A DNA stretch of 64,000 nucleotides from an uncultured Marinifilum sp. (lineage in GTDB: Bacteria; Bacteroidota; Bacteroidia; Bacteroidales; Marinifilaceae), in the NCBI RefSeq assembly GCF_963677195.1, contig NZ_OY781918.1, positions 2,716,923 through 2,780,922 of the forward strand. Reading direction: 5' to 3'. Positions 1-64,000 of the stretch are shown in pieces. The position numbers were made by a program, and so were the translations under genes. Position 1 is the first letter of the stretch. Every line of letters starts with the position of its first letter. Under the pieces are notes generated by a model that ran no database searches, was not told the DNA's origin, and saw only the letters and a list, made by a program, of their open reading frames with translations.

Positions 1-1
1 T

Positions 2-1051
2 CGACAGTTAAAAATTGATCACCTGTGCTTGTGTTTGGATGCTCATGCACACAGCATGAAATTAAAGCATCCTGTTTTTAACAAACCTTACAAAGTTGAT
101 ATTAACTATGAAGATGTTAAGTTGACAGGAAATTATCATGTAAGATATGGTGGTCGTAATTTACCTGAAAGTATGCCAATGTTAAGAATGCAAACTGAAG
201 GTTACCGCGATGGGAAAGGATTTCCTGTAGGTTTGGTATCAGGCGGTTACGATTTTGATAATGGAATTGATGCAGAATGGATTTCGAGCGGAACTTGCGA
301 CAAAGGAATAGAAGCTACCGCAATTGGTCGTCATGCTAACTTTTTTCATTGGGGATTTGTTGCTGCTCCTGAATACATGACGGAGAGTGCAAAGTTGGCT
401 TTTATCAACGCAATTCACTACATCGCTCCATTTAAGGGTGCCAAACAAATTACCAGAAAAATTAAAGGAACCATGTTGCGTGAGTATATCAGAGAACAAG
501 AATGGACATTATCCGATGAAGGATCATCGCGTTGGTTGGCTTATATCGAAAAAGGAGCTGTTAAGCAGAGAGAAGAAAAGAAAAAACTGCAGGAAAAGAA
601 AAAACTGCAGGAAAAGAAAGATGCAGGTGAGGAGTTGAACGAAAGGGAAGAGATGATGCTTCAAATGCCGGATAGAAAAGAAACCCGTGCCTGGACCATT
701 CGTCATGAACCAAAGGAATTGAAGGAAAGGTTTGGCGAAGACTGGTCTGCTTATGAGAATTATTACAAAGAAAATTTGGACTATTTCTACGCTACAGGTG
801 ATAGATACGATATTGCTGTTGATGAAGATGCTAAGGCATTAGGAATTGCCAATTCTGATATGAAATTATTGGAAACAGCTATGAAAATGTGGAGGAAAGG
901 TGAAAAGACAGAAATGGCTAAACGAATTTTAACCCGTTATACAAAAGAGTCTTTCGAAACTGCTGCAGAGTGGGCAAAATGGCTGAAAAGCAACAAGAAA
1001 AAACTGTACTTCTCGCAAGGAGATGGATACAAGTGGATAATACTACCTTAA
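2..1051 (+). CDS. Unknown protein, N-terminus cut by window edge
   Basis: The reading frame is open to the left edge, so this is the C-terminal part of a longer protein. The TTG at 29 is probably internal rather than the start. The first 145 residues contain a stretch (GRHANFFHWGFVAAPEYMTE, then an FINAIHYIAPFKG-like end) that I associate with uncharacterised secreted proteins of Planctomycetes and Bacteroidota, but I cannot name the family. Around residues 180-215 there is a very charged Lys/Glu segment, probably helical or coiled coil, containing an 18-bp tandem duplication that encodes KKKLQE twice. The C-terminus has no sorting signal or membrane segment that I can see. It converges on the response regulator gene. 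No function is assigned. Confidence 0.7.
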   Translation, partial: RQLKIDHLCLCLDAHAHSMKLKHPVFNKPYKVDINYEDVKLTGNYHVRYGGRNLPESMPMLRMQTEGYRDGKGFPVGLVSGGYDFDNGIDAEWISSGTCDKGIEATAIGRHANFFHWGFVAAPEYMTESAKLAFINAIHYIAPFKGAKQITRKIKGTMLREYIREQEWTLSDEGSSRWLAYIEKGAVKQREEKKKLQEKKKLQEKKDAGEELNEREEMMLQMPDRKETRAWTIRHEPKELKERFGEDWSAYENYYKENLDYFYATGDRYDIAVDEDAKALGIANSDMKLLETAMKMWRKGEKTEMAKRILTRYTKESFETAAEWAKWLKSNKKKLYFSQGDGYKWIILP

Positions 1052-1135
1052 GGGTTAGGCAATTTATAATAAGAAAAGGGTGGCTAATTTACAAAATGCA
1101 AATAGTCTCCCTTGGCTTTATATTATATATTTTTT

Positions 1136-1843
1136 CTATTTCACCAAAAATAAATAGCCCCTACCGCGTAAGGTTTGAATTTCAATATTTTCGTCTTCGC
1201 TAAAGTAGTTGCGAAGTTTTTTAATGTAGACATCTAGGTTACGGGAGTTGAAAAAGGAGTCGTCGCCCCATACTTGCAGGAGAATGTCTTTACGTTCTAC
1301 AACCTTACTTCCCATCTCGGTTAGCTTTTTCAATAGTTCACCTTCGCGGTTCGAAAGATTAACGGTCTTCGAAGGCGTAATCAGCTCATATCTTTTTGGG
1401 AAAAAGGTGTAGGTTCCCAGCTTAATTTCGTCAAGTTCTTTTTTCTTTTCCTCTGCAGAACCATTATTCTGGGCGCCATGAATTCTTAACTGGTTTTCAA
1501 TTCTAATTACTAATTCTTCAATGCTAAATGGCTTACGGATATATTCTGTACCACCAGCCTCAAAGCCTTTTACTAGGTCAGCAGTTTCGGTTTTAGCCGT
1601 CAGGAAAATAATTGGAAGAGTTGGATATTTAGATCTGATGTGTTCACACAATTGATAACCATCAACATTAGGAAGCATAATATCCAGAACACAAACATCG
1701 GGCGTAAAATCATGAAATTTAGACATTACCTGGGCACCATCGGTTTCCCAAATAATATCGAATTCTTTTAAAATTAATGAGTCGTATACAATTTGACCTA
1801 AGTTGGGTTCGTCTTCTACGTAAAGTATTTTTGTTTTATCCAT
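1136..1843 (-). CDS. rprY: OmpR/PhoB-family response regulator, RprY-like
   Basis: The protein has an N-terminal receiver domain and a C-terminal winged-helix DNA-binding domain. Counting from the chosen start, the acidic pocket is EDE near residue 12 and the phospho-acceptor is Asp54 (LDIMLPNVDGY). The conserved Thr and Lys are in IIFLTAKT and IRKPFS. The usual GADDYI stretch before that Lys reads GGTEYI. The winged helix ends in the typical TLRGRGYLF. I start at the second ATG (MDKTKIL); the longer frame adds nine non-conserved residues. The cognate kinase lies just upstream on the same strand, about 160 bp away. Similarity to Bacteroides RprY is from memory; targets are unknown, though the beta-barrel protein gene further upstream is a possibility. 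Confidence 0.9.
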   Translation of the reverse strand: MDKTKILYVEDEPNLGQIVYDSLILKEFDIIWETDGAQVMSKFHDFTPDVCVLDIMLPNVDGYQLCEHIRSKYPTLPIIFLTAKTETADLVKGFEAGGTEYIRKPFSIEELVIRIENQLRIHGAQNNGSAEEKKKELDEIKLGTYTFFPKRYELITPSKTVNLSNREGELLKKLTEMGSKVVERKDILLQVWGDDSFFNSRNLDVYIKKLRNYFSEDENIEIQTLRGRGYLFLVK

Positions 1844-1930
1844 GATTATCTTAGCTTGAATGCTCTGCAAGATAAGAAAATGTAGGAAAAGTTGGAGAAT
1901 GTGATTTTGTTAATAATACTTAAATTTGAG

Positions 1931-2005
1931 TTATCAGTTATCAGTTGCATTTGAATTTAGAACTTTCGTAATTTTGTTTACTGTTTACTGTTTACTGTTC
2001 ACTAT
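1931..2005. repeat. Short tandem 7-bp repeats between kinase and regulator
   Basis: TTATCAG occurs twice in tandem at 1931-1944. TTTACTG occurs three times in tandem at 1977-1997, followed by a degenerate fourth unit TTCACTA. Both lie in the gap between the kinase stop and the regulator start. They look like simple slippage repeats; I see no hairpin or promoter motif associated with them. Confidence 0.75.
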
Positions 2006-2006
2006 T

Positions 2007-3500
2007 CTAGGCCGGAAATTCCAGTTTAATCTCGCAGCCAGTTTCAGATAAATTGTTGGCGCTAATAGAGCCATTGTGCTGTTTCATTACTAAAGCTGCA
2101 AAACTTAAGCCTAATCCAAAACCTTTTACATTGTGCTGATTTCCTGTTGGAACTCTAAAAAAACGATCAAAAACTTTTTTCAGGTATTCTTTCGGAATTC
2201 CGGGGCCGTTATCAATAACCGAAATATAAACATGTAATCCTTCCTGCCAAAGTTTTATTACAATACTTACATCGTTTCCACCATATTTGTTGCTGTTTTC
2301 AATTAGGTTTCGAATTACACCTTCAATATAAACCTGATCGATAGGAATGTTAATATTATCAGCAGGTTTTGCGAATTTTATATTAATGGTATCGGTATAA
2401 AACAACTGAACCGATTTTACTATTCTTTCAACAAATTCATTCAAATTAGTCTTTTCTTTCTTTAACAAGTGTTTGTTCGATTCCAGTTTTGAATGTTCCA
2501 AAACTCTCGAAGTAAGACTATCCAAACGATTCATTTCCAAAGCTACCATATTTAGGTAGGATTTGGTTTTTTCCTTATCGTCGGTTATTCCATAGTTTAA
2601 AATGGCCTCCATTGCAGCTTTTGCTGTCGATACAGGAATTTTTAATTCGTGCGTAATGTTACTCACAAAATCGGAGCGAAGCATGTTGAGTTTAGCCTGT
2701 GTAAGGTAAGAACGATAAGCAAATACCAATGCAAATACCGATAAGCCAATTAACACTATTCCAAATATAATTTGAGCGAGAATTTCGGAGATAAGGTAAA
2801 AGAAGTAGTTTTCGAAGTACAAAATGTTTGCTTCATTGTTGTACCTGCTTGAGTATGCTATAATTCCTAGCCTTCCTCTACGCATAGTATTATTGTTTGT
2901 TTTTTCAAGCAAATCAATATCATTTCTATTAATATTCTCTTCCTGACAGGTTTTAATTCCAGTGAATTTATTGTTTAGTTTTTTTAAAAAGAGTTTTCTA
3001 AGGAATTGATTAGAAGTATCCTTTGGATTTTTTCTTTGGTGATATAGAGTTTGCCCTGGATAGATTTGGTATGGATATCCTAATCTTAATATTTCATATT
3101 GTCTTTCTTCCCTTAAACTATCAGGAATGATCGATTTTTTTTCTATTACATTAAATAGAGTTTGATATGTTTTATTTGAATCTACATATTCTTTTAGGTT
3201 TTTAATATAGGCTTTTTTAAACTCGGTACTGGTTTTATTGTTTCCAATTTTCAGACTGTCTATATTAACAGTATCCTTGCAATTTAATGCTGGTTTAATT
3301 ACATTTTGGTAAAATAAAATGAATTCTCCATCGGTCATCGATTTGTGATACAATTGAGATAATTCAATTTGTAAATTTTTCTTTTCGTTGTAATACTGAC
3401 TATGCAACCAGTATCCCACAAAGGTTATCAACAAAATCATACTTAAAATCATTGGGGAAACGATTCTATATTTCTTCTTACTTAAACGATTTTTTTGCAT
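2007..3500 (-). CDS. rprX: Sensor histidine kinase, RprX-like
   Basis: This is an inner-membrane sensor kinase that would phosphorylate the regulator encoded downstream. Transmembrane helix 1 is at about residues 14-33 and helix 2 at about 233-262; the ~200 residues between form a periplasmic sensor region with no recognised fold. No HAMP domain is visible. The H-box is FVSNITHELKIP with His284. The N-box is RNLIENSNKYGG, the G1 box VIDNGPGIP, and the G2 box GFGLGLSF. The length of 497 aa is normal. A TATATTTG match on the minus strand at 3505-3512 sits only 4 bp upstream of the ATG, so if it is a real -7 box the message would be almost leaderless. Confidence 0.92.
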   Translation of the reverse strand: MQKNRLSKKKYRIVSPMILSMILLITFVGYWLHSQYYNEKKNLQIELSQLYHKSMTDGEFILFYQNVIKPALNCKDTVNIDSLKIGNNKTSTEFKKAYIKNLKEYVDSNKTYQTLFNVIEKKSIIPDSLREERQYEILRLGYPYQIYPGQTLYHQRKNPKDTSNQFLRKLFLKKLNNKFTGIKTCQEENINRNDIDLLEKTNNNTMRRGRLGIIAYSSRYNNEANILYFENYFFYLISEILAQIIFGIVLIGLSVFALVFAYRSYLTQAKLNMLRSDFVSNITHELKIPVSTAKAAMEAILNYGITDDKEKTKSYLNMVALEMNRLDSLTSRVLEHSKLESNKHLLKKEKTNLNEFVERIVKSVQLFYTDTINIKFAKPADNINIPIDQVYIEGVIRNLIENSNKYGGNDVSIVIKLWQEGLHVYISVIDNGPGIPKEYLKKVFDRFFRVPTGNQHNVKGFGLGLSFAALVMKQHNGSISANNLSETGCEIKLEFPA

Positions 3501-3603
3501 ACAACAAATATACTGGCTTTCAGTTGAGGATGAGAAATTTGTTAACCTTAATTAACCAAATTACAGTTTGAAATTATTAATTACACATTGATAATTATTC
3601 ATT

Positions 3604-3630
3604 AAAAAGACCATCCCTTTCGGAATGGCC
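3604..3630 (-). terminator. Intrinsic terminator after the beta-barrel protein gene
   Basis: Read on the minus strand, GGCCATTCC and GGGATGGTC pair over nine positions (two G-U pairs) around a GAAA tetraloop, and a run of T follows. It separates the outer-membrane protein gene from the kinase gene, so the kinase probably has its own promoter. Confidence 0.8.
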
Positions 3631-3682
3631 TAACTTGACTATGAAAATTAAAAGAAAATTATCTTTTTGTTCTTATGCTTTT

Positions 3683-6448
3683 TTACATCATCATGTAGTT
3701 GTAGTCTCCATTTGGTGGGTACATTCCATGATGACCTCTGTGCTTTCTATTTTGTTCTTTGTTTTTACCTTTTCTAAGTTTATAGCTAAAGGTTAGAATA
3801 TAGAATTTGTTAAGTTTATTCGTAAAATAGTCTGCAGTATAAAGATCTGTTACCATGTGAGTTCTTTCATCATCTTTACTTACAATATCGTATGCTGTAA
3901 AGGATAGTTCGCCACGTTTGCTTTTAAATATTTTTGCAGATAATCCAAGGTTTAAGTGCCAGAAACTATCTTCATCATTAGTAGAGAAATTATTTTGATA
4001 GTTATTGCTGGCATTGGTTCTAAACACCAAATCTTTATAAAAATTCCAATACATATTTAAGGATGTGGTTTGTGAAAAGTATTCCGATCCGGCACTTGAG
4101 TTGTTTTTGGATTTTCTGTAATTACTGGAGCTGGTAAATGTAAAATCTATTTTTTCATTGATATTTGAACTTAGTGTCATTCCATGATTAAGATTCCATG
4201 AATCAGTATAAGCTCTTTTTTCGTTTACAAAAGTAGGGTTATGCATAAAACTTCCTCTGGTGTTAATGTTTAGTTTAGACTTTAATTTTTTTACTGGAAA
4301 ACTATAGGAAATACTTGTATTTAACATGTATTGTCCATTTAAGTTTACGGGTTTGGAAAATTGTCCGCCGGCTGGAAGAAAATACAAGTTGTTAATAGTA
4401 GTATCTTTTGCGGCCACAATGGTTTTTCTAACAACAGTATTGTTTGATGTCGATGCTATGGCATGTATTGCCAGATGACTTCCTTTTTTCATATTAGAGG
4501 CTGAATAAAATGCCATTAACATGTGCGATCTAGATTGTTCAAGTTCAGAATTACCCATTGAAATGTATAAAGGGTTGGAGAGGTCTGCAACTTCCTGTAA
4601 ATCATTTATTAATGGAGTAGAGGTTCTTGACATGTAATTTATATTAATACGCTTTTGAGTTTTTAGATTTAAAGAATATCGCAAATATGGTTTAAAAGAA
4701 AAGAAGTCTTTTTTGAAATTACTTTGGCTTGGAAACGACTCTTCATTTTTTAAAGTTGTAGATTCAAGATCGGCACCAAGACTAAAACCATGTTTTTTCC
4801 CTCTTAGGTTATAAGAAAATCTTCCGGCATTCTGAATGGTTTTGTTCTCGAAATTATTTGTGGTTAATTCGTCTAGTTCGCTGTATGTGTTATTTTCATT
4901 ATCAAAATTATATCCATATTTATCAGATTTTTGTTGGCTGTAATTAAATCGGTAACCAATATTTAACTGGGCTTTGTCACCAAGAGGTTCGCTAAGCGAT
5001 AAACCTGCATTAACACCTGTATTTTTCGAATCTGAATCTGAAATTCTGTTGATACTCTGACTCACATCATTGGATTCATTTAGTGTTTCGGACAATTGTT
5101 TTGCATCCGATTCATTATTGGAGTGATTAAATCCAGCGTTTAAATTTAAAGAACGTCCATTTTCATTTAGTTTTCTCGAAAACATTAAATTTTGGCTCAG
5201 GTTATAATTTTTGTTTTCAGAAGAATTCTGGTTTGTATTCAGGTTTAGTATTTCACTATTTAAATAGGTTTCGGAATTTGAATTTGAGTTATTATCTCCA
5301 TTCGATGATGAAAAACTGGTGTTGAGCATTAACCTGTTTTTGGGATTCGATTTAATAGTTATCCTAAGATCGGCTCTATGTTCATTATTGTCACTGCTTG
5401 AGTTTATGCTTGTATTTTGAATTTGTCCGGCAAGAGCTTCAGAAGTATAACTTCGAATATTGCTACTTATATTTTCGTACTCGCGATTGCCATATTCATA
5501 GCTAAATTCAATATCATTATCGTTTTTTGTATTTACAAAGTTAAGTCCAAATGAGTCATCCTGAATATCGTTACCATCTATACTAGTGTTTCCAAAACTA
5601 CTATTACTTAATTTTAATGGTGCATTTACATCTCTTGATTTTGCTGTTAATGTAATGCTGTTGTTATCCGAAAAGCTGTTTATATTTCCGTCGAAACCAT
5701 ATCTGTTGTCTTTACCATAGCCAGCAGCTACATCACCAAATAGCAGTCGCTTACTTTTTTTGTTGGTTACAATGTTTATTGATTTTTTGTCTTCCTCATT
5801 TTTTTTAAAGCCTGTAAATTTTTCTTCATCGCTTTTGTATTCATAAACCTCTATGTTTTTAATTATATCGTTAGGAATGGTCGACAAAGCCTGATTTATG
5901 TTATTTCCAAAGAATTTTTTACCATCAACTAGAATTTCTGCAACTTCTTGTCCTTCAATAATCAGTTTACCATCATTTTCATAAAATCCTGGCATTTTTG
6001 CTAATAGTTCACCAGCAGTTGCATCAGGATTTACCTTAAAAGCATCGGGATTAAAAACCGTAGTGTCTCCATTAATTTTTGTAGGAGGCAAGGTTTCTGT
6101 AATACTAATTTCCTGAAGAAATTCTGTATTCTCTATTAGTTTAAATTGGCCAATGTCAACACTTTCTTTTTCTATTGTAATGGGTTTTATAAACTCTTTA
6201 TAGCCAATAAATGATACATGAAAGTTATAATGTCCGGGTTTAATTTTCATTGTAAAATCACCTGTTTCGTTTGTAATTGTTCCCAGTTTTTGAAGTGTAT
6301 CTCTTTGATTAATTAAAAGAATACTTGCTCCAGGTAGTGAGCTTTCGTCTTGCGAATCAAGAACTCTTCCTTTTACGCTATAGTTTTTTTGTGCTATGGC
6401 CGATAATCCTAAAAGGATAAAAAATATAGATAGTATTATTCTGTACAT
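3683..6448 (-). CDS. Outer-membrane beta-barrel protein with carboxypeptidase-regulatory-like domain
   Basis: A signal peptide ending in LSAIAQ is followed by a carboxypeptidase-regulatory-like beta-sandwich (KGRVLDSQDESSLPGASI). Next comes a plug-like segment (ATAGELLAKMPGF, EILVDGKKFFGNNINQAL), then a long Asn/Ser-rich barrel region of the kind found in the TonB-receptor-related outer membrane beta-barrel family. The end is His/Gly/Tyr/Met-rich (GHHGMYPPNGDYNYMMM), which could bind metal, but that is only a composition-based remark. The start at 6448 (MYRIILSIFF) is preferred over 6469: it begins directly at the signal peptide, and a -7 box at 6472-6479 would place the transcript start downstream of 6469. 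No SusD partner lies beside it, so the substrate is unknown. Confidence 0.85.
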   Translation of the reverse strand: MYRIILSIFFILLGLSAIAQKNYSVKGRVLDSQDESSLPGASILLINQRDTLQKLGTITNETGDFTMKIKPGHYNFHVSFIGYKEFIKPITIEKESVDIGQFKLIENTEFLQEISITETLPPTKINGDTTVFNPDAFKVNPDATAGELLAKMPGFYENDGKLIIEGQEVAEILVDGKKFFGNNINQALSTIPNDIIKNIEVYEYKSDEEKFTGFKKNEEDKKSINIVTNKKSKRLLFGDVAAGYGKDNRYGFDGNINSFSDNNSITLTAKSRDVNAPLKLSNSSFGNTSIDGNDIQDDSFGLNFVNTKNDNDIEFSYEYGNREYENISSNIRSYTSEALAGQIQNTSINSSSDNNEHRADLRITIKSNPKNRLMLNTSFSSSNGDNNSNSNSETYLNSEILNLNTNQNSSENKNYNLSQNLMFSRKLNENGRSLNLNAGFNHSNNESDAKQLSETLNESNDVSQSINRISDSDSKNTGVNAGLSLSEPLGDKAQLNIGYRFNYSQQKSDKYGYNFDNENNTYSELDELTTNNFENKTIQNAGRFSYNLRGKKHGFSLGADLESTTLKNEESFPSQSNFKKDFFSFKPYLRYSLNLKTQKRININYMSRTSTPLINDLQEVADLSNPLYISMGNSELEQSRSHMLMAFYSASNMKKGSHLAIHAIASTSNNTVVRKTIVAAKDTTINNLYFLPAGGQFSKPVNLNGQYMLNTSISYSFPVKKLKSKLNINTRGSFMHNPTFVNEKRAYTDSWNLNHGMTLSSNINEKIDFTFTSSSNYRKSKNNSSAGSEYFSQTTSLNMYWNFYKDLVFRTNASNNYQNNFSTNDEDSFWHLNLGLSAKIFKSKRGELSFTAYDIVSKDDERTHMVTDLYTADYFTNKLNKFYILTFSYKLRKGKNKEQNRKHRGHHGMYPPNGDYNYMMM

Positions 6449-6471
6449 TATAGTCGTTTTTAAATTCATTT

Positions 6472-6479
6472 CAAAGATA
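6472..6479 (-). promoter_or_regulatory. Probable -7 box for the beta-barrel protein gene
   Basis: The minus strand reads TATCTTTG, a match to the Bacteroidota -7 consensus TAnnTTTG, 23 bp upstream of the chosen ATG. No convincing -33 TTTG is found at the usual distance. The rest of the 6449-6814 gap is AT-rich. It contains one plus-strand TACATTTG at 6584-6591 that could serve the next gene, but that would imply a leader over 200 nt long. Confidence 0.4.
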
Positions 6480-6814
6480 AGTTACCATCGGTTCTCCTAT
6501 CTTATTTCAAGGTGAAACAAGGTTAATTAAGGTTAATCGTTTCTCTTGTTAGAAAATATGTAATCTGCAGAACAATAGGATATTACATTTGTATAGATGC
6601 CGTTGGTTTGTTAAAAACTGTTAAGTAATTACTAATATCATATTTGCAATATCAGAATATGAATATTTTATTATTTAAATATGATTATAGAAGGCTTAAT
6701 GAAAGAATAAGTAGGTTTATTGAGAGAGCATTTTCTTTACATAAATTTTGATTGTTTAATAGATACTTGTAATTTCAACTTACTTTAATAAACCCATTTT
6801 AATTTAATAGAATT

Positions 6815-7324
6815 ATGAATTTAGTTAAGCAAAATTTTAAACAATATTTAAAAAGTTTAAATATTATACATGCAGCTTTGCTTTTTGGACAAATTACATT
6901 TGCTGCTATTACTTTGTTTTTAAATCAGACGAACGGACCAGTTATAGTTGATGCTGAACTTGAAAATATATTTTTTATACTTGTTCCAGTATTATTTGTG
7001 GGGAGTTTTATTGCCAGTCAAATTATTGTTCCAAAAAGAATAGAGGCAAGTAAAAATGAAGAAAGCCTGAGTTTAAAATTGGTATCGTACAAAGGTTCTC
7101 AGCTAGTAAAGTTTGCTATGTTAGAAGGATCTGTATTTTTTACCATTATAGCTTATTTGTTATTTGGGAATTATCTGTTTATAAGTTTTGCAGGATTAAT
7201 AATGATTCTTTTTGTTACCTATTATCCTAGCAAAGAGAAAATTGTAAGGGAATTAGATCTAAATCGTTCCGAACAAGGCTTATTGGATAAGGATAATTAT
7301 GTCATTGCAGAAGTTACTCGTTAA
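6815..7324 (+). CDS. Small integral membrane protein of unknown function
   Basis: A 169-aa protein with about four hydrophobic helices, at roughly residues 17-37, 50-70, 105-120 and 122-138. A charged loop (PKRIEASKNEESLSLKL) lies between the second and third, and the C-terminal tail is hydrophilic. There is no signal peptide and I recognise no catalytic motif. Initiator ATG at 6815 follows an AT-rich stretch with no Shine-Dalgarno sequence. It stands alone: the upstream neighbour is divergent and the next gene is on the other strand. I do not recognise the family. Confidence 0.75.
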   Translation: MNLVKQNFKQYLKSLNIIHAALLFGQITFAAITLFLNQTNGPVIVDAELENIFFILVPVLFVGSFIASQIIVPKRIEASKNEESLSLKLVSYKGSQLVKFAMLEGSVFFTIIAYLLFGNYLFISFAGLIMILFVTYYPSKEKIVRELDLNRSEQGLLDKDNYVIAEVTR

Positions 7325-7457
7325 TAAGATTCTGGAATATGAGAAATAATATACCAGTAGATTTTGTTGGCAGATTTACAGCCTGGAATTTTTGGGGTTC
7401 CGAATTTATTAGAATAAATATGAGGTATCTCCAGTTTCCCTTAATTAAGGGCTTGAT

Positions 7458-7781
7458 TTAAATTTTTTCCAAATCCATTTTTCCAAATACCGCCGATACA
7501 ACATGTAATGGTCCGTTTTTAGAGTACAATTTAAATTCGCTGGTAAATAGATTACTCTGAAACCTAAGAACAAAGTTGTTATCAGTTTCTTTATTGCTGT
7601 GATATAATTTAACAAATTTATGGGAATCGCCACGGCCTGCTTTATTCCCCGATTTAAAATGGATATTAATAGATTGATTAGAATCAGACCATGAGAAGGA
7701 ACAAATTTCGTTGGTTTCTATATTTTTCCAGTCTCCAGTGGTGATTACATTGATTACTTCGTTTGAGGTCATGAGTTCCAA
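7458..7781 (-). CDS. Hypothetical 107-aa protein
   Basis: A small soluble protein without signal peptide or membrane segment. It has alternating polar and hydrophobic stretches suggestive of beta-strands (SINIHFKSGNKAGRG, NNFVLRFQSNLFTSEFKLYSK). The start MELMTSNEVI is the first ATG. A competing shorter frame on the same strand (7445-7633) is less protein-like. It lies in an untidy stretch beside a decayed gene, so it may itself be a remnant; I would treat it as probable only. Confidence 0.5.
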   Translation of the reverse strand: MELMTSNEVINVITTGDWKNIETNEICSFSWSDSNQSINIHFKSGNKAGRGDSHKFVKLYHSNKETDNNFVLRFQSNLFTSEFKLYSKNGPLHVVSAVFGKMDLEKI

Positions 7782-7906
7782 TTTAAAGTGTTGTTACCTC
7801 TTAAGATACGAAAAAGCAAATAGAAGATCAATTTTTCTATTATATCAATTTAAATTGATTCAGAAGTTGATATTTTGTATCCTTATTAAGGAGGCTGTTT
7901 TAATGA

Positions 7907-8128
7907 TTTAATTGTAAATTATCGATACACGATGGTGATTACACAACCGACAATGGATTGCCGTGTGCAATAGCTCTTGCTCACGAGTTTAAATACACAA
8001 AAGAAAAGCTTGAAATTATAGAAGGCTATAATTATTTTGCATTTTGGGATGAAAGTGGAGGTTCATTATTTACTGATTGGTATAAAGATAATAGAGGATA
8101 TAGGAATGATAGTAATATTGATAATTAA
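7907..8128 (+). pseudogene. Decayed C-terminal end of an LruC-domain protein
   Basis: A frame without a usable start codon runs from just after the stop TGA at 7904 to a TAA at 8126. It encodes HDGDYTTDNGLPCAIAL, then YNYFAFWDESGG, SLFTDWYKDNRGYRN and SNIDN at the end. From memory this is the ending of LruC domains (DUF4842), where a Leu-Pro-Trp-Ala-Ile stretch is followed by a Trp-x-x-Ser-Gly-Gly and a Trp-Tyr motif; here the Trp after Leu-Pro is Cys. Only about 70 codons remain, and none of the ~400 upstream bases extends the match in any frame that I can see. I interpret it as the relic of a deleted secreted/surface protein gene. Confidence 0.65.
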
Positions 8129-8153
8129 TAAAGTATACTAAGATATAATAGAC

Positions 8154-8190
8154 AAAAAAGACGTGAACTTATTAAGATCACGTCTTTTTT
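8154..8190. terminator. Bidirectional intrinsic terminator
   Basis: AAAAAAGACGTGA pairs perfectly with TCACGTCTTTTTT across an 11-base loop. A-run and T-run flanks allow it to act on both strands. On the minus strand it follows the flavoprotein gene, whose stop is at 8196. Confidence 0.85.
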
Positions 8191-8195
8191 TTATA

Positions 8196-9686
8196 CTAGT
8201 TGTTTTGTGGTTTCCAGTAATTTAATTTTATTAAATCGGGGAATGCTTTTGGTTTATATATCGATTTTTCTTCAAAAACCCTTAAACATTCCTGCACGCC
8301 TTCGCTTATGCTAGGATGCGGATGAACATTTTGTTTTATATCTTTCAGGGTTCCTTTTTGGGTAATTTGATAGGCAATTGAGGTAATTAATGTTGAAGCC
8401 TGAGGCCCGGCAGCGCGCATACCTAAAATTCTATCTTTACCATCGTCGCTTACAATTATTTTAATAAATCCTTCAACGGCACGCATGGCAACAGCACGAT
8501 TTATTAATGAGTTAGAGTAAGTTGCAACTTTATAAGGTATTTTTTTCTTTTTACAGGCTTTTTCATTTAATCCTACGGCTGCTACTTCAGGTTTAAAGAA
8601 CATTAGGGTGGACATATTAGAATAATCAAGTGGGAATTCTAAATTACCGTAAAGAGCCTCAACAATGTATCTACCTTGTAATTCTCCTACCGAATATAAT
8701 TGAGCGTGACCAGATACGTCGCCAGCAGCAAAAATATTGCACGATTTAAAATTATCGGTAGCACATACTTCGTTTATATTTAAGTAACCTCTTTCTGTGG
8801 TTTCTATACCAACATTTTCAAGTCCGATATTATCCAAATTTGGAATTCTGCCAATGGCCACCAAAGCAACATCTACTTCTAATACTTTCGAGTGACCATC
8901 CTGATAGTCGAGTACAACTTCTAAAAAATCAGGTTTTTTACGAATACAACGTAGGTTTGCGGTATGATGAATAACTACTCCGTTATTTTCTAGGTTTTTG
9001 GAAACAAATCCACTTAAATCATCATCTTCGTAAGGAATAACTTTGTGTTGTCTATCTAATAAATGAACTTCGGTTTGGCAGTAATTAGAAAATATGGTGG
9101 CAAACTCACACCCGATAATACCCGATCCAATAATAATCATTCTTTCAGGAAATTCTTTCAGGTTCATAATACCTTCTGAGTCGATTATTCTTTCCTGATC
9201 TATTTCTATATCGGGCATAGGACGAGGTCTGGAACCTGTTGCAATTATAAAGTTATCGCCATGTACTCTTTCTGTGTGTGTGTCTTTAGTAATTTCTACA
9301 GTGTGTGAGTCTATGAATTTTGCCCAGCCTTGTTTTAATGTTATGTTTCCAAAATCGGAATGAGGCTCAGCATAGGTTTCAATCTGCGAAAGCATTTGAA
9401 GCTGTTTTTGTTTTGCAGCCTGTATAATTGTTTTTTGAACCTGTTTATAATCAACATTTAATCCGGAAGCACGGTAGCCTCGCATTACCGAGGATGCAAT
9501 AGAATAATCGCGCGAAAGCTCCCACATTGCTTTAGAGGTAAGTGCTCCGTTCATAATGCCGGCACCACCCAAATGGTTCGCTTCAATTAAACAAACCGAC
9601 TTTTTAAAATCTATTGCACGCATTGCTGCAGAGAAACCGGCAGGGCCACTTCCCAAAACAACAAGATCGTATTTTTCTATATTCAT
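8196..9686 (-). CDS. Lipoamide-dehydrogenase-like flavoprotein lacking the redox cysteines
   Basis: The fold of the pyridine nucleotide-disulfide oxidoreductase family is clear: N-terminal FAD motif GSGPAGFSAA, NAD(P) motif IIGSGIIGCEFATIF near residue 180, the FAD-binding AAGDVSG, and a C-terminal dimerisation domain with HPHPSISE, which keeps the His-Glu pair. However, the active-site stretch that is GGTCLNVGCIPSK in lipoamide dehydrogenase reads GGAGIMNGALTSK here, so both cysteines are replaced (Gly43 and Ala48). It cannot use the usual disulfide. A transhydrogenase-like or NAD(P)H oxidase-type role is possible, but not shown. The start at 9686 (MNIEKYDLVV) matches the family; the longer frame adds 14 unconserved residues. 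The gene stands alone, with a terminator after it. Confidence 0.88.
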   Translation of the reverse strand: MNIEKYDLVVLGSGPAGFSAAMRAIDFKKSVCLIEANHLGGAGIMNGALTSKAMWELSRDYSIASSVMRGYRASGLNVDYKQVQKTIIQAAKQKQLQMLSQIETYAEPHSDFGNITLKQGWAKFIDSHTVEITKDTHTERVHGDNFIIATGSRPRPMPDIEIDQERIIDSEGIMNLKEFPERMIIIGSGIIGCEFATIFSNYCQTEVHLLDRQHKVIPYEDDDLSGFVSKNLENNGVVIHHTANLRCIRKKPDFLEVVLDYQDGHSKVLEVDVALVAIGRIPNLDNIGLENVGIETTERGYLNINEVCATDNFKSCNIFAAGDVSGHAQLYSVGELQGRYIVEALYGNLEFPLDYSNMSTLMFFKPEVAAVGLNEKACKKKKIPYKVATYSNSLINRAVAMRAVEGFIKIIVSDDGKDRILGMRAAGPQASTLITSIAYQITQKGTLKDIKQNVHPHPSISEGVQECLRVFEEKSIYKPKAFPDLIKLNYWKPQNN

Positions 9687-10035
9687 AAAAATGCTTGTAT
9701 TATTGTTTTTTGCTGATATATCAACCAAAATTTTAAAAATTAAGAAGGTTGATTGGAAAACGAACAGCTATCTTTTATTTTCCCTCATTAAATTAAGCAT
9801 TAAGATAGAAATAATAATCTCAAGTTGGTAGTAAAAATATGTTTTACAGATAAAAAGTATTTTTTTAAAGTTTCTAGTTTAAAAATCCAAAGTATATAAA
9901 GAGAAACTCTAAAAGGCAAAGTAATAATTTTTATAGATCTAACCGCGTTTTGAAAACTTGTGATTATCTATTTTTTAATGTGCAATACAATTACGAATTA
10001 TATTTTACCAGATTTATTTTCGAACTTTTTCGCCC
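9687..10035. other. Intergenic region without recognisable features
   Basis: AT-rich spacer between two minus-strand genes. I see no open frame of coding character, no strong hairpin and no clear TAnnTTTG box. Confidence 0.6.
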
Positions 10036-10695
10036 TTAGTAAATAAGATTTCCGTTTTTTAATTTTTCGTAGGTATGTTTAAAAAGGATTTTGTGTAGAA
10101 GAAATGCTTCTTTTAAATTTTCATCAGTAAATTCCTGTTCGTGTTCAATATAGTTTGCCAGGTCTAATAGAAACTCATCATCTCGAAGGTTAGGATAGTC
10201 TTGTTCTATATTATAAATATCCGAAAATTGCATGAATGGAATTCTTGCCAATACTATTTTTCTTTGTTGGTTGTGGCTGTCTAAATTATCGGCTTTATTA
10301 TCTGAGAAATAAAAATCTTGTAAGCTATCCACAAAAAAATCATCGAAGCTTTTCATTATAATTATTCTATCTCTTCTTAAACGGAATAATTCGCAGGAAT
10401 CTGTTTCGGAGTGTAAATTTTCTTCTTGTTCAATTGCCTTACTAATATATAGATAAGCAAGGTGTGCCAAGCCAATATTTTCTTCTTCATCATCAATTAA
10501 ATCCCAATGTATCATTATGATAATAGATTTTCCTAATTGAGAAATGAAAGTATCGTTCCATAGAACAAAAGGATCCTTTTTAATTTCCTGATAAATGGTT
10601 TTAAGTGCTATTTTTCCGGCTCTTATTTTTCCATTTTGGCCTAATTCTATTGCTTCCGAAATTGTAGCTCTTAAATTATCCACTTGTAAACTCAT
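10036..10695 (-). CDS. Hypothetical 219-aa cytoplasmic protein
   Basis: A mostly helical, acidic, soluble protein with no signal peptide or membrane segment. It begins MSLQVDNLRATISEAIELGQ, and the N-terminal ~110 residues look like a helical repeat (TPR-like packing is possible, but no consensus is visible). Cys is rare and there is no metal or nucleotide motif. It lies 97 bp downstream of pyrI, but a terminator and a -7 box in that gap suggest a separate transcript. I do not recognise the family. Confidence 0.75.
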   Translation of the reverse strand: MSLQVDNLRATISEAIELGQNGKIRAGKIALKTIYQEIKKDPFVLWNDTFISQLGKSIIIMIHWDLIDDEEENIGLAHLAYLYISKAIEQEENLHSETDSCELFRLRRDRIIIMKSFDDFFVDSLQDFYFSDNKADNLDSHNQQRKIVLARIPFMQFSDIYNIEQDYPNLRDDEFLLDLANYIEHEQEFTDENLKEAFLLHKILFKHTYEKLKNGNLIY

Positions 10696-10730
10696 ATTAA
10701 CTGTGTATTATTTTGTTCTAAAGTTAGCTG

Positions 10731-10738
10731 CAAAGGTA
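10731..10738 (-). promoter_or_regulatory. Probable -7 box for the 219-aa gene
   Basis: The minus strand reads TACCTTTG followed by CA, a frequent form of the Bacteroidota -7 element. It lies 35 bp upstream of the ATG and immediately after the pyrI terminator. No -33 motif is clear because the upstream sequence is the terminator T-run. Confidence 0.5.
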
Positions 10739-10768
10739 AAAAAAAAGAAGCCTGTTAAGACTTCTTTC
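10738..10768 (-). terminator. Intrinsic terminator after pyrI
   Basis: On the minus strand, AAGAAGTC and GGCTTCTT pair around a TTAACA loop and are followed by about nine T. It ends the pyrBI transcript. Confidence 0.75.
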
Positions 10769-10792
10769 TTCGACAAGAAAATTATAAATTAA

Positions 10793-11251
10793 TTAAATAA
10801 TTTCGATGTGTTTGTGGTCGGTAATTTTTTCACAATAATGGCATTTTAATGTAATAGGCGAATCATCAATTACTTTAAAACGTGTGGTTACTTCTTCAAT
10901 ATTAGTAATGCATTTAGGATTCATGCACTTGGCAATTCCTACCACTTTTTTAGGTGTTTCAACTATTTTTTTCTCAATTACTTGATAGTCTTTTATAATA
11001 TTTAGTTTTGCATGAGGAGCAATTAATGATATTTTATTAATTTCTTCATCCTCGAAAAATTTCTCTGCAATTTTTATAATGGCTTTTTTACCTAGTAGTT
11101 TACTTTCTAAATTATTTCCGAAAGTTACAGAGTTTGAGCATTTATCTAATCCTAAAATATTGATTACCTGAAACAGATATTCGGCAGGTATATGGTCGAT
11201 TACAGTTCCGTTTTTAATGGCGCTTACTTGTAATTCTTTTTTTGAATTCAT
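10793..11251 (-). CDS. pyrI: Aspartate carbamoyltransferase regulatory chain
   Basis: This is the regulatory subunit of class B aspartate transcarbamoylase. It binds nucleotide effectors and pairs with PyrB in pyrimidine synthesis. The N-terminal allosteric domain starts ELQVSAIKNGTVIDHIP and includes VINILGL. The C-terminal zinc domain carries four ligands as CMNPKC and CHYC. At 152 aa it has the family length. The start at 11251 (MNSKKELQV) is chosen; the frame continues 28 codons upstream into the end of pyrB, but those residues are not conserved. The gap to the pyrB stop is 34 bp, so the two are co-transcribed. Confidence 0.95.
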   Translation of the reverse strand: MNSKKELQVSAIKNGTVIDHIPAEYLFQVINILGLDKCSNSVTFGNNLESKLLGKKAIIKIAEKFFEDEEINKISLIAPHAKLNIIKDYQVIEKKIVETPKKVVGIAKCMNPKCITNIEEVTTRFKVIDDSPITLKCHYCEKITDHKHIEII

Positions 11252-11285
11252 ATTCTGATGTTCTTTGTTTGCGTGAAAAATGAGA

Positions 11286-12191
11286 TTAAAGATCAAGGGC
11301 TTTGGCAATAATTGCCTGGCGGGCATAAACACCATTTAAGGCTTGCTGAAAATAGTATGCTTTAGGGTTTGAATCTACATCTACATCAATTTCATTTACT
11401 CGTGGAAGTGGATGCAGAATTCTTAAATTATCCTTGGTATTTTCAAGCATATTATTTTTAAGAATATATACATTTTTAACCTTTTCGTATTCTAAAGGAT
11501 CAGCAAAACGTTCTCGTTGTACACGTGTCATGTATAAAATATCCGCTTTATTAATAATATCATCGAACTCGGTATGTTCTTCATATTTGATATTATTTTT
11601 ATCCATGAAAATTTTATATGCTAAAGGAATTTCTAATTCTTTTGGCGCAATAAAGTGGAAGGTTGGGTTAAAGTGCGACATAGCCATTAACAAGGAATGA
11701 ACGGTTCGTCCATATTTTAAATCTCCTACCATAAAAATGTTGAGATTTTCGAGAGTGCCCTGTGTTTTGTAAATAGAATACAAATCGAGCATGGTTTGTG
11801 TTGGGTGTTGGTTGGCACCATCTCCAGCATTAATTACCGGAACATCAGATTCTTCCGAAGCATATCGGGCCGATCCTTCTATGGGGTGACGCATAACAAT
11901 AAGGTCGCAATAATTGCTTACCATTTTTGTGGTATCTTTCAAGGTTTCACCTTTGGTAACACTCGACGATGAGGAATCGGTAAATCCAACTATTCTTCCT
12001 CCCATTCGGCTAATTGCAGTTTCGAAGCTCAATCGGGTGCGGGTAGATGGTTCGAAAAACAAAGAAGCCACAACTTTACCTTCTAACAGATTGCAGTTTG
12101 GATTTTTTTCAAATTCGGCAGCTCTGGCCAAAACTTCCAGGATTTCTTCTTTTGTGTAGTCGTCGATCGATACTAAACTTTTGTTATCCAT
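11286..12191 (-). CDS. pyrB: Aspartate carbamoyltransferase catalytic chain
   Basis: It catalyses the condensation of carbamoyl phosphate with aspartate, the committed step of pyrimidine synthesis. The carbamoyl-phosphate loop [12 protein letters not shown] is at about residues 50-61, and the 80s-loop residues ([12 protein letters not shown]) follow. HPTQTMLD lies near residue 129, and the late [10 protein letters not shown] motif is at about 262. At 301 aa it has the normal length for the short catalytic chain that assembles with PyrI. The upstream leader holds a terminator-like hairpin, suggesting pyrimidine-dependent attenuation. Confidence 0.97.
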
Positions 12192-12241
12192 TGATTAAAA
12201 ATTAAAAGTGTATATAAAATGATTGTCTTTTTTTAGGCACA

Positions 12242-12289
12242 AAAAAAAACCAACAATTACTAAATGAAATAGTAATGTTGGTTTTTTTG
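12242..12289 (-). promoter_or_regulatory. Terminator hairpin in the pyrB leader (candidate attenuator)
   Basis: On the minus strand CCAACATTACTA pairs with TAGTAATTGTTGG (one bulged base) around a TTTCATT loop, and a run of nine T follows. It lies about 50 bp before the pyrB ATG and downstream of the probable pyrB promoter, so it is inside the leader. An 85-codon frame beginning ATGGAGAG at 12452 reads through the hairpin and contains a T-rich stretch (FYFFIHIFHYLF). This is the arrangement used by enterobacterial pyrBI attenuation, where UTP supply sets coupling between polymerase and ribosome. The hairpin is seen; the mechanism is inferred. Confidence 0.65.
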
Positions 12290-12461
12290 ATAAATATTGT
12301 TCAACTGGATTACCCAAATAACAGAAAAGGGAATTAATCCTTACATTGTTTTTATTTCGAAATAAATAATGAAAAATGTGAATGAAGAAGTAAAAGCTTT
12401 TACTCCTTTTAAAATTTTGTGTGGTTCTAGATTGAATTAATAGTCTCTCCATTCTAGATTG

Positions 12462-12494
12462 CAAATATAGGTATAAATTATGCTACAAATCAAA
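12462..12494 (-). promoter_or_regulatory. Probable pyrBI promoter
   Basis: The minus strand contains TATATTTG (followed by CA) at 12462-12469, matching TAnnTTTG, with TTTG 21 bp upstream at 12491-12494. This gives a leader of about 265 nt before pyrB. Upstream of it, 12495-12581 is an AT-rich spacer. Confidence 0.6.
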
Positions 12495-12581
12495 TTAAGA
12501 ATTAATTAATTATTAACATTTTTAATGATATCGAAATTATTTTCTGAATAGGGCGGTTGTAATCTACTCTTATTTAGTAGT

Positions 12582-13193
12582 TTATATTGTTTTTATAAAG
12601 TTGGTTTTTACACTTGTAATTTTATTAAATTTATCAATAATCCTATGAACTTCGCTTTGTCGGATACTAAGTGTAATTTTACATGTTAAATTAAAATCCT
12701 GTTTTAATTGTTCTGGTTGTTCATCTTTAATTATTTTCATAATATCGTTCATAACCAGATAATCGAAATTAATATCATAAACATCGTTAACTGTTTTATC
12801 CAAAATTTTGGCCTTGTTAATGGTATCTGCGGCAGCAGTTTTATAAGCATGAATTAAACCACTAACTCCTAGTTTTGTTCCGCCAAAATAGCGAATTACA
12901 ACAATTAATATGTTAGTTAAATCTTTGGAGAGAATTTGTCCTAATATTGGTTTTCCTGCGGTTGAAGAAGGTTCTCCATCATCGTTGGCACGGAATGTTT
13001 TTTTATTGGCACCAAGCATATATGCATAGCAATGATGACGTGCGTCGTAATATTCTTTTTTTAGCTTTGCGATATGTTCCTTAATTTCTTCTTCGCTGCT
13101 AACAGGGTAGGCATAGGCAATAAATTTGCTGCCTTTTTCTTTGTATAAGCCTTCAGATATTTCGGCAATGGTTTTGTAAGTATCTGTACACAT
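12582..13193 (-). CDS. yigZ: YigZ/IMPACT family protein
   Basis: The N-terminal UPF0029/IMPACT domain shows GSKFIAYAYPV, the ARHHCYAYML motif, DDGEPSSTAGKPILGQI and RYFGGTKLGVSGLIHAYK, all family hallmarks. The last ~65 residues are the small C-terminal alpha/beta domain. At 203 aa the length is typical. Members are linked to translation regulation or proline-peptide handling, but no bacterial reaction is firmly established. It starts 23 bp after the transporter gene on the same strand, so the two probably share a transcript. Confidence 0.92.
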   Translation of the reverse strand: MCTDTYKTIAEISEGLYKEKGSKFIAYAYPVSSEEEIKEHIAKLKKEYYDARHHCYAYMLGANKKTFRANDDGEPSSTAGKPILGQILSKDLTNILIVVIRYFGGTKLGVSGLIHAYKTAAADTINKAKILDKTVNDVYDINFDYLVMNDIMKIIKDEQPEQLKQDFNLTCKITLSIRQSEVHRIIDKFNKITSVKTNFIKTI

Positions 13194-13216
13194 TAATATG
13201 GCTAATCTTATTATAG

Positions 13217-14077
13217 TTAATTTGTAAGTATAAAAATAGCAATAAATGCCAGTACAATTCCCAATATGTTTATTTTGTTTAGCTTTTCTTTAAATATTCC
13301 TATTCCTATTAGAACCGAAAGCGAAACAATACCAATATTTATGATACTAAAAACAACAGAACTATCGAAGCCTGAATTATTTAATGATGCAATAAGAAAA
13401 TATAAAGATCCAAAATTAACCAATCCTAATATGCAACCTCCAATTAGTACTTTTGGCTGAATTAATTTGGATAATTTCTCTTTTCGAATTAGTATAACTA
13501 TGAAACCGGCTATTGCAGCAATTGCAAAAAGAAAAGTAGAAAACATTTCTTTACCTCCTGAGCTTAAATGTTCCTGCTGTGCAAATTTTACAAGTGAATC
13601 TACCAATCCTGCACCAAAAAATAATACGATAGGGAGCCAGATGTATTTGCGATTAACACTTGCTGATTTTCCTTTGTATATACTTAACAGTACAGCACTA
13701 ATAGCTAGTATAAAACCAATTAATTTTTGAATACTTATGTGCTCATTATAGTAGGCTATGGAAAATATCATTGGCAATATAAAAGACATTTTGCTTGCCA
13801 ATGTTGTAACAGATATTCCTGCTTTTTGTGTAGATCGGCCAATAATAAAGAATACACATATAAATAAAACACCAATTACAAGTGATAGTGTAAACCATTC
13901 CTGATGAATTATATTTTCAAGATTTAGTTTGGTGTTGGATAAGAAATATCCGCAAAGCGAGGCTGTTAGGTAATTAATAATTATGGCGAGAAGAATGTCA
14001 ACCTTAAATTTTTCGAGATATTTAAAGCTAATAAATATTCCGGCCGATGATAATATTGCGAAAAGTAAGTTAAGCAT
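13217..14077 (-). CDS. EamA/DMT-superfamily transporter
   Basis: A protein with about ten hydrophobic helices arranged as two five-helix repeats, typical of drug/metabolite transporters. The first half ends near LIGFILAISAVLLSIYKGK and the second near INILGIVLAFIAIFILTN, the duplicated signature of the family. The start at 14077 (MLNLLFAILSSAG) puts the first helix at the N-terminus; the longer frame adds 21 residues that look like leader sequence. The substrate cannot be told from sequence. It is probably co-transcribed with the yigZ-type gene downstream. Confidence 0.85.
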   Translation of the reverse strand: MLNLLFAILSSAGIFISFKYLEKFKVDILLAIIINYLTASLCGYFLSNTKLNLENIIHQEWFTLSLVIGVLFICVFFIIGRSTQKAGISVTTLASKMSFILPMIFSIAYYNEHISIQKLIGFILAISAVLLSIYKGKSASVNRKYIWLPIVLFFGAGLVDSLVKFAQQEHLSSGGKEMFSTFLFAIAAIAGFIVILIRKEKLSKLIQPKVLIGGCILGLVNFGSLYFLIASLNNSGFDSSVVFSIINIGIVSLSVLIGIGIFKEKLNKINILGIVLAFIAIFILTN

Positions 14078-14188
14078 AGAATTTATTTTTGTCGAAAGTA
14101 AGTGAAATTTAATTTTTAGCAAAAAGAAAAGCAGATTCATAAGGAATCTGCTTTTTAGGTAGCAATATAGTGTAGTTAGTAATAGGAA

Positions 14189-15619
14189 CTACATTTTTAA
14201 TTTTTTGTCTATTTCGTCTATTTGGGTTTTAAATCCTCTATCTGTATCCATTAAATTGTTTACAGTTTTACATGCATGCAAAACTGTTGCATGATCTTTG
14301 TTTCCAATTTGTGATCCAATAGAAGCCAAAGAAGCTTTGGTTAATGTTTTTGAAAAGTACATAGCAATTTGACGAGCTTGTACAATTTCTCTCTTTCTTG
14401 TTTTTGCTTGTAATACATCAATTGGTAATGAGAAATGATCGCATACCACTTTTTGTATATAATCGATAGAAAGTTCGCGTTTTGTATTTTTCACTAACTT
14501 ATCGATAATACTCATTGCCAATTCTAAGTTCAGCTCTTTTTTGTTAAGAGTGGATTGAGCTAATAGGCTAATTAAAGCACCTTCCAGCTCTCTTACATTA
14601 TTGGTAACATTACTAGCAATGTATTCAATGACCTCATTATCAAGAACAATACCATCTTTATAGGCTTTTTGTTGCAAAATTCTAACTCTTGTTTCATAGT
14701 CAGGATTTTGAAGATCAGCAGAAAGTCCCCATTTAAATCGTGATAACAAACGATTTTCCATTCCCTTTAATTCGATAGGAGCTTTATCGGATGTTAGAAT
14801 AAGCTGCTTACCTGATTGGTGAAGGTGATTAAAAATATGGAAAAATGTAGTTTGTGTTTTTTCTTTACCCGCTAATTCTTGAATGTCATCAATAATTAAG
14901 ACATCAATCATTTGATAAAAGTGAAGAAAATCGTTCTTATTATTATTACGTATAGCCTCGGTAAATTGAGTCTGAAATTTATTTGCACTTACATAAAGTA
15001 CTGTTTTGTCCTGATATATCTCCTTGGTTTTAAGACCAATTGCTTGGGCAAGGTGAGTTTTTCCTAATCCAGAATCTCCATATAATACTAATGGATTAAA
15101 AGCAGTACCTCCAGGATTTTCGGCAACAGCAACACCTGCTGATCGTGCTAATCTGTTACATTCACCTTCAATAAAGTTATTGAAAGAGTAATCGGGATTT
15201 AGCTGAGAATCGATGTGTAATTTTTTTATCCCTGGAATTACGAAAGGATTTCGAATCGTTTGCTCTTCTTTATCTGAAGGCATGTTTATTGGACGATTTC
15301 TTGTATTTGTTCCATTATTTCCAGGAACAACTACCGAAACAGGTTTTGAATTTTCAATGTGATTGTTTTCCATCACTACATTGTATTCCAGTTTAGCGCT
15401 ATTGCCAATTTCTTTGCGCAGCGTTTTTCTCAGGATATCAATGTATTGCTCCTCCAGATACTCATAAAAAAAGTGACTTGGAACTTGTAATGTTAAGATC
15501 TGATTCTCCAAGTTCAAAGGTACGATGGGCTCGAACCATGTTTTGAAGCTTATTGGAGAAATATTGTCTTTTATTACAGCCAAGCAATTATTCCAAACCT
15601 GGAAGTGATTATTATTCAT
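14189..15619 (-). CDS. dnaA: Chromosomal replication initiator DnaA
   Basis: DnaA binds oriC boxes and opens the origin. Domain I (residues 1-90) starts with VWNNCLAVIKDNISPISFKTW. The AAA+ domain has Walker A GDSGLGKTHLAQAIG near residue 183, Walker B VLIIDDIQ near 247 and sensor ILTSDKAP near 286. The C-terminal domain IV carries the box-recognition helix GNKDHATVLHA near residue 445. At 476 aa the length is normal. The 390 bp upstream hold no recognisable cluster of DnaA boxes, and no dnaN neighbour is present, so the origin is not evidently here. Confidence 0.98.
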   Translation of the reverse strand: MNNNHFQVWNNCLAVIKDNISPISFKTWFEPIVPLNLENQILTLQVPSHFFYEYLEEQYIDILRKTLRKEIGNSAKLEYNVVMENNHIENSKPVSVVVPGNNGTNTRNRPINMPSDKEEQTIRNPFVIPGIKKLHIDSQLNPDYSFNNFIEGECNRLARSAGVAVAENPGGTAFNPLVLYGDSGLGKTHLAQAIGLKTKEIYQDKTVLYVSANKFQTQFTEAIRNNNKNDFLHFYQMIDVLIIDDIQELAGKEKTQTTFFHIFNHLHQSGKQLILTSDKAPIELKGMENRLLSRFKWGLSADLQNPDYETRVRILQQKAYKDGIVLDNEVIEYIASNVTNNVRELEGALISLLAQSTLNKKELNLELAMSIIDKLVKNTKRELSIDYIQKVVCDHFSLPIDVLQAKTRKREIVQARQIAMYFSKTLTKASLASIGSQIGNKDHATVLHACKTVNNLMDTDRGFKTQIDEIDKKLKM

Positions 15620-16010
15620 TTCTATTTCAGCGTTTTAGTAAATTAGGGTGTTGCGAATTTTGCGTATGCAAGATTGTGAAAAAAAATAGGAAAAAAAAAT
15701 TATTTAGCTCTTGACTTTTTAAAAACATTTTTTATCCTACTATTATTCGGCGATACAGAAATGAAAAAAAATAATTTTTTATTAATTTACTGATAATCAA
15801 CGACTAAGATTATTTTATTTTGTAAGTTTCTGGTTGATAAACTGTTCGCTATTAATACTTTTAAGTCTGAAAATATTGTTTAGAATGAAAGTAATATAAT
15901 ACATAATACTATGATAGTTAAATAGTGTTTAGATGGGAGCTCTTAGTTTAAATAAGTCAGGCTTTTAGCTATTTGCTATTTAACTATAATTGGGTGTGTT
16001 AAATTTTATA
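15620..16010. other. AT-rich spacer upstream of dnaA with a long inverted repeat
   Basis: No gene is visible. A perfect 12-bp inverted repeat (ATAGTTAAATAG at 15914-15925, CTATTTAACTAT at 15976-15987) encloses 50 bp. It lies just after the MCE gene stop on the minus strand, so it may form a large stem at the end of that transcript or act in dnaA regulation. No TTATCCACA-type boxes are seen. Confidence 0.65.
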
Positions 16011-17237
16011 CTAATTCTCGGGTGTTATTTTAATAATGTAGGCATCTGGAAAATCGAGCTTAATTTTTTTGAGTTTTCGTATAATCTCTTTATAATTTTT
16101 TGTATTGCCAACTGTATATTTATATCTACCATTATAATATACCTCATTTACATTTTTATATCCTTTAAATGATGCATGTTGTAGTGGAATTTGTTTATCA
16201 ACAGACATGATTTGAACCTGATATACAATTTTCTCTTCTTTTTCTTTTTTTCTTTTCGTTTTGTCGGAATTCATGTAAACAGTTTTTCCAGTATCGAATA
16301 AAGAGAAATGCATATATTTTTTAGGATTATTTTTTAAATCGATTAACAGGTTTGTTAAACTATTCGAAGCTGCTTCCAAATTCATATATAAAGTATCATT
16401 ATTCACTAACATCCCCATTGATCCTTTTCCGGAATTAATCTTTTCTATAATCTCGTTGCTTTGCTGTAGGGCCAATTTTGCATTATTTATAGTTTGAGTA
16501 ATATCTGCTGCCGATAATGAATCGCTAATTGATGAAAAATTGGAAAGTATATTGCTAATATTCTTATTATTATTTTTAAGATTACCTGTAATAGAATCTA
16601 CATTAGAGATAATGTTTTCCATATGTGTTTTCTGGCTGCTTACAATTGTATCAAGCGTACCCGAAGTATTTTCCAGCTTTTTAAATGTTTGTTCGATACT
16701 ACTAAAACTTTTAGTTAAATTTTCGCGGGTATCTTTATTAAAAATATATTGAATAACTGAAAGTACAGAGTCTACACTCGACATTAAATTTTCGGCTTTT
16801 CTTTTTAAAGGTAGCATTTGCATACTAACTTGTTCTTTTAAATCGCCTTCAATATTTCCCGTTAATGTATCGCCCGATTGAAGCATTTTTTTAGAATTCC
16901 CCAGAATTAGCTTAATTTCTTTCGATCCCATAATATCGGAGCTAATAATTCTTGCTTCGGTATTTGAGGGGATTTGAAACTCGTCTGAAATACTAAATTT
17001 AACAATTAAGCTTGAGCCTATGGCATCGCTAAAGCTGATTGATTTTATTTGCCCTATTTTAAATCCACGCAAGGTAACAGGACTTGAGTTTTTAAGGCCA
17101 TCAACTCTTTCGTACTTAGCACAAAATATTTTTTCCGAGGATAACATATTAAATCCTTTAAGAAAATTGATTCCCCATATAAGAATTACAATTGTTCCTA
17201 CAACTACTAGGCCTATAATGGTATCTTTTGAGAATTT
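16011..17237 (-). CDS. MCE/MlaD-family lipid-transport protein with C-terminal SPOR-like domain
   Basis: A single N-terminal membrane anchor (IIGLVVVGTIVILIWGINFL) is followed by an MCE domain (GLKNSSPVTLRGFKIGQIKSI), then a long helical region (about residues 130-300). MlaD-type proteins hold phospholipids in the periplasm and work with an ABC transporter, which is not present here. The last ~70 residues (VYQVQIMS, KYTVGNTKNY) closely resemble the C-terminus of the neighbouring amidase and look like a SPOR domain, which in known cases binds denuded peptidoglycan. That fusion is unusual for MlaD. The start at 17237 (MKFSKDTIIG) is chosen; the longer frame adds 15 residues. It lies about 70 bp downstream of the amidase gene, in a likely operon. 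Confidence 0.88.
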   Translation of the reverse strand, partial: KFSKDTIIGLVVVGTIVILIWGINFLKGFNMLSSEKIFCAKYERVDGLKNSSPVTLRGFKIGQIKSISFSDAIGSSLIVKFSISDEFQIPSNTEARIISSDIMGSKEIKLILGNSKKMLQSGDTLTGNIEGDLKEQVSMQMLPLKRKAENLMSSVDSVLSVIQYIFNKDTRENLTKSFSSIEQTFKKLENTSGTLDTIVSSQKTHMENIISNVDSITGNLKNNNKNISNILSNFSSISDSLSAADITQTINNAKLALQQSNEIIEKINSGKGSMGMLVNNDTLYMNLEAASNSLTNLLIDLKNNPKKYMHFSLFDTGKTVYMNSDKTKRKKEKEEKIVYQVQIMSVDKQIPLQHASFKGYKNVNEVYYNGRYKYTVGNTKNYKEIIRKLKKIKLDFPDAYIIKITPEN

Positions 17238-17307
17238 CATGAGAGAGGAAATTAGGTGATGATTATTTGTACTTTTTAACAATTGATTTGTTTCTCTGTA
17301 AAATTAA

Positions 17308-18501
17308 TCATGTTTTTTTAAGTTTCTTTGCTTTTGATAGAGAAATTCGTTGTCCATTGTAAAAGGCAACAACAAAACAATCTTTAATTTTTTTTCTGAT
17401 TACTTTCTGAACTTCTATTATTTTCTGATAATTAGAGGTTGATCCTACAGTGTATTTATAAATATTGTTTACTTTTCGTTCCTTTACATTGGGTATGTTT
17501 TTAAAGACTTTTGATGTAAGTGGAATTTTTTTTGTTGATGATTTTAATTGAACACAGTATTCTAATACAGGCTTGTTTGTAATTGTTGATTTTTCTTTTG
17601 TTTTATTCGTAAGAGAATCTGGCGTTTCCTTTTTTGTATTTATTGTTCCCTCTTTAGAAAGCAGAACGCTCGATTGTTCTAATTTGTTTTTATAGTCTCT
17701 AAATGCTCTAAAAATAGCGCTGGCCAAATAATCCTGACCTTGTTTTGTTTTAAGATATTTTTCTTCGGTAGGATTAGATACAAATCCCACCTCAACTAAA
17801 ATAGAGGGCATGCTTACCTGTTTAAGTACCCAAAAACCAGCTTCTCGTACTCCTCGAGAATGTCGGCCAACTCTTGTTTTAAACTGATGCTCGGTTAGCT
17901 CTGCTAAGCTAATGCTTTTGTCTCTGTTTACTCCTTGCATCATATTAAATATAATATAAGAAGCTGGATTTTTAGGGTCGAATCCTTCATATTTTGTGCT
18001 GTAATCTTCCTCATATTCAATTACAGAATTTTCTTTCATTGCAACTTCGAGGTTTTCTTGTGTTTTATGTAATCCAAGAGTGTAGGTTTCTGTTCCTCTG
18101 ATTTTTGAGTTGTTATTGGCATTGGCATGTATTGAAATAAATAAATCAGCTTTGTACTGATTGGCAATTTCCGATCTTCTTTTCAGAGGAATAAATACAT
18201 CTGTTTTGCGTGTATAAATAACATCTACATCAGGAAAGTATTTTTCGATATATGTACCTAGTTTAAGTGATATATTTAGTACGATATCTTTTTCCTGGGA
18301 ACTTTTTCCTAAAGCACCTGGATCTTTTCCACCATGTCCGGCATCAATTACAACTGTTTTTAAACTGTAAGAATTATTTTGAGCAAAGCAAGTGCTCCCA
18401 AAAATTAATAAAGCGAATGTTAGGCATAAACCTATTGATGATCTATTAATTAGAGATTGTAGAGTTTTGTAAATAATAATGTTCATTAGAGAAATCTTCA
18501 T
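17308..18501 (-). CDS. N-acetylmuramoyl-L-alanine amidase with SPOR-like C-terminus
   Basis: A zinc amidase (Amidase_3) that cleaves the bond between N-acetylmuramate and L-alanine in peptidoglycan. The signal peptide ends in FGSTCFAQ. The catalytic domain contains VVIDAGHGGKDPGA (first zinc His), a KDIVLNISLKL helix with its preceding Glu, ISIHANAN (second His) and ILVEVGFVSN (catalytic Glu). After a Thr/Lys-rich linker (about residues 270-305) the C-terminal ~80 residues (YCVQLKSS, IYKYTVGSTSNY) match the end of the MCE protein and resemble SPOR, which would target septal glycan. The ATG at 18486 is an equally good start. It is divergent from lptD. Confidence 0.93.
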   Translation of the reverse strand: MKISLMNIIIYKTLQSLINRSSIGLCLTFALLIFGSTCFAQNNSYSLKTVVIDAGHGGKDPGALGKSSQEKDIVLNISLKLGTYIEKYFPDVDVIYTRKTDVFIPLKRRSEIANQYKADLFISIHANANNNSKIRGTETYTLGLHKTQENLEVAMKENSVIEYEEDYSTKYEGFDPKNPASYIIFNMMQGVNRDKSISLAELTEHQFKTRVGRHSRGVREAGFWVLKQVSMPSILVEVGFVSNPTEEKYLKTKQGQDYLASAIFRAFRDYKNKLEQSSVLLSKEGTINTKKETPDSLTNKTKEKSTITNKPVLEYCVQLKSSTKKIPLTSKVFKNIPNVKERKVNNIYKYTVGSTSNYQKIIEVQKVIRKKIKDCFVVAFYNGQRISLSKAKKLKKT

Positions 18502-18562
18502 AAAAGAACTTAAAAAATGTTTTGAAGTACGTTTCGATTAGGGAATATAGTACTTTTATTTG

Positions 18563-18570
18563 TATTTTTG
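18563..18570 (+). promoter_or_regulatory. Possible -7 box for lptD
   Basis: TATTTTTG matches TAnnTTTG about 77 bp before the lptD start in the divergent gap. No good -33 element accompanies it. Confidence 0.35.
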
Positions 18571-18646
18571 GCGTCTTAAGGCTGAACTGCAATAAATGTA
18601 CCGTAATCAGCTAAACAATATCTTTTACAAAAATAACAGATAAAAA

Positions 18647-21274
18647 TTGCAATTGAAATTACTACAAAAGGTTTTTATTCTTTTCGTTGGAGCAATTATT
18701 CCATTGAACATATTTGCTTTTGAGAATAATAACCATAACTCTACCGGCAAATTAATAAGGAATTTTAATTTTGTGTCTTCCGATACTTTGAAGGCAAATA
18801 AGCTTGTGTTGCAGACCGATAGTATAGAGCTGGCTAAAACAGATTCTTTACAGTCAGATTCTACAGCTAAGAAAAAGCCATTGTTCGAAACAAAAGTTGA
18901 GTACAATTGCGACGACACAATTATTTTTTCCTTAACAGGTCAAAGTGTGTTTTTAACAAAAAATGCATTTGTAAAATATGGAGAAACCGAATTAAAGGCA
19001 TATTATATTGAGCTTGATCTTGAAAAAAAGGAAGCTTATGCTTACGGTATACAAGATACTACTGGCAAGTATATTTTTACACCCGAGTTTAAGGATGGAT
19101 CGGAAGAGTTTAATTGTAAGGAGTTAAAATATAATTTCGATACCGGTAAAGGTTTGGTAAACGAAGTTATAACCGAACAGGAAGGTGGATATGTACATTC
19201 CGAAATCACAAAGAAAATTGATGATAAAACCTTTTACCTGCGCAATGGAAAATATACCACTTGCGATCATGAACATCCTCATTACTATGTTAGAATGACT
19301 AAGGCAAAAATGATTAAGGATGATAAAATTATTTCAGGGCCTTTACATTTAGTTATAGAAGATGTGCCTTTGCCTTTGGGTTTGCCTTTTGCTATGTTTC
19401 CTTTTACTTCTTCGTATTCGTCGGGTATTATAATGCCTAGTTACGGAGAAGAAGAAAATAGGGGTTTTAACCTACGTGGTGGAGGTTATTACTGGGCAAT
19501 TAATGATTATGTGGATTTGGCTATAAAAGGTGATATTTTCTCTAATGGTTCGTGGGGTACTTATCTCGAATCAAAATACAAAACAAGGTACAGATATAGT
19601 GGTACTTTGTCAACCGAATATCACTTTAATAAGTATGGTGATAAAGGACTTGATGATTATTATGAGACTACCGATTTTGCAATTCGATGGAATCATTCTC
19701 AGGATTCTAAAGCAAATCCATACAGAACTTTTTCTGCCTCGGTAAATGTGTCTACTTCTAATAATGATAGAAACAATTCAACATCTATTCAGGAGATTAC
19801 AAATAATCAGAAACAGTCGAGTATCTCATATAGTAAAAAATGGGCCGATAGTCCGTTTAGTTTAAATGCGAGTTTGCGTCATTCACAAAATAGTAGAGAT
19901 ACAACAATTGCTCTTACTTTACCAAGTATGTCTTTAAGTATGACACAGATTTATCCTTTTAGAGCAAAAGGGAAAAGTACAAATTTACGCTGGTACGATA
20001 AGGTAGGAATTAGTTATTCTTCTAAACTGGAGAATAGAATTAACACAAAAGAGAGTGAGTTAATGAGTTCTTCTATTCAGAAAGACTGGACAAATGGTTA
20101 TCAACATAGTATTCCAATAACAACAAATTTTAAGTTAACAAAAGATTTAACTTTATCGCCAACATTAAATTATCAGGGTGTTCTTTACTCAAAATCAATT
20201 AGAAAAACCTGGGATCCTGATGCCGATGGAGGTGACGGAGATGTACAGGTTGATACAATTCAAGGATTTAAGTATGCACATAACTATTCAACAAGTGCGT
20301 CTTTATCTTTAAGCCCTAAGATTTACGGGATGTATACTTTTAAGGAAGATTCTAAAATTGCTGCAATTCGCCATGTAATGACTCCTTCGGTAAGTATTAG
20401 TTATACTCCCGAAATTGGAATTCCCAGAAGCAAATATTACAAAACCTACTATAATGAGAATACCGAAACAGAAGTTGAATATTCAATATTTGAAGGGGCT
20501 TTATATGGAACACCTTCAGGGGCTCAAGAGTCGGGTAGTGTTAGTTTTAGTTTAGATAATAATATTGAGGCGAAACTGCGAACTGCTAATGATACAACTG
20601 GCTTGGAAGATATGAAAAAAGTAAAGATTTTGGAGAGTTTAAAATTCTCTACTTCTTATAATATGTTTGCCGATTCCTTAAATTGGTCTACAATTCGCAT
20701 GACTGGTAGAACTTCGCTTTTTAATAAAAAACTCGATTTAAATTTTAATGGATCGATAGATCCATATAAAATAAATGAATATAATCAGAAAATTAATAAA
20801 TTTGGACCTCGCTTAACAAACGCTTCTATCGATTTGGGCTTTAGTTTATCTTCAAAAGATTTAAATCCTAATACAAAAGGAAAAGGAGACGATGAGGAAA
20901 AGGAGCCAGCAAAATGGAGAGATCCTCGTTATGTCGATTTTGATATTCCTTGGTCTTTTTCAATTGATTATGGCTGGACTTATTCTAAACCAACATCTAC
21001 CAAAACTATTAATCAAAATTTAGGACTTACTGGCCAGATTACTCTAACACCAAAATGGGCAGTTAGTTTTTCAACAGGATATGATTTTACAGATAAAGAA
21101 GTAACAGCAACACAATTTACAATTACTCGTGATTTGCATTGTTGGGAAATGCGATTTAATACCATTCCATTTGGAACCTATCAGTCGTATAATTTCATGA
21201 TTAATGTGAAATCGTCGATATTACAGGATTTGAAATATGAAAAGAAACAATCTTGGCAAGATGTACAATTTTAG
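18647..21274 (+). CDS. lptD: LptD-like LPS-assembly outer-membrane protein
   Basis: It would insert lipopolysaccharide into the outer leaflet. The signal peptide (VFILFVGAIIPLNIFAF) is followed by an OstA/LptA-like beta-jellyroll (about residues 80-230: LTKNAFVKYGETELKAYYIEL and a TCDHEHPHYYVR segment). A large barrel follows, containing VPLPLGLPFAMFPF, typical of Bacteroidota LptD. At 875 aa the length is as expected. There is no ATG: a stop lies two codons upstream of TTG 18647, so translation must begin at TTG 18647 or TTG 18653, both giving a complete signal peptide. The proximity to the amidase/MCE pair and ridA fits what I remember of gene order in the phylum. Confidence 0.88.
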   Translation: MQLKLLQKVFILFVGAIIPLNIFAFENNNHNSTGKLIRNFNFVSSDTLKANKLVLQTDSIELAKTDSLQSDSTAKKKPLFETKVEYNCDDTIIFSLTGQSVFLTKNAFVKYGETELKAYYIELDLEKKEAYAYGIQDTTGKYIFTPEFKDGSEEFNCKELKYNFDTGKGLVNEVITEQEGGYVHSEITKKIDDKTFYLRNGKYTTCDHEHPHYYVRMTKAKMIKDDKIISGPLHLVIEDVPLPLGLPFAMFPFTSSYSSGIIMPSYGEEENRGFNLRGGGYYWAINDYVDLAIKGDIFSNGSWGTYLESKYKTRYRYSGTLSTEYHFNKYGDKGLDDYYETTDFAIRWNHSQDSKANPYRTFSASVNVSTSNNDRNNSTSIQEITNNQKQSSISYSKKWADSPFSLNASLRHSQNSRDTTIALTLPSMSLSMTQIYPFRAKGKSTNLRWYDKVGISYSSKLENRINTKESELMSSSIQKDWTNGYQHSIPITTNFKLTKDLTLSPTLNYQGVLYSKSIRKTWDPDADGGDGDVQVDTIQGFKYAHNYSTSASLSLSPKIYGMYTFKEDSKIAAIRHVMTPSVSISYTPEIGIPRSKYYKTYYNENTETEVEYSIFEGALYGTPSGAQESGSVSFSLDNNIEAKLRTANDTTGLEDMKKVKILESLKFSTSYNMFADSLNWSTIRMTGRTSLFNKKLDLNFNGSIDPYKINEYNQKINKFGPRLTNASIDLGFSLSSKDLNPNTKGKGDDEEKEPAKWRDPRYVDFDIPWSFSIDYGWTYSKPTSTKTINQNLGLTGQITLTPKWAVSFSTGYDFTDKEVTATQFTITRDLHCWEMRFNTIPFGTYQSYNFMINVKSSILQDLKYEKKQSWQDVQF

Positions 21275-21312
21275 TCGATTGCGTTAGAACAACATGGATT
21301 TAATAATATTTT

Positions 21313-21334
21313 AAGGGGCGATTGGCCCCTTTTT
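21313..21334 (+). terminator. Intrinsic terminator after lptD
   Basis: GGGGC and GCCCC pair around GATTG, extended by AA/TT, and are followed by a run of T. It lies 38 bp after the lptD stop, between convergent genes. Confidence 0.8.
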
Positions 21335-21345
21335 ATTGTAATAAA

Positions 21346-21912
21346 TTAAGAGGTTATCCAGTTTTTTAAAATTTCTTTTCCGTAGGGAGTCATAATCGAT
21401 TCGGGATGGAACTGAAGTCCGCAAACATCAAAAGTATTGTGGCGCAGAGCCATAATTAGCTTACTCTCATCGGTGGCTGTAATTTTTAGGCATGAAGGAA
21501 AATTCTTGTGTGAAACGGCCCATGAATGGTATCTGCCCGATTCGAATGAGTCGGGAATACCAGAAAAAAGATCTTCATTTTTATCTGTTACGAATGTTGC
21601 TTTTGGAATGCCGTGAATAATTTCTTTTAAATTTATTATTTTGCCACCATAATATTCGGCAATGCATTGCATGCCTAAACATACTCCAAGAATAGCTTTT
21701 TGTTTAGCATATTTATCTAGAATTTTATTCATAGTTTTTGTTTCCGAAGGTAATCCCGGACCCGGAGAGAAAATAATTTTGTCACAAGTCTTTAGTTCTT
21801 GCCAATCTATTTTATTATTGCGCATTGTAATTACCTGGGAGCAAAACTGTTCAACAATATGAACCAAATTGTAGGTAAAGGAATCGTAATTGTCTATAAT
21901 CGCTATTCTCAT
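21346..21912 (-). CDS. pabA: Aminodeoxychorismate/anthranilate synthase glutamine amidotransferase subunit
   Basis: A class I glutamine amidotransferase. It supplies ammonia from glutamine to a chorismate-using partner, for folate (PabA) or tryptophan (TrpG). It starts MRIAIIDNYDSFTYNLV. The oxyanion segment FSPGPGLP is at about 50, the nucleophile elbow GVCLGMQCIAEYYGG has Cys79, and the His/Glu pair is in LQFHPESIMTPYG. At 188 aa it is a stand-alone subunit. No pabB or trp genes lie beside it, which favours PabA or an amphibolic subunit, but sequence alone does not decide this. Confidence 0.9.
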   Translation of the reverse strand: MRIAIIDNYDSFTYNLVHIVEQFCSQVITMRNNKIDWQELKTCDKIIFSPGPGLPSETKTMNKILDKYAKQKAILGVCLGMQCIAEYYGGKIINLKEIIHGIPKATFVTDKNEDLFSGIPDSFESGRYHSWAVSHKNFPSCLKITATDESKLIMALRHNTFDVCGLQFHPESIMTPYGKEILKNWITS

Positions 21913-21983
21913 TAAAGTTTTTTTATCTTAACTTAGAAGCCGCAAAATAAACGATTTTTTACAAATACTAATTATTATCAGAA

Positions 21984-22361
21984 ATGAAAAAGTGTATTAA
22001 TTCAGAAAAAGCACCTAAGGCCATAGGTCCATATAGTCAGGCTGTAGAAGCAAACGGAACATTGTATATCTCAGGTCAGCTTCCTGTTGATGTTGCTACA
22101 GGAAAATTTGTTGAAGGTGGTATTAAGGAGCAAACCGAGCAGGTTATGAAAAATATTGGCTACATATTGGAAGAGGCTGGTTATAGTTATAAAGATGTAG
22201 TAAAATCGACTTGCTTGTTAAGTGATATTTCAAATTTTGTTGCTATGAACGAGGTTTATGCCGAGTATTATAAAGAAGATTGTCCTGCACGAGCAGCTTT
22301 TGCAGTTAAGGATTTGCCTCTTGGTGCTTTGGTTGAAATTGAAACTATTGCAGTAAAATAA
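21984..22361 (+). CDS. ridA: RidA-family 2-iminobutanoate/2-iminopropanoate deaminase
   Basis: It hydrolyses reactive enamine/imine intermediates from PLP enzymes. The family pattern is complete: APKAIGPYSQAVEANGTLYISGQLPVD, the EQTEQVMKNI helix, and CPARAAFAVKDLPLGALVEIE with the substrate-binding Arg and the conserved late Glu. At 125 aa it has family length. It is divergent from the pabA-type gene with a 71-bp gap, and has its own terminator. Confidence 0.95.
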   Translation: MKKCINSEKAPKAIGPYSQAVEANGTLYISGQLPVDVATGKFVEGGIKEQTEQVMKNIGYILEEAGYSYKDVVKSTCLLSDISNFVAMNEVYAEYYKEDCPARAAFAVKDLPLGALVEIETIAVK

Positions 22362-22383
22362 GATTTTTAATTGTTATGGAATA

Positions 22384-22411
22384 AAGGTCACCAATTTTGG
22401 TGGCCTTTTGT
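22384..22411 (+). terminator. Intrinsic terminator after ridA
   Basis: GGTCACC pairs with GGTGGCC (one G-U) around a short AATTTT loop, followed by TTTTG. It begins 22 bp after the ridA stop. Confidence 0.75.
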
Positions 22412-22982
22412 TGTTTAATTTATTGATTGGATGCAAGCTTGATATAAACTTTTTATAAATACTTGTTAGTTTTTTGTAAGAAAATAAAATTGAGATTAAT
22501 GTATGCAGAATAATTGCAAAAACAAGTAGAGCATAATTACCTGAATAGATAGAAAGTAAATTTACAGGAAAATAACTGAATTTTAATTTATCTATTTATT
22601 GTTAACTTTATAATGAAAGTTATTGTATATATAGATAAGATTATAAACGAAAAAAAATGACTTATTAATTTAATTATTATGAGTCAAATAAAATAAATTA
22701 TTTGCACATAATAAAATAAAAATGTAGTTTCAAATTATAGTTTGTATTTTTTAAAATTATAGAATTAAGTAAATAACAATAAAGAAGCTCTGAGAATTAT
22801 TCTTTCATGGTTGATTGAGTAAGACTCTAAACCCCGAATTTATTAAATTCGGGGTTTAAAATTTTTAATCATTAAGCTATTTTATATTTTAAAAATATTT
22901 TTGAGGATTATTTTTAAAATTGCAAGTTGTAAGTTGTTTATTTTGTGTGGTTAATGTGTTTTTGGTAATTGTGAAAAACAAA
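22412..22982. other. 571-bp intergenic region, very AT-rich
   Basis: No open frame of coding character is visible. The only strong structure is the hairpin at 22828-22858. The remainder is near-homopolymeric AT sequence between two convergent genes. A small RNA ending at that hairpin cannot be excluded, but I see no promoter for one. Confidence 0.6.
22828..22858. terminator. Perfect 15-bp terminator hairpin
   Basis: TAAACCCCGAATTTA and TAAATTCGGGGTTTA are perfect reverse complements separated by one base, with AT-rich flanks. Symmetry allows use on either strand. On the minus strand it would follow the LolA-like gene by about 125 bp. Confidence 0.8.
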
Positions 22983-24170
22983 TTAGTTTGTTTTTCGTGT
23001 ATATGTAAATTTTGTATTCGGACTCCAAGTATTTCCTTCGTTGTTTGATATTTTACTTTCTACAGTAAATTTATCGGAGTTAATTTTAGTATAAATAAAT
23101 TGTTTGCATATTTTATTCTCCTTTTCCTTTTTATCGAAATAAATATTAGTATCCTCAATTATTAATGTGTTATCAATAAGTTTTCCTTGAAAAATATCTA
23201 TAGAGGAGGAGAAATCGTTAAAGTAGGTAACTCGAAAGTTTTTATGTTTGGGGTTATAGCTGTAGTTAATGTTAAGTGAGTAAGGAAAGTAGTTTTCATA
23301 ACTTATTTTTTCAGATAAGAGATTCGTATTCGAATAATAAATAGTAGATTCACTACTTCCAGCTGATTGATATTTTCCTATTCTATCCACAAACTCTAAT
23401 TTTACATTCCATTTTCCAGCCATAAAATTAAGTTTTGATATTTCCTTCCTTTTTGGCATTTCTAATAGCTTGGTATCAAATTCAGGGTTAATAATTACAT
23501 TTTCAATTTGTATAATCCTATCCCGTTGTCCAAATGTTCTTTCTATAAAAAACGGTATTGTTAATCCTTCAATATTTCTAAAGTCATCGAAATATTTTTC
23601 TGCAGGCATGGCTACTGCAAAATCAACCCATTCGGTATCGCATTTATATTCCAGATAAGTTTTGGTGTTGAGATACCATTTTTCCGATTTCCCATTCTTT
23701 CTTGTTAAATTTAAAACAAACATATTGCTACCATCCAGCTTTTGTACTCCTAAATATTCTACTTTATGTCCTTTTTCTTTGTACTTGTAAAAAGGGGTGA
23801 AGAATTCGCATTTTTGCAGAAATACATTGGTTTCTCCAGAATTAATCTTACGTGCATATTCGATTTCCTGCCAGGGATCTATGGTCCAACCAAATTTTCC
23901 GTTATAAGCTTCGCTTATATGTCGTTCTCCCAGATATAAGCTAGAATAAAAAGCTCCCGATTTTGTTTTGTAAGTAGTAAATTCTTTTTCTGTGCTAAAG
24001 GCAGTGAATTTTCCTGTTGTTTTAAGAACTTTAACCTGTTCCCATTTATCAGTTCCTCCATGTGCTTTAATGTGCTTGGAGATTATTTCATCGACCGATT
24101 GAGCAAATAATATCGATGGTGCCAATAGTAAGTTTAGTAGGGTAAATATTATAAGTTTATTGAGTTTCAT
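22983..24170 (-). CDS. Secreted LolA-like protein with C-terminal DUF1579-like domain
   Basis: The signal peptide (LLNLLLAPSILFAQ) is followed by a region of about 220 residues resembling outer-membrane lipoprotein-sorting (LolA-like) beta-folds: IISKHIKAHGGTDKWEQVKVLKT, MFVLNLTRKNGKSEKWYLN, EYKCDTEW. The C-terminal ~150 residues begin LNFMAGKWNVKLEF, a signature I associate with DUF1579 lipocalin-like domains. The ligand is unknown. The start at 24170 (MKLNKLIIFT) is preferred to 24188. It lies 42 bp downstream of the beta-propeller gene and is probably co-transcribed with it. Confidence 0.75.
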   Translation of the reverse strand: MKLNKLIIFTLLNLLLAPSILFAQSVDEIISKHIKAHGGTDKWEQVKVLKTTGKFTAFSTEKEFTTYKTKSGAFYSSLYLGERHISEAYNGKFGWTIDPWQEIEYARKINSGETNVFLQKCEFFTPFYKYKEKGHKVEYLGVQKLDGSNMFVLNLTRKNGKSEKWYLNTKTYLEYKCDTEWVDFAVAMPAEKYFDDFRNIEGLTIPFFIERTFGQRDRIIQIENVIINPEFDTKLLEMPKRKEISKLNFMAGKWNVKLEFVDRIGKYQSAGSSESTIYYSNTNLLSEKISYENYFPYSLNINYSYNPKHKNFRVTYFNDFSSSIDIFQGKLIDNTLIIEDTNIYFDKKEKENKICKQFIYTKINSDKFTVESKISNNEGNTWSPNTKFTYTRKTN

Positions 24171-24212
24171 AATGTTTATTTTTGTCATTCCTATTATAAA
24201 CTTGTTAGATTT

Positions 24213-25439
24213 TTATTTTAGTTGGTAACAAGCCATTTCAGTAAGGTTTCTTAAATAAATTTTTCCATTAGCATAAGATGGCGCAGTCCAAGATTTTCCA
24301 TTTAAGGCTTGAATGCTACCAAGTTCGACATAGGCTTCGGGACTAGCTTTTACCTGGATTAATTTTCCCTTATCGGATAACACCATAAGCTGTTTTCCAA
24401 TTCTAATTAGGCTACCTTTTCCATAGCCTCTTTTAACCCATTTTTTCTCCCCGTTTGTAACAGAAATACATTGTAGAGCAGCAACATGAAATCCATAAAT
24501 ATGACCATTGTAATAAACAGATGAACTAAAGTCGTTTTTCATGCTTGAACCTTTTGTAACTAATTTTGACTTGTTGTTTTTATCTATTTCAATTACAATA
24601 AAACTTGGAGATTGAACTGCAGATAGAAAAATTTTGTTGTCGCCAATCTTAACAGGCATACCTGTTGGATTCCTTAAGGGGGAATTAAAAGTCCAGATTG
24701 TATCTCCATGGGTATTTAACGAGTAAATTGTTTTCCCGTTGGCAAAAATAATATTCTTTTGTCCATTAATTTCTGTTAGTAGAGGGGAGTTGTAGCTAGC
24801 AGCTCCATTACCATTATTCCAAATCTCTTCTCCTGTTGTTTTATCGAAGGCCATAAAAGCTCTCGATTTGTTTCCTCCAACCTCAACTATCACATTGTTG
24901 TTAATTATTATTGGAGATGTACTATATCCCCAACGAGGAGATTTGCTTTTGTATTTATCTATGAAATCAATTTGCCATAAGGTTTTTCCATCCTTTTTTG
25001 AGCTAGCTGTTAATTTTCCATAACTGCTTAAACTGTAAATCATATCATTATCAACTGTAGGCGTTGATCTGGGGCCATCTCCAAAATCGTTAAAAAAAAT
25101 TGAATCGATTTTAGTTTTCCATATTTTTTTGCCAGTTTCAGCATTATATGCTGCAACAAATTCAGAACCTGTTATGCTGTCTTTTTTTTCACTAGTCATT
25201 GTGTAAATTTTATCTGAGCAGATGGTAATTTCCGAGAAAGCATTACCTATATTTTTTTTCCACAGAAGCTTGGGTGTTTTTTCTGAGAAGGATTGAATTT
25301 CAATGTTTTCGACAGTTCCGTTTCTTTGTGCTCCTCTAAATTGATTCCACTGTTCAGACTTAATTTGTGCTTTTAAAAAAGGCAATTGCAATAGCATAAA
25401 TAGAGCAAGCGAAATTATTTTTAATTTGTGATTTTTCAT
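24213..25439 (-). CDS. Secreted PQQ-like beta-propeller protein
   Basis: A signal peptide (ALFMLLQLPFLKAQ) and then repeated blade motifs of the PQQ/BamB type: TGKKIWKTKI, DGKTLWQIDF, TGEEIWNNGNG, HGDTIWTFNS and GEKKWVKRGYG. At 408 aa it would make a seven- to eight-bladed propeller. No heme or dehydrogenase catalytic residues are visible, so a scaffold or binding role is more likely than an enzyme. It is the first gene of a probable two-gene unit with the LolA-like gene. Confidence 0.82.
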   Translation of the reverse strand: MKNHKLKIISLALFMLLQLPFLKAQIKSEQWNQFRGAQRNGTVENIEIQSFSEKTPKLLWKKNIGNAFSEITICSDKIYTMTSEKKDSITGSEFVAAYNAETGKKIWKTKIDSIFFNDFGDGPRSTPTVDNDMIYSLSSYGKLTASSKKDGKTLWQIDFIDKYKSKSPRWGYSTSPIIINNNVIVEVGGNKSRAFMAFDKTTGEEIWNNGNGAASYNSPLLTEINGQKNIIFANGKTIYSLNTHGDTIWTFNSPLRNPTGMPVKIGDNKIFLSAVQSPSFIVIEIDKNNKSKLVTKGSSMKNDFSSSVYYNGHIYGFHVAALQCISVTNGEKKWVKRGYGKGSLIRIGKQLMVLSDKGKLIQVKASPEAYVELGSIQALNGKSWTAPSYANGKIYLRNLTEMACYQLK

Positions 25440-25795
25440 TTACTAATTAGTTTATGTATTAGATTATTTGGTTTAGGGCATTAAAATAATAGATAAAAAT
25501 TTGTCTTTCAAATAATTGAATGATCTGTATTTTATAAGAATATAGAATTTATTAAATGAAATTTTAGAATCAAATATTAAGCCGAATGATAGAAGTTTCA
25601 AGTTATTAATGCTTTAATATTTAAAGCTTGTTTATCTATTAAGCAGATGTGTTCGTTAATGAACGCCAATTGTCCGTATTTAAATAGTATACAAGGGCTT
25701 ATTTAAACAAATTATGAATAAAACTAATGTGTTCCCAAACAGTATTTTCAATCAATTTATAAGAACATAAATTCTGAAATTTGTGCATTGTTGCT

Positions 25796-25818
25796 ATTTG
25801 TGCAAATGTGTATTTGCA
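25796..25818 (+). promoter_or_regulatory. Overlapping dyads, candidate operator upstream of the hydrogenase-like operon
   Basis: TGCAAATGTGTATTTGCA at 25801-25818 is a perfect 7-bp inverted repeat with a GTGT spacer. ATTTGTGCAAAT at 25796-25807 is a second, overlapping 5-bp dyad sharing the same half-site. They end 27 bp before the ATG. No TAnnTTTG box is obvious in the 25440-25845 gap, which is otherwise an AT-rich spacer apart from a weak dyad (GTTCGTTAATGAAC, 25651-25664). Confidence 0.5.
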
Positions 25819-25845
25819 AGAAATATTATAAAATATTAGGAAAAC

Positions 25846-27555
25846 ATGGATATTTTAAAGCCAGTTTATACGGAGCAAAATGATTGTCAGGATTGTTATA
25901 AATGTATTCGTGAATGCCCGCTAAAGGCTATTAAGGTGGTTAATAATTCAGCGCAAATTCTTCATGATGATTGTATTTATTGCGGAACATGTACACAAAT
26001 TTGCCCGGTTAATGCTAAGAAAGTTAGAAATGACTTAAAAAAAGTTCTCAAGTTAATTAATCGGAACGAAAAGATAATTGTTTCTCTTGCCCCATCTTTT
26101 ATTACCGAATTCCCAAACTTGTCCGATAATCAAATGGTTGCAGTCTTAAAAGAATTGGGATTTTATGCTGTTTCCGAAACTGCATTAGGAGCTCAGGAAG
26201 TATCTCGAAGAGTTAATGAGTTTATCAATAAAAGTGACAATGGAGTTTTTATTTCTTCTGCTTGTCCATCGGTTGTCGAATTAATTTGTAAGCATTATCC
26301 CGAATTTAAAGATAATATTACACCAGTATTATCGCCTTTATTAACACATGCTACTTATTTAAAACAAGAATATCAGAATTCCAAAATAGTATTTATTGGT
26401 CCTTGTATCGCAAAAAAACTTGAAAGCGATGAGTTTCCTGATTTAATAGAAGCATCCTTAACATTTAATGATTTAAGAGCTTGGTTAGAGGAAGAGAACA
26501 TTGATCCTTATTTGTTTGCTGAAGATACAATAAACAATAAGTTTATACCTGGAAAAGCAGGGCGAGGAGTTTTATATCCTATTGATGGTGGTATGATAAC
26601 AGGAATGCAGCAAAATACAACTACTACTGATGCTGTTTATATGACTTTTTCGGGAGTTAGTAATATACAATCGGTATTAACAGGTTTAAATAAATATCGC
26701 AAATCGAATAAACTATTTTTAGAATTATTGGCATGCGAAGGAGGTTGTGTAAATGGGCCTGGAACACAAAAAAAATATTCGACTGCAATTAAAAGACTAG
26801 AGGTAATTAATAAAATGAGCGATGAAGAAACTGTTGTTTTAAATACAGATTTCTCAATTGAACGTAATTTTAATTCGATACATTCTGCATCTCGTATAGA
26901 GCATTCGGAGACTAGCATTAAAGAGGCTTTAACCATGATTGGAAAATATTCCGAAAAGGATGAAATTAATTGTGGAGGCTGCGGTTATAATTCGTGTCGA
27001 GAATTTGCCAAAGCATATCTGGAAGATAAATCGGAGCCCAATATGTGTGTATCATACATGCGAAAAATTGCACAGGATAAGTCTTCGGCGCTTTTGCGTA
27101 AAATTCCATCGGGCGTTGTTATTGTAAATGATCAATTAAAAATAATTGAGGCCAATCAAAGTTTTGCGAGTATTTTGGGCGAAGAAATTAAAGATTTATA
27201 CGAAACTATTCCAGGTTTGGTCGATGCCGATATAAAAAAGATTCTGCCATTTCATAAATTATTTTCATCGGCCTTAACAACTGGAGTTGATAACCTTGAA
27301 CGAGATATAAAGTATGAGGGTAAAATGCTTCATATAAGTATATTTACTATTCATAAACATAAAATTGTAGGTGCAATACTTAGAGATATGTCGCAACCAT
27401 ATATCCAACGCGAAGAAGTGGTTACCAGAGCTCGAACGGTTAATAAAAAAAATCTGGAAACAGTACAGAAAATAGCTTATTTACTTGGTGAAAATGCATC
27501 GAAAACGGAAGAAATGTTAAACTCAATTGTTGAGTTTTATACACCATTGGAATAG
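25846..27555 (+). CDS. Sensory [FeFe]-hydrogenase-like protein with PAS domain, copy 1
   Basis: Domains in order: two [4Fe-4S] ferredoxin motifs (Cys14/17/20/24 and Cys43/46/49/53); a Fe-hydrogenase large-subunit domain (about 75-320); an Fe-S domain with Cys376/379/384/401; and a PAS domain (about 415-510). All four H-cluster ligands can be placed: Cys140 (ISSACPS), Cys187 (IGPCIAKKLE), Cys297 and Cys301 (LACEGGCVNGPG). The residue before Cys140, normally the proton-relay Cys, is Ala139, as reported for sensory HydS-type enzymes. I therefore call it a redox or H2 sensor rather than a turnover hydrogenase. It heads an operon with a PP2C phosphatase, as in hfs-type clusters. No HydE/F/G maturases are in the window. 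Confidence 0.88.
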   Translation: MDILKPVYTEQNDCQDCYKCIRECPLKAIKVVNNSAQILHDDCIYCGTCTQICPVNAKKVRNDLKKVLKLINRNEKIIVSLAPSFITEFPNLSDNQMVAVLKELGFYAVSETALGAQEVSRRVNEFINKSDNGVFISSACPSVVELICKHYPEFKDNITPVLSPLLTHATYLKQEYQNSKIVFIGPCIAKKLESDEFPDLIEASLTFNDLRAWLEEENIDPYLFAEDTINNKFIPGKAGRGVLYPIDGGMITGMQQNTTTTDAVYMTFSGVSNIQSVLTGLNKYRKSNKLFLELLACEGGCVNGPGTQKKYSTAIKRLEVINKMSDEETVVLNTDFSIERNFNSIHSASRIEHSETSIKEALTMIGKYSEKDEINCGGCGYNSCREFAKAYLEDKSEPNMCVSYMRKIAQDKSSALLRKIPSGVVIVNDQLKIIEANQSFASILGEEIKDLYETIPGLVDADIKKILPFHKLFSSALTTGVDNLERDIKYEGKMLHISIFTIHKHKIVGAILRDMSQPYIQREEVVTRARTVNKKNLETVQKIAYLLGENASKTEEMLNSIVEFYTPLE

Positions 27556-27603
27556 TAATAATATTAAAAAAGCAAATGAAAAATTAGTTTATCAGATATT
27601 CTC

Positions 27604-28788
27604 ATGCAGGAAGAATTTTACATAGAGGTAGAGTGCCAACAAAGAAATCAATACGGGCAATCAATTTGTGGCGATGTTTTTATGTCGCGAAAACTGAAGG
27701 ACGAAGGTAGAACAATACTCGTACTATCCGACGGATTAGGTAGTGGAATTAAAGCAAATGTGTTGGGTACACTTACTGCATCTATGATTCTTAATTATAT
27801 GAAGGTAAATAAGGATATTCGGAAGGCTGCTGAGATTATCATGAAAACTTTGCCTGTATGTAGTAAACGAAAAGCGAGTTATTCTACTTTTACTATTGTT
27901 GAAATTGAGTGTGATGGAGATACACGAATTATCTGTTACGATAATCCAGATTGTTTAATTTTACGCGGACTGGAATCCTTTAAACCTGATTGTGAGGAGT
28001 TGCATTTAGAAGGTGAGAGTAACCAGGGAAAAGTATTGTATTCCTGCAGGTTTAAGGCACAGAAAGAAGATCGAATTGTATTTTGTTCCGACGGAGTTAC
28101 CAATTCGGGAATGGGAAGTAAGCGTTTGCCATTTGGTTGGGGAATGGAGAGTGTAGATCAATTTTCACGATCATTAATTAGAAAACAACCTTATATATCG
28201 GCGCGACTTTTGGGTAATGATATTGTTGATAGGGCATGTATAAACTATGGAAATAAACCAAAAGACGATACCTCTTGTGCTGTATTGTATTATCGGGAAC
28301 CAAGAAATTTAATGATTTGTACAGGGCCTCCTTATGAAAAGTTAAAAGATGCCAAACTAGTGAAACAATTGTGCGAATTTGAAGGCGCAAAAATTGTGTG
28401 TGGAGGAACAACAGCTGGTATTATTTCAAGAGAATTAGAGAAACCTATAAAGGTCGATTTAGATACTTACGATAGTGAATTGCCACCCATATCTCATATC
28501 GAGGGAATCGATCTGGTTACCGAAGGTATCCTTACTTTGGGCAAGGTTTATCGAATTTTGGATAATTACAAACAAAGTACTGTGCTTAGAAAAGGTCCTG
28601 CCGATCGTATTGTGAACTTATTATTGGAGAGTGATAAAATATTTATTGTTAATGGTACAAAAATAAATGTTGCTCATCAGGATCCTAATCTTCCAGTAGA
28701 ATTGGAAATAAGAAGAACAGTAGTGAAAAATATTGTTACACTGCTTGAGGAAAAGTTTTTAAAAGAAGTAGATCTTAGCTATATTTAA
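27604..28788 (+). CDS. PP2C/SpoIIE-type phosphatase of hydrogenase-sensor module, copy 1
   Basis: The N-terminal ~235 residues are a PP2C-like (SpoIIE) serine phosphatase domain with metal-site Asps in CGDVF (Asp24), LSDGLGSG (Asp43), CSDGVTNSGMG and PKDDTS. The C-terminal ~155 residues form a second domain I do not recognise, with CTGPPYEK, VCGGTT and EGIDLVTEGILTLGKV all kept in copy 2. The preceding gene ends 48 bp upstream and encodes the hydrogenase-like sensor, so the likely circuit is that the Fe-S/PAS protein controls this phosphatase. The target phosphoprotein is unknown; no anti-sigma or Ser kinase gene lies nearby. Confidence 0.85.
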   Translation: MQEEFYIEVECQQRNQYGQSICGDVFMSRKLKDEGRTILVLSDGLGSGIKANVLGTLTASMILNYMKVNKDIRKAAEIIMKTLPVCSKRKASYSTFTIVEIECDGDTRIICYDNPDCLILRGLESFKPDCEELHLEGESNQGKVLYSCRFKAQKEDRIVFCSDGVTNSGMGSKRLPFGWGMESVDQFSRSLIRKQPYISARLLGNDIVDRACINYGNKPKDDTSCAVLYYREPRNLMICTGPPYEKLKDAKLVKQLCEFEGAKIVCGGTTAGIISRELEKPIKVDLDTYDSELPPISHIEGIDLVTEGILTLGKVYRILDNYKQSTVLRKGPADRIVNLLLESDKIFIVNGTKINVAHQDPNLPVELEIRRTVVKNIVTLLEEKFLKEVDLSYI

Positions 28789-28885
28789 AGAGTACATTAT
28801 TGTACTTTGATTTTTATAACTTATATTCAATTTGGTTTAATCAATTGCTTAAGTTTAAAAATCAGATCTTAAAACAATAAACCAA

Positions 28886-29137
28886 ATGGCTGAGAAAATT
28901 GAAATTACCATCTGTTTAGGGAGCTCCTGTTTCTCGAGGGGAAATGGAAAAACCCTTAAAGCAATTAATGCATTTCTTGAGGAAAATAAGTTAAAAGAAA
29001 AGGTGTTTTTTCATGGAGAACTTTGTACCGGAAATTGTGCTAAAGGCCCAATTTTAAAAGTAGACGATAAACTTTATGAAGAAATAGACTCAGAAAGTGT
29101 AATAAAAATATTAAGCGAAGTATTTGGCCTTGTTTAA
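28886..29137 (+). CDS. Thioredoxin-like [2Fe-2S] ferredoxin
   Basis: An 83-aa protein of the NuoE/HndA C-terminal type. Cluster ligands are arranged as CLGSSC near residue 11 and CTGNCAKGP near residue 47, the CxxxxC...CxxxC pattern of this fold. It sits between the two hydrogenase-like modules, 40 bp before the second, and would be an electron-transfer partner. A short dyad (AGTACATTATTGTACT, 28791-28806) directly after the preceding stop may be a weak terminator or operator. Confidence 0.88.
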   Translation: MAEKIEITICLGSSCFSRGNGKTLKAINAFLEENKLKEKVFFHGELCTGNCAKGPILKVDDKLYEEIDSESVIKILSEVFGLV

Positions 29138-29176
29138 TATTGGTTTTGTTAGTTTCCAATTCTAAAAATCCGACTT

Positions 29177-31027
29177 ATGCCTTTAATTGTAACCAATAAA
29201 GATAAGTGTAATCTTAGTTATACTTGTATTCGTGTTTGTCCTGCCAAAGCAATAAAAATAGAAAACGATCATGCTATAATTATTCCAAATCGTTGTATTG
29301 GTTGCGGTAATTGTGTTAGTGTTTGTGCACAGGAGGCAATAGAATATCGCAAGTCGGATAGTATTGTAAAACAGCTATTAGGTGGAATAGATCCTGTTGT
29401 TGCGATTTGCGATCCTAGTATATCGGGTGAATTTGACGACATATTAGATTATAGGAATTTTGTAGGTATGATACGGGCTTTGGGTTTCGATTATGTTGTT
29501 GAAGCTGCATTTGGTGCCGATTTAGTTGCCTACAAGTATAAAGAGTTATTCGATAATTTTCACGGTAAATATTATATTTCAACAAAGTGTCCGGCATTGG
29601 TAAATCAAATAGAGAATTTTCATCCCGATTTAGTTGAAAACTTAGCTCCAATTGTTCCTCCTAACATTGCAATGGCAAAAGTTGTGCGTAAAAAGTATGG
29701 GGCCAATGCCAGAATTGTGTCGCTTTCGCCATGTATTGCAAGTAAAAATGATGTGAAAGCCTTTAATGGTTCCGACGGAGATATTCATGCAGTTTTAAGT
29801 TTTGTGGAGCTTCGCGAATTGTTCCAAGAACGTGGTATCACAGAAAATTCGGTTGAATTTTCGGAGTTCGACCCTCCATTTGCTCGCTTAGGAGGATTAT
29901 TTCCCATAAGCCATGGTTTATTTCAGGCTGCCGATATCGATGTAAGTATGTTAAATGGTGGAATTATTAGTACCGAAGGGCGCAATAACTTTTTACGCTC
30001 CATTAATGAGTTTAAAACACAGCACAATTTAAATCAGCATCTTGATTTATTTTATTGTGAGGGATGTATTATGGGGCCAGGAACTTCAAAAGGAGGCCAT
30101 AAATTCTCACGCCGATCTCAGGTTATAAAGTATGTTCGTAAAAGGCTTAATAATTTCGATGAAGAACAATGGCAAAAGGAAATAAAAGAGTATATAAACC
30201 TTGATTTAAGCAGAGGATTTAAATCGAAAGGGCAATCCTTGCCAATTCCCTCAGAACAGGAAGTGCGCGATGTTCTTATTGAAATGGGGAAAGAAAAGCA
30301 TGAGGATCAGCTAGGTTGCGGATCTTGTGGATATGAATCGTGTAAGGAATTTGCAATTGCAAAATGTCAGGGATTGGCTAATTACGAGATGTGTTCTTCT
30401 TATACGATTAAGAATATGAATACTTATATTAAGGAATTAGGAAATGCCAATGAAAAATTATCAAAAACAAAAACAGCATTAAAAGAATCGGAGCGTATTG
30501 CTAAGGAAGAACGTAGATTAGCACAGGAAGCCTCCGAAACAGTATCGGCAATGCTACAAAAATTGCCTTCGGGTTTGGTTATTGTCGATGAAAATTTAAA
30601 AATTATAGAATCGAATAAAAGTTTTGTTGATTTATTGGGTGAAGAAACGCGTATGCTAAATGAAATTATTCCTGGTTTAGTGGATGCCGATTTAACCAAA
30701 TTAATATCTTTTCATAAGCTTTTTTCTACTGTTATATTAAATGGTGAAGATATTTTAAATCGCGATGTTCATTTTGGTTCTCAATTGTTTAATGTGTCGG
30801 TTTTTACAATTAAGAAAAATAAAATAGTAGGTGGAATTATTAGAGACTTATACGCACCCGAAGTAAGAAAAGAAGAAGTGATTGGAAGAGCCAGAGCGGT
30901 TATTAAGGAAAATTTGCAAACAGTGCAGCAAATTGCGTTTTTATTAGGCGAAAGTGCATCTAAAACAGAAAAATTACTGAACTCGATTATTAAAACTCAT
31001 ACTACTGGCGAAGACGAAAAAAGCTAA
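29177..31027 (+). CDS. Sensory [FeFe]-hydrogenase-like protein with PAS domain, copy 2
   Basis: Same architecture as copy 1, but diverged at metal sites. The first ferredoxin motif has lost a ligand: Cys11, Ser14, Cys17, Cys21. The second is intact (Cys40/43/46/50). In the hydrogenase domain the first ligand is Cys138 (STKCPAL), preceded by Lys137 where turnover enzymes have the proton-relay Cys. The second is Cys186 (LSPCIASKND). The third motif is YCEGCIMGPG, so Cys294 and Cys297 are two residues apart instead of three. The Fe-S domain keeps Cys381/384/389/406. A coiled coil (about 415-455) absent from copy 1 precedes the PAS domain (about 460-560). Whether an H-cluster can assemble is uncertain. 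It is probably a sensor specialised for another signal. Confidence 0.85.
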   Translation: MPLIVTNKDKCNLSYTCIRVCPAKAIKIENDHAIIIPNRCIGCGNCVSVCAQEAIEYRKSDSIVKQLLGGIDPVVAICDPSISGEFDDILDYRNFVGMIRALGFDYVVEAAFGADLVAYKYKELFDNFHGKYYISTKCPALVNQIENFHPDLVENLAPIVPPNIAMAKVVRKKYGANARIVSLSPCIASKNDVKAFNGSDGDIHAVLSFVELRELFQERGITENSVEFSEFDPPFARLGGLFPISHGLFQAADIDVSMLNGGIISTEGRNNFLRSINEFKTQHNLNQHLDLFYCEGCIMGPGTSKGGHKFSRRSQVIKYVRKRLNNFDEEQWQKEIKEYINLDLSRGFKSKGQSLPIPSEQEVRDVLIEMGKEKHEDQLGCGSCGYESCKEFAIAKCQGLANYEMCSSYTIKNMNTYIKELGNANEKLSKTKTALKESERIAKEERRLAQEASETVSAMLQKLPSGLVIVDENLKIIESNKSFVDLLGEETRMLNEIIPGLVDADLTKLISFHKLFSTVILNGEDILNRDVHFGSQLFNVSVFTIKKNKIVGGIIRDLYAPEVRKEEVIGRARAVIKENLQTVQQIAFLLGESASKTEKLLNSIIKTHTTGEDEKS

Positions 31028-31029
31028 TA

Positions 31030-32214
31030 ATGGATGATAAATTTCATATAGATATTGACTGTCAGCAGTTATTTCATCATGGTGAAATGATTTGTGGCGA
31101 CGTATTTCTTTCCAAAAGAATAAAAGAAGAAAACAGAACCATTGCAGTTTTAAGTGATGGAATGGGAAGCGGTGTTAAGGCTAATGTTTTGGCTACACTA
31201 ACAGCATCTATGGCAATGAATTTTACAGCAGAGTATAAAGATGTAAAGAAAATTGCCGAAATTATTATGAATACCTTACCTATTTGCAGTGTAAGAAAAG
31301 TAAGTTATTCTACTTTTACCATTATTGATATTGAATATGATGGAACAACCAGAATTATTGAGTTTGATAATCCTTGTTGTAAGGTGATGCGAGGACCGGA
31401 AGTATTTGATCCGGGGTGGCGAACCATTACGCTCGATAGTGAAGAAAATCAGGGAAAGGAATTAAGAACTTGTGCCTTTAATGCGCGTAAGGAAGATAGA
31501 ATTCTATTTTGGTCTGATGGGATAATGCAATCGGGAATGGGCAGCCGCGAATTACCTTTCGGATGGGGACAGGACAATGCAATGGAGTATGTTATTAATA
31601 TTGTTAGAACGAGTCCGTATATTTCGGCGCGTAATCTTGGTTTGCAGTTGGTAAAAAGGGCATTACGTAACGATAAAGATGAACCAAAAGATGATACCAG
31701 TGCAGGTGTTATATATTATAGAGAACCCAGAAAATTATTAATTTGTACCGGACCTCCATTTGAAAAAGATAAAGATTCAGAACTTTCTATGCGAGTGTAC
31801 CATTTTAAGGGAAAGAAAATAATTTGTGGTGGTACAACAGCCGAAATTTTAGCTCGCGAATTAAGCTTAAAGTTTGCTGCAGGTATGAAAATTACAGATC
31901 CGGAATTACCTCCAGCTTCATATATGGAAGGAATTAATTTGGTAACAGAAGGAATATTAACTATTGGAAAAGTTGCCCGAATTTTAGAAGATTATACAAT
32001 CGATTATAATTTAGGCGAGGGACCAGCCGATCAAATTGTACATTATCTTTTGCAAAGCGATAAAATATCTATAATTACTGGAACCCGAATTAATTTTGCG
32101 CATCAGGATCCTAGCTTACCAGTAGAATTAGAAATTAGAAGAACTGTAGTAAAGAAAATTGTAAGTCTCTTAGAAGAAAAATTTTTAAAAGACGTTACTT
32201 TATCTTTTATTTAG
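31030..32214 (+). CDS. PP2C/SpoIIE-type phosphatase of hydrogenase-sensor module, copy 2
   Basis: Paralogue of the copy 1 phosphatase with identical length (394 aa) and the same two domains. Metal-site motifs CGDVF, LSDGMGSG, WSDGIMQSGMG and PKDDTS are kept, and the unknown C-terminal domain retains CTGPPFEK, CGGTT and EGINLVTEGILTIGKV. It starts 2 bp after the copy 2 sensor stop, tighter coupling than in copy 1. Conservation across the whole C-terminal domain argues that this domain is functional, perhaps contacting the Fe-S/PAS protein. Confidence 0.85.
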   Translation: MDDKFHIDIDCQQLFHHGEMICGDVFLSKRIKEENRTIAVLSDGMGSGVKANVLATLTASMAMNFTAEYKDVKKIAEIIMNTLPICSVRKVSYSTFTIIDIEYDGTTRIIEFDNPCCKVMRGPEVFDPGWRTITLDSEENQGKELRTCAFNARKEDRILFWSDGIMQSGMGSRELPFGWGQDNAMEYVINIVRTSPYISARNLGLQLVKRALRNDKDEPKDDTSAGVIYYREPRKLLICTGPPFEKDKDSELSMRVYHFKGKKIICGGTTAEILARELSLKFAAGMKITDPELPPASYMEGINLVTEGILTIGKVARILEDYTIDYNLGEGPADQIVHYLLQSDKISIITGTRINFAHQDPSLPVELEIRRTVVKKIVSLLEEKFLKDVTLSFI

Positions 32215-32221
32215 AAAAAAA

Positions 32222-32608
32222 TTATTGAATATAATTAGATATTAATGCAAGTAATTTTTTGCTGGAAATTGGTTTGGCAATATAATCATCGCATCCGGCA
32301 GCAATGCTTTTAGCTCTATCTTCGGCCATAGCATAAGCAGTTTGAGAAATAATAGGAACCTTAGGATTAATTTTTTTTATAGCTTTTGTCGAATCAAATC
32401 CATTCATTAATGGCATTTGAATATCCATAAGAATTAAGTCTATCTTACTGGTATTTTTAAATATATCAATTGCATTTACGCCATTCTTTGCCCATAAAAT
32501 TTTTGCCCCAGTTTGATTAATTACTTCCTCTAAAAAAAGATAGTTAGATTCTACATCTTCAGCAATAAGTATGGTTTTATCAGACCAATTATAAGTCTTT
32601 TGGTTCAT
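32222..32608 (-). CDS. Single-domain response regulator (CheY-like receiver)
   Basis: Only a receiver domain: acidic pair AEDVE, phospho-acceptor Asp in LILMDIQMPLMNG, Thr in SQTAYAM, and Lys in DDYIAKPIS. The form resembles receivers detached from hybrid kinases. There is no output domain. It converges on the second phosphatase gene with only 7 bp between the stops. The start at 32608 (MNQKTYN) is chosen because a minus-strand TAAATTTG -7 match at 32636-32643 would put transcription downstream of the 32638 start. Confidence 0.88.
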   Translation of the reverse strand: MNQKTYNWSDKTILIAEDVESNYLFLEEVINQTGAKILWAKNGVNAIDIFKNTSKIDLILMDIQMPLMNGFDSTKAIKKINPKVPIISQTAYAMAEDRAKSIAAGCDDYIAKPISSKKLLALISNYIQ

Positions 32609-32782
32609 AAGTTTAGTTTTCTTTAAATGGGTAGTCAAATTTAGACATAATTTTAGGATTTAAAAAGTTTTCATAAACTACATAAAATTTTTGTTTAGAT
32701 AGTTTCATTGCTAATTATTATAAAGCTGTGTTTTAAAATACACTTTTTTGTAGAAAAGAGGTGAAAGCTGTGTTTTTTCAAA

Positions 32783-32812
32783 TTGCCTTTAAATAGTTTA
32801 TTGCTATTTTTG
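32783..32812 (+). promoter_or_regulatory. Promoter of the secreted protease gene
   Basis: TTG at 32783-32785, a 19-bp spacer, and TATTTTTG at 32805-32812 match the Bacteroidota -33/-7 pattern. The ATG follows 23 bp later. Confidence 0.5.
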
Positions 32813-32835
32813 AAAATATAACGGAAAAATCACTT

Positions 32836-34923
32836 ATGATCTTAAAATTTATTCGATACGGACTTTTTATCTGTCTTCTGATTCTCTCTTTTTCTTTAAA
32901 GGCTCAAATATCTCATGGAGGTAAGCCAATATTTAAAAATCTTACTTCTAAAGCTATTCCCTTAACCGTAGAGCTTCCATCTTACAAAAACATAAGTTTG
33001 TTGCAGGCTAAGAATATTGATGATAGTGGAAGTAGGTTAAAACATGCTCGGTATGCATACAAATACAAGCTTGATTATAAAATTGAATCCGATGGAGTTT
33101 GGGAAGACTTGAATGATGGAAGGAGAGTTTGGCGATTTGCCCTTAGCTCTAAAGGTGCTTATTCTTTAGGCTTGGAGTTTTCAAAATTTAAATTGCCTGT
33201 GGGTGGTCAGTTGTTTGTGTATAATAACGATTCGGATGTTGTTTTAGGTGCTTATACTAGCCAAAACAATAAGAAAACAGCTAAATTTTCTATCGAGCCA
33301 TTAAAAGGAGATCATTTAATTCTTGAATATATCGAACCTGCTTTTCCCGATTTTTTGGCAGAAATTAATATTTCAGGTGTTTTACACGATTACAAAAACA
33401 TATTTAATTTGTTAAAAGGAGAGAACTTGTCGGTAAAATTATCGGGTTCTTGTAATGTCGATATTAATTGTCCCGAAGGAGATAACTGGCAAAGAGAGAA
33501 AAGGTCGGTTTGTCATATATTATACAATGGATGGATTGCGACAGGGGCACTAATCAATAATACAAATCAGGATTCGAAACCATATCTTTTAACGGCATAT
33601 CATGTAATCGATAATCAGGAAGATGCAGAAGTAGCTATTTTTTATTTTAACTATGAAAATTCGATTTGTGGAGGTAGCGATGGAAAAAAAACACAATCAA
33701 TTTCAGGAGCTAATTTTCTGGCTACCGGTATAAATCTAGATTTTACTCTTTTAGAATTATCTGTAACGCCTCCAGCATCTTATTTACCTTATTATGCAGG
33801 ATGGGATCGTTCTGGTCGAACTCCTGAGTTTACTACGTGCATTCATCATCCTAGTGGAGATGCAAAAAAAATATCAATAGATTATGATTCTCCTTTAACA
33901 GCAACATATTCCGATTCGAAATATACTTTTGATACTGATACTCACTGGCAAATCGAAGCCTGGGACATAGGAACCACAGAAGGAGGATCTTCTGGTTCTC
34001 CTTTATTTGATGAAAATCATCGTATAATTGGAGATCTTACTGGAGGAGATGCATATTGTGGAAATTCTGTGAACGATTATTATGCAAAGTTTTCGGCAAG
34101 TTGGGAGAATTATTCGAATAGCAATCAGCAATTAAAATATTGGTTAGATCCGTTAAATAGCGAAGTTGAAATTTTAAATGGTTATGATCCCTATGGAGGA
34201 TTATTAGCTGCTTTTACAATTTCTAATGATACAATTTGTTATACTTCATCTGTTAATATCACCGATGCTTCAAGTGGGATCGTTGATAGTTATTCTTGGG
34301 ATTTTGGCGAAGATGCAAGTCCTGCTTCATCTACCGAAAAAGGTCCGCATTCTATTGCCTATTCAAGTTCAGGCCTAAAAACTATAACTTTAACAGTTAC
34401 TAGTGGTGAGGTGGTTGATGTTATGAGTAAAAATATTTTAGTGATGGAATTTCCTGTGGCTGATTTTGATTATAATCTGGAAAAGAGAGTTGTTAGTTTA
34501 AGTAATTATTCAGAAGATGCCATAAGTTATCAGTGGAGTTTTGGTGATGGGAATTTATCTAATGATAAGGATCCTATTCATACTTATGATGCGAAAGGCA
34601 CATATAATGTTAATTTAACGGTTGAAAATATATGTGGCGATAATAGCATTTTAAAAACCATTAATTTGTATTACGACGATCAGCTTAAAATTTACCCGAA
34701 TCCCTCCAATGGAAAATATACGGTCGATTTAAGTAAGATTTTATTTTCTGAAATTATTTGGGAAGTATATTCTTCGCAGGGAGAGAAGGTAAGAGATGGA
34801 CTTATTTCTCAGTTTACAAATAATTTAGTTTTTGATTTAACAGGCTTAAGTGCTGGTGTTTATGTTCTAAAATTAAATGTAGATGGGGAGATTTTACAGC
34901 GAAAATTATTATTGGTAAAATAA
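32836..34923 (+). CDS. Secreted trypsin-like protease with PKD domains and T9SS sorting signal
   Basis: The signal peptide (FICLLILSFSLKAQ) is followed by a ~180-residue N-terminal region and a chymotrypsin-fold protease like lysyl endopeptidase: His256 (LLTAYHVID), Asp302 (NLDFTLLEL) and Ser386 (GGSSGSPLF), plus Cys residues that could form disulfides. Two PKD-type beta-sandwiches follow (SYSWDFGEDASP and YQWSFGDGNLSNDKDPIHTY). The last ~80 residues are a type A T9SS sorting domain (LKIYPNPSNGKYTVDL, ending ...LLLVK). The protein is therefore exported and anchored or released by type IX secretion. Substrate preference (Lys?) is inferred only from family resemblance. Confidence 0.9.
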   Translation: MILKFIRYGLFICLLILSFSLKAQISHGGKPIFKNLTSKAIPLTVELPSYKNISLLQAKNIDDSGSRLKHARYAYKYKLDYKIESDGVWEDLNDGRRVWRFALSSKGAYSLGLEFSKFKLPVGGQLFVYNNDSDVVLGAYTSQNNKKTAKFSIEPLKGDHLILEYIEPAFPDFLAEINISGVLHDYKNIFNLLKGENLSVKLSGSCNVDINCPEGDNWQREKRSVCHILYNGWIATGALINNTNQDSKPYLLTAYHVIDNQEDAEVAIFYFNYENSICGGSDGKKTQSISGANFLATGINLDFTLLELSVTPPASYLPYYAGWDRSGRTPEFTTCIHHPSGDAKKISIDYDSPLTATYSDSKYTFDTDTHWQIEAWDIGTTEGGSSGSPLFDENHRIIGDLTGGDAYCGNSVNDYYAKFSASWENYSNSNQQLKYWLDPLNSEVEILNGYDPYGGLLAAFTISNDTICYTSSVNITDASSGIVDSYSWDFGEDASPASSTEKGPHSIAYSSSGLKTITLTVTSGEVVDVMSKNILVMEFPVADFDYNLEKRVVSLSNYSEDAISYQWSFGDGNLSNDKDPIHTYDAKGTYNVNLTVENICGDNSILKTINLYYDDQLKIYPNPSNGKYTVDLSKILFSEIIWEVYSSQGEKVRDGLISQFTNNLVFDLTGLSAGVYVLKLNVDGEILQRKLLLVK

Positions 34924-34924
34924 A

Positions 34925-34962
34925 AGCCATTCAAAATTTTATAATTATGAATGGCTGTTTAT
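34925..34962. terminator. Terminator between protease gene and proC
   Basis: AGCCATTC and GAATGGCT pair perfectly around a 16-base AT loop, with T-rich sequence after it. It lies in the 40-bp gap between the two convergent stops and may serve both. Confidence 0.7.
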
Positions 34963-34963
34963 T

Positions 34964-35761
34964 TTATTTTTCAATTTTTTCAAATGAAGAAACGATTCCT
35001 TTAATTAAAGAAGAGGAAAATCCTTGATGTTCCATTTCGTTTAATCCAACAATTGTACATCCTTTGGGAGTGGTAACTTTGTCTATCTCCGATTCGGGAT
35101 GATCATTGTTTTTTTGAAGCATTTCTGCAGCACCTTTAACGGTTTGCGATACAATTTGTTTTGCTGTGTTGGCATCGAAACCAATTTGTATTCCACCCTG
35201 AATCATGGCACGAATAAATCGGAAAACAAAGGCTATACCACAAGCTCCTAAAATGGTTGCTGCCTCCATTAATTCTTCATTAATAATTAAACTTTCCCCT
35301 ATAGCATCAAAAATAGATTTTACTTTTTGTGTTTGTTCCTGATTGCAATTTTTACCGCATATACAAGTTACAGATTCACCAATATTAGCTGCAATATTTG
35401 GCATTGCTCTAAAAACAGGATATTTATGATCTAACATTTCGGAAATTTCTACAGTTCCTAATCCAGTTGCCAAAGAAACAATAATGTGCTGTCCTTCTAT
35501 TAATGCAGGTTTTATTTCCTTAATAATTTTAGAAACATTGTAAGGCTTAACTGCAATTAATACAATATTCGATTTGCTAACAGCTTTTAAGTTATCAGAA
35601 GTAATTCTTGCTCCAGCAATTTCTAAATCTTCAATTAAGGAAAGTTTGCGCCTTGTAGCAATTATATTTTCTGAAGTAAAATTTTCATTTTTTATTAAAC
35701 CTTTGGCAATTGATTTCCCCAGATTTCCACAACCAATAACACTAATTTTTTCGTTTTTCAT
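34964..35761 (-). CDS. proC: Pyrroline-5-carboxylate reductase
   Basis: The last step of proline synthesis: NAD(P)H reduction of pyrroline-5-carboxylate. The Rossmann motif VIGCGNLGKSIAKGL is at the N-terminus. IVLIAVKPYNV and the VFRAMPNIAANIGES motif follow, and the C-terminal helical dimerisation domain contains TTPKGCTIVGLNEME, the family signature (usually with TxGLxxLE). The start at 35761 (MKNEKISVIG) fits the family; the frame extends 24 codons further without conserved sequence. At 265 aa the length is normal. It is a single gene, divergent from the lacI-type operon. Confidence 0.94.
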   Translation of the reverse strand: MKNEKISVIGCGNLGKSIAKGLIKNENFTSENIIATRRKLSLIEDLEIAGARITSDNLKAVSKSNIVLIAVKPYNVSKIIKEIKPALIEGQHIIVSLATGLGTVEISEMLDHKYPVFRAMPNIAANIGESVTCICGKNCNQEQTQKVKSIFDAIGESLIINEELMEAATILGACGIAFVFRFIRAMIQGGIQIGFDANTAKQIVSQTVKGAAEMLQKNNDHPESEIDKVTTPKGCTIVGLNEMEHQGFSSSLIKGIVSSFEKIEK

Positions 35762-35997
35762 GTGTGTAAAATTATTATCCTGTAAATCTGTAAGTGGTGT
35801 GTTCTTAGTATTTAAAGAGCAATAAAAGTACAATTTTTCTTGCTTATGCGAACAAAATTAAGCCATAAGATATTATTTGTTTGATTTTATTGTTTAAATC
35901 AGATTTCTAGGTAATGCAATACTGTGAAAATTGAACTTGTATTAGTTGGAAGATTTATGTTCTGATTTGTTGTTTCGAAAAAATATAATACATTTGC

Positions 35998-36024
35998 TAA
36001 ATCGATTTACTAAACCGATTTAGT
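35998..36024 (+). promoter_or_regulatory. Twin LacI-family operator-like palindromes
   Basis: TAAATCGATTTA (35998-36009) is a perfect 12-bp palindrome with a central CG. It abuts ACTAAACCGATTTAGT (36009-36024), whose 6-bp arms ACTAAA/TTTAGT are perfect. Both have the CG-centred form bound by LacI-family repressors and end 15 bp before the lacI-type start codon, which suggests autoregulation of the operon. I did not find a second copy near the downstream PUL. Confidence 0.65.
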
Positions 36025-36038
36025 TAATACGGAAACCT

Positions 36039-37037
36039 TTGAAAAAGAAATCAATTAAAGATATTGCTCAAGAGCTTGGTTTGTCTAAGACTACCGTTTC
36101 TTTTGTTTTAAATAATAAAGGAGATGAGAAGAATATTAGTAAAAAAACACAAGAAAAGATTTTAGCTTACGTGCGTGAGGTTAATTATCAGCCAAACCAA
36201 ATTGCCAAAAGTTTAAAAAAAGGAACTACCAATACAATTGGGTATTTGGTGCCCGATATTTCTAATCCTTTTTATGCCAAAATAGGTCGCTTAATTGAGG
36301 ATTTATTAGCAAACAAGGGTTATCAACTTATTATTGGTAGCACCGATGAGAAGCAGAAAAAAGAGGATGCTCTTTTAAATATGTTTGTTAATCGTCAGGT
36401 TGATGGTTTAATATTGGCTTCTTGTTTTGAGAATTTGGGTATGCTAAAATCTTTAGCGGCTCAACGTTTTCCTATGGTGTTTTTCGATAGAGAAGAGCCT
36501 GATTTTTATGCGAATTATATTTTGGTAGAGAATAAAGAATCTATGCAATTGGCAGTTCAGAAGGTAATTGATAAGGGAGCTAATAAAATTGGACTTTTAT
36601 CTATTACCCCAAACGTATATTCTTTAAAACTTAGAATTGATGGTTACAAACAAGCTTTAGCCGATAATCAGATTGATGTAAATGATGATTTAATAAGGAT
36701 TGTAGACATTAACAATTTGAAGGAAAGTTCTAAAAATGAGTTAGAGTATTTAATGAAAGAAAAGGTGGATGCAGTGGTGTTTACCAATAATCAAATTACA
36801 GCTAATGCTATTTGGTTAATGAATGTAAATTATAGGGAACAGATTGGAGAAGTAAAGTTTGTGAGTTTTGATAATCTCGATTTGTTTGATTACTCATTGC
36901 CTGTGGTGACTTCTGTAGCTCAGCCCATTAGCGAAATAGCAAAATACTCTGTTGATATACTGTTAGAAGTTATGAAATTGACAGATATAATTAGTAAAAA
37001 AATAGTGTTGAAACCTAAATTAATAGAACGTTTATAA
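36039..37037 (+). CDS. LacI-family transcriptional regulator
   Basis: The N-terminal helix-turn-helix SIKDIAQELGLSKTTVSFVLNNKG, then hinge helix PNQIAKSLKKG, and a periplasmic-binding-protein-like effector domain (NTIGYLVPDISNPFYAKIGRLIE). The start is TTG at 36039, immediately before KKKSIKDIAQ, and no ATG is available at that point. At 332 aa the length is typical. It leads an operon with a sugar MFS transporter (12-bp gap) and a ROK kinase, so it most likely senses a sugar or sugar phosphate handled by them. Tandem palindromes just upstream are its probable binding sites. Confidence 0.92.
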   Translation: MKKKSIKDIAQELGLSKTTVSFVLNNKGDEKNISKKTQEKILAYVREVNYQPNQIAKSLKKGTTNTIGYLVPDISNPFYAKIGRLIEDLLANKGYQLIIGSTDEKQKKEDALLNMFVNRQVDGLILASCFENLGMLKSLAAQRFPMVFFDREEPDFYANYILVENKESMQLAVQKVIDKGANKIGLLSITPNVYSLKLRIDGYKQALADNQIDVNDDLIRIVDINNLKESSKNELEYLMKEKVDAVVFTNNQITANAIWLMNVNYREQIGEVKFVSFDNLDLFDYSLPVVTSVAQPISEIAKYSVDILLEVMKLTDIISKKIVLKPKLIERL

Positions 37038-37049
37038 TTAAGTTATTTT

Positions 37050-38207
37050 ATGAAAGAAAAAGCTTCGATAGGAAAAATACTCCCGGTAATGTTTGGTTTT
37101 TTTATTATGGGATTTGTTGATGTGGTTGGAATTGCCACTAATTACGTAAAAACCGATTTTCAGTTAAGTGATACAGTGGCCAATATTTTACCTGTAATGG
37201 TATTTTTATGGTTCCTGGTATTTTCTGTGCCAACAGGATTATTAATGAATAAGATTGGTAGAAAAAATACGGTAATGCTAAGTATGGCAATAACATTTAT
37301 AGCTATGCTAGTACCATTTGTAGCTTATAACTTTACTGTTGTTTTAATTGCTTTTGCTCTTCTGGGAATTGGAAATACAATTATTCAAGTTGCCTTAAAC
37401 CCTTTATTAACAAATGTTGTTTCTGGAGATAAGTTAGCAAGTAGTTTAACATTAGGTCAGTTTGTAAAAGCAATTGCGGCTTTTCTAGGACCTATTATTG
37501 CTGGTTTTGCTGCCGGAAGTTTGGGAAATTGGAAATTAATTTTTCCTCTTTATGCTGTAATTACAGTTGTTTCTACTATCTGGTTATGGTCTACATCAAT
37601 AAATAAAGAGCAATCTGAAGAGAAAAATGTGTCGATTATTAATTGCTTTGGTTTGTTAAAGGACCCTTATATTTTGGCATTTTTTATTGGTATTTTATTG
37701 GTAGTTGGAATTGATGTTGGATTAAATGTAACAATACCAAAATATCTAATGGAAAAATGTAGTATTCCTTTAGAACAGGCAGGATTAGGTATTAGCCTTT
37801 ATTTTGTTGCTCGTACTGTTGGAACATTCTTAGGGGCTATTATTTTAAGTAAATATTCTGCCTCTAAAATATTTATGTACAGTATTATATTGGGAGTATT
37901 TGGCTTTGTTGGAATGCTACTTGTAAGTAATCTTGTGTTGCTTTCTGTTTTCATTTTTGTAGTTGGTTTTGCTTGTGCAAATTTATTCTCAATTATATTT
38001 ACCTATGCACTTAAAAGACAACCAGAAAGAGCAAACGAGGTTTCAGGATTAATGATAATGGGAGTTTCGGGTGGTGCAATTGCACTATTTTTAGGTATGG
38101 TATCCGACGCAGTAGGAAGTCAGGCTGCTGGTATTGTTGTTTTACTAGTGTGCTTACTATACTATTTTTACCTGGGTAAATTATTTGCTAAAACTGATGC
38201 AAAATAG
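37050..38207 (+). CDS. MFS sugar transporter (FucP/NagP-like)
   Basis: About twelve membrane helices. Motifs include GLLMNKIGRKNTVML (MFS loop 2-3 signature) and GNTIIQVALNPLL, which resembles the fucose/glucose/N-acetylglucosamine permease branch of MFS. At 385 aa it is slightly short, but both six-helix halves seem complete. The position between a LacI regulator and a ROK kinase indicates uptake of a hexose or amino sugar into the cytoplasm; glucose, mannose and GlcNAc released by the neighbouring PUL are all plausible. The substrate is not determined by sequence. Confidence 0.88.
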   Translation: MKEKASIGKILPVMFGFFIMGFVDVVGIATNYVKTDFQLSDTVANILPVMVFLWFLVFSVPTGLLMNKIGRKNTVMLSMAITFIAMLVPFVAYNFTVVLIAFALLGIGNTIIQVALNPLLTNVVSGDKLASSLTLGQFVKAIAAFLGPIIAGFAAGSLGNWKLIFPLYAVITVVSTIWLWSTSINKEQSEEKNVSIINCFGLLKDPYILAFFIGILLVVGIDVGLNVTIPKYLMEKCSIPLEQAGLGISLYFVARTVGTFLGAIILSKYSASKIFMYSIILGVFGFVGMLLVSNLVLLSVFIFVVGFACANLFSIIFTYALKRQPERANEVSGLMIMGVSGGAIALFLGMVSDAVGSQAAGIVVLLVCLLYYFYLGKLFAKTDAK

Positions 38208-38227
38208 TTTATAGCATAAAATATAAA

Positions 38228-39328
38228 ATGATGAACATTTGGAGTGATAAAAGAGTTGTATTAACTCTCGATGCAGGAGGAACAAACTTTGTTTTTTCGG
38301 CAATAAAAAGTGGTGAAGAAATTATAGAACCTATTCGAAAAGCTTCTAATGCTGATTGCCTAGATCAGTGTTTGAAAAATGTAATTGATGGTTTTCAGGA
38401 GGTTTTAAATATATTAGAAGAAAAACCGGTAGCAATTAGCTTTGCATTTCCGGGTCCGGCCGATTATAAAAATGGAATTATTGGCGACTTACCTAATTTA
38501 CCCGCATTTAGAGGCGGTATTGCCTTAGGTCCAATGCTCGAGGAGCATTTTAATATGCCGGTTTTTATTAATAACGATGGCGATTTGTTTGCTTATGGCG
38601 AAGCTCTTGGAGGCGTTTTGCCCGAAATTAATAAACGTTTGGAATTAGCCAATAGTCCTAAAAGATATCGTAACCTTGTGGGTGTAACGCTTGGTACAGG
38701 TTTTGGAGGTGGACTGGTGCATAATGATGAGCTGTTTACAGGCGATAATTCTATTGCAACAGAGGTTTGGTTAACAAGCTCACGTGTGTTTCCAGAGCGC
38801 TTTGCCGAAGAGGGAATTAGTACTCGAGCTATTCAGCGTGAGTTTCTTGAACGTGCATCTAATAAATATGTTAATGAGTTAATGCCTAAAGATGTTTATG
38901 ATATTGCAATGGATGCTAATAATGCCGATCAAAAGGCTGCATTGGAGTCATTCAGGATTTTTGGAAAATGCTTAGGAGATAGTTTGGCCAATATTTTAAC
39001 GATTACCGATGGTATTGCTGTTTTTGGTGGAGGACTAACTGGTGCTCACGATTTATACATGCCTGCAGCTTTGGAGGAGATGAATGGTAAGTGCTACACA
39101 GCCACTGGTGAAGATCTTCCTCGTTTGGTACAGCAGGTTTACAATATCGATAATGAATCGGAATTTGTAGAATTTGCAGCCGATCAATCAAAAGAAATTG
39201 TAATTCCAGGTACTGATAAAACCATAAAATATGATCCAAATCCTAGATTAGCTGTTTGTTCCAGTAAGTTGGGCGCAAGTAAAGCTATTGGAATAGGTGC
39301 TTATGCGTTTGCATTAAAGAATTTGTAG
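38228..39328 (+). CDS. ROK-family sugar kinase, atypical (no CxCGxxGC zinc motif)
   Basis: ATP-dependent sugar kinase fold: phosphate motif LDAGGTNFVFS at the N-terminus, substrate/catalytic INNDGDLFAYGEALGG with the catalytic Asp in NND, and GVTLGTGFGGGLVHN. The usual ROK zinc-binding stretch (His followed by CxCGxxGC) is absent where it should appear after the GTGFGGG loop; the sequence there is DNSIATEVWLTSSRVF. The protein is also longer (366 aa) than most ROK kinases. It would phosphorylate the sugar imported by the upstream transporter. Fructokinase, glucokinase or mannokinase cannot be separated by eye. Confidence 0.85.
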   Translation: MMNIWSDKRVVLTLDAGGTNFVFSAIKSGEEIIEPIRKASNADCLDQCLKNVIDGFQEVLNILEEKPVAISFAFPGPADYKNGIIGDLPNLPAFRGGIALGPMLEEHFNMPVFINNDGDLFAYGEALGGVLPEINKRLELANSPKRYRNLVGVTLGTGFGGGLVHNDELFTGDNSIATEVWLTSSRVFPERFAEEGISTRAIQREFLERASNKYVNELMPKDVYDIAMDANNADQKAALESFRIFGKCLGDSLANILTITDGIAVFGGGLTGAHDLYMPAALEEMNGKCYTATGEDLPRLVQQVYNIDNESEFVEFAADQSKEIVIPGTDKTIKYDPNPRLAVCSSKLGASKAIGIGAYAFALKNL

Positions 39329-39414
39329 TAGTAGAGATTTCCAGATTGTGAACACAGGTATACTCTTTCTGGATTTCTTTAAATTTAGTAGAATAAATTA
39401 GTTAAAGATTAGCT

Positions 39415-39452
39415 AAAAAATCTCGATAGGTATTTCCTATCGGGATTTTTTT
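39415..39452. terminator. Bidirectional terminator between the ROK operon and the PUL regulator
   Basis: AAAAAATCTCGATAGG pairs with CCTATCGGGATTTTTT (one G-T) around TATT-type loop bases, with T- and A-runs at both ends. It separates two convergent units. Confidence 0.85.
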
Positions 39453-39462
39453 ATCTGTTAAA

Positions 39463-41982
39463 TTAATCTTTACTCACAATATTCTTAAAAGAGAATTGGT
39501 ATTCTTCGTTGTAAAATTTCTGATATAATTTTCTGTAATGCTCGAATGTTTCAATTGCCAAACTGTGTTTGCCTTGTTCAGAAAGAATACAACATTTTAC
39601 TTTAAGTGCTGTTTCATTCATTTCGTCAAACTCAAAAATAATATTTGCAAGTGATAGTTTTATCGATTTATCGATATTTGCTTGTGAAACTATATCCTCT
39701 AATGAGCTTACGATTTCTCCAGTGGTTTTGTCTTTAAAAGAATCTAACCACTCGGGAAAAATATCTCTTAGCATTGTGCCACGCTTAAGAATTTGTATAA
39801 TTATAGCCAGATTTTCTTGATTACCAGTTTCCTTAATTTCTTTAAATAGAATTTGAATATGATCTAAATCGCAAAATACTTCTTCAGGATAAATAATTTT
39901 CCAGTAATTATTATCAAATAAAACTTCTGTTCCCGATATATCTTCTAGTATGTCTCTAAGTTTTCTAATATTTACACCCCTGTTATTTTTGGCTTTATTT
40001 TCAGGTTTGTCGGGCCATAAATATTCCTGAATTCTTTTCGAAGATATACCTTTACCTCCGTTTAAAGTATTCAAAAGAATTAAAAGGAATAATTCTTTTA
40101 GCGTAGGGCTAAATCTGTAAGTAATTTCTTTCCCTTTTTTATCGTATACCTGAAATCCACCAAATAATAATATCGAATTTATTGTTGGTACTTTGTAATC
40201 AGAGAAAGTTATTTCTTCATGATCCGATATAGCTACAGGAAGTTGTATTTTTGATTTTACTCTTTTTCGGATATTTTTTCGAATAATAAATACTAAAATT
40301 AGAACACATATTCCCAAAAGAAAATAAAACAGTTTAACAGGCAAGGGTAATCCTATTCCATTAATATCAAAATCATTTTTACTTCCTGGCTCATAACTTA
40401 TACAGTATAAGTTAACTTCATATTTTTGTTCCTCAAGCTTATGCGAGGTTAAGGCAACCAATTTATTTTCACTTTTCCAGTAATATAAGTCTGTAAACGA
40501 TTCGATATCAAAAAAATTAAAGGGAATACTATCACCAATAAAAACTAATTTTGCTTCGTTAATATATCCTTTAACGGCTCTTAAATAAGTGTTTCGTTTA
40601 ATCGAAGGAAACATTAAAGTATAAAAACTACTATCATTTTTTGTAATTTTCATCGAGCTTACTGGCAGTTTTTGAAACTGTTCGTCGCATTCGTAATCCC
40701 AAACTTCTTTAATTGTTCGATTTTTAAAATCAATTTTATATAAATCGTAATAATATTCTTTTCCAAGTATCTGTTTGCCTATTGTATTTCCAAGTCCTCC
40801 AAATAAATAAGCAATTGTTGAATCTTGGTTGGCAAAGCCTAACGACGATAGATATCTGGGCTCTATTGTATCTCCTTTAAACTCTAGTTGTTTCCATTTT
40901 CTTTCTTTTTCGTTAAAAGATTGAATAATATTGTAGTAAGAGTAATAACCATATCCGCAAATAGTAGAAATTTCATTCGTTAAAGGATGTATAAATTTGT
41001 TGTGATGCCAATATTGAGGAACATCATCTATTGTGCATTCGATATTTCCATTCCAATGCTTTTGATCGGGATTATATCTTGAAAGTTTGTTTTTATTATA
41101 ACTATAAGTTGTAAGCTTAGAGTTTTTGTCGTAGATAATTTGTTGTGAACTTTCAAATACAGGATAACCAACATTGTTAGTTTCTTTGCTTAATAAGCCA
41201 GATTTTAAATTATAAGAATAGTATTTACCATCCATTAATACAAAATCTATATTTTCTTTTTCTTTATTATAGGCTATGGAAGGAACTCCATTAAAATTTA
41301 AAGTGCTTAGTTTTTCCCACTTTTTGTGATAATCAACAACCCAATCGGGGTTGTATAATTTTGCTGTGCGGCTCGAAAGTACATCACGTAAAATATCCTT
41401 ATCTGTTTTCTTAAAAGGCCATAAATGTTTTGGCGATCCATCAATTCTAATTGTTAAATCTTTTATTGATATTGAAGGAACTTCGTCATTGTAAAAACCA
41501 TATTTATTAACAACTCCTAAAGACATTGCAAAATCTGAATTCTCAGGGAATTGAATGGAAGATTGAAGCGTTTTATTTCCAAATTTCAGATTAATATTCT
41601 TATTAATCGCATCGATATGTATCTCAAAATCAACCCATCTGTTGTTTAATGTTTTTAGATCTTCAAGATTAAGGTGAAATTTTGTTTCACGTTTATTGTG
41701 AATAACGAATAAATCGGGAGAACGGAAGTTTACCTGAATTAAATTGTTGCTATTGCTTTCTTTAAGTGATAATATATTGCCATAATATGTATTGGTTTCA
41801 CGAAAGGAAATTTTAAAATGAATAGTAAATTCATTTGTGTAAGATATATTGTTTTGATGGGTTATATCTATTCCGGTTCTGTTTTCTTTGCTTACTTCAT
41901 TGGATTTGAAATAAATACCGTGATCGGCGTAAAGATCGGATATGAATAATAGTAGGATTATTAAGCAATTAATTAATCGCAT
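39463..41982 (-). CDS. Transmembrane SARP/BTAD-like regulator with LamG-like and kelch-like ectodomain
   Basis: A signal peptide (LINCLIILLLFISDLYA) starts the chosen 839-aa protein. Next come a concanavalin/LamG-like region (about 25-185; FTIHFKISF, RWVDFEIHID, DLTIRIDGSPKHLWPF) and kelch/galactose-oxidase-like repeats (about 215-540; TIAYLFGGLGN). One membrane helix follows (about 551-567, LFYFLLGICVLILVFII), then a basic stop-transfer. The cytoplasmic part has a winged helix (about 600-700: FSPTLKELFLLILL, SSKRIQEYLWPD, RGVNIRKLRDIL) and a BTAD-like helical domain to the end (LAIETFEHYRKLY). This is a one-protein path from glycan binding outside to DNA inside. It is divergent from susC and is the only regulator of the PUL in view. 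The start at 42030 would begin before the likely transcript start. Confidence 0.85.
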   Translation of the reverse strand: MRLINCLIILLLFISDLYADHGIYFKSNEVSKENRTGIDITHQNNISYTNEFTIHFKISFRETNTYYGNILSLKESNSNNLIQVNFRSPDLFVIHNKRETKFHLNLEDLKTLNNRWVDFEIHIDAINKNINLKFGNKTLQSSIQFPENSDFAMSLGVVNKYGFYNDEVPSISIKDLTIRIDGSPKHLWPFKKTDKDILRDVLSSRTAKLYNPDWVVDYHKKWEKLSTLNFNGVPSIAYNKEKENIDFVLMDGKYYSYNLKSGLLSKETNNVGYPVFESSQQIIYDKNSKLTTYSYNKNKLSRYNPDQKHWNGNIECTIDDVPQYWHHNKFIHPLTNEISTICGYGYYSYYNIIQSFNEKERKWKQLEFKGDTIEPRYLSSLGFANQDSTIAYLFGGLGNTIGKQILGKEYYYDLYKIDFKNRTIKEVWDYECDEQFQKLPVSSMKITKNDSSFYTLMFPSIKRNTYLRAVKGYINEAKLVFIGDSIPFNFFDIESFTDLYYWKSENKLVALTSHKLEEQKYEVNLYCISYEPGSKNDFDINGIGLPLPVKLFYFLLGICVLILVFIIRKNIRKRVKSKIQLPVAISDHEEITFSDYKVPTINSILLFGGFQVYDKKGKEITYRFSPTLKELFLLILLNTLNGGKGISSKRIQEYLWPDKPENKAKNNRGVNIRKLRDILEDISGTEVLFDNNYWKIIYPEEVFCDLDHIQILFKEIKETGNQENLAIIIQILKRGTMLRDIFPEWLDSFKDKTTGEIVSSLEDIVSQANIDKSIKLSLANIIFEFDEMNETALKVKCCILSEQGKHSLAIETFEHYRKLYQKFYNEEYQFSFKNIVSKD

Positions 41983-42027
41983 ATATAGATTAGAAGCTAG
42001 GTTAAAAATTAAATAGTTTAGATCTGT

Positions 42028-42035
42028 CAAATATA
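42028..42035 (-). promoter_or_regulatory. Probable -7 box for the membrane regulator gene
   Basis: The minus strand reads TATATTTG, 45 bp upstream of the ATG at 41982. No -33 element is clear. It supports the downstream start codon. Confidence 0.45.
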
Positions 42036-42265
42036 TTTAAATATAGCTAGACTATAAAGTATAGCAAAAAAAAATAGGAACTAATACTTAATATTTGTTG
42101 GCACTTATTAATACACAGATATTTTTAATTTATAACGATTGTGTAAAATCATTCTCATGTTATAAATAATTACTTCCATAAATACTATGGACAAAGAATA
42201 TTGTCGAAATGTTAAAAAATATTAAATGCCGCGTAAGGCGCTGTAAACTAAAGTATAGTAGCTGG

Positions 42266-42321
42266 ATTAATGCATTAGAATATCATGTTAATTCAATATT
42301 AATCGTGAATTAATACGTTTG
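42266..42321 (+). promoter_or_regulatory. Phased RTTAAT repeats and -7 box upstream of susC
   Basis: Hexamers ATTAAT (42266), GTTAAT (42287), ATTAAT (42298) and ATTAAT (42309) are spaced 21, 11 and 11 bp, one face of the helix. The last one runs into TACGTTTG (42314-42321), a match to the -7 consensus, about 70 bp before the susC ATG. There is no TTTG at -33, as expected for a promoter that needs an activator. The repeat geometry is like that of SARP-bound promoters. The rest of the 41983-42392 gap is AT-rich spacer with no other feature I can support. Confidence 0.6.
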
Positions 42322-42392
42322 CGCTAGTATTGCAGAGTAAAAAAAACTCACAAGATTTTTTTTGTTCATTGTATAATTAATAATTACTAACT

Positions 42393-45300
42393 ATGAAGAA
42401 ATGCTATTTACGAAATCTTCATTCAGGCTTAAGTAACCCATTAAGCTTTGGAAGGAAGATTGGAAGTTTAGCTTTGCTTTTTGCTGTAATGGCTTTGCCA
42501 ATATCTGCAAGTGCAAACGTTAACAAACTATCCGACGAAAACTCCGAAATTACTGTACAAAAAACTGTAACAGGAACAGTAACGGAAGAGTCTGGAATGT
42601 CATTGCCAGGTGTATCTGTTGTTGTTAAAGGTACAACTATTGGAACTGTAACCGATGTTGATGGTAAATTTGAAATTGCCGCTGACAATTCGGCTATTTT
42701 GATTTTTAGTTTTGTTGGTATGACAACTCAGGAAATTACTATTGGTTCACAATCGGTAATTAATATTGTTATGGCAGCCGATGCTCTACAGGTTGACGAG
42801 GTTGTGGTAACTGCTTTAGGTATTAAAAGAGAAAAGAAAGCTCTTGGTTATGCTGTACAAGATGTAAAAGCTGATGAATTAACTCAGGCTGGTAGTTCTG
42901 ATTTGGTAAGCTCATTGCAAGGTAAAGTTGCGGGTGTGCAAATTAATCAATCTGGTGGTGGAATTGGTGGTACTTCGCGTATTGATATTCGTGGATCTAG
43001 TTCTTTAATTGGAAACGATGAGCCTCTTTGGGTTGTTGATGGTGTACCATTTGATAATGGAAATAGTAGAGATGGTAGTGTTTGGGGAGGAACTTCGCGC
43101 GCAGGAGGTGCTTTCGACCTGAATCCTGAAGATATTGAGTCTATTTCAATTTTGAAAGGACCTAATGCTGCTGCTCTTTATGGAGAACGAGGTGGTAATG
43201 GAGTAGTTTTAGTTACCACTAAAAAAGGAACTAGAGGTAAAGGTTTAGGAATTTCATATTCTGGAAGCTATACTATTTCTAAGGCTGCTTATATGTTAGA
43301 CCTTCAGGATAAGTATGGACAAGGAAATGATGGTATTTATGATATGAATGCAGATGCTTCCTGGGGACCAGAGATGACTGGTCAAATGTTGGAATCTTGG
43401 ACTGGAGAAACTATTCCGTACGAATATCAGAAGGATAGATTGGAAGATTTTACAAGAACAGGAACAAACCAAAAGCATAGTTTAGCCTTTACAGGAGGTA
43501 ATGATGATGGTTCTTATCGTGTTTCTCTTGGTAAAGATATCATGAATGGTATTTATGAGGATCACAAAGTTGAGAAAATAACTTTCGATTTACGTGCAGA
43601 TTATGACATTAACTCTTGGTTGAATATCGATACTAAAGTTTCTTTCTTTAATACTAAGGGTAAAGAAAGACCAGAGATTGGAAATTATTCTTATGTATCT
43701 TATTTCAATACTATGCCAATGAATATTCGTAATCAAGATTTAGCTCCGGGGTATGATATTGTTGGTGGTGAACATGTTGAGAAGCTATACAAAAATCCAA
43801 ATGCAAATCTTCGTAATCCGTATTTCTTGCAAGCGCAAACTACAAATAACGATGAGAAAAACAGAACATTTGGTTATGTTGCTGCTAATTTAAAATTAAC
43901 CTCTGATTTGAAGGCTAAGTTTAAATATGGAATGGATTTCTACCAATTCGAAGCAGTTGAAGGATATTTGTTTGCAGATAATGTTGACTCAAGCAGACCA
44001 AACTATAACCCTACTCAATCAAATTTCAAAGAAGAGAATTACGAATTCTTGTTGAGTTATAATAAAGAAATAAACGAAGATTTTACGATTGGTGTAAATG
44101 TTGGTGCCAATAGTATGAAGAACAGATTTAGAGAATTAAAAGCTACTTCAGGTCGCTTGTCTTCTGAAAATGATTTCTTTTTGGCAGCTGGATCTAATAT
44201 TAATGCATCAGAAAGCATTGTTGAAGAAGAAGTTCGTTCATTATATGGATTTGGTCAGATTGCATATAAAAATATGATTTTCCTTGACTTTACAGCTCGT
44301 AATGATTGGTCTTCTACACTTACTTCGTCAACATCAGAATTCGATAATTCTTATTTTTATCCTTCAGTTAGTTTAAGTGGTTTGGTATCTGATATGATTG
44401 AATTACCAGAATGGTTTTCTTTTGCTAAGATTAGGGGTTCTTGGGCAAAGGTAGGTAAGGCTACAGATCCGTTATTAACAGCTCAAACTTATTCAATTGG
44501 TAATTGGAATTATGGACTTTCTACTGGTAATGTGCCAGAAAATGGAGTGCAGGATAATTTAAAGCCTGAGTTATCAACTTCTTATGAGGTTGGAGCCGAT
44601 TTAAGATTTTTTGGTAATCGTTTAGGATTAGATTTTACCTACTATAACGAAAGAACCAAAAACCAAATTCTTCTTGTTCCTGCAGTACAAAGTTCAGGAT
44701 TTAAAAATATTCTTTCAAATGCTGGTTTAATTGTAAATAAAGGAGTTGAGGTGATGTTAAGAACTGTACCTGTTAAAACTAATGATTTAACGGTAGGTTT
44801 AGATTTTAACTTTTCCAAAAACGAAGGTGTAATGGAAGAATTAACTGATGATGTTCCAAGATATCCTTTTGGCATGTCGGTTTATGCTTATCCAGAACAA
44901 AAGCTAGGTCAGATTGTTGGTAGTGTTTATGATCGTGATGAAAATGGTGAAATTATTATTGACAATAGTGGATTAATGACCATTGCTCAGGATGAGGAAA
45001 TTATTGGTAACCTACAGCCAGATTGGACAGGTTCTATTAATTTAAATGTTGACTATAAAGGTCTGTATCTGTCAGCTTTAGTTTCAATACAGCAAGGAGG
45101 TGATATTCTTTCATCATCAGAGCAGGGAGCTGTTAGTGCTGGTACAGCAGAAAGAACTCTTGCAAATAATCGTATGGCATTCTTTGCTGATGGTGTATCT
45201 GTAGATGGAGGTTCTAATAATGTAATTGTTTCTGCAGAAGAATATTGGAGACAGTTGGCAAAAGTTGATGAAGAGTTTTTATATGACGCTTCTCACATGA

Positions 45301-45545
45301 AATTAAAAGAATTAGCAATTGGATATAATATTCCTAAATCAATTTTAAGTAAGATACCTCACAATCCGGTAAAATCTGCAAGAGTCTCATTGGTTGGAAG
45401 GAACTTATTCTATTTCTATAAAGATACTCCGGGAACTGCTCCTGATGCTAGTGCTTATAGTACCGATTATGCAGCACAAGCGTTTGATTTCTCACCTGTT
45501 CCTTCAACTAGAACATACGGATTCTCACTTAATGTTGGATTTTAA
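42393..45545 (+). CDS. susC: SusC-like TonB-dependent glycan transporter
   Basis: The outer-membrane pore that imports oligosaccharides with its SusD lid. A long signal region ends near ALPISASA. A carboxypeptidase-regulatory-like domain is next (VTGTVTEESGMSLPGVSVVV, about 58-135), then the TonB box region (VDEVVVTALGI), the plug (LVSSLQGKVAGVQI, DIRGSSSL, WVVDGVPFD, ALYGERGGNGVVLVTTK) and a barrel ending TYGFSLNVGF. At 1050 aa the length is normal. No STN signalling domain is present, which fits the absence of a sigma/anti-sigma pair. It is first in the run of PUL genes, 18 bp before susD. Confidence 0.96.
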   Translation: MKKCYLRNLHSGLSNPLSFGRKIGSLALLFAVMALPISASANVNKLSDENSEITVQKTVTGTVTEESGMSLPGVSVVVKGTTIGTVTDVDGKFEIAADNSAILIFSFVGMTTQEITIGSQSVINIVMAADALQVDEVVVTALGIKREKKALGYAVQDVKADELTQAGSSDLVSSLQGKVAGVQINQSGGGIGGTSRIDIRGSSSLIGNDEPLWVVDGVPFDNGNSRDGSVWGGTSRAGGAFDLNPEDIESISILKGPNAAALYGERGGNGVVLVTTKKGTRGKGLGISYSGSYTISKAAYMLDLQDKYGQGNDGIYDMNADASWGPEMTGQMLESWTGETIPYEYQKDRLEDFTRTGTNQKHSLAFTGGNDDGSYRVSLGKDIMNGIYEDHKVEKITFDLRADYDINSWLNIDTKVSFFNTKGKERPEIGNYSYVSYFNTMPMNIRNQDLAPGYDIVGGEHVEKLYKNPNANLRNPYFLQAQTTNNDEKNRTFGYVAANLKLTSDLKAKFKYGMDFYQFEAVEGYLFADNVDSSRPNYNPTQSNFKEENYEFLLSYNKEINEDFTIGVNVGANSMKNRFRELKATSGRLSSENDFFLAAGSNINASESIVEEEVRSLYGFGQIAYKNMIFLDFTARNDWSSTLTSSTSEFDNSYFYPSVSLSGLVSDMIELPEWFSFAKIRGSWAKVGKATDPLLTAQTYSIGNWNYGLSTGNVPENGVQDNLKPELSTSYEVGADLRFFGNRLGLDFTYYNERTKNQILLVPAVQSSGFKNILSNAGLIVNKGVEVMLRTVPVKTNDLTVGLDFNFSKNEGVMEELTDDVPRYPFGMSVYAYPEQKLGQIVGSVYDRDENGEIIIDNSGLMTIAQDEEIIGNLQPDWTGSINLNVDYKGLYLSALVSIQQGGDILSSSEQGAVSAGTAERTLANNRMAFFADGVSVDGGSNNVIVSAEEYWRQLAKVDEEFLYDASHMKLKELAIGYNIPKSILSKIPHNPVKSARVSLVGRNLFYFYKDTPGTAPDASAYSTDYAAQAFDFSPVPSTRTYGFSLNVGF

Positions 45546-45563
45546 TTAATAAAGATGTTTGTT

Positions 45564-47123
45564 ATGAAAAAAATTAATATAATATTATTCGCATTAGGGC
45601 TAATCATATTGGGTAGTAGCTGCTCCGATGATTTTGGTGACATGAATGTACCTTCTGATGCGACGACTTCGGTTGAACCAAAGTTCTTATTTAGTCCATT
45701 AGTTCAGGCTGTTTTTGATAACTATCAAAGAAATGTGAACCTTTACCCAGATCTATATTCTCAATATTGGGCAAATACTGTTAGTGGTTTCTCTTCTCCT
45801 CGTTATGAATATGTGGATGGATGGATTGGAAACCAATGGAGTGAGCATTATACAAAAGATTTGCGTAGAGCAAATTCAATTCAAGATCTTTATGGTGAAG
45901 ATCCATTGTATGTTGATGCTGTAGCAATCAAAGAAATTTGGATGTGTTACTGGTGGTCACGAATTACCGATACTTATGGTGATGTACCTTATTTTAATGC
46001 TGGTAGAGGAGAATCGGTTCCTTACAATTCTCAGGAAGAGATCTATAACGATTTATTTACACGTTTAAATACAGCTATTAACGCAATAACAGGAAATGCT
46101 GACCAATATGAATATAACGAAGGTTATGATGTAATGTATAATGGAGTGGCTTCACAATGGCAGAAGTTTGGTAACTCCTTACGTTTACGTTTAGCAATGC
46201 GTATTTCGAATGTTGATCCTACAAAAGCTGCTGCCGAAGCCAAAGCTGCAGTTGATGGTCCTGGTGGGTTATTGGCTAGTAACGCTGATGTAGCAAAAGT
46301 TCCTATGTGGAGCCAAGGATGGTATGATTATTTACATCAAATGGCTTGGAACTGGAATAATATTCGTATGTCTAAGACAATGTCTGATTACCTTTACGAG
46401 CAATCAAGTTATGGAGAAGATCCTCGTGCATCTAAATGGTTTGCTTATCAGGTAGATGGTGAACCTGTAACTAAGGAAGATGCTGGATTTGATCGTTACA
46501 ATGGTATAGAAAATGGTTATAACTTAGTGCCAAGTAATTCTGATGAGGATTATGCAACAATTAACCTAGAAGGTGGCTATGTTGACTTTGTAGGAAACGG
46601 TGGTGATGACTTAATGTATTGTCCTGTAATGTTTTACTCAGAAGTGCTTTTCTTGCAAGCTGAAGCTGCAATGAGAGGTTGGATTTCAGGAGATGCAAAT
46701 GCATTGTATCTAGAAGGTGTTCAGGCTTCAATGGATTACGTTGGTGTAGATGCTACTGAAGCTAGTAATTATATTGCTGGTCTTCCTACTCTTTCAGGAG
46801 CTACAGAAACAGATCTTAAACAATTAATAACTCAAAAGTGGATTTCGAATTTCCCTAATGGAGTTGAAGGATGGGCTGATTTCCGTAGAACAGACTATCC
46901 AGACATTACTTTACCTAAAGATGGTGTTAGTGGTAGTGCAACAGTTGCTTCGGGAACTTGGGTTAAGCGTGTTCGCTATCCGGTTAATGAACACTTGCAA
47001 AATAGCGAGTTTATGCCAGCTGCACAAAATACTCCGGAAACAGATAGAATGGATATTCGTGTATGGTGGGATACTGCTGATACTAAGTCTAAGTCTAGTG
47101 GTTTAATGAACAGTAATTTGTAA
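45564..47123 (+). CDS. susD: SusD/RagB-like surface glycan-binding lipoprotein
   Basis: The lipoprotein signal peptide ends LIILGSSCSDD, with acidic residues after the Cys as in Bacteroidota surface export signals. The body is the TPR-rich SusD fold: SQYWANTVSGFSSPRYEYVD, EIWMCYWWSRITDTYGDVPYFNAG, GVASQWQKFGNSLRLRLAMR, MFYSEVLFLQAEAAMRG. At 520 aa it is typical of the SusD-like_2 branch. The start at 45564 (MKKINIILFA) is preferred over an ATG nine bases earlier. It forms the lid for the adjacent SusC. Confidence 0.94.
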   Translation: MKKINIILFALGLIILGSSCSDDFGDMNVPSDATTSVEPKFLFSPLVQAVFDNYQRNVNLYPDLYSQYWANTVSGFSSPRYEYVDGWIGNQWSEHYTKDLRRANSIQDLYGEDPLYVDAVAIKEIWMCYWWSRITDTYGDVPYFNAGRGESVPYNSQEEIYNDLFTRLNTAINAITGNADQYEYNEGYDVMYNGVASQWQKFGNSLRLRLAMRISNVDPTKAAAEAKAAVDGPGGLLASNADVAKVPMWSQGWYDYLHQMAWNWNNIRMSKTMSDYLYEQSSYGEDPRASKWFAYQVDGEPVTKEDAGFDRYNGIENGYNLVPSNSDEDYATINLEGGYVDFVGNGGDDLMYCPVMFYSEVLFLQAEAAMRGWISGDANALYLEGVQASMDYVGVDATEASNYIAGLPTLSGATETDLKQLITQKWISNFPNGVEGWADFRRTDYPDITLPKDGVSGSATVASGTWVKRVRYPVNEHLQNSEFMPAAQNTPETDRMDIRVWWDTADTKSKSSGLMNSNL

Positions 47124-47146
47124 TTAACCTAAATCTTTAAGAAGAA

Positions 47147-49012
47147 ATGAAAGCATTTAAAATAAATATAAAAATGTGGTCATACCTTGCTGCTTTTCTG
47201 ATGGTGTTTACCTTCGCAGCTTGTGATGATGACGATAATGGAGTAGGTACTTTTGAAACTGCTTCACTGGAAGCATTAATTTCGGAGGCTGAAAATTTGA
47301 TGGAAACTACCGAAGAAGGAATTAATGCAGGTGATCAAAAGCCAGGATCAAAAGCTGAATTACAAACAGTAATTGATTGGGTGCAATGGAAGATTGAAAA
47401 TGCAGAAAATCAAGAAGATATTTCCGATGCATCAGTTAAGTTACAACGTTATATAGATATCTTTAAAGCTAATGTTGTTGCTGTTGCAATGCCTTGGATT
47501 CAGCAAGAAAATGATACTTATATCCAGATTTCGGATAATATCAAAACGACTCTTGCTGGAGCGTGGACAATTGAATTAAAATGTTATATCGTTGACTTGA
47601 ATACTAAGGGATATTCAAATAATCTATTCTCTGCTGAACAAATGGGGCCTGATAGTGGATTTGGCGCCAGATATTTTAGCGATGGTAAAATTCAGATTGT
47701 TACAGGTAATAGTAATTGGGTAGATTCTGGTGATCAGGCTGGACCAGGTACTATGAAATCCGGAGAATGGATGGATGTTACAATGACTAGTGATGGTACG
47801 CATCATGAATTATTTATTAATGGTTCAAAAGTAGCAGAAATTGATAATACTCACTTATTAGCTGCTGATGCTCCATTTGTAATTGGAAACAGCCCAACTT
47901 GGACTGATCGTGTTTGTAATACATTAGTGAAAGATTTTAGAGTGTGGAATTCTGTACTTGATGAATCAACAATTAATGCTAACAGAACAGCTGAGTTTGA
48001 AGGTACTGAATCCGGACTTGTATGTTATTTCCCTTTTGGTTCAGATTTAGGTTCTTCATTTTCTGATGTAAGTGGTAATTATACTGCTACAATTAAAGGT
48101 AAAGTTGAGTGGGTTGCAGAACCTCCAGTAATTGTATTGGATAAGTCAGCTCTTGAAAATGCTATTCAGGAAATTGATGATTTTAAAGCAACTATTGTAG
48201 AAGGAGATGAAGATGGTGATTATCCTGTAGGTACTATTGCTTATGTTGATGAATTAATTGCTGATGCAAATGATGCATTGGCAAATGAAGGTCGTCAATC
48301 AGCTCTTGATGATAAAGCTGCTTCTTTGTCCGAAGCAATCGAACTTATTAACTCTATGCTTGTTGCTGATACCGATGGAATTTTAATTGACAGAGATGTT
48401 CCCTCAGCCGTTGGTTTAAGAATTACACCTAATTATACTCCACAGGGAGATTATACTGTTGAATTTAATGTAAAAGTTAAATCTTTATTCGGTTATGGTA
48501 CAGGTGAATTCTTTAACAATGGAGAATATGGTGTATGGGTATACGGATACGATGAGTTAACGGAAGAAAATGTACTAGGCTCAGGTGGTTTATGGAACTT
48601 TACTAATGCAGGAAATGGATGGGAAGGTCCAAAAACTGAATCATTGGTAATGAAAACAGGAGAATGGCAACATGTCGCTCTTGTTCATGACGATATAGCT
48701 CGTACAACCAAAATATTTGTTGACGGAGTTGAAGAAGCTGTATTTGAAGATATAGGAGCTCCAAATGTATCAGGTTGGGGTGAAATGTGGCTAGGTAATG
48801 GCTGGGGCAAAATGGATGGTTATATGAAAGACTTCCGTTTATGGGATGTTGCTCGAGATGCAGCTGACCTTGATGCTGAAATTACAGGAACAGAAACCGG
48901 ATTGAATGTTTATTTCCCTCTTGATAGAGTGAAAGGTGTTAAATTCTCTGATAAAACAGGAACATATCAAGGTGATATGAGAGGAATTTCTTGGAATGTT
49001 ATCGAAGACTAA
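47147..49012 (+). CDS. LamG-domain surface glycan-binding lipoprotein
   Basis: The lipoprotein signal ends LMVFTFAACDDDDN, again with the acidic surface-export pattern. A helical FIVAR-like spacer (about 37-115) precedes a first LamG/concanavalin domain (about 120-325; WTIELKCYIVD, GEWMDVTMTSDGTHHELFINGSK). A second helical spacer (about 335-410) precedes the second LamG domain (about 415-620; YTVEFNVKVKS, WQHVALVHDDIARTTKIFVDG). There are no catalytic residues, so I infer a surface glycan-binding protein working with SusCD. It lies 23 bp after susD and is followed by a strong terminator, closing the susCD unit. The same fold type is in the ectodomain of the membrane regulator. Confidence 0.85.
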   Translation: MKAFKINIKMWSYLAAFLMVFTFAACDDDDNGVGTFETASLEALISEAENLMETTEEGINAGDQKPGSKAELQTVIDWVQWKIENAENQEDISDASVKLQRYIDIFKANVVAVAMPWIQQENDTYIQISDNIKTTLAGAWTIELKCYIVDLNTKGYSNNLFSAEQMGPDSGFGARYFSDGKIQIVTGNSNWVDSGDQAGPGTMKSGEWMDVTMTSDGTHHELFINGSKVAEIDNTHLLAADAPFVIGNSPTWTDRVCNTLVKDFRVWNSVLDESTINANRTAEFEGTESGLVCYFPFGSDLGSSFSDVSGNYTATIKGKVEWVAEPPVIVLDKSALENAIQEIDDFKATIVEGDEDGDYPVGTIAYVDELIADANDALANEGRQSALDDKAASLSEAIELINSMLVADTDGILIDRDVPSAVGLRITPNYTPQGDYTVEFNVKVKSLFGYGTGEFFNNGEYGVWVYGYDELTEENVLGSGGLWNFTNAGNGWEGPKTESLVMKTGEWQHVALVHDDIARTTKIFVDGVEEAVFEDIGAPNVSGWGEMWLGNGWGKMDGYMKDFRLWDVARDAADLDAEITGTETGLNVYFPLDRVKGVKFSDKTGTYQGDMRGISWNVIED

Positions 49013-49032
49013 GAACTAAATACAATTAATTT

Positions 49033-49058
49033 TAGGAGTCGCCAAACGGCGACTCCTA
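49033..49058 (+). terminator. Intrinsic terminator after the susCD unit
   Basis: TAGGAGTCGCC and GGCGACTCCTA are perfect complements around AAAC, followed by TTTCTC. It lies 20 bp after the stop and separates uptake genes from the enzymes. Confidence 0.85.
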
Positions 49059-49086
49059 TTTCTCAACAAAAACAAAAGTTCACACA

Positions 49087-49094
49087 TAAGTTTG
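49087..49094 (+). promoter_or_regulatory. Possible -7 box for the first GH92 gene
   Basis: TAAGTTTG matches TAnnTTTG, just after the terminator and about 147 bp before the ATG. No -33 box and no phased RTTAAT array are visible here. Confidence 0.35.
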
Positions 49095-49240
49095 TGAAAA
49101 TTATTGCAGGTTTGCTTCCACCTACAAAAAGGAAGGATTGTTTACAGCCTTTTCTCAAAAGGTGAATAAAATTAGAAAATAGCAGAGCCTTTGCGCTTAA
49201 TTATATATCAACTTTATTACCAAACCATACAGAAAATCAA

Positions 49241-51523
49241 ATGCAAAAATTAAAATTAATCAAAACACTAGGCTTATTACTTTTGTTTGGAGTTTCTTTA
49301 GCTTCATGTCAAATGTTTGGAGATAATTCCGAAGATAGTGAAGGCTTAACCAAGTATGTCGATCCTTTTATTGGTTCTGGGGGGCACGGTCATGTTTTTG
49401 TGGGCGCAAATGTTCCATTTGGTGCAATTCAGGCCGGACCAAGCAATTTTCATAAAGGCTGGGATTGGTGTTCCTCATATCATTACTCTGATAGTATTGT
49501 AAAAGGATTTTCGCATTTACATTTAAGTGGTACGGGTTGTACCGATTTGGGTGAGTTTTTAATTATGCCTGCACTTGGTGAGTTAAAAATAAATCCGGGT
49601 ACGCAGGAAAAACCCGAAGATGGCTATGCATCCTATTATCATCACGATTCAGAAAAAGCCGAAGCTGGATACTATAAAGTTCATCTAGATACTTATAATA
49701 TCGATATTGAAATGACAACTACAGAACGTGTTGCCATGCATCAGATAACTTATCCTAAATCAGATAAATCGCGATTAATTATTGATTTAAAGGAAGGAAA
49801 TGGTGATACCGCTACCGAAACTTTCTTCCATAAAGTAAATGATACTTTGGTGGCAGGATATCGTTTTTCTAAAGGTTGGGCTGCCGATCAAAGAGAATAT
49901 TTTGCAATGGTTTTATCAAAGCCAATACAAAGTGTCTTGGTTTACAATGGTCAGGAAAAAATGGAAGGAGATGCTGCAAAAGGAAAAGCAGTTAAAGCTT
50001 TTTTACAATTTTCTACCAAAGCTTTCGAAAAAGTACAGGTTAAATTTGGTATGTCGCCAGTAAGTATGGAAAATGCATTGGCTAATATTAAAACTGAAAT
50101 GCCAAATTGGAATTTCAATGAAATTCTGGCCAATAATAAAGCCAAATGGAATAAAGAGCTCGAAAAGATACAGATTACAACAACTGATAAGGCGGCAAAA
50201 AGAGTTTTTTATACTGCCGTTTATCACACTCTTATTGCTCCAAATATTTTCGATGATGTTAATGGGGAATACAGAGGTACCGATAAAAAAGTATATCAAA
50301 GTAATGAATTTACAAATTATACTTTATTCTCTCTTTGGGATACATATCGTACAGCTCATCCTTTATACACATTAACTCAACAAGAGCGTGTGCCGGACAT
50401 GATTAATTCTATGTTGAATATCTATAAGCAACAGGGAAAATTACCAGTTTGGCATTTGCGAGGAAACGAAACCAATACAATGGTTGGTTACAGTGGAGTT
50501 CCTGTTGTTGTTGATGCTTGTTTAAAAGGTTTTGAAGGAATCGATCTTGAATTGGCTTACGAAGCTGTTAAAACCACTGCTATGGGCGATTTTGAACCAG
50601 GTGTTAAAGAGCTGCAAAAATATGGATACATTCCTTGTGATATGATGCACGAATCGGTTGCCAGTGCAATGGAATACGCAATTAGCGATTGGGGTATTAG
50701 TAAATTGGCCGAGAAACTAGGCAAAATAGAAGATGCTGCATACTTCAAAAAAAGAGCAGAGTCTTATCAGGAATATTTCGATCCTAAAGATCGATTTATG
50801 AAAGGACGTATGAAAGATGGAAGCTGGAGAACACCTTTCGATCCATATTCAGCACAGCACAGGGTAAACGATTATTGCGAAGGTAATGCATGGCAGTATT
50901 TATGGTTAGTTCCTCAGAATCCAGAAGGATTAATTAATTTATTGGGTGGTGATAAGCAATTTATTACAAAATTAGATAGTTTGTTTAGTATTTCTTCCGA
51001 TTTGGAACATGGTGCTTCGGCCGATATTTCTGGCTTAATTGGACAGTATGCTCATGGAAACGAACCAAGTCATCACATTACTTATTTGTATGCCTACGCT
51101 GGTGAGCAATATAAAACTTCCGATAAGGTTCGCTATATCATGAATGAGTTGTATACCGATAAACATGATGGCTTGTGTGGTAACGAAGATTGTGGACAAA
51201 TGTCGGCTTGGTACGTAATGTCATCAATGGGATTTTATCCGGTTAATCCAACTAATGGAGCTTATGTTTTTGGAAGCCCATTGTTCAATCAGGCAAGTAT
51301 TTCTCTTCCGGGCGATAAGAAATTTACAATTATAGCTAACAACAACACCAAAAAGAATATCTATATCCAATCGGTTAAATTAAACGGAGAAGATTATACA
51401 AAATCGTTTATCACTCATAAAGATATACTTAAAGGAGGAACATTAACATTTGAAATGGGAGATAAACCTAATAAAAACTTCGGTGCAAAACCAGAAGATA
51501 GACCTAAATCAATCATGTATTAA
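49241..51523 (+). CDS. GH92 alpha-mannosidase, lipoprotein (first of three)
   Basis: A calcium-dependent inverting exo-alpha-mannosidase. The signal ends GVSLASCQMFG (lipoprotein). The N-terminal beta-sandwich starts KYVDPFIGSGGHGHVF, and the catalytic (alpha/alpha)6 region follows. Motifs: LFSLWDTYRTAHPLY, WHLRGNETNTMVGYSG, catalytic acid Glu547 in CEGNAWQY, GNEPSHH near 606, and the base region GNEDCGQMSAWYVMSSMGFYP (Asp650). At 760 aa the length is standard. Linkage (alpha-1,2, 1,3 or 1,6) cannot be read from sequence. With two more GH92 genes of different motif variants downstream, each probably takes a different linkage. Confidence 0.95.
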   Translation: MQKLKLIKTLGLLLLFGVSLASCQMFGDNSEDSEGLTKYVDPFIGSGGHGHVFVGANVPFGAIQAGPSNFHKGWDWCSSYHYSDSIVKGFSHLHLSGTGCTDLGEFLIMPALGELKINPGTQEKPEDGYASYYHHDSEKAEAGYYKVHLDTYNIDIEMTTTERVAMHQITYPKSDKSRLIIDLKEGNGDTATETFFHKVNDTLVAGYRFSKGWAADQREYFAMVLSKPIQSVLVYNGQEKMEGDAAKGKAVKAFLQFSTKAFEKVQVKFGMSPVSMENALANIKTEMPNWNFNEILANNKAKWNKELEKIQITTTDKAAKRVFYTAVYHTLIAPNIFDDVNGEYRGTDKKVYQSNEFTNYTLFSLWDTYRTAHPLYTLTQQERVPDMINSMLNIYKQQGKLPVWHLRGNETNTMVGYSGVPVVVDACLKGFEGIDLELAYEAVKTTAMGDFEPGVKELQKYGYIPCDMMHESVASAMEYAISDWGISKLAEKLGKIEDAAYFKKRAESYQEYFDPKDRFMKGRMKDGSWRTPFDPYSAQHRVNDYCEGNAWQYLWLVPQNPEGLINLLGGDKQFITKLDSLFSISSDLEHGASADISGLIGQYAHGNEPSHHITYLYAYAGEQYKTSDKVRYIMNELYTDKHDGLCGNEDCGQMSAWYVMSSMGFYPVNPTNGAYVFGSPLFNQASISLPGDKKFTIIANNNTKKNIYIQSVKLNGEDYTKSFITHKDILKGGTLTFEMGDKPNKNFGAKPEDRPKSIMY

Positions 51524-51541
51524 TAGCATATCATGATAGTA

Positions 51542-51577
51542 AAAAGAGGTACAGTTTTTTTAAGTTGTACCTCTTTT
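51542..51577 (+). terminator. Intrinsic terminator after the first GH92 gene
   Basis: AAAAGAGGTACA and TGTACCTCTTTT are perfect complements around a 12-base T-rich loop. It begins 18 bp after the stop. Confidence 0.8.
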
Positions 51578-51636
51578 AAAAAGTAAACAGTTAAAAAACA
51601 AATAAATTGTTTTAGTTAGTAAGATTAACTTGTAAA

Positions 51637-53931
51637 ATGATGAAAATTCGAATTCTGTTATTAATTTTTGTTGCAATATTTGCAGCTTGTGAGGGAGAGA
51701 GAAATGTTAAAAAAACTAACATTTCAAGTGTGGATATGGTAAATACCTTAATGGGAACAGATTCGGAACATGCGCTTTCGAATGGGAATACTTATCCTGC
51801 AATTGCTTTGCCTTGGGGAATGAATTTCTGGACTCCGCAAACAGGAAAAATGGGAGATGGTTGGACTTATGCCTACGATGCTAAAAAGATAAGAGGTATT
51901 AAGCAAACACATCAGCCAAGTCCGTGGATTAATGATTATGCCGCATTTTCTTTAATGGCTGTAACAGGAGATTTAAAGTTTAAGGAAGAAGAGAGAGCTT
52001 CGTGGTTTTCACATAAAGCAGAACAAGCAAAACCATACGAATACAGTGTATATTTAGCCGATTACGATGTTACGGCTGAGCTAGCACCAACCGAACGCGC
52101 TGCCATGTTTCGTTTTACATTTCCTGAAAACGAAGAGTCATATATTTTATTAGATGGTTTTTTTAAAGGATCAGAAGTGAAAATTATTCCTGAGGAAAGA
52201 AAGATTATAGGTTATTGTCGCAATAATAGTGGTGGTGTTCCCGATAATTTTCACAATTATTTTGTAGCCGAATTCGATAAAGATTTTGAATTAACGCACA
52301 CCTGGAATGGCGATAAACTAAGTAAAAATTCTAAATCGGCAACAGGAGAGCATGTTGGAGCTGTTATTGGCTTTATAACCAAAAAAGGAGAAGTAGTGAA
52401 TGTAAAAGTGGCTTCTTCTTTTATTAATCCACAGCAAGCTCAATTAAATTTAGATAGAGAAATTGGTGCAAAAAATTTCGATCAGTTAAAACAGGAAGCA
52501 AAAGCGGCTTGGGAAAAAGAGTTCGCTCGCATTAAAGTTGAAGGAGGAACCGATGATCAGCTAAAAACATTCTATTCCTGCTTGTACAGAGTTTTATTAT
52601 TCCCACGCAAGTTTTATGAAATTAACGATAAAAATGAAGTAATTCATTACAGTCCATACAATGGTGAGGTACTGCCCGGCTATATGTTTACAGATAATGG
52701 CTTTTGGGATACATTCCGGGCAGTCTTTCCATTTTTTACATTGATGTATCCCGATTTGAATGCTCAAATTATGGAAGGATTAGCGAATACTTACAAAGAA
52801 AGTGGCTGGTTGCCAGAGTGGGCAAGTCCGGGACATCGAGGCTGCATGATTGGCTCCAATTCAGCATCGCTTATTGCAGATTCTTATTTAAAAGGAATTC
52901 GAGGATACGATATTGAAACTTTATACGAGGCGATTCTAAAAAATACAAAAGGATACAATAAGGAAATTACTTCGGTGGGTCGTTATGGTGCCGATTATTA
53001 CAACGAATTAGGCTATGTTCCTTACAATGTTGGCATAAATGAAAATACTGCAAGAACTTTAGAATATGCTTACGCAGATTTTTGTGTGTGGAAGTTAGCT
53101 AAAGATCTAAATCGTCCACAGGCCGAGATCGATTTATTTGCTAAAAGAGCACAAAATTTCAAGAACGTATTCGATAAAGAATCTGGCTTAATGCGAGGTA
53201 AAAATGAGGATGGAACATTCCAAACTCCTTTTAATCCATTAAAATGGGGCGATGCATTTACCGAAGGAAATAGTCTGCATTATACATGGTCGGTTTTTCA
53301 GGATATTAATGGTTTGATTAATTTAATGGGAGGAAAAGATAAGTTTATTTCTACATTAGATGGTGTATTTGAAATGCCTCCTAAGTTTGATCACTCTTAC
53401 TATGGATTTACCATTCATGAAATTCGCGAAATGCAAATTGCCAATATGGGGAATTATGCTCATGGTAATCAGCCAATTCAGCACATGATTTATCTTTACA
53501 ACTATGCTGGACAGCCATGGAAAGCTCAGACCAGAGTGCGTGAAGTAATGGATAAACTGTACACTCCACAGGCCGATGGTTATTGTGGTGATGAGGACAA
53601 CGGTCAAACTTCTGCATGGTATGTGTTCAGCTCAATGGGATTTTATCCGGTTTGTCCGGGAACCGATGAATATGTATTTGGATCTCCATTATTTGATAAA
53701 GTAAGTTTGACTTTGGAGAATGGAAAAACCTTTACGATTTCAAGCTCTAATAATTCTAAAGAAAATGTGTTTGTGAATGATATCAAATTAAACGGGAAAA
53801 GCTACAATGCAAACTATATTAAACACAATGATATTTTAAATGGAGGTAGTCTTGAGTTTGATATGAGTACAAAGGCAAATAAGCAAAGAGGAACAGATGA
53901 AGAAAGTTTCCCTTATTCAATGAGCAGATAG
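51637..53931 (+). CDS. GH92 alpha-mannosidase, lipoprotein (second of three, variant motifs)
   Basis: The lipoprotein signal ends VAIFAACEGE. The family pattern is complete (FWDTFRAVFPFFTLMYP, GDEDNGQTSAWYVFSSMGFYP with Asp652/Asp654, and catalytic acid Glu543 in TEGNSLHYTW). However, two motifs differ from the neighbouring GH92s: WASPGHRGCMIGSNSA replaces the WHLRGNETNTM-type loop, and GNQPIQH replaces GNEPSHH. This places it in another GH92 branch, with a differently shaped sugar site. At 764 aa the length is standard. The gene sits between two terminators, about 60 bp after the first. Confidence 0.93.
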   Translation: MMKIRILLLIFVAIFAACEGERNVKKTNISSVDMVNTLMGTDSEHALSNGNTYPAIALPWGMNFWTPQTGKMGDGWTYAYDAKKIRGIKQTHQPSPWINDYAAFSLMAVTGDLKFKEEERASWFSHKAEQAKPYEYSVYLADYDVTAELAPTERAAMFRFTFPENEESYILLDGFFKGSEVKIIPEERKIIGYCRNNSGGVPDNFHNYFVAEFDKDFELTHTWNGDKLSKNSKSATGEHVGAVIGFITKKGEVVNVKVASSFINPQQAQLNLDREIGAKNFDQLKQEAKAAWEKEFARIKVEGGTDDQLKTFYSCLYRVLLFPRKFYEINDKNEVIHYSPYNGEVLPGYMFTDNGFWDTFRAVFPFFTLMYPDLNAQIMEGLANTYKESGWLPEWASPGHRGCMIGSNSASLIADSYLKGIRGYDIETLYEAILKNTKGYNKEITSVGRYGADYYNELGYVPYNVGINENTARTLEYAYADFCVWKLAKDLNRPQAEIDLFAKRAQNFKNVFDKESGLMRGKNEDGTFQTPFNPLKWGDAFTEGNSLHYTWSVFQDINGLINLMGGKDKFISTLDGVFEMPPKFDHSYYGFTIHEIREMQIANMGNYAHGNQPIQHMIYLYNYAGQPWKAQTRVREVMDKLYTPQADGYCGDEDNGQTSAWYVFSSMGFYPVCPGTDEYVFGSPLFDKVSLTLENGKTFTISSSNNSKENVFVNDIKLNGKSYNANYIKHNDILNGGSLEFDMSTKANKQRGTDEESFPYSMSR

Positions 53932-53978
53932 ATAATCTAAAGATATTTTAGAAATGAATTCACGATAAAACTTAGCAT

Positions 53979-54023
53979 AGCAAAGGCTTACACTTGACAG
54001 ATTGTAAGCCTTTGCTTTTTTTA
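53979..54023 (+). terminator. Intrinsic terminator after the second GH92 gene
   Basis: AGCAAAGGCTTACA and TGTAAGCCTTTGCT are perfect complements around ten bases, followed by seven T. It is among the strongest terminators in the window, 36 bp before the GH125 ATG. Confidence 0.88.
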
Positions 54024-54058
54024 AAAATTAAAACACTAATCTAAATAACTCACCCCAA

Positions 54059-55486
54059 ATGAAGCGAAGAACATTTTTAAGAAACTCATTATTATTTACT
54101 GGAGGTATAAGCCTGATAGGAGCACAAGGATTTGCCATTAATAAAGATTTAAAATACATATCAAACCGACCAGAATTATCTAATCGAAATTTTGTGAGTA
54201 CTGCTGTCGATAAAAAGATTAGTGAAGTAAAAATGGCCATTGCGAACCAGGAATTAGCCTGGATGTTTGAGAATTGCTTCCCAAATACTCTAGATACAAC
54301 TGTTAGCTATTCCGAAGATAATGGTAAATCCGATTCTTTTGTGATTACCGGAGATATTCATGCAATGTGGCTGAGAGATTCTACAGCTCAGGTTTGGCCA
54401 TATTTGCCTTTAATTAACGAGGATGAGAAGTTACAAAAGCTATTTCAAGGATTGATTAACAGACAAACAAAATGTGTAAATATCGATTCCTATGCCAATG
54501 CATTTAACAAAGGTGCAGAAGGTTCGCACTGGGAAAGCGATCAAACAGATATGAAGCCGGAATTACACGAACGCAAATGGGAAATTGATTCGCTTTGTTA
54601 TACTATTCGTTTGGCTTATCATTATTGGAAGAAAACAGGTGATACTTCGTGTTTCGATGCTGATTGGATAGAGGCTGTGAAAGCCATAGTAAAAACTTTT
54701 AAAGAACAGCAAAGAAAAGAAAATCAAGGTCCATATAAATTTGCAAGAAATACAAGTAAATCTACTGATACTCTTCCTGGGAATGGTTATGGGAATCCAA
54801 TTAAACCTGTAGGCCTTATCGTTTCTTCCTTCCGACCATCCGACGATGCCACAATATTGCCCTTTTTGATTCCTTCAAATTATTTTGCAGTGGTCTCATT
54901 AAAGCAAATGACCGAGATGTTAAATCATTTAGGAATTGAGAAAGAATTGGCAAAATCGGCTAGAGAAATGGCTGAGGAAGTGCAATCGGCACTTGAAAAG
55001 TATGCAAGTTCGAATCATTTAAATATGGGGGAAACATTAGCATTTGAAGTGGACGGATTTGGCAACCAAATGTATATGGATGATGCTAATATTCCTAGTC
55101 TGCTTTCTCTGCCATATTTGGGAGCAATTGATGCAAACTCATCCCTATATCAGAACACAAGAAAGTTCATATTAAGCGAAAATAACCCTTGGTTTTTTGT
55201 GGGAAAATATGCCAAAGGAATTGGTGGACCGCATGTGGGTGTAAATATGATTTGGCCAATGAGTATTATTATGCGTGCCATGACCTCCGACAATAACGAA
55301 GAAATTGAGGATTGCTTGAAAACATTAATTCGGACTCATGCAGATACAGGCTTTATGCATGAAACATTCCACAAGGATGACCCTAAAAATTTTACCAGAT
55401 CATGGTTTGCATGGGCAAATACTTTATTTGGTGAATTGATATTCAAAATTTACAATGAAAGACCTGAAATGCTTAAAAAAATATAG
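54059..55486 (+). CDS. GH125 exo-alpha-1,6-mannosidase
   Basis: A metal-independent inverting exo-mannosidase family, usually specific for non-reducing alpha-1,6-mannose. The N-terminus MKRRTFLRNSLLFTGG is a twin-arginine-type signal (RRxFL), suggesting folded export to the periplasm. Family motifs: HAMWLRDSTAQVWPYLPL near 101, FRPSDDATILPFLIPSNYF, GPHVGVNMIWPMSI, and GFMHETFHKDDPKNFTRSWFAW with the candidate base Glu. At 475 aa the length is as expected. It is followed one base later by the GH65 start codon, so the two are translationally coupled. Confidence 0.94.
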   Translation: MKRRTFLRNSLLFTGGISLIGAQGFAINKDLKYISNRPELSNRNFVSTAVDKKISEVKMAIANQELAWMFENCFPNTLDTTVSYSEDNGKSDSFVITGDIHAMWLRDSTAQVWPYLPLINEDEKLQKLFQGLINRQTKCVNIDSYANAFNKGAEGSHWESDQTDMKPELHERKWEIDSLCYTIRLAYHYWKKTGDTSCFDADWIEAVKAIVKTFKEQQRKENQGPYKFARNTSKSTDTLPGNGYGNPIKPVGLIVSSFRPSDDATILPFLIPSNYFAVVSLKQMTEMLNHLGIEKELAKSAREMAEEVQSALEKYASSNHLNMGETLAFEVDGFGNQMYMDDANIPSLLSLPYLGAIDANSSLYQNTRKFILSENNPWFFVGKYAKGIGGPHVGVNMIWPMSIIMRAMTSDNNEEIEDCLKTLIRTHADTGFMHETFHKDDPKNFTRSWFAWANTLFGELIFKIYNERPEMLKKI

Positions 55487-55487
55487 A

Positions 55488-57524
55488 ATGAAACTCATTC
55501 ATAGAAGTGTATATTTCTTGTTGCTTGGATTTGGTTTTATCAATGTATTAAGCGCTCAAAACCTTATGGGCGATGAGTGGAATATTGTAGCGAAAGATTA
55601 TTCAAACTATACAAATATATCAGTAGCAAATGGAAGGATTGGATTGCTACCTTCAGAACAGCCGGGAAAAACGAAAGCTATCATTTTAAATCATGTTTTC
55701 GATAAAGAATCGAAATTAGGAGTGAGCAAAGTCCTCCTGGGAATTAATTTTGCCAATCTTGAAATTGTACTTAATGGAGATACTTTAAATACCAGTAATT
55801 GTTCCAACTGGAATCAGACTTTGGATATGAAAAATGCAGCATTTACAACTACATGCAGATGTAAGGATTATGCCAATTTTTCATTTACAACTTATGCTTT
55901 ACGGGGAATGCCTTATTCTGGAATGATTGATGTTGAAATAATTGCTCTACAGAATAATTTAAGTATTCAGGTTGGCGGACAGATCGTTTGTCCGACCGAA
56001 TATCAAAATGTGGAATTGGGCTATCGGGTTTTGAAAGATTTGGATGCAAGAATGCCTATTCTGCAAACAATTGCCAATAGTCCTTTTGGAAAACATCAAT
56101 TGGTCACAAGCGCTTCCTTTATTTTTGAAGAAGAAACTCCGGAATTGAATTATCAAGTTAAAGATTCTTTGCATCATGAGCTGATTTTTACAGCAGATTT
56201 AAAGCAAAGTGAATCATATCAATTTGCATGGACAGGTGCCGTTTGTACTTCTCAGGATTTTTCTGATCCTAAAAGTGAATCGGAACGAATGGTGATTTAT
56301 CAACTATTGGGTAATAAGCAAGTCGTTCTCAATCGTCATCAAAAACTTTGGGAGGACTTATGGCAAGGAGATATAGAAATTGAAGGTGATTTAGAATCAC
56401 AGCAAGATGTTCGTTTGGCATTGTATCATTTGTACTCTTTTGCAAGAGATGATTCAAATTTAAGTATTGCGCCAATGGGTTTATCTTCGCAAGGATATAA
56501 TGGGCATGTTTTTTGGGATACAGAGTTGTGGATGTATCCACCACTTTTGGTTTTCAATCAGGATATTGCCAAATCCTTACTCAATTACAGATTTGATAGA
56601 TTAGAACCGGCAAAGCAGAAAGCTCAAAATTATGGATTTAAAGGAGCAATGTTTCCCTGGGAATCGGATGAAACTGGTGAGGAAGCAACCCCAACCTGGG
56701 CATTAACCGGAACCTTTGAGCATCATATTACTGCTGATATAGCAATTGCCTTTTGGAATTATTATAGAATGACAGGCGATAAAAACTGGCTTTCAACTAT
56801 TGGTTATCCAATGTTGAAAGAAGTTGCAGATTTTTGGATAAGCAGATCTGTTCAAAATACAGATGGATCTTATTCTATAAATAATGTGGTTGGTGCCAAT
56901 GAATTTTACCATCATGCAGATGATAATGCATTCACCAATGGATCGGCGAAAGCAGCATTGCAATATGCCTGTAAAGCAGCTACTGTATTGGGAATAGAAC
57001 CAAACGAAAAGTGGTCGCAATTGTCAAAATCACTAAAGTTTCATTATTTCCCCAATGGAGTAATGAAGGAGAACAAGATGTACAATGGTGAAATAATTAA
57101 GCAGGCCGATGTAAATCTTTTGGCTTATCCACTAAATATAATTACAGATTTTGCTGCAATTAAAAGAGATTTGGAATATTATGAGCCTAAAATGGCACCG
57201 GAAGGACCTGCCATGTCTCATTCTGTTTTGTCTGTTCTGTATGCTCGATTAGGAGAGGCAGATAAGGCATTCGAATTATTTAAACGAGCTTATATGCCAA
57301 ATAAAAGAGCTCCATTTGGAGCGCTGTCGGAATCTGCATATAGCAATAATCCATACTTTGCAACAGGAGCAGGTGGAATCTTACAATTTGTAATTTTTGG
57401 CTTTGGAGGATTGCATTTAACCGATAATGGTATTGTACAGAAAAATCCATGCTTGCCAAAGCAATGGAAAAAATTAACAATTAAGGGAGTTGGTCCTGAT
57501 TTAAAAACATTTGTAATTAAATAA
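55488..57524 (+). CDS. GH65 hydrolase, kojibiose-hydrolase-like
   Basis: A signal peptide (FLLLGFGFINVLSAQ) precedes a GH65 fold: N-terminal beta-sandwich, (alpha/alpha)6 barrel with GHVFWDTELWMYP, and candidate acid Glu472 in VVGANEFYHHADDNAF. The second candidate, Glu615 in GALSESAY, lies where phosphorylases have a phosphate site. From memory, secreted Flavobacterium GH65 with a Glu in this second position is an alpha-1,2-glucosidase (kojibiose hydrolase). This protein therefore probably hydrolyses alpha-1,2-glucose rather than phosphorolysing it. The ATG at 55488 is chosen; the frame extends 11 codons into GH125. It is followed 2 bp later by GH97. Confidence 0.85.
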   Translation: MKLIHRSVYFLLLGFGFINVLSAQNLMGDEWNIVAKDYSNYTNISVANGRIGLLPSEQPGKTKAIILNHVFDKESKLGVSKVLLGINFANLEIVLNGDTLNTSNCSNWNQTLDMKNAAFTTTCRCKDYANFSFTTYALRGMPYSGMIDVEIIALQNNLSIQVGGQIVCPTEYQNVELGYRVLKDLDARMPILQTIANSPFGKHQLVTSASFIFEEETPELNYQVKDSLHHELIFTADLKQSESYQFAWTGAVCTSQDFSDPKSESERMVIYQLLGNKQVVLNRHQKLWEDLWQGDIEIEGDLESQQDVRLALYHLYSFARDDSNLSIAPMGLSSQGYNGHVFWDTELWMYPPLLVFNQDIAKSLLNYRFDRLEPAKQKAQNYGFKGAMFPWESDETGEEATPTWALTGTFEHHITADIAIAFWNYYRMTGDKNWLSTIGYPMLKEVADFWISRSVQNTDGSYSINNVVGANEFYHHADDNAFTNGSAKAALQYACKAATVLGIEPNEKWSQLSKSLKFHYFPNGVMKENKMYNGEIIKQADVNLLAYPLNIITDFAAIKRDLEYYEPKMAPEGPAMSHSVLSVLYARLGEADKAFELFKRAYMPNKRAPFGALSESAYSNNPYFATGAGGILQFVIFGFGGLHLTDNGIVQKNPCLPKQWKKLTIKGVGPDLKTFVIK

Positions 57525-57526
57525 TT

Positions 57527-59533
57527 ATGAGTAAAGCAATATTTACATGTATAGTTTCAATATTATTTTGTGCATGCACGAATATCAATCAGGTTGATTT
57601 AAAATCACCTGATGGTAAACTTGGTTTTGATTTGAAAGTGAATGAGAGCGGACAAATATTTTATACTCTGAAACTTGAAAACGAAGAAGTTTTTACAACA
57701 TCGAGATTAGGTTTAAGTTTAAAAAGTGATTCATTATTTACCGATGGATTACAAATTATTGATATCAAAAAAGATAGTAAAAATGAAGAATGGAAACCTG
57801 TTTGGGGACCAAATAAGAAAATATTAGAGAAGTACAATGAAGTTGCAATATCTATGAAAAATTATGATGATATGCAGCTAAACTTATATGTACGTATATT
57901 TGATGATGGACTTGGATTTAGATATGAAATTCCGAAACAAAACGGAGTTGATAGCATTTACATAATAAAAGAGTTAACGGAATTTAATTTAACTAATAAC
58001 GGAACAGCCTGGACAATTCCTGCCAACTACGAAAGCTATGAAATGTTGTATCGAACTACTCAAATTAGTGAGGTGAAAAATGCCAATACTCCAGCAACTT
58101 TCAAAACCGAAGCAGGAAATTACCTTAGTATTCACGAAGCAAATTTAACAGATTATGCTGGAATGACTTTGCAAAATACAGGGGGAACAAATTTTCAGGC
58201 AAATTTGGTTCCCTGGCCTGATGGAGTTAAAGTAAAAGCCAGAGTTTCGGTAGTTTCACCATGGAGAACAATTACAATTGCTAAATCGGCTGCAGGATTA
58301 GTAGAATCTAACTTGATTCAAAACTTAAACGAGCCTTGCAAATTGGATGATACTTCCTGGATTCAACCTATGAAATACATTGGTATTTGGTGGGGAATGC
58401 ATTTGGGAGTGGAAACCTGGATAATGGGGACTAAACATGGAGCAACTACCGAAAATATGAAGAAGTATATTGATTTTGCTGCAGAAAACAATGTGCATGC
58501 GGTTTTGGCAGAAGGTTGGAATACTGGTTGGGAAAACTGGGGGAAACCAAAAGCTTTTGATCAGCAAACTCCTTATGCCGATTTCGATTTTGATGAGATT
58601 GTTCGTTATGCCAATTTAAAAAATGTAGAATTGATAGGACATCACGAGACTGGTGGAGATTATATTTTCTACGAAGAATGTATGGATGCTGCTTTTGCCA
58701 AATTGCATGACAATGGAATCAGAACATTAAAAACAGGATATGCCGGTCCAATTCCCAACGGACATTTTCATCACGGACAAAAAATGGTGCAGCATTACAG
58801 AAAAGTAGTGGAGACAGCTGCCAAATATCATTTAATGATTGATGCTCACGAACCCATTAAAGCTACCGGAATTAGCAGAACGTATCCGAATATGATGACA
58901 AGAGAAGGAGCTAGGGGAATGGAGTGGAACGGATGGAGCGAAGGAAATCCACCAGAACATCACGTAATTTTACCATTTACAAGATGTTTGGGAGGTCCAA
59001 TTGATTATACTCCGGGAACATTCGATATTTTATACAAAAACAGAAAAGAATATACCAAATGGAATAGCAACGACAAAGGCAACAGCCGTGTGAACACAAC
59101 ACTTGCAAAACAGTTGGCTTTGTGGGTTTGCTTGTACAGTCCCTTGCAAATGGCTTCCGATTTGGTAAGCAATTACGAAGACCAGCCAGCTTTTGAATTT
59201 TTTGAAAAACTGCCTGCCGATTTTGAAGAATCGAAAGTTCTTTTGGCAGAAATTGGCGATGTGTATTCTGTTGCAAGAAGAAAAGGCGAGAATTGGTATA
59301 TTGGAACCATTACCGATGAGAATAGAAGAAATGTAGAAATTGACTTGTCATTTCTGGAAGAGGGAAAAGAATATATGGCAAGAATTTTTGCCGACGGAGC
59401 CAAGGCTAATTTGAAAAATAATCCAACGGATATTGAAATTAAAGACTTACCAGTAGATTCTAAAACAAAATTATCGGTAAAAATGATAGAAAGTGGAGGT
59501 CAGGCAGTTGTAATTGTTCCAATAGAGAATTAA
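57527..59533 (+). CDS. GH97 alpha-glucosidase (SusB-like, inverting type)
   Basis: The lipoprotein signal ends SILFCACTN. The N-terminal beta-supersandwich leads to the (beta/alpha)8 barrel: AEGWNTGWENWG, GHHETGGDYI with Glu374, LKTGYAGPI, IDAHEPIKATGISRTYPN with Glu442, RGMEWNGW with Glu466, and PFTRCLGGPIDYTPGTF. Relative spacing of these Glu residues (68 and 24) matches the SusB catalytic-base pair and acid as I remember them. The retaining alpha-galactosidase branch instead has a nucleophilic Asp in the LKxGY segment, where this protein has Gly. I therefore call it an alpha-glucosidase. It belongs to the coupled GH125-GH65-GH97 trio. Confidence 0.92.
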   Translation: MSKAIFTCIVSILFCACTNINQVDLKSPDGKLGFDLKVNESGQIFYTLKLENEEVFTTSRLGLSLKSDSLFTDGLQIIDIKKDSKNEEWKPVWGPNKKILEKYNEVAISMKNYDDMQLNLYVRIFDDGLGFRYEIPKQNGVDSIYIIKELTEFNLTNNGTAWTIPANYESYEMLYRTTQISEVKNANTPATFKTEAGNYLSIHEANLTDYAGMTLQNTGGTNFQANLVPWPDGVKVKARVSVVSPWRTITIAKSAAGLVESNLIQNLNEPCKLDDTSWIQPMKYIGIWWGMHLGVETWIMGTKHGATTENMKKYIDFAAENNVHAVLAEGWNTGWENWGKPKAFDQQTPYADFDFDEIVRYANLKNVELIGHHETGGDYIFYEECMDAAFAKLHDNGIRTLKTGYAGPIPNGHFHHGQKMVQHYRKVVETAAKYHLMIDAHEPIKATGISRTYPNMMTREGARGMEWNGWSEGNPPEHHVILPFTRCLGGPIDYTPGTFDILYKNRKEYTKWNSNDKGNSRVNTTLAKQLALWVCLYSPLQMASDLVSNYEDQPAFEFFEKLPADFEESKVLLAEIGDVYSVARRKGENWYIGTITDENRRNVEIDLSFLEEGKEYMARIFADGAKANLKNNPTDIEIKDLPVDSKTKLSVKMIESGGQAVVIVPIEN

Positions 59534-59598
59534 TTGTCTTTACAGATTGATTAATGATTCATATTGTAGATTAATCTGAATATTAATCGCCATTTAAT
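59529..59598 (+). promoter_or_regulatory. Second array of phased RTTAAT-type repeats, upstream of the third GH92
   Basis: ATTAAT occurs at 59529, 59550, 59570 and 59582, and TTTAAT at 59593, spaced 21, 20, 12 and 11 bp. The segment 59579-59598 (AATATTAATCGCCATTTAAT) matches 17 of 20 bases with 42295-42314 upstream of susC. A weak -7-like TAATTTGG follows at 59610. I interpret it as a second operator for the same regulator. Confidence 0.55.
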
Positions 59599-59637
59599 CC
59601 ATAAAGTTTTAATTTGGCTTATAGATTAGAAATAGAG

Positions 59638-59680
59638 TAACCGATCGGGAAGAGCTTGGCTAGCCATAGTCCCGTTCGGT
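59638..59680 (+). terminator. Terminator-like hairpin between GH97 and the third GH92
   Basis: AACCGATCGGGA pairs with TCCCGTTCGGT (one mismatch) around a loop containing the small palindrome GGCTAGCC; ATTGTTTTTA follows. It could end the GH125-GH65-GH97 transcript or, if transcription starts near 59617, sit in the leader of the third GH92. Confidence 0.6.
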
Positions 59681-59719
59681 ATTGTTTTTATCTCAGAATA
59701 ACCTTACAAAACCTAAATA

Positions 59720-61963
59720 ATGAAACGCTTATTAGCAATCTCAATACTAATTTTATTTTGTGCAAATAGTTTTGCGCAATTTACAGATTACGTTAATCCG
59801 TTTATCGGAACTACGAATTTTGGAACCACAAATCCAGGTGCAATTGTACCTCGAGGAATGGTTTCACTTACACCTTTTAATGTTTCAGGTTCCGATATCA
59901 ATAAATTTGATAAGGACGCCCGCTGGTGGTCAACTCCATATTCGTGGGATAACTCATTTTTAACAGGATTTTCTCATGTAAACTTAAGTGGTGTTGGTTG
60001 TCCCGATTTAGGAGTAATTCTATTAATGCCTACAACAGGTGAGGTAAATGCAGATCATAAAGAGTACGGATCAATCATGAAAAATCAGGAGGCAAGTCCG
60101 GGTTATTACGCTACCGATCTCGAAAAATACAATATAAAAGCTGAATTGAGTTCTACTTTAAGAACCGGAATTAGCCGATACACTTTTCCAAAAGGAAAAT
60201 CGAATATTCTATTGAATTTAGGATTGGGATTAAGCAATGAATCTGGAGCAAAAGTTCGAATTGTGAACAATCGCGAAATTGAAGGCTCTCGAATGACCGG
60301 AACTTTTTGCTACAACGATGGATCGGAACGAATGGTGTATTTTGTTGCCAGATTTAGTAAGCAAGCGGAGGCATTTGGAACCTGGAAAAAAATGCCCGAA
60401 ATGCAAGCAGAATCTGCATGGAGCGATACTGACGGACAATTCAAATATTATAAGAATTTTACGCAGGAAATGTATGGTGACGAAATTGGTGCATTTTTCA
60501 CATTTAATACAAAAGAGCAAGAGCAGATTATGGTTGAAGTAGGTGTTTCCTACGTAAGTATTGAGAATGCACGTTTAAACCTGGAAACCGAATCGAATAA
60601 TTTCGATTTTGAAAAGACAAGAACGCAAGCTGCAAAAGAGTGGAACGATGTACTTGGCAGAATAAAAGTGGAAGGTGGAACAACAGATCAGAAAACCATT
60701 TTTTATACTGCTTTATATCATACTCAAATTCATCCCAATATCATTAACGATGTAAACGGACAATATCCTGCAATGGAATCTTTCGAAATTAAAGAAACCA
60801 ATAATTGCAATCGTTATACTGTATTTTCTTTGTGGGATACTTACCGAAATTATCATCCATTAATGGCTTTGGTTTATCCGCAGGAACAGTTAGATATGGT
60901 TCGCTCAATGGTGGATATGTATAAGGAAAGCGGCTGGTTGCCAAAGTGGGAGCTCAATTCCAAAGAAACACATGTAATGGAAGGCGATCCTTCTATTCCG
61001 GTAATTGTAGATTCCTACTTGCGTGGATTAACCGATTTTGATGTTGAAGCCGCTTACGAAGCCATGTACAAATCGGCAACTACCGAAGGAAAAAACAACA
61101 AGTTAAGACCAGATATCGATCATTATTTAACTGAAGGATATGTGCCAATTCGCGAAGAATTTGATAATTCTGTATCGCACGCATTGGAATATTACATTGC
61201 CGATTGGAATTTGGCACAATTCGCTAAAGCTCTTGATAAAAAAGACGATTACAAGAAATTTTTGAATCAATCTATGAGATACAAAGAGTATTTCGACAAA
61301 GAATATCAAATGATTCGCCCAAAGTTGGAAGATAGTACTTTCCTGAAGAATTTTAACCCAAAGCAAGGAGAGAATTTCGAGCCATCGCCAGGATTTCACG
61401 AAGGAACAGCATGGCAATATACTTTTTGTGTACCTCACGATATTTACGGTTTAAGCAAGTTAATGGGAGGAAAACGAAATTTTGTAAATAAGTTGCAAAA
61501 GGTATTCGACGAGGATTTATTTGATATGGCCAACGAGCCTGATATTCACTATCCGTTCCTGTTCAATTATTTTAAAGGAGAAGAGTGGAGAGCTCAGAAA
61601 GAAGTTAGAAACTTAATTGATACCTATTATAAAAATGCTCCCGATGGAATTCCTGGAAACGACGATTGCGGAACTTTATCGGCATGGATTGTTTACGCTA
61701 TGACTGGAATGTATCCTGTTTGTCCGGGTAATACCGATTATGCTTTAAGCGCTCCTGTGTTCGATAAAATTACAATTGAGTTGGATCCTGAATTTTATGA
61801 AGGAAAGAAACTGGAAATCGTTTCAAAAAGATCGAATCCAGATGATTTGTATATCGATAAAATATTAAGAAATGGTAAAATTTTGAAGTCTTACTTTATA
61901 AATCATTCCGATATAAGTAAAGGAGGAAAATTAGAATTCGAATTAAAAGAAAATCATAAATAA
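59720..61963 (+). CDS. GH92 alpha-mannosidase (third of three)
   Basis: The signal peptide (ISILILFCANSFAQ) has no lipobox at its cleavage point, so unlike the other two GH92s it is probably a soluble periplasmic enzyme. Motifs: FSLWDTYRNYHPLM, WELNSKETHVMEGDPS, catalytic acid Glu561 in HEGTAWQY, ANEPDIHYPFLFNY, and GNDDCGTLSAWIVYAMTGMYPVCPG. At 747 aa the length is standard. The loop variants differ from both other GH92s. Its own upstream repeat array and the preceding hairpin suggest that its expression is set separately. The next gene, a symporter, starts 64 bp later. Confidence 0.94.
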   Translation: MKRLLAISILILFCANSFAQFTDYVNPFIGTTNFGTTNPGAIVPRGMVSLTPFNVSGSDINKFDKDARWWSTPYSWDNSFLTGFSHVNLSGVGCPDLGVILLMPTTGEVNADHKEYGSIMKNQEASPGYYATDLEKYNIKAELSSTLRTGISRYTFPKGKSNILLNLGLGLSNESGAKVRIVNNREIEGSRMTGTFCYNDGSERMVYFVARFSKQAEAFGTWKKMPEMQAESAWSDTDGQFKYYKNFTQEMYGDEIGAFFTFNTKEQEQIMVEVGVSYVSIENARLNLETESNNFDFEKTRTQAAKEWNDVLGRIKVEGGTTDQKTIFYTALYHTQIHPNIINDVNGQYPAMESFEIKETNNCNRYTVFSLWDTYRNYHPLMALVYPQEQLDMVRSMVDMYKESGWLPKWELNSKETHVMEGDPSIPVIVDSYLRGLTDFDVEAAYEAMYKSATTEGKNNKLRPDIDHYLTEGYVPIREEFDNSVSHALEYYIADWNLAQFAKALDKKDDYKKFLNQSMRYKEYFDKEYQMIRPKLEDSTFLKNFNPKQGENFEPSPGFHEGTAWQYTFCVPHDIYGLSKLMGGKRNFVNKLQKVFDEDLFDMANEPDIHYPFLFNYFKGEEWRAQKEVRNLIDTYYKNAPDGIPGNDDCGTLSAWIVYAMTGMYPVCPGNTDYALSAPVFDKITIELDPEFYEGKKLEIVSKRSNPDDLYIDKILRNGKILKSYFINHSDISKGGKLEFELKENHK

Positions 61964-62027
61964 GTATTGCAGATAATTTGTCTGTTGTAAAACTCACATC
62001 TCTTATCTAATATCTCAAATCTAAAAT

Positions 62028-63899
62028 ATGAATTTATCCGTACTCGACATATCCATTATCATAGGGTATATTGTTTTAACCATTGTAATTGGTTATTTGT
62101 TATCAGCGAAAGCTTCTAAAAATTTGTCGCATTATTTTTTGGGTGGCAATAAAATTCCTTGGTATATGTTGGGAGTTTCGAATGCTTCCGGTATGTTCGA
62201 TATTACAGGCACCATGTGGACAGTAACTATCCTTTTTGTTTATGGGGTAAAGTCGGTATGGATTCCTTGGTTGTGGCCGGTTTGGAATCAGATTTTTCTA
62301 ATGATGTTCCTTGCCATCTGGTTGCGTCGTTCGAATGTAATGACTGGTGCCGAATGGTTAAAAACCCGTTTTGGTGACGATAAAGGATCACAGCTATCGC
62401 ATTTAATAGTGGTGCTGTTCGCAATTGTGAGTGTTATAGGATTTATTACCTATGGATTTGTGGGAGTGGGTAAGTTTGCACAAACTTTTTTTCCATGGGA
62501 TTTAAAAGCTCAATTTCTTGGATTAACAATTAGTTCTGAGAATATGTATGCCATTATTATTATGGGAGTAACTACTCTTTACGTGATAAAAGGAGGTATG
62601 TATTCGGTGGTTTTTACCGAAGTTCTTCAGTTCGTTATTATGACTATTGCTTGTATTATGGTTGGTGTTATTGCCATTTCGCTGGTAACACCCGAACAAG
62701 TTGCTGCTGCAGTTCCTGCTGGTTGGAAAGATGTTTTCTTTGGTTGGAATCTGGATTTAAACTGGGATAATATTATTCCTGCGGTAAATAACAAAATTGA
62801 AACCGATGGGTATTCGCTATTTTCGGTACTGATGATGATGATGATTTTTAAAGGAATGTTGGTAAGTATTGCCGGTCCGGTTCCAAGTTACGATATGCAA
62901 AGAATCTTATCGACAGAAACACCAAAAGATGCTGCAAAAATGAGTGGTATTGTTTCATTGGTATTGTTTATTCCACGCTATTTAATGATTGCCGGTTTGG
63001 CAGTATTGGCATTGGTTTATCTGGCTCCCGAGTTTAATAAGATGGGTAACAATATCGATTTTGAAATGGTGCTGCCTTATGCCTTAAATAATTTTATCCC
63101 AACAGGAGCCAAAGGATTGCTACTGGCTGGTTTGGTGGCAGCTTTCATGTCTACTTTTGCAGCAAATGTAAATGCTGGTCCAGCTTATATTGTTAACGAT
63201 ATCTATAAGAAGTTTATAAACCCCAATGCATCGCAGAAGAAATATATTCGTATGTCGTACCTTGCATCTTTTGCTGTGGTAGCCGTAGGTATTTTCTTTG
63301 GATTCTTTGCAGAAAGTATCGATACCGTAATGAAATGGTTGGTTGGTGCTTTGTTTGGAGGTTATACTGCTTCGAATCTGTTAAAATGGGTTTGGTGGAG
63401 ATTTAACGGATATGGTTACTTCTCTGGAATGGTAGCTGGTTTATTAGCATCGCTCATTGCACCTTTGGCTTTTCCTGAAGTATCTCCAATTTATGCTTTC
63501 CCATTCATATTCTTATTTGCTTTTGCAGCATCAATAATTGGTAGTTTGCTTACAAAACCAGAACCCGATGAGGTTTTGATAAAATTTTACGATAGTGTTC
63601 GTCCGTGGGGATTTTGGAAACCAATTTACCTGAAATTAAAGGAGCAAAAACCAGAAGCCAAGCCCAATAACGATTTCTGGAAAGATATGATGAACTGTAC
63701 CATCGGAACCGGATGGCAAATGATGTTGGTATTAATTCCTATCTATCTTGTAATTGGTGAGTTTATGTCGATGGCATGGACTATAGGTATTTTGTTTGTA
63801 TCGAGTATTGTTCTGTATTTTTCCTGGTACAAAAAACTGGAAGATTATCCGGCAGATTATAAATATCCTGTAAAAGAATCTGCAAAAGAAGCTAAATAA
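62028..63899 (+). CDS. Sodium:solute symporter (SSS family)
   Basis: An inner-membrane sodium-coupled transporter with about 14 helices, starting MNLSVLDISIIIGYIVLTIV. Family features include the first-helix LGGNKIPWYMLGVSNASGMFD region, LYVIKGGMYSVVFTEVLQF, AGPVPSYDMQRILS, and LLAGLVAAFMSTFAANVNAGPAYIVND. At 623 aa it is long for the family because of a ~100-residue C-terminal extension with two more helices. It lies 30 bp before the GH130 gene. In this setting it probably imports a disaccharide such as Man-beta-1,4-GlcNAc, or mannose, for cytoplasmic phosphorolysis; this is inferred from gene order. Confidence 0.93.
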   Translation: MNLSVLDISIIIGYIVLTIVIGYLLSAKASKNLSHYFLGGNKIPWYMLGVSNASGMFDITGTMWTVTILFVYGVKSVWIPWLWPVWNQIFLMMFLAIWLRRSNVMTGAEWLKTRFGDDKGSQLSHLIVVLFAIVSVIGFITYGFVGVGKFAQTFFPWDLKAQFLGLTISSENMYAIIIMGVTTLYVIKGGMYSVVFTEVLQFVIMTIACIMVGVIAISLVTPEQVAAAVPAGWKDVFFGWNLDLNWDNIIPAVNNKIETDGYSLFSVLMMMMIFKGMLVSIAGPVPSYDMQRILSTETPKDAAKMSGIVSLVLFIPRYLMIAGLAVLALVYLAPEFNKMGNNIDFEMVLPYALNNFIPTGAKGLLLAGLVAAFMSTFAANVNAGPAYIVNDIYKKFINPNASQKKYIRMSYLASFAVVAVGIFFGFFAESIDTVMKWLVGALFGGYTASNLLKWVWWRFNGYGYFSGMVAGLLASLIAPLAFPEVSPIYAFPFIFLFAFAASIIGSLLTKPEPDEVLIKFYDSVRPWGFWKPIYLKLKEQKPEAKPNNDFWKDMMNCTIGTGWQMMLVLIPIYLVIGEFMSMAWTIGILFVSSIVLYFSWYKKLEDYPADYKYPVKESAKEAK

Positions 63900-63929
63900 T
63901 GAAAATATTAAAAATATAAACGAATTAAG

Positions 63930-64000
63930 ATGACTAGTAAAGTAAATATGCCTTGGGAGGACAGACCGGAAGCTTGTACGGATGTGATGTGGAGATATTC
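63930..64000 (+). CDS. GH130 beta-mannoside phosphorylase, start only (cut by right edge)
   Basis: Only 23 codons are in the window: MTSKVNMPWEDRPEACTDVM then WRYS. The PWE-x-RP-x-x-C-x-DV-x-WR opening is what I remember for GH130_2 enzymes that phosphorolyse beta-1,4-mannosyl-N-acetylglucosamine of N-glycan cores. The catalytic Asp is beyond the edge, so the assignment rests on the N-terminus and on context (GH92/GH125 cluster, symporter directly upstream). There is no signal peptide, consistent with a cytoplasmic enzyme. Confidence 0.75.
   Translation, partial: MTSKVNMPWEDRPEACTDVMWRY

Follow-up and report, generated by a model that had tools for sequence, protein, structure and literature searches.

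How is the PUL in this stretch of DNA switched on, and could the divergent gene beside its susC, which encodes a putative membrane-spanning DNA-binding protein, be the regulator? The window (the whole 64,000-nucleotide stretch that was analysed) holds, on the + strand and as identified by domain search, genes for SusC, a TonB-dependent receptor (42393–45545), SusD (45555–47123), a LamG (Laminin_G_3) protein (47147–49012), two GH92 alpha-mannosidases (49241–51523 and 51637–53931), a GH125 alpha-mannosidase (54059–55486), a GH65-like protein (55455–57524), a GH97 protein (57527–59533), a third GH92 protein (59720–61963) and a sodium:solute symporter of the SSF type (62028–63899). This is the gene content described in an earlier, sequence-only reading of the locus, which also held that SusC lacks an STN domain; accordingly, we found only CarbopepD_reg, Plug and barrel models in SusC at E values up to 0.001. 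The regulator gene (39463–41982, − strand, stop included) is not, as had been claimed, the only regulator next to the PUL. On its other side, a LacI-family gene (36039–37037, + strand) is the first of a LacI–MFS–ROK operon, followed by genes for an MFS transporter (37050–38207) and a ROK kinase (38228–39328; together 37050–39328, + strand); 2.4 kb separate the end of the LacI gene from the regulator gene. We think it probable that the regulator is a transmembrane, SARP-type, one-component activator of the PUL that senses through a LamG–kelch ectodomain and acts on TTAA repeats spaced by 11 bp.

Predicted anatomy of the regulator

The maximal reading of the regulator frame spans 39463–42030 (− strand; 855 amino acids from a TTG), and the start that is conserved among orthologues is the ATG at 41982, which gives 839 amino acids. 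Judged by eye on the sequence and the orthologue alignment, the N terminus is signal peptide-like, as in orthologues (approximately residues 1–19; 41926–41982, − strand). An AlphaFold2 model of the full-length protein predicts, all on the − strand, a LamG-like beta sandwich (residues 20–219; 41326–41925), a kelch-type beta propeller (residues 220–531; 40390–41325), a transmembrane helix that is also evident in orthologue hydropathy (residues 547–577; 40252–40344), an OmpR-type winged helix (approximately residues 601–698; 39889–40182) and a BTA-like helical domain (approximately residues 705–836; 39475–39870). The LamG, kelch, transmembrane and SARP parts are modelled as separate units, and residues 574–590 have a pLDDT below 50.

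Fold matches agree with this anatomy. Residues 19–219 match 4dqa, a Bacteroides protein with a putative carbohydrate-binding role, over 178 residues (Z 15.8), and the propeller matches the LZTR1 kelch domain over 274 residues (Z 19.4). The C-terminal model (residues 595–839, pLDDT 94.7) has as its best PDB matches, when searched alone, the SARPs AfsR (Z 15.8) and EmbR (Z 15.5 and 14.9) over approximately 230 residues; the next unrelated PDB row has a Z of 10.3, and ToxR and CadC domains occur further down (Z 8.3 and 7.9). Residues 601–839 of the full-length model also match AfsR (Z 15.5 over 230 residues), at an identity of 12–15% between the C-terminal part and solved SARPs. The feature of SARPs, an OmpR-type winged helix leading directly into a BTA helical domain, is therefore predicted for the regulator, and the earlier proposal of an exported, single-pass protein with LamG-like and kelch-like parts on one side and a winged helix plus BTA on the other holds up.

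This SARP part did not show up when the single sequence was searched against Pfam, NCBIfam and the PDB, nor in a PDB search with profile A2. Pfam returned only kelch and propeller models for the single regulator sequence, all under their curated cut-offs, with no match to BTAD, DUF6377, or kinase, receiver or AraC domains (the chain is accounted for by other folds), and NCBIfam returned no match. BTAD is seen, under its 22.1-bit Pfam cut-off, in four relatives (L050, L061, L066 and L065).

A DNA-binding region has to sit in the cytoplasm, and the positive charges flank the transmembrane helix on that same side; from this we infer a single-pass topology with the ectodomain in the periplasm. The ectodomain had been placed ‘outside’, which should read periplasm.

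Relatives and the likely ligand

Relatives of the regulator are widespread in Bacteroidota, and a LamG plus kelch ectodomain is common to 67 of 86 clusters; no relatives were found in the viral contigs searched. In the same family, susC is divergent from the regulator at 14 of 15 loci (the fifteenth contig stops at the regulator), and the LacI, MFS and ROK genes are kept beside it at all 15. The expected association with glycan clusters was seen in other genomes, and the neighbours of relatives are rich in SusC, GH92 and GH99. No SusC, SusD or listed CAZyme or sulfatase occurs at 29 of 74 loci of one set of relatives and at 14 of 66 of another.

Alternatively, the ectodomain may sense a protein partner or the state of the envelope rather than a glycan. 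The propeller is matched best by kelch domains from eukaryotic adaptors, whose propellers bind proteins, and no labelled glycan gene lies near short relatives (479–531 amino acids) whose ectodomains are small (for example, L051–L053); two scanned neighbours of L052 are housekeeping-like. Against this, LamG is what the alternative ectodomains have in common (it exceeds the Pfam cut-off in L059, L061 and L066, and also in L105, L116, L133, L113, L063, L139 and L065), and this, with the glycan genes that surround the relatives, leaves protein or envelope sensing a tenable but rather unlikely option. For a glycan-sensing regulator, it had been suggested that its LamG region and the LamG protein of the PUL may bind the same ligand; we found no convincing sequence similarity between the two (BLASTP E 0.026), and this suggestion was dropped.

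A candidate operator at the susC promoter

Alignment of 15 susC promoters, including that in the window, revealed a strongly conserved block. All 15 have TTAAT-N6-TTAAT-N6-TTAAT, three repeats at 11-bp spacing (42288–42314, + strand), followed by TAnnATTG 11 nt after the third TTAA. In the window this last element is TAGTATTG (42325–42332, + strand; TAATATTG in relatives), which by the promoter consensus is a candidate −7 element. A further TTAAT lies 21 bp upstream of the triple (42267–42271, + strand). Across the 15 loci, 41 of 47 alignment columns are invariant at 42286–42332, compared with 34 of 303 in 41983–42285. In the window sequence we saw no TTTG 19–21 nt upstream of the −7 candidate, where the consensus would presumably call for a −33 element. 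The block also has dyad symmetry (TTAATTC...GAATTAA), and could be used by a palindrome-binding regulator.

The geometry resembles that of SARP sites. In the portions of the published accounts that we consulted, SARPs recognize direct repeats whose spacing is 11 or 22 bp, the 3′ one lying 8 bp from the −10 element (PMC10936776), the 11-bp repeats lie just upstream of −10 (PMC10936776, PMC5930380), and AfsR on DNA is a dimer that contacts sigma region 4 and RNA polymerase (PMC10936776). The susC block is therefore a candidate operator of SARP geometry, and its conservation at this promoter supports control of the PUL by the regulator.

Control need not mean activation by an intact membrane protein. 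The regulator could be a repressor, since what defines a SARP-fold protein is its fold and its sites, not the sign of its action, or it could act only once its DNA-binding part is released by proteolysis, and the low-confidence linker at residues 574–590 could be cleaved. The repeats immediately precede the −7 element, an arrangement described for AfsR activation, and this, like the missing −33 TTTG, argues for an activator; we consider repression or release by proteolysis distinctly unlikely.

Still less probable is that the neighbouring LacI repressor controls the PUL and the transmembrane protein does another job. The LacI gene heads its operon, plausibly of a mannose type, beside the PUL at every same-family locus, and its promoter carries tandem palindromes, TAAAYCGATTTA (35998–36022), that form a candidate LacI operator. 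This is the only exact copy, and the palindrome is missing from the gap between the regulator and susC (41983–42392) even when two mismatches are allowed. Furthermore, the susC block of SARP geometry recurs at the loci of distant relatives, near which a LacI-labelled gene was found at 0 of 74 loci in one set and 1 of 66 in the other.

TTAA repeats at other loci

An earlier scan for any 7-column repeat was noisy (period 11 had 120 matches, yet 76 fell at period 12, 48 at 8, 41 at 15, 39 at 14 and 18 at 10), and we therefore used a test specific to TTAA, applied out of sample to the 85 other clusters with the orthologue cluster left out. Three TTAAs at exactly 11 bp occur 34 times, near 26 of these 85 clusters, whereas Markov shuffles gave a mean of 0.54 loci (maximum of 3 in 200) and 1 of 40 random regions had such a triple. 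The peak is sharp, with 0–6 triples at other periods from 6 to 25, and TTAA ranks first among the 256 4-mers in the 11-bp test.

The triple is present in 10 of 34 regulator-linked susC upstream regions (drawn from 31 clusters) compared with 0 of 42 upstream regions of other TonB receptors (Fisher 1.4e-4), the absence of a regulator having been checked, for 29 of the 42, only within 1.5 kb. A first, stricter control had retained 14 regions and was redone with looser rules, which gave those 29 (of 30 loci), to which 13 further regions were added. Elements resembling the −7 sequence are in 11-bp phase with the TTAA arrays in 16 of 23 cases, with phase windows picked post hoc after a first look at those data. 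At all 16 aligned Mucilaginibacter loci, a triple lies between the stop codon of the regulator and GH92, upstream of the latter. TTAA is frequent in AT-rich DNA, and 11-bp pairs occur in 5 of the 42 control regions and pairs at other spacings in many regions, but the sharp 11-bp peak and the near absence of triples from control, random and shuffled sequences make it very improbable that the arrays are a general trait of AT-rich Bacteroidota promoters unconnected with the regulator.

The exact triple is missing near 59 of the 86 clusters, including the double-LamG clusters L065 and L139. Triples are also not enriched in the whole genome that contains the window (10 places, compared with 15 for a reversed control pattern), so the motif is insufficient by itself to define a regulon.

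Proposed mechanism and comparison with known systems

For the regulator as a PUL activator, we propose that the periplasmic LamG–kelch ectodomain would answer a ligand, with an alpha-mannan or N-glycan fragment imported by SusCD as the likeliest candidate. The signal would pass, presumably without proteolysis, through one transmembrane helix and then some 20 residues of flexible linker to the cytoplasmic SARP-type module. Modules could then bind side by side on the 11-bp TTAA direct repeats; these would span the −33 region, ahead of the −7 element, and the bound modules may recruit RNA polymerase to the susC operon.

SARP activators are best known from antibiotic-making soil bacteria (actinomycetes). 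The regulator shares with large and small SARPs, such as AfsR and EmbR, the predicted OmpR-type winged helix and BTA fold and the 11-bp repeats near the −10 or −7 element. It differs in its membrane anchor, its C-terminal DNA-binding part, its LamG–kelch ectodomain and its occurrence in Bacteroidota glycan clusters. Our literature searches listed no account of a membrane-spanning SARP or BTAD protein that regulates PULs. ToxR and CadC also bind DNA through a winged helix from the membrane; their order, an N-terminal cytoplasmic winged helix, a transmembrane helix and a C-terminal periplasmic sensor, is reversed in the model of the regulator, and they have no BTA domain. Hybrid two-component systems (HTCS) and ECF sigma/anti-sigma pairs do the same job, PUL induction, but the regulator lacks the histidine kinase, receiver and AraC domains of the former, and the SusC in the window lacks the STN match associated with the trans-envelope systems of the latter.

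Three regulator types have been proposed for PULs, according to one account (PMC3878776). SusR-like regulators share the layout predicted here, being one-component membrane proteins with a periplasmic sensor and a cytoplasmic DNA-binding part; the SusR motif repeats described there are 67 or 77 bp apart, in contrast to the 11 bp of the candidate operator. We saw no homology with SusR in a comparison limited to L280 (557 amino acids), which is SusR-like by its SusCD/SusE/GH97 locus and not a reference sequence; L280 carries DUF6377 and was not matched by a profile of the C-terminal domain of the regulator. In the part of a paper on eCIS loci that we consulted, BTAD is named only as a regulator domain near those loci (PMC8213781).

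More broadly, transmembrane SARPs with LamG-based periplasmic carbohydrate sensors, often for alpha-mannan, probably form a Bacteroidota-wide class of PUL regulators. It is similarly probable that the class shares a promoter code: TTAA every 11 bp, then 10–12 nt, then a −7 element. If so, the targets of these regulators could be predicted from sequence, and a further regulator type with a recognizable DNA code would make regulons, and perhaps substrates, predictable where the known types are missing. Studies of the SARP fold have dealt with soluble activators of antibiotic genes; here the fold would be placed to signal from the membrane, which raises the question of how SARP dimerization on DNA is governed by a single helix and a short linker. 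The genome that contains the window has a second copy of the regulator, which is of the same double-LamG type as clusters L065 and L139.

Predicted architecture of the regulator

The regulator gene (39463-41982, minus strand; 839 amino acids from a conserved ATG at 41982, as placed by its ORF and relatives) sits between a LacI–MFS–ROK operon (36039-39328), which flanks it on the side opposite the polysaccharide utilisation locus (PUL), and the divergent PUL itself, with the gene order SusC, SusD, LamG protein, GH92, GH92, GH125, GH65, GH97, GH92 and symporter. The longest ORF begins at a TTG at 42030. The sequence-only reading had listed these parts correctly, apart from the LacI gene, which it overlooked. 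Tandem palindromes at the LacI–MFS–ROK promoter (TAAATCGATTTA and TAAACCGATTTA; 35998-36022) are kept in orthologous loci and are likely to be a LacI autoregulatory operator. Elsewhere in the window, two proteins (25846-27555 and 29177-31027) have an iron-only hydrogenase large-subunit domain, the first with an additional PAS-type match.

The full-length AlphaFold2 model (alignment A1, 20 relatives; mean pLDDT 82.5) comprises a LamG-like sandwich (residues 20-219), a kelch propeller (220-531) and a transmembrane helix (547-577), followed by a low-confidence linker, a winged helix and a helical domain. Among PDB structures, the sandwich matched 4dqa (Z 15.8, rmsd 3.1, 178 residues), which is a putative carbohydrate-binding protein from Bacteroides ovatus, as well as laminin LG and pentraxin chains, and the propeller matched LZTR1 (Z 19.4, rmsd 3.9, 274 residues); the predicted model agrees with the LamG-like and kelch-like ectodomain and single membrane pass first read from the sequence. 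Kelch domains commonly bind proteins, which counts against our main reading.

Residues 601-839 of the full model matched AfsR (Z 15.5, rmsd 4.4, 230 residues). Modelled separately (alignment A2, 24 rows; pLDDT 94.7), the C-terminal part matched AfsR (Z 15.8) and EmbR (Z 15.5 and 14.9) ahead of the next row at 10.3, and Foldseek E-values rose from 1.8e-5 at the last SARP (AfsR/EmbR) to 0.029 at the next row. With these as the top fold matches (Z 14.9-15.8), the proposed cytoplasmic winged helix and BTAD-like helices are upheld in the predicted structure; fold likeness to AfsR/EmbR is, on its own, no proof of function.

Known types of PUL regulator are SusR-like proteins, HTCS and ECF sigma/anti-sigma pairs (PMC3878776). 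A profile of the C-terminal part did not match the SusR-like comparison protein at L280, a DUF6377 protein named solely by its place at a SusCD/SusE/GH97 locus. With ToxR and CadC domains, the winged helix is the sole common feature. In open-licence papers, judged mostly from their listings, we came upon no transmembrane SARP described as a PUL regulator.

Distribution and genomic context

A whole-protein search matched 27 of 96 genomes, and the C-terminal profile (A2) matched 29 of 393 at the order level (E<=1e-20) and 26 of 395 in a phylum sample (E<=1e-5; 11 with E<1e-40), the window's own genome being counted in each. Named records with relatives, taken from the best 80 of 217 loci passing, include Marinifilum, Labilibaculum, Draconibacterium, Dyadobacter, Mucilaginibacter, Chitinophaga, Cyclobacterium, Lutibacter and Emticicia.

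The 171 regulator proteins of at least 300 amino acids from the examined loci form 86 clusters at 55% identity, of which 67 matched both LamG and kelch ectodomain profiles, 3 LamG alone, 3 kelch alone and 13 neither. A Pfam scan of the ‘neither’ clusters, covering all but L143 (a truncated ORF) and L062, placed Laminin_G_3 above cut-off in 9 of the 13 (L059, L061, L105, L116, L133, L113, L063, L139 and L065) and did not find it in L051 and L119. Given both results, LamG is the most constant sensor element. Just two non-regulator proteins at the examined loci matched the LamG and kelch profiles, both adjoining truncated regulators.

Copy number and form vary. One 3.4-Mb genome (G702) has six regulator copies (L104, L107, L108, L110, L112 and L124) and another (G611) has four. 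Tandem pairs occur at L144 (869 and 271 amino acids) and as L148 and L149 (853 and 683 amino acids); hydropathy found no transmembrane segment in the 271-residue protein, so a soluble SARP-like form may exist beside the membrane form at L144. Short members (L051, L052, L057 and L119; 479-531 amino acids) have ectodomains of ~170-200 residues, and the two scanned neighbours of L052 are housekeeping-like.

LacI, MFS and ROK genes are kept at all 15 same-family loci (L032-L046), SusC and SusD at 14 and GH92 at 13. The expected divergence from susC was seen in 14 of the 15; at the other, L046, the contig goes no further than the regulator. The architecture is also linked to PUL-type genes farther afield: 45 of 74 loci of more distant relatives (SusC/SusD 28, GH92 16) and 52 of 66 loci of named records (SusC/SusD 25, GH92 35) carry any listed PUL, CAZyme or sulfatase label, compared with 9 of 40 arbitrary regions of regulator-bearing genomes (SusC/SusD 5, GH92 1), counts that are rough and not independent because the two sets partly overlap, Mucilaginibacter supplies 23 of the 66 named records and few labels were used.

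Pfam matches among immediate neighbours include Plug (9), GH92 (6) and GH99 (5) on one side (82 proteins) and Plug (7), GH43 (5), GH92N (2), GH99 (2) and GH125 (1) on the other (80 proteins). Control neighbours (80 proteins) gave GH76 (3), GH88 (3) and Sulfatase (2), with neither Plug nor GH92 among the matches listed (25 of 160 families). Because alpha-mannose linkages are the target of GH92, GH99 and GH125 alike, these neighbours suggest that a mannan or N-glycan theme is frequent around the regulators. The second copy in the window's own genome (L066:9078-11201, at about 4.26 Mb of contig C1; 708 amino acids, two LamG domains) is surrounded by sulfatases, GH28, GH29 and GH2; this 19.9-kb stretch, in which neither SusC nor SusD is labelled, is a candidate sulfated-glycan locus.

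A candidate operator upstream of susC

Alignment of the regulator–susC intergenic DNA from the window and 14 loci revealed a conserved block (42286-42332; 41 of 47 columns invariant) set in an otherwise drifting region (41983-42285; 34 of 303). The Bacteroidota promoter consensus is TTTG at -33 and TAnnTTTG at -7. In all 15 sequences the block reads TTAAT-N6-TTAAT-N6-TTAAT, followed 11 nt from the last TTAA by TAnnATTG; the window has an extra TTAAT 21 bp upstream of the triple. The exact TTAAT triple occurs at one place in the 4.8-Mb own genome, the susC promoter, as does a reversed control pattern (once), and TTAA triples were not enriched across that genome (10 versus 15 for the control pattern). 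The susC leader directly before the start codon (42333-42392; 36 of 60 columns invariant) may contain another signal, a translational element for instance.

With the orthologue cluster excluded, we scanned 313 intergenic stretches (89,529 bp) lying up to three genes away from the other 85 clusters, and found 34 occurrences of three TTAA at 11-bp spacing in 26 clusters; 200 Markov shuffles of the stretches gave a mean of 0.56 triples (0.54 loci, maximum 3). Other periods from 6 to 25 gave 0-6 triples each (6 at periods 12 and 22), and TTAA ranked top of the 256 4-mers as an 11-bp triple (26 loci; the runner-up, ATTA, had 6 and overlaps TTAA). Control regions (40; 342 stretches, 83,304 bp) contained one. 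All 35 triples, orthologue site included, are found in gaps whose flanking genes are divergent or co-directional; tail-to-tail gaps, which make up 8,574 of the 91,378 bp scanned, have none.

Triples lie upstream of 10 of 34 regulator-linked susC genes (31 clusters, orthologue excluded) versus 0 of 42 other TonB-receptor genes (Fisher 1.4e-4), and TTAA pairs upstream of 17 of 34 versus 5 of 42. In 23 cases the nearest -7-like element (TAnn[AT]TTG) is 5 to 46 nt away, and 16 of these place it at 11-12, 22-23, 33-34 or 44-45 nt (15 clusters; binomial 1.9e-7), windows that were set after viewing the data except for 11 nt, which the orthologue site had fixed beforehand. No exact triple was found near the regulator for 59 of the 86 clusters, double-LamG and short forms among them (none within three genes of L051, L052, L057 and L119), a point against our main reading: the TTAA code is either degenerate or confined to part of the family.

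SARPs are described as side-by-side dimers that overlap the -35 element and bind repeats spaced by 11 or 22 bp, of which the 3′ one lies 8 bp from the -10 element (PMC10936776); their 11-bp units consist of a heptamer and 4 nt (PMC5930380). Similarly, the window repeat lies 8 nt from the -7 element if the unit is taken as TTAANNN, a boundary that we chose. SusR repeats are 67 or 77 bp apart (PMC3878776). Regulator relatives strongly conserve the putative recognition helix (NNRxVNIxKLR-like), in keeping with the constant TTAA core.

In Mucilaginibacter (19 of 23 loci examined), all 16 aligned loci with GH92 directly downstream have the 11-bp TTAA triple between the regulator stop codon and GH92, with [CT]AnnTTTG 10-11 nt past it. 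Since this gap falls behind the regulator gene, it serves GH92. Many of the examined loci have another triple ahead of the regulator, two or three intergenic gaps away.
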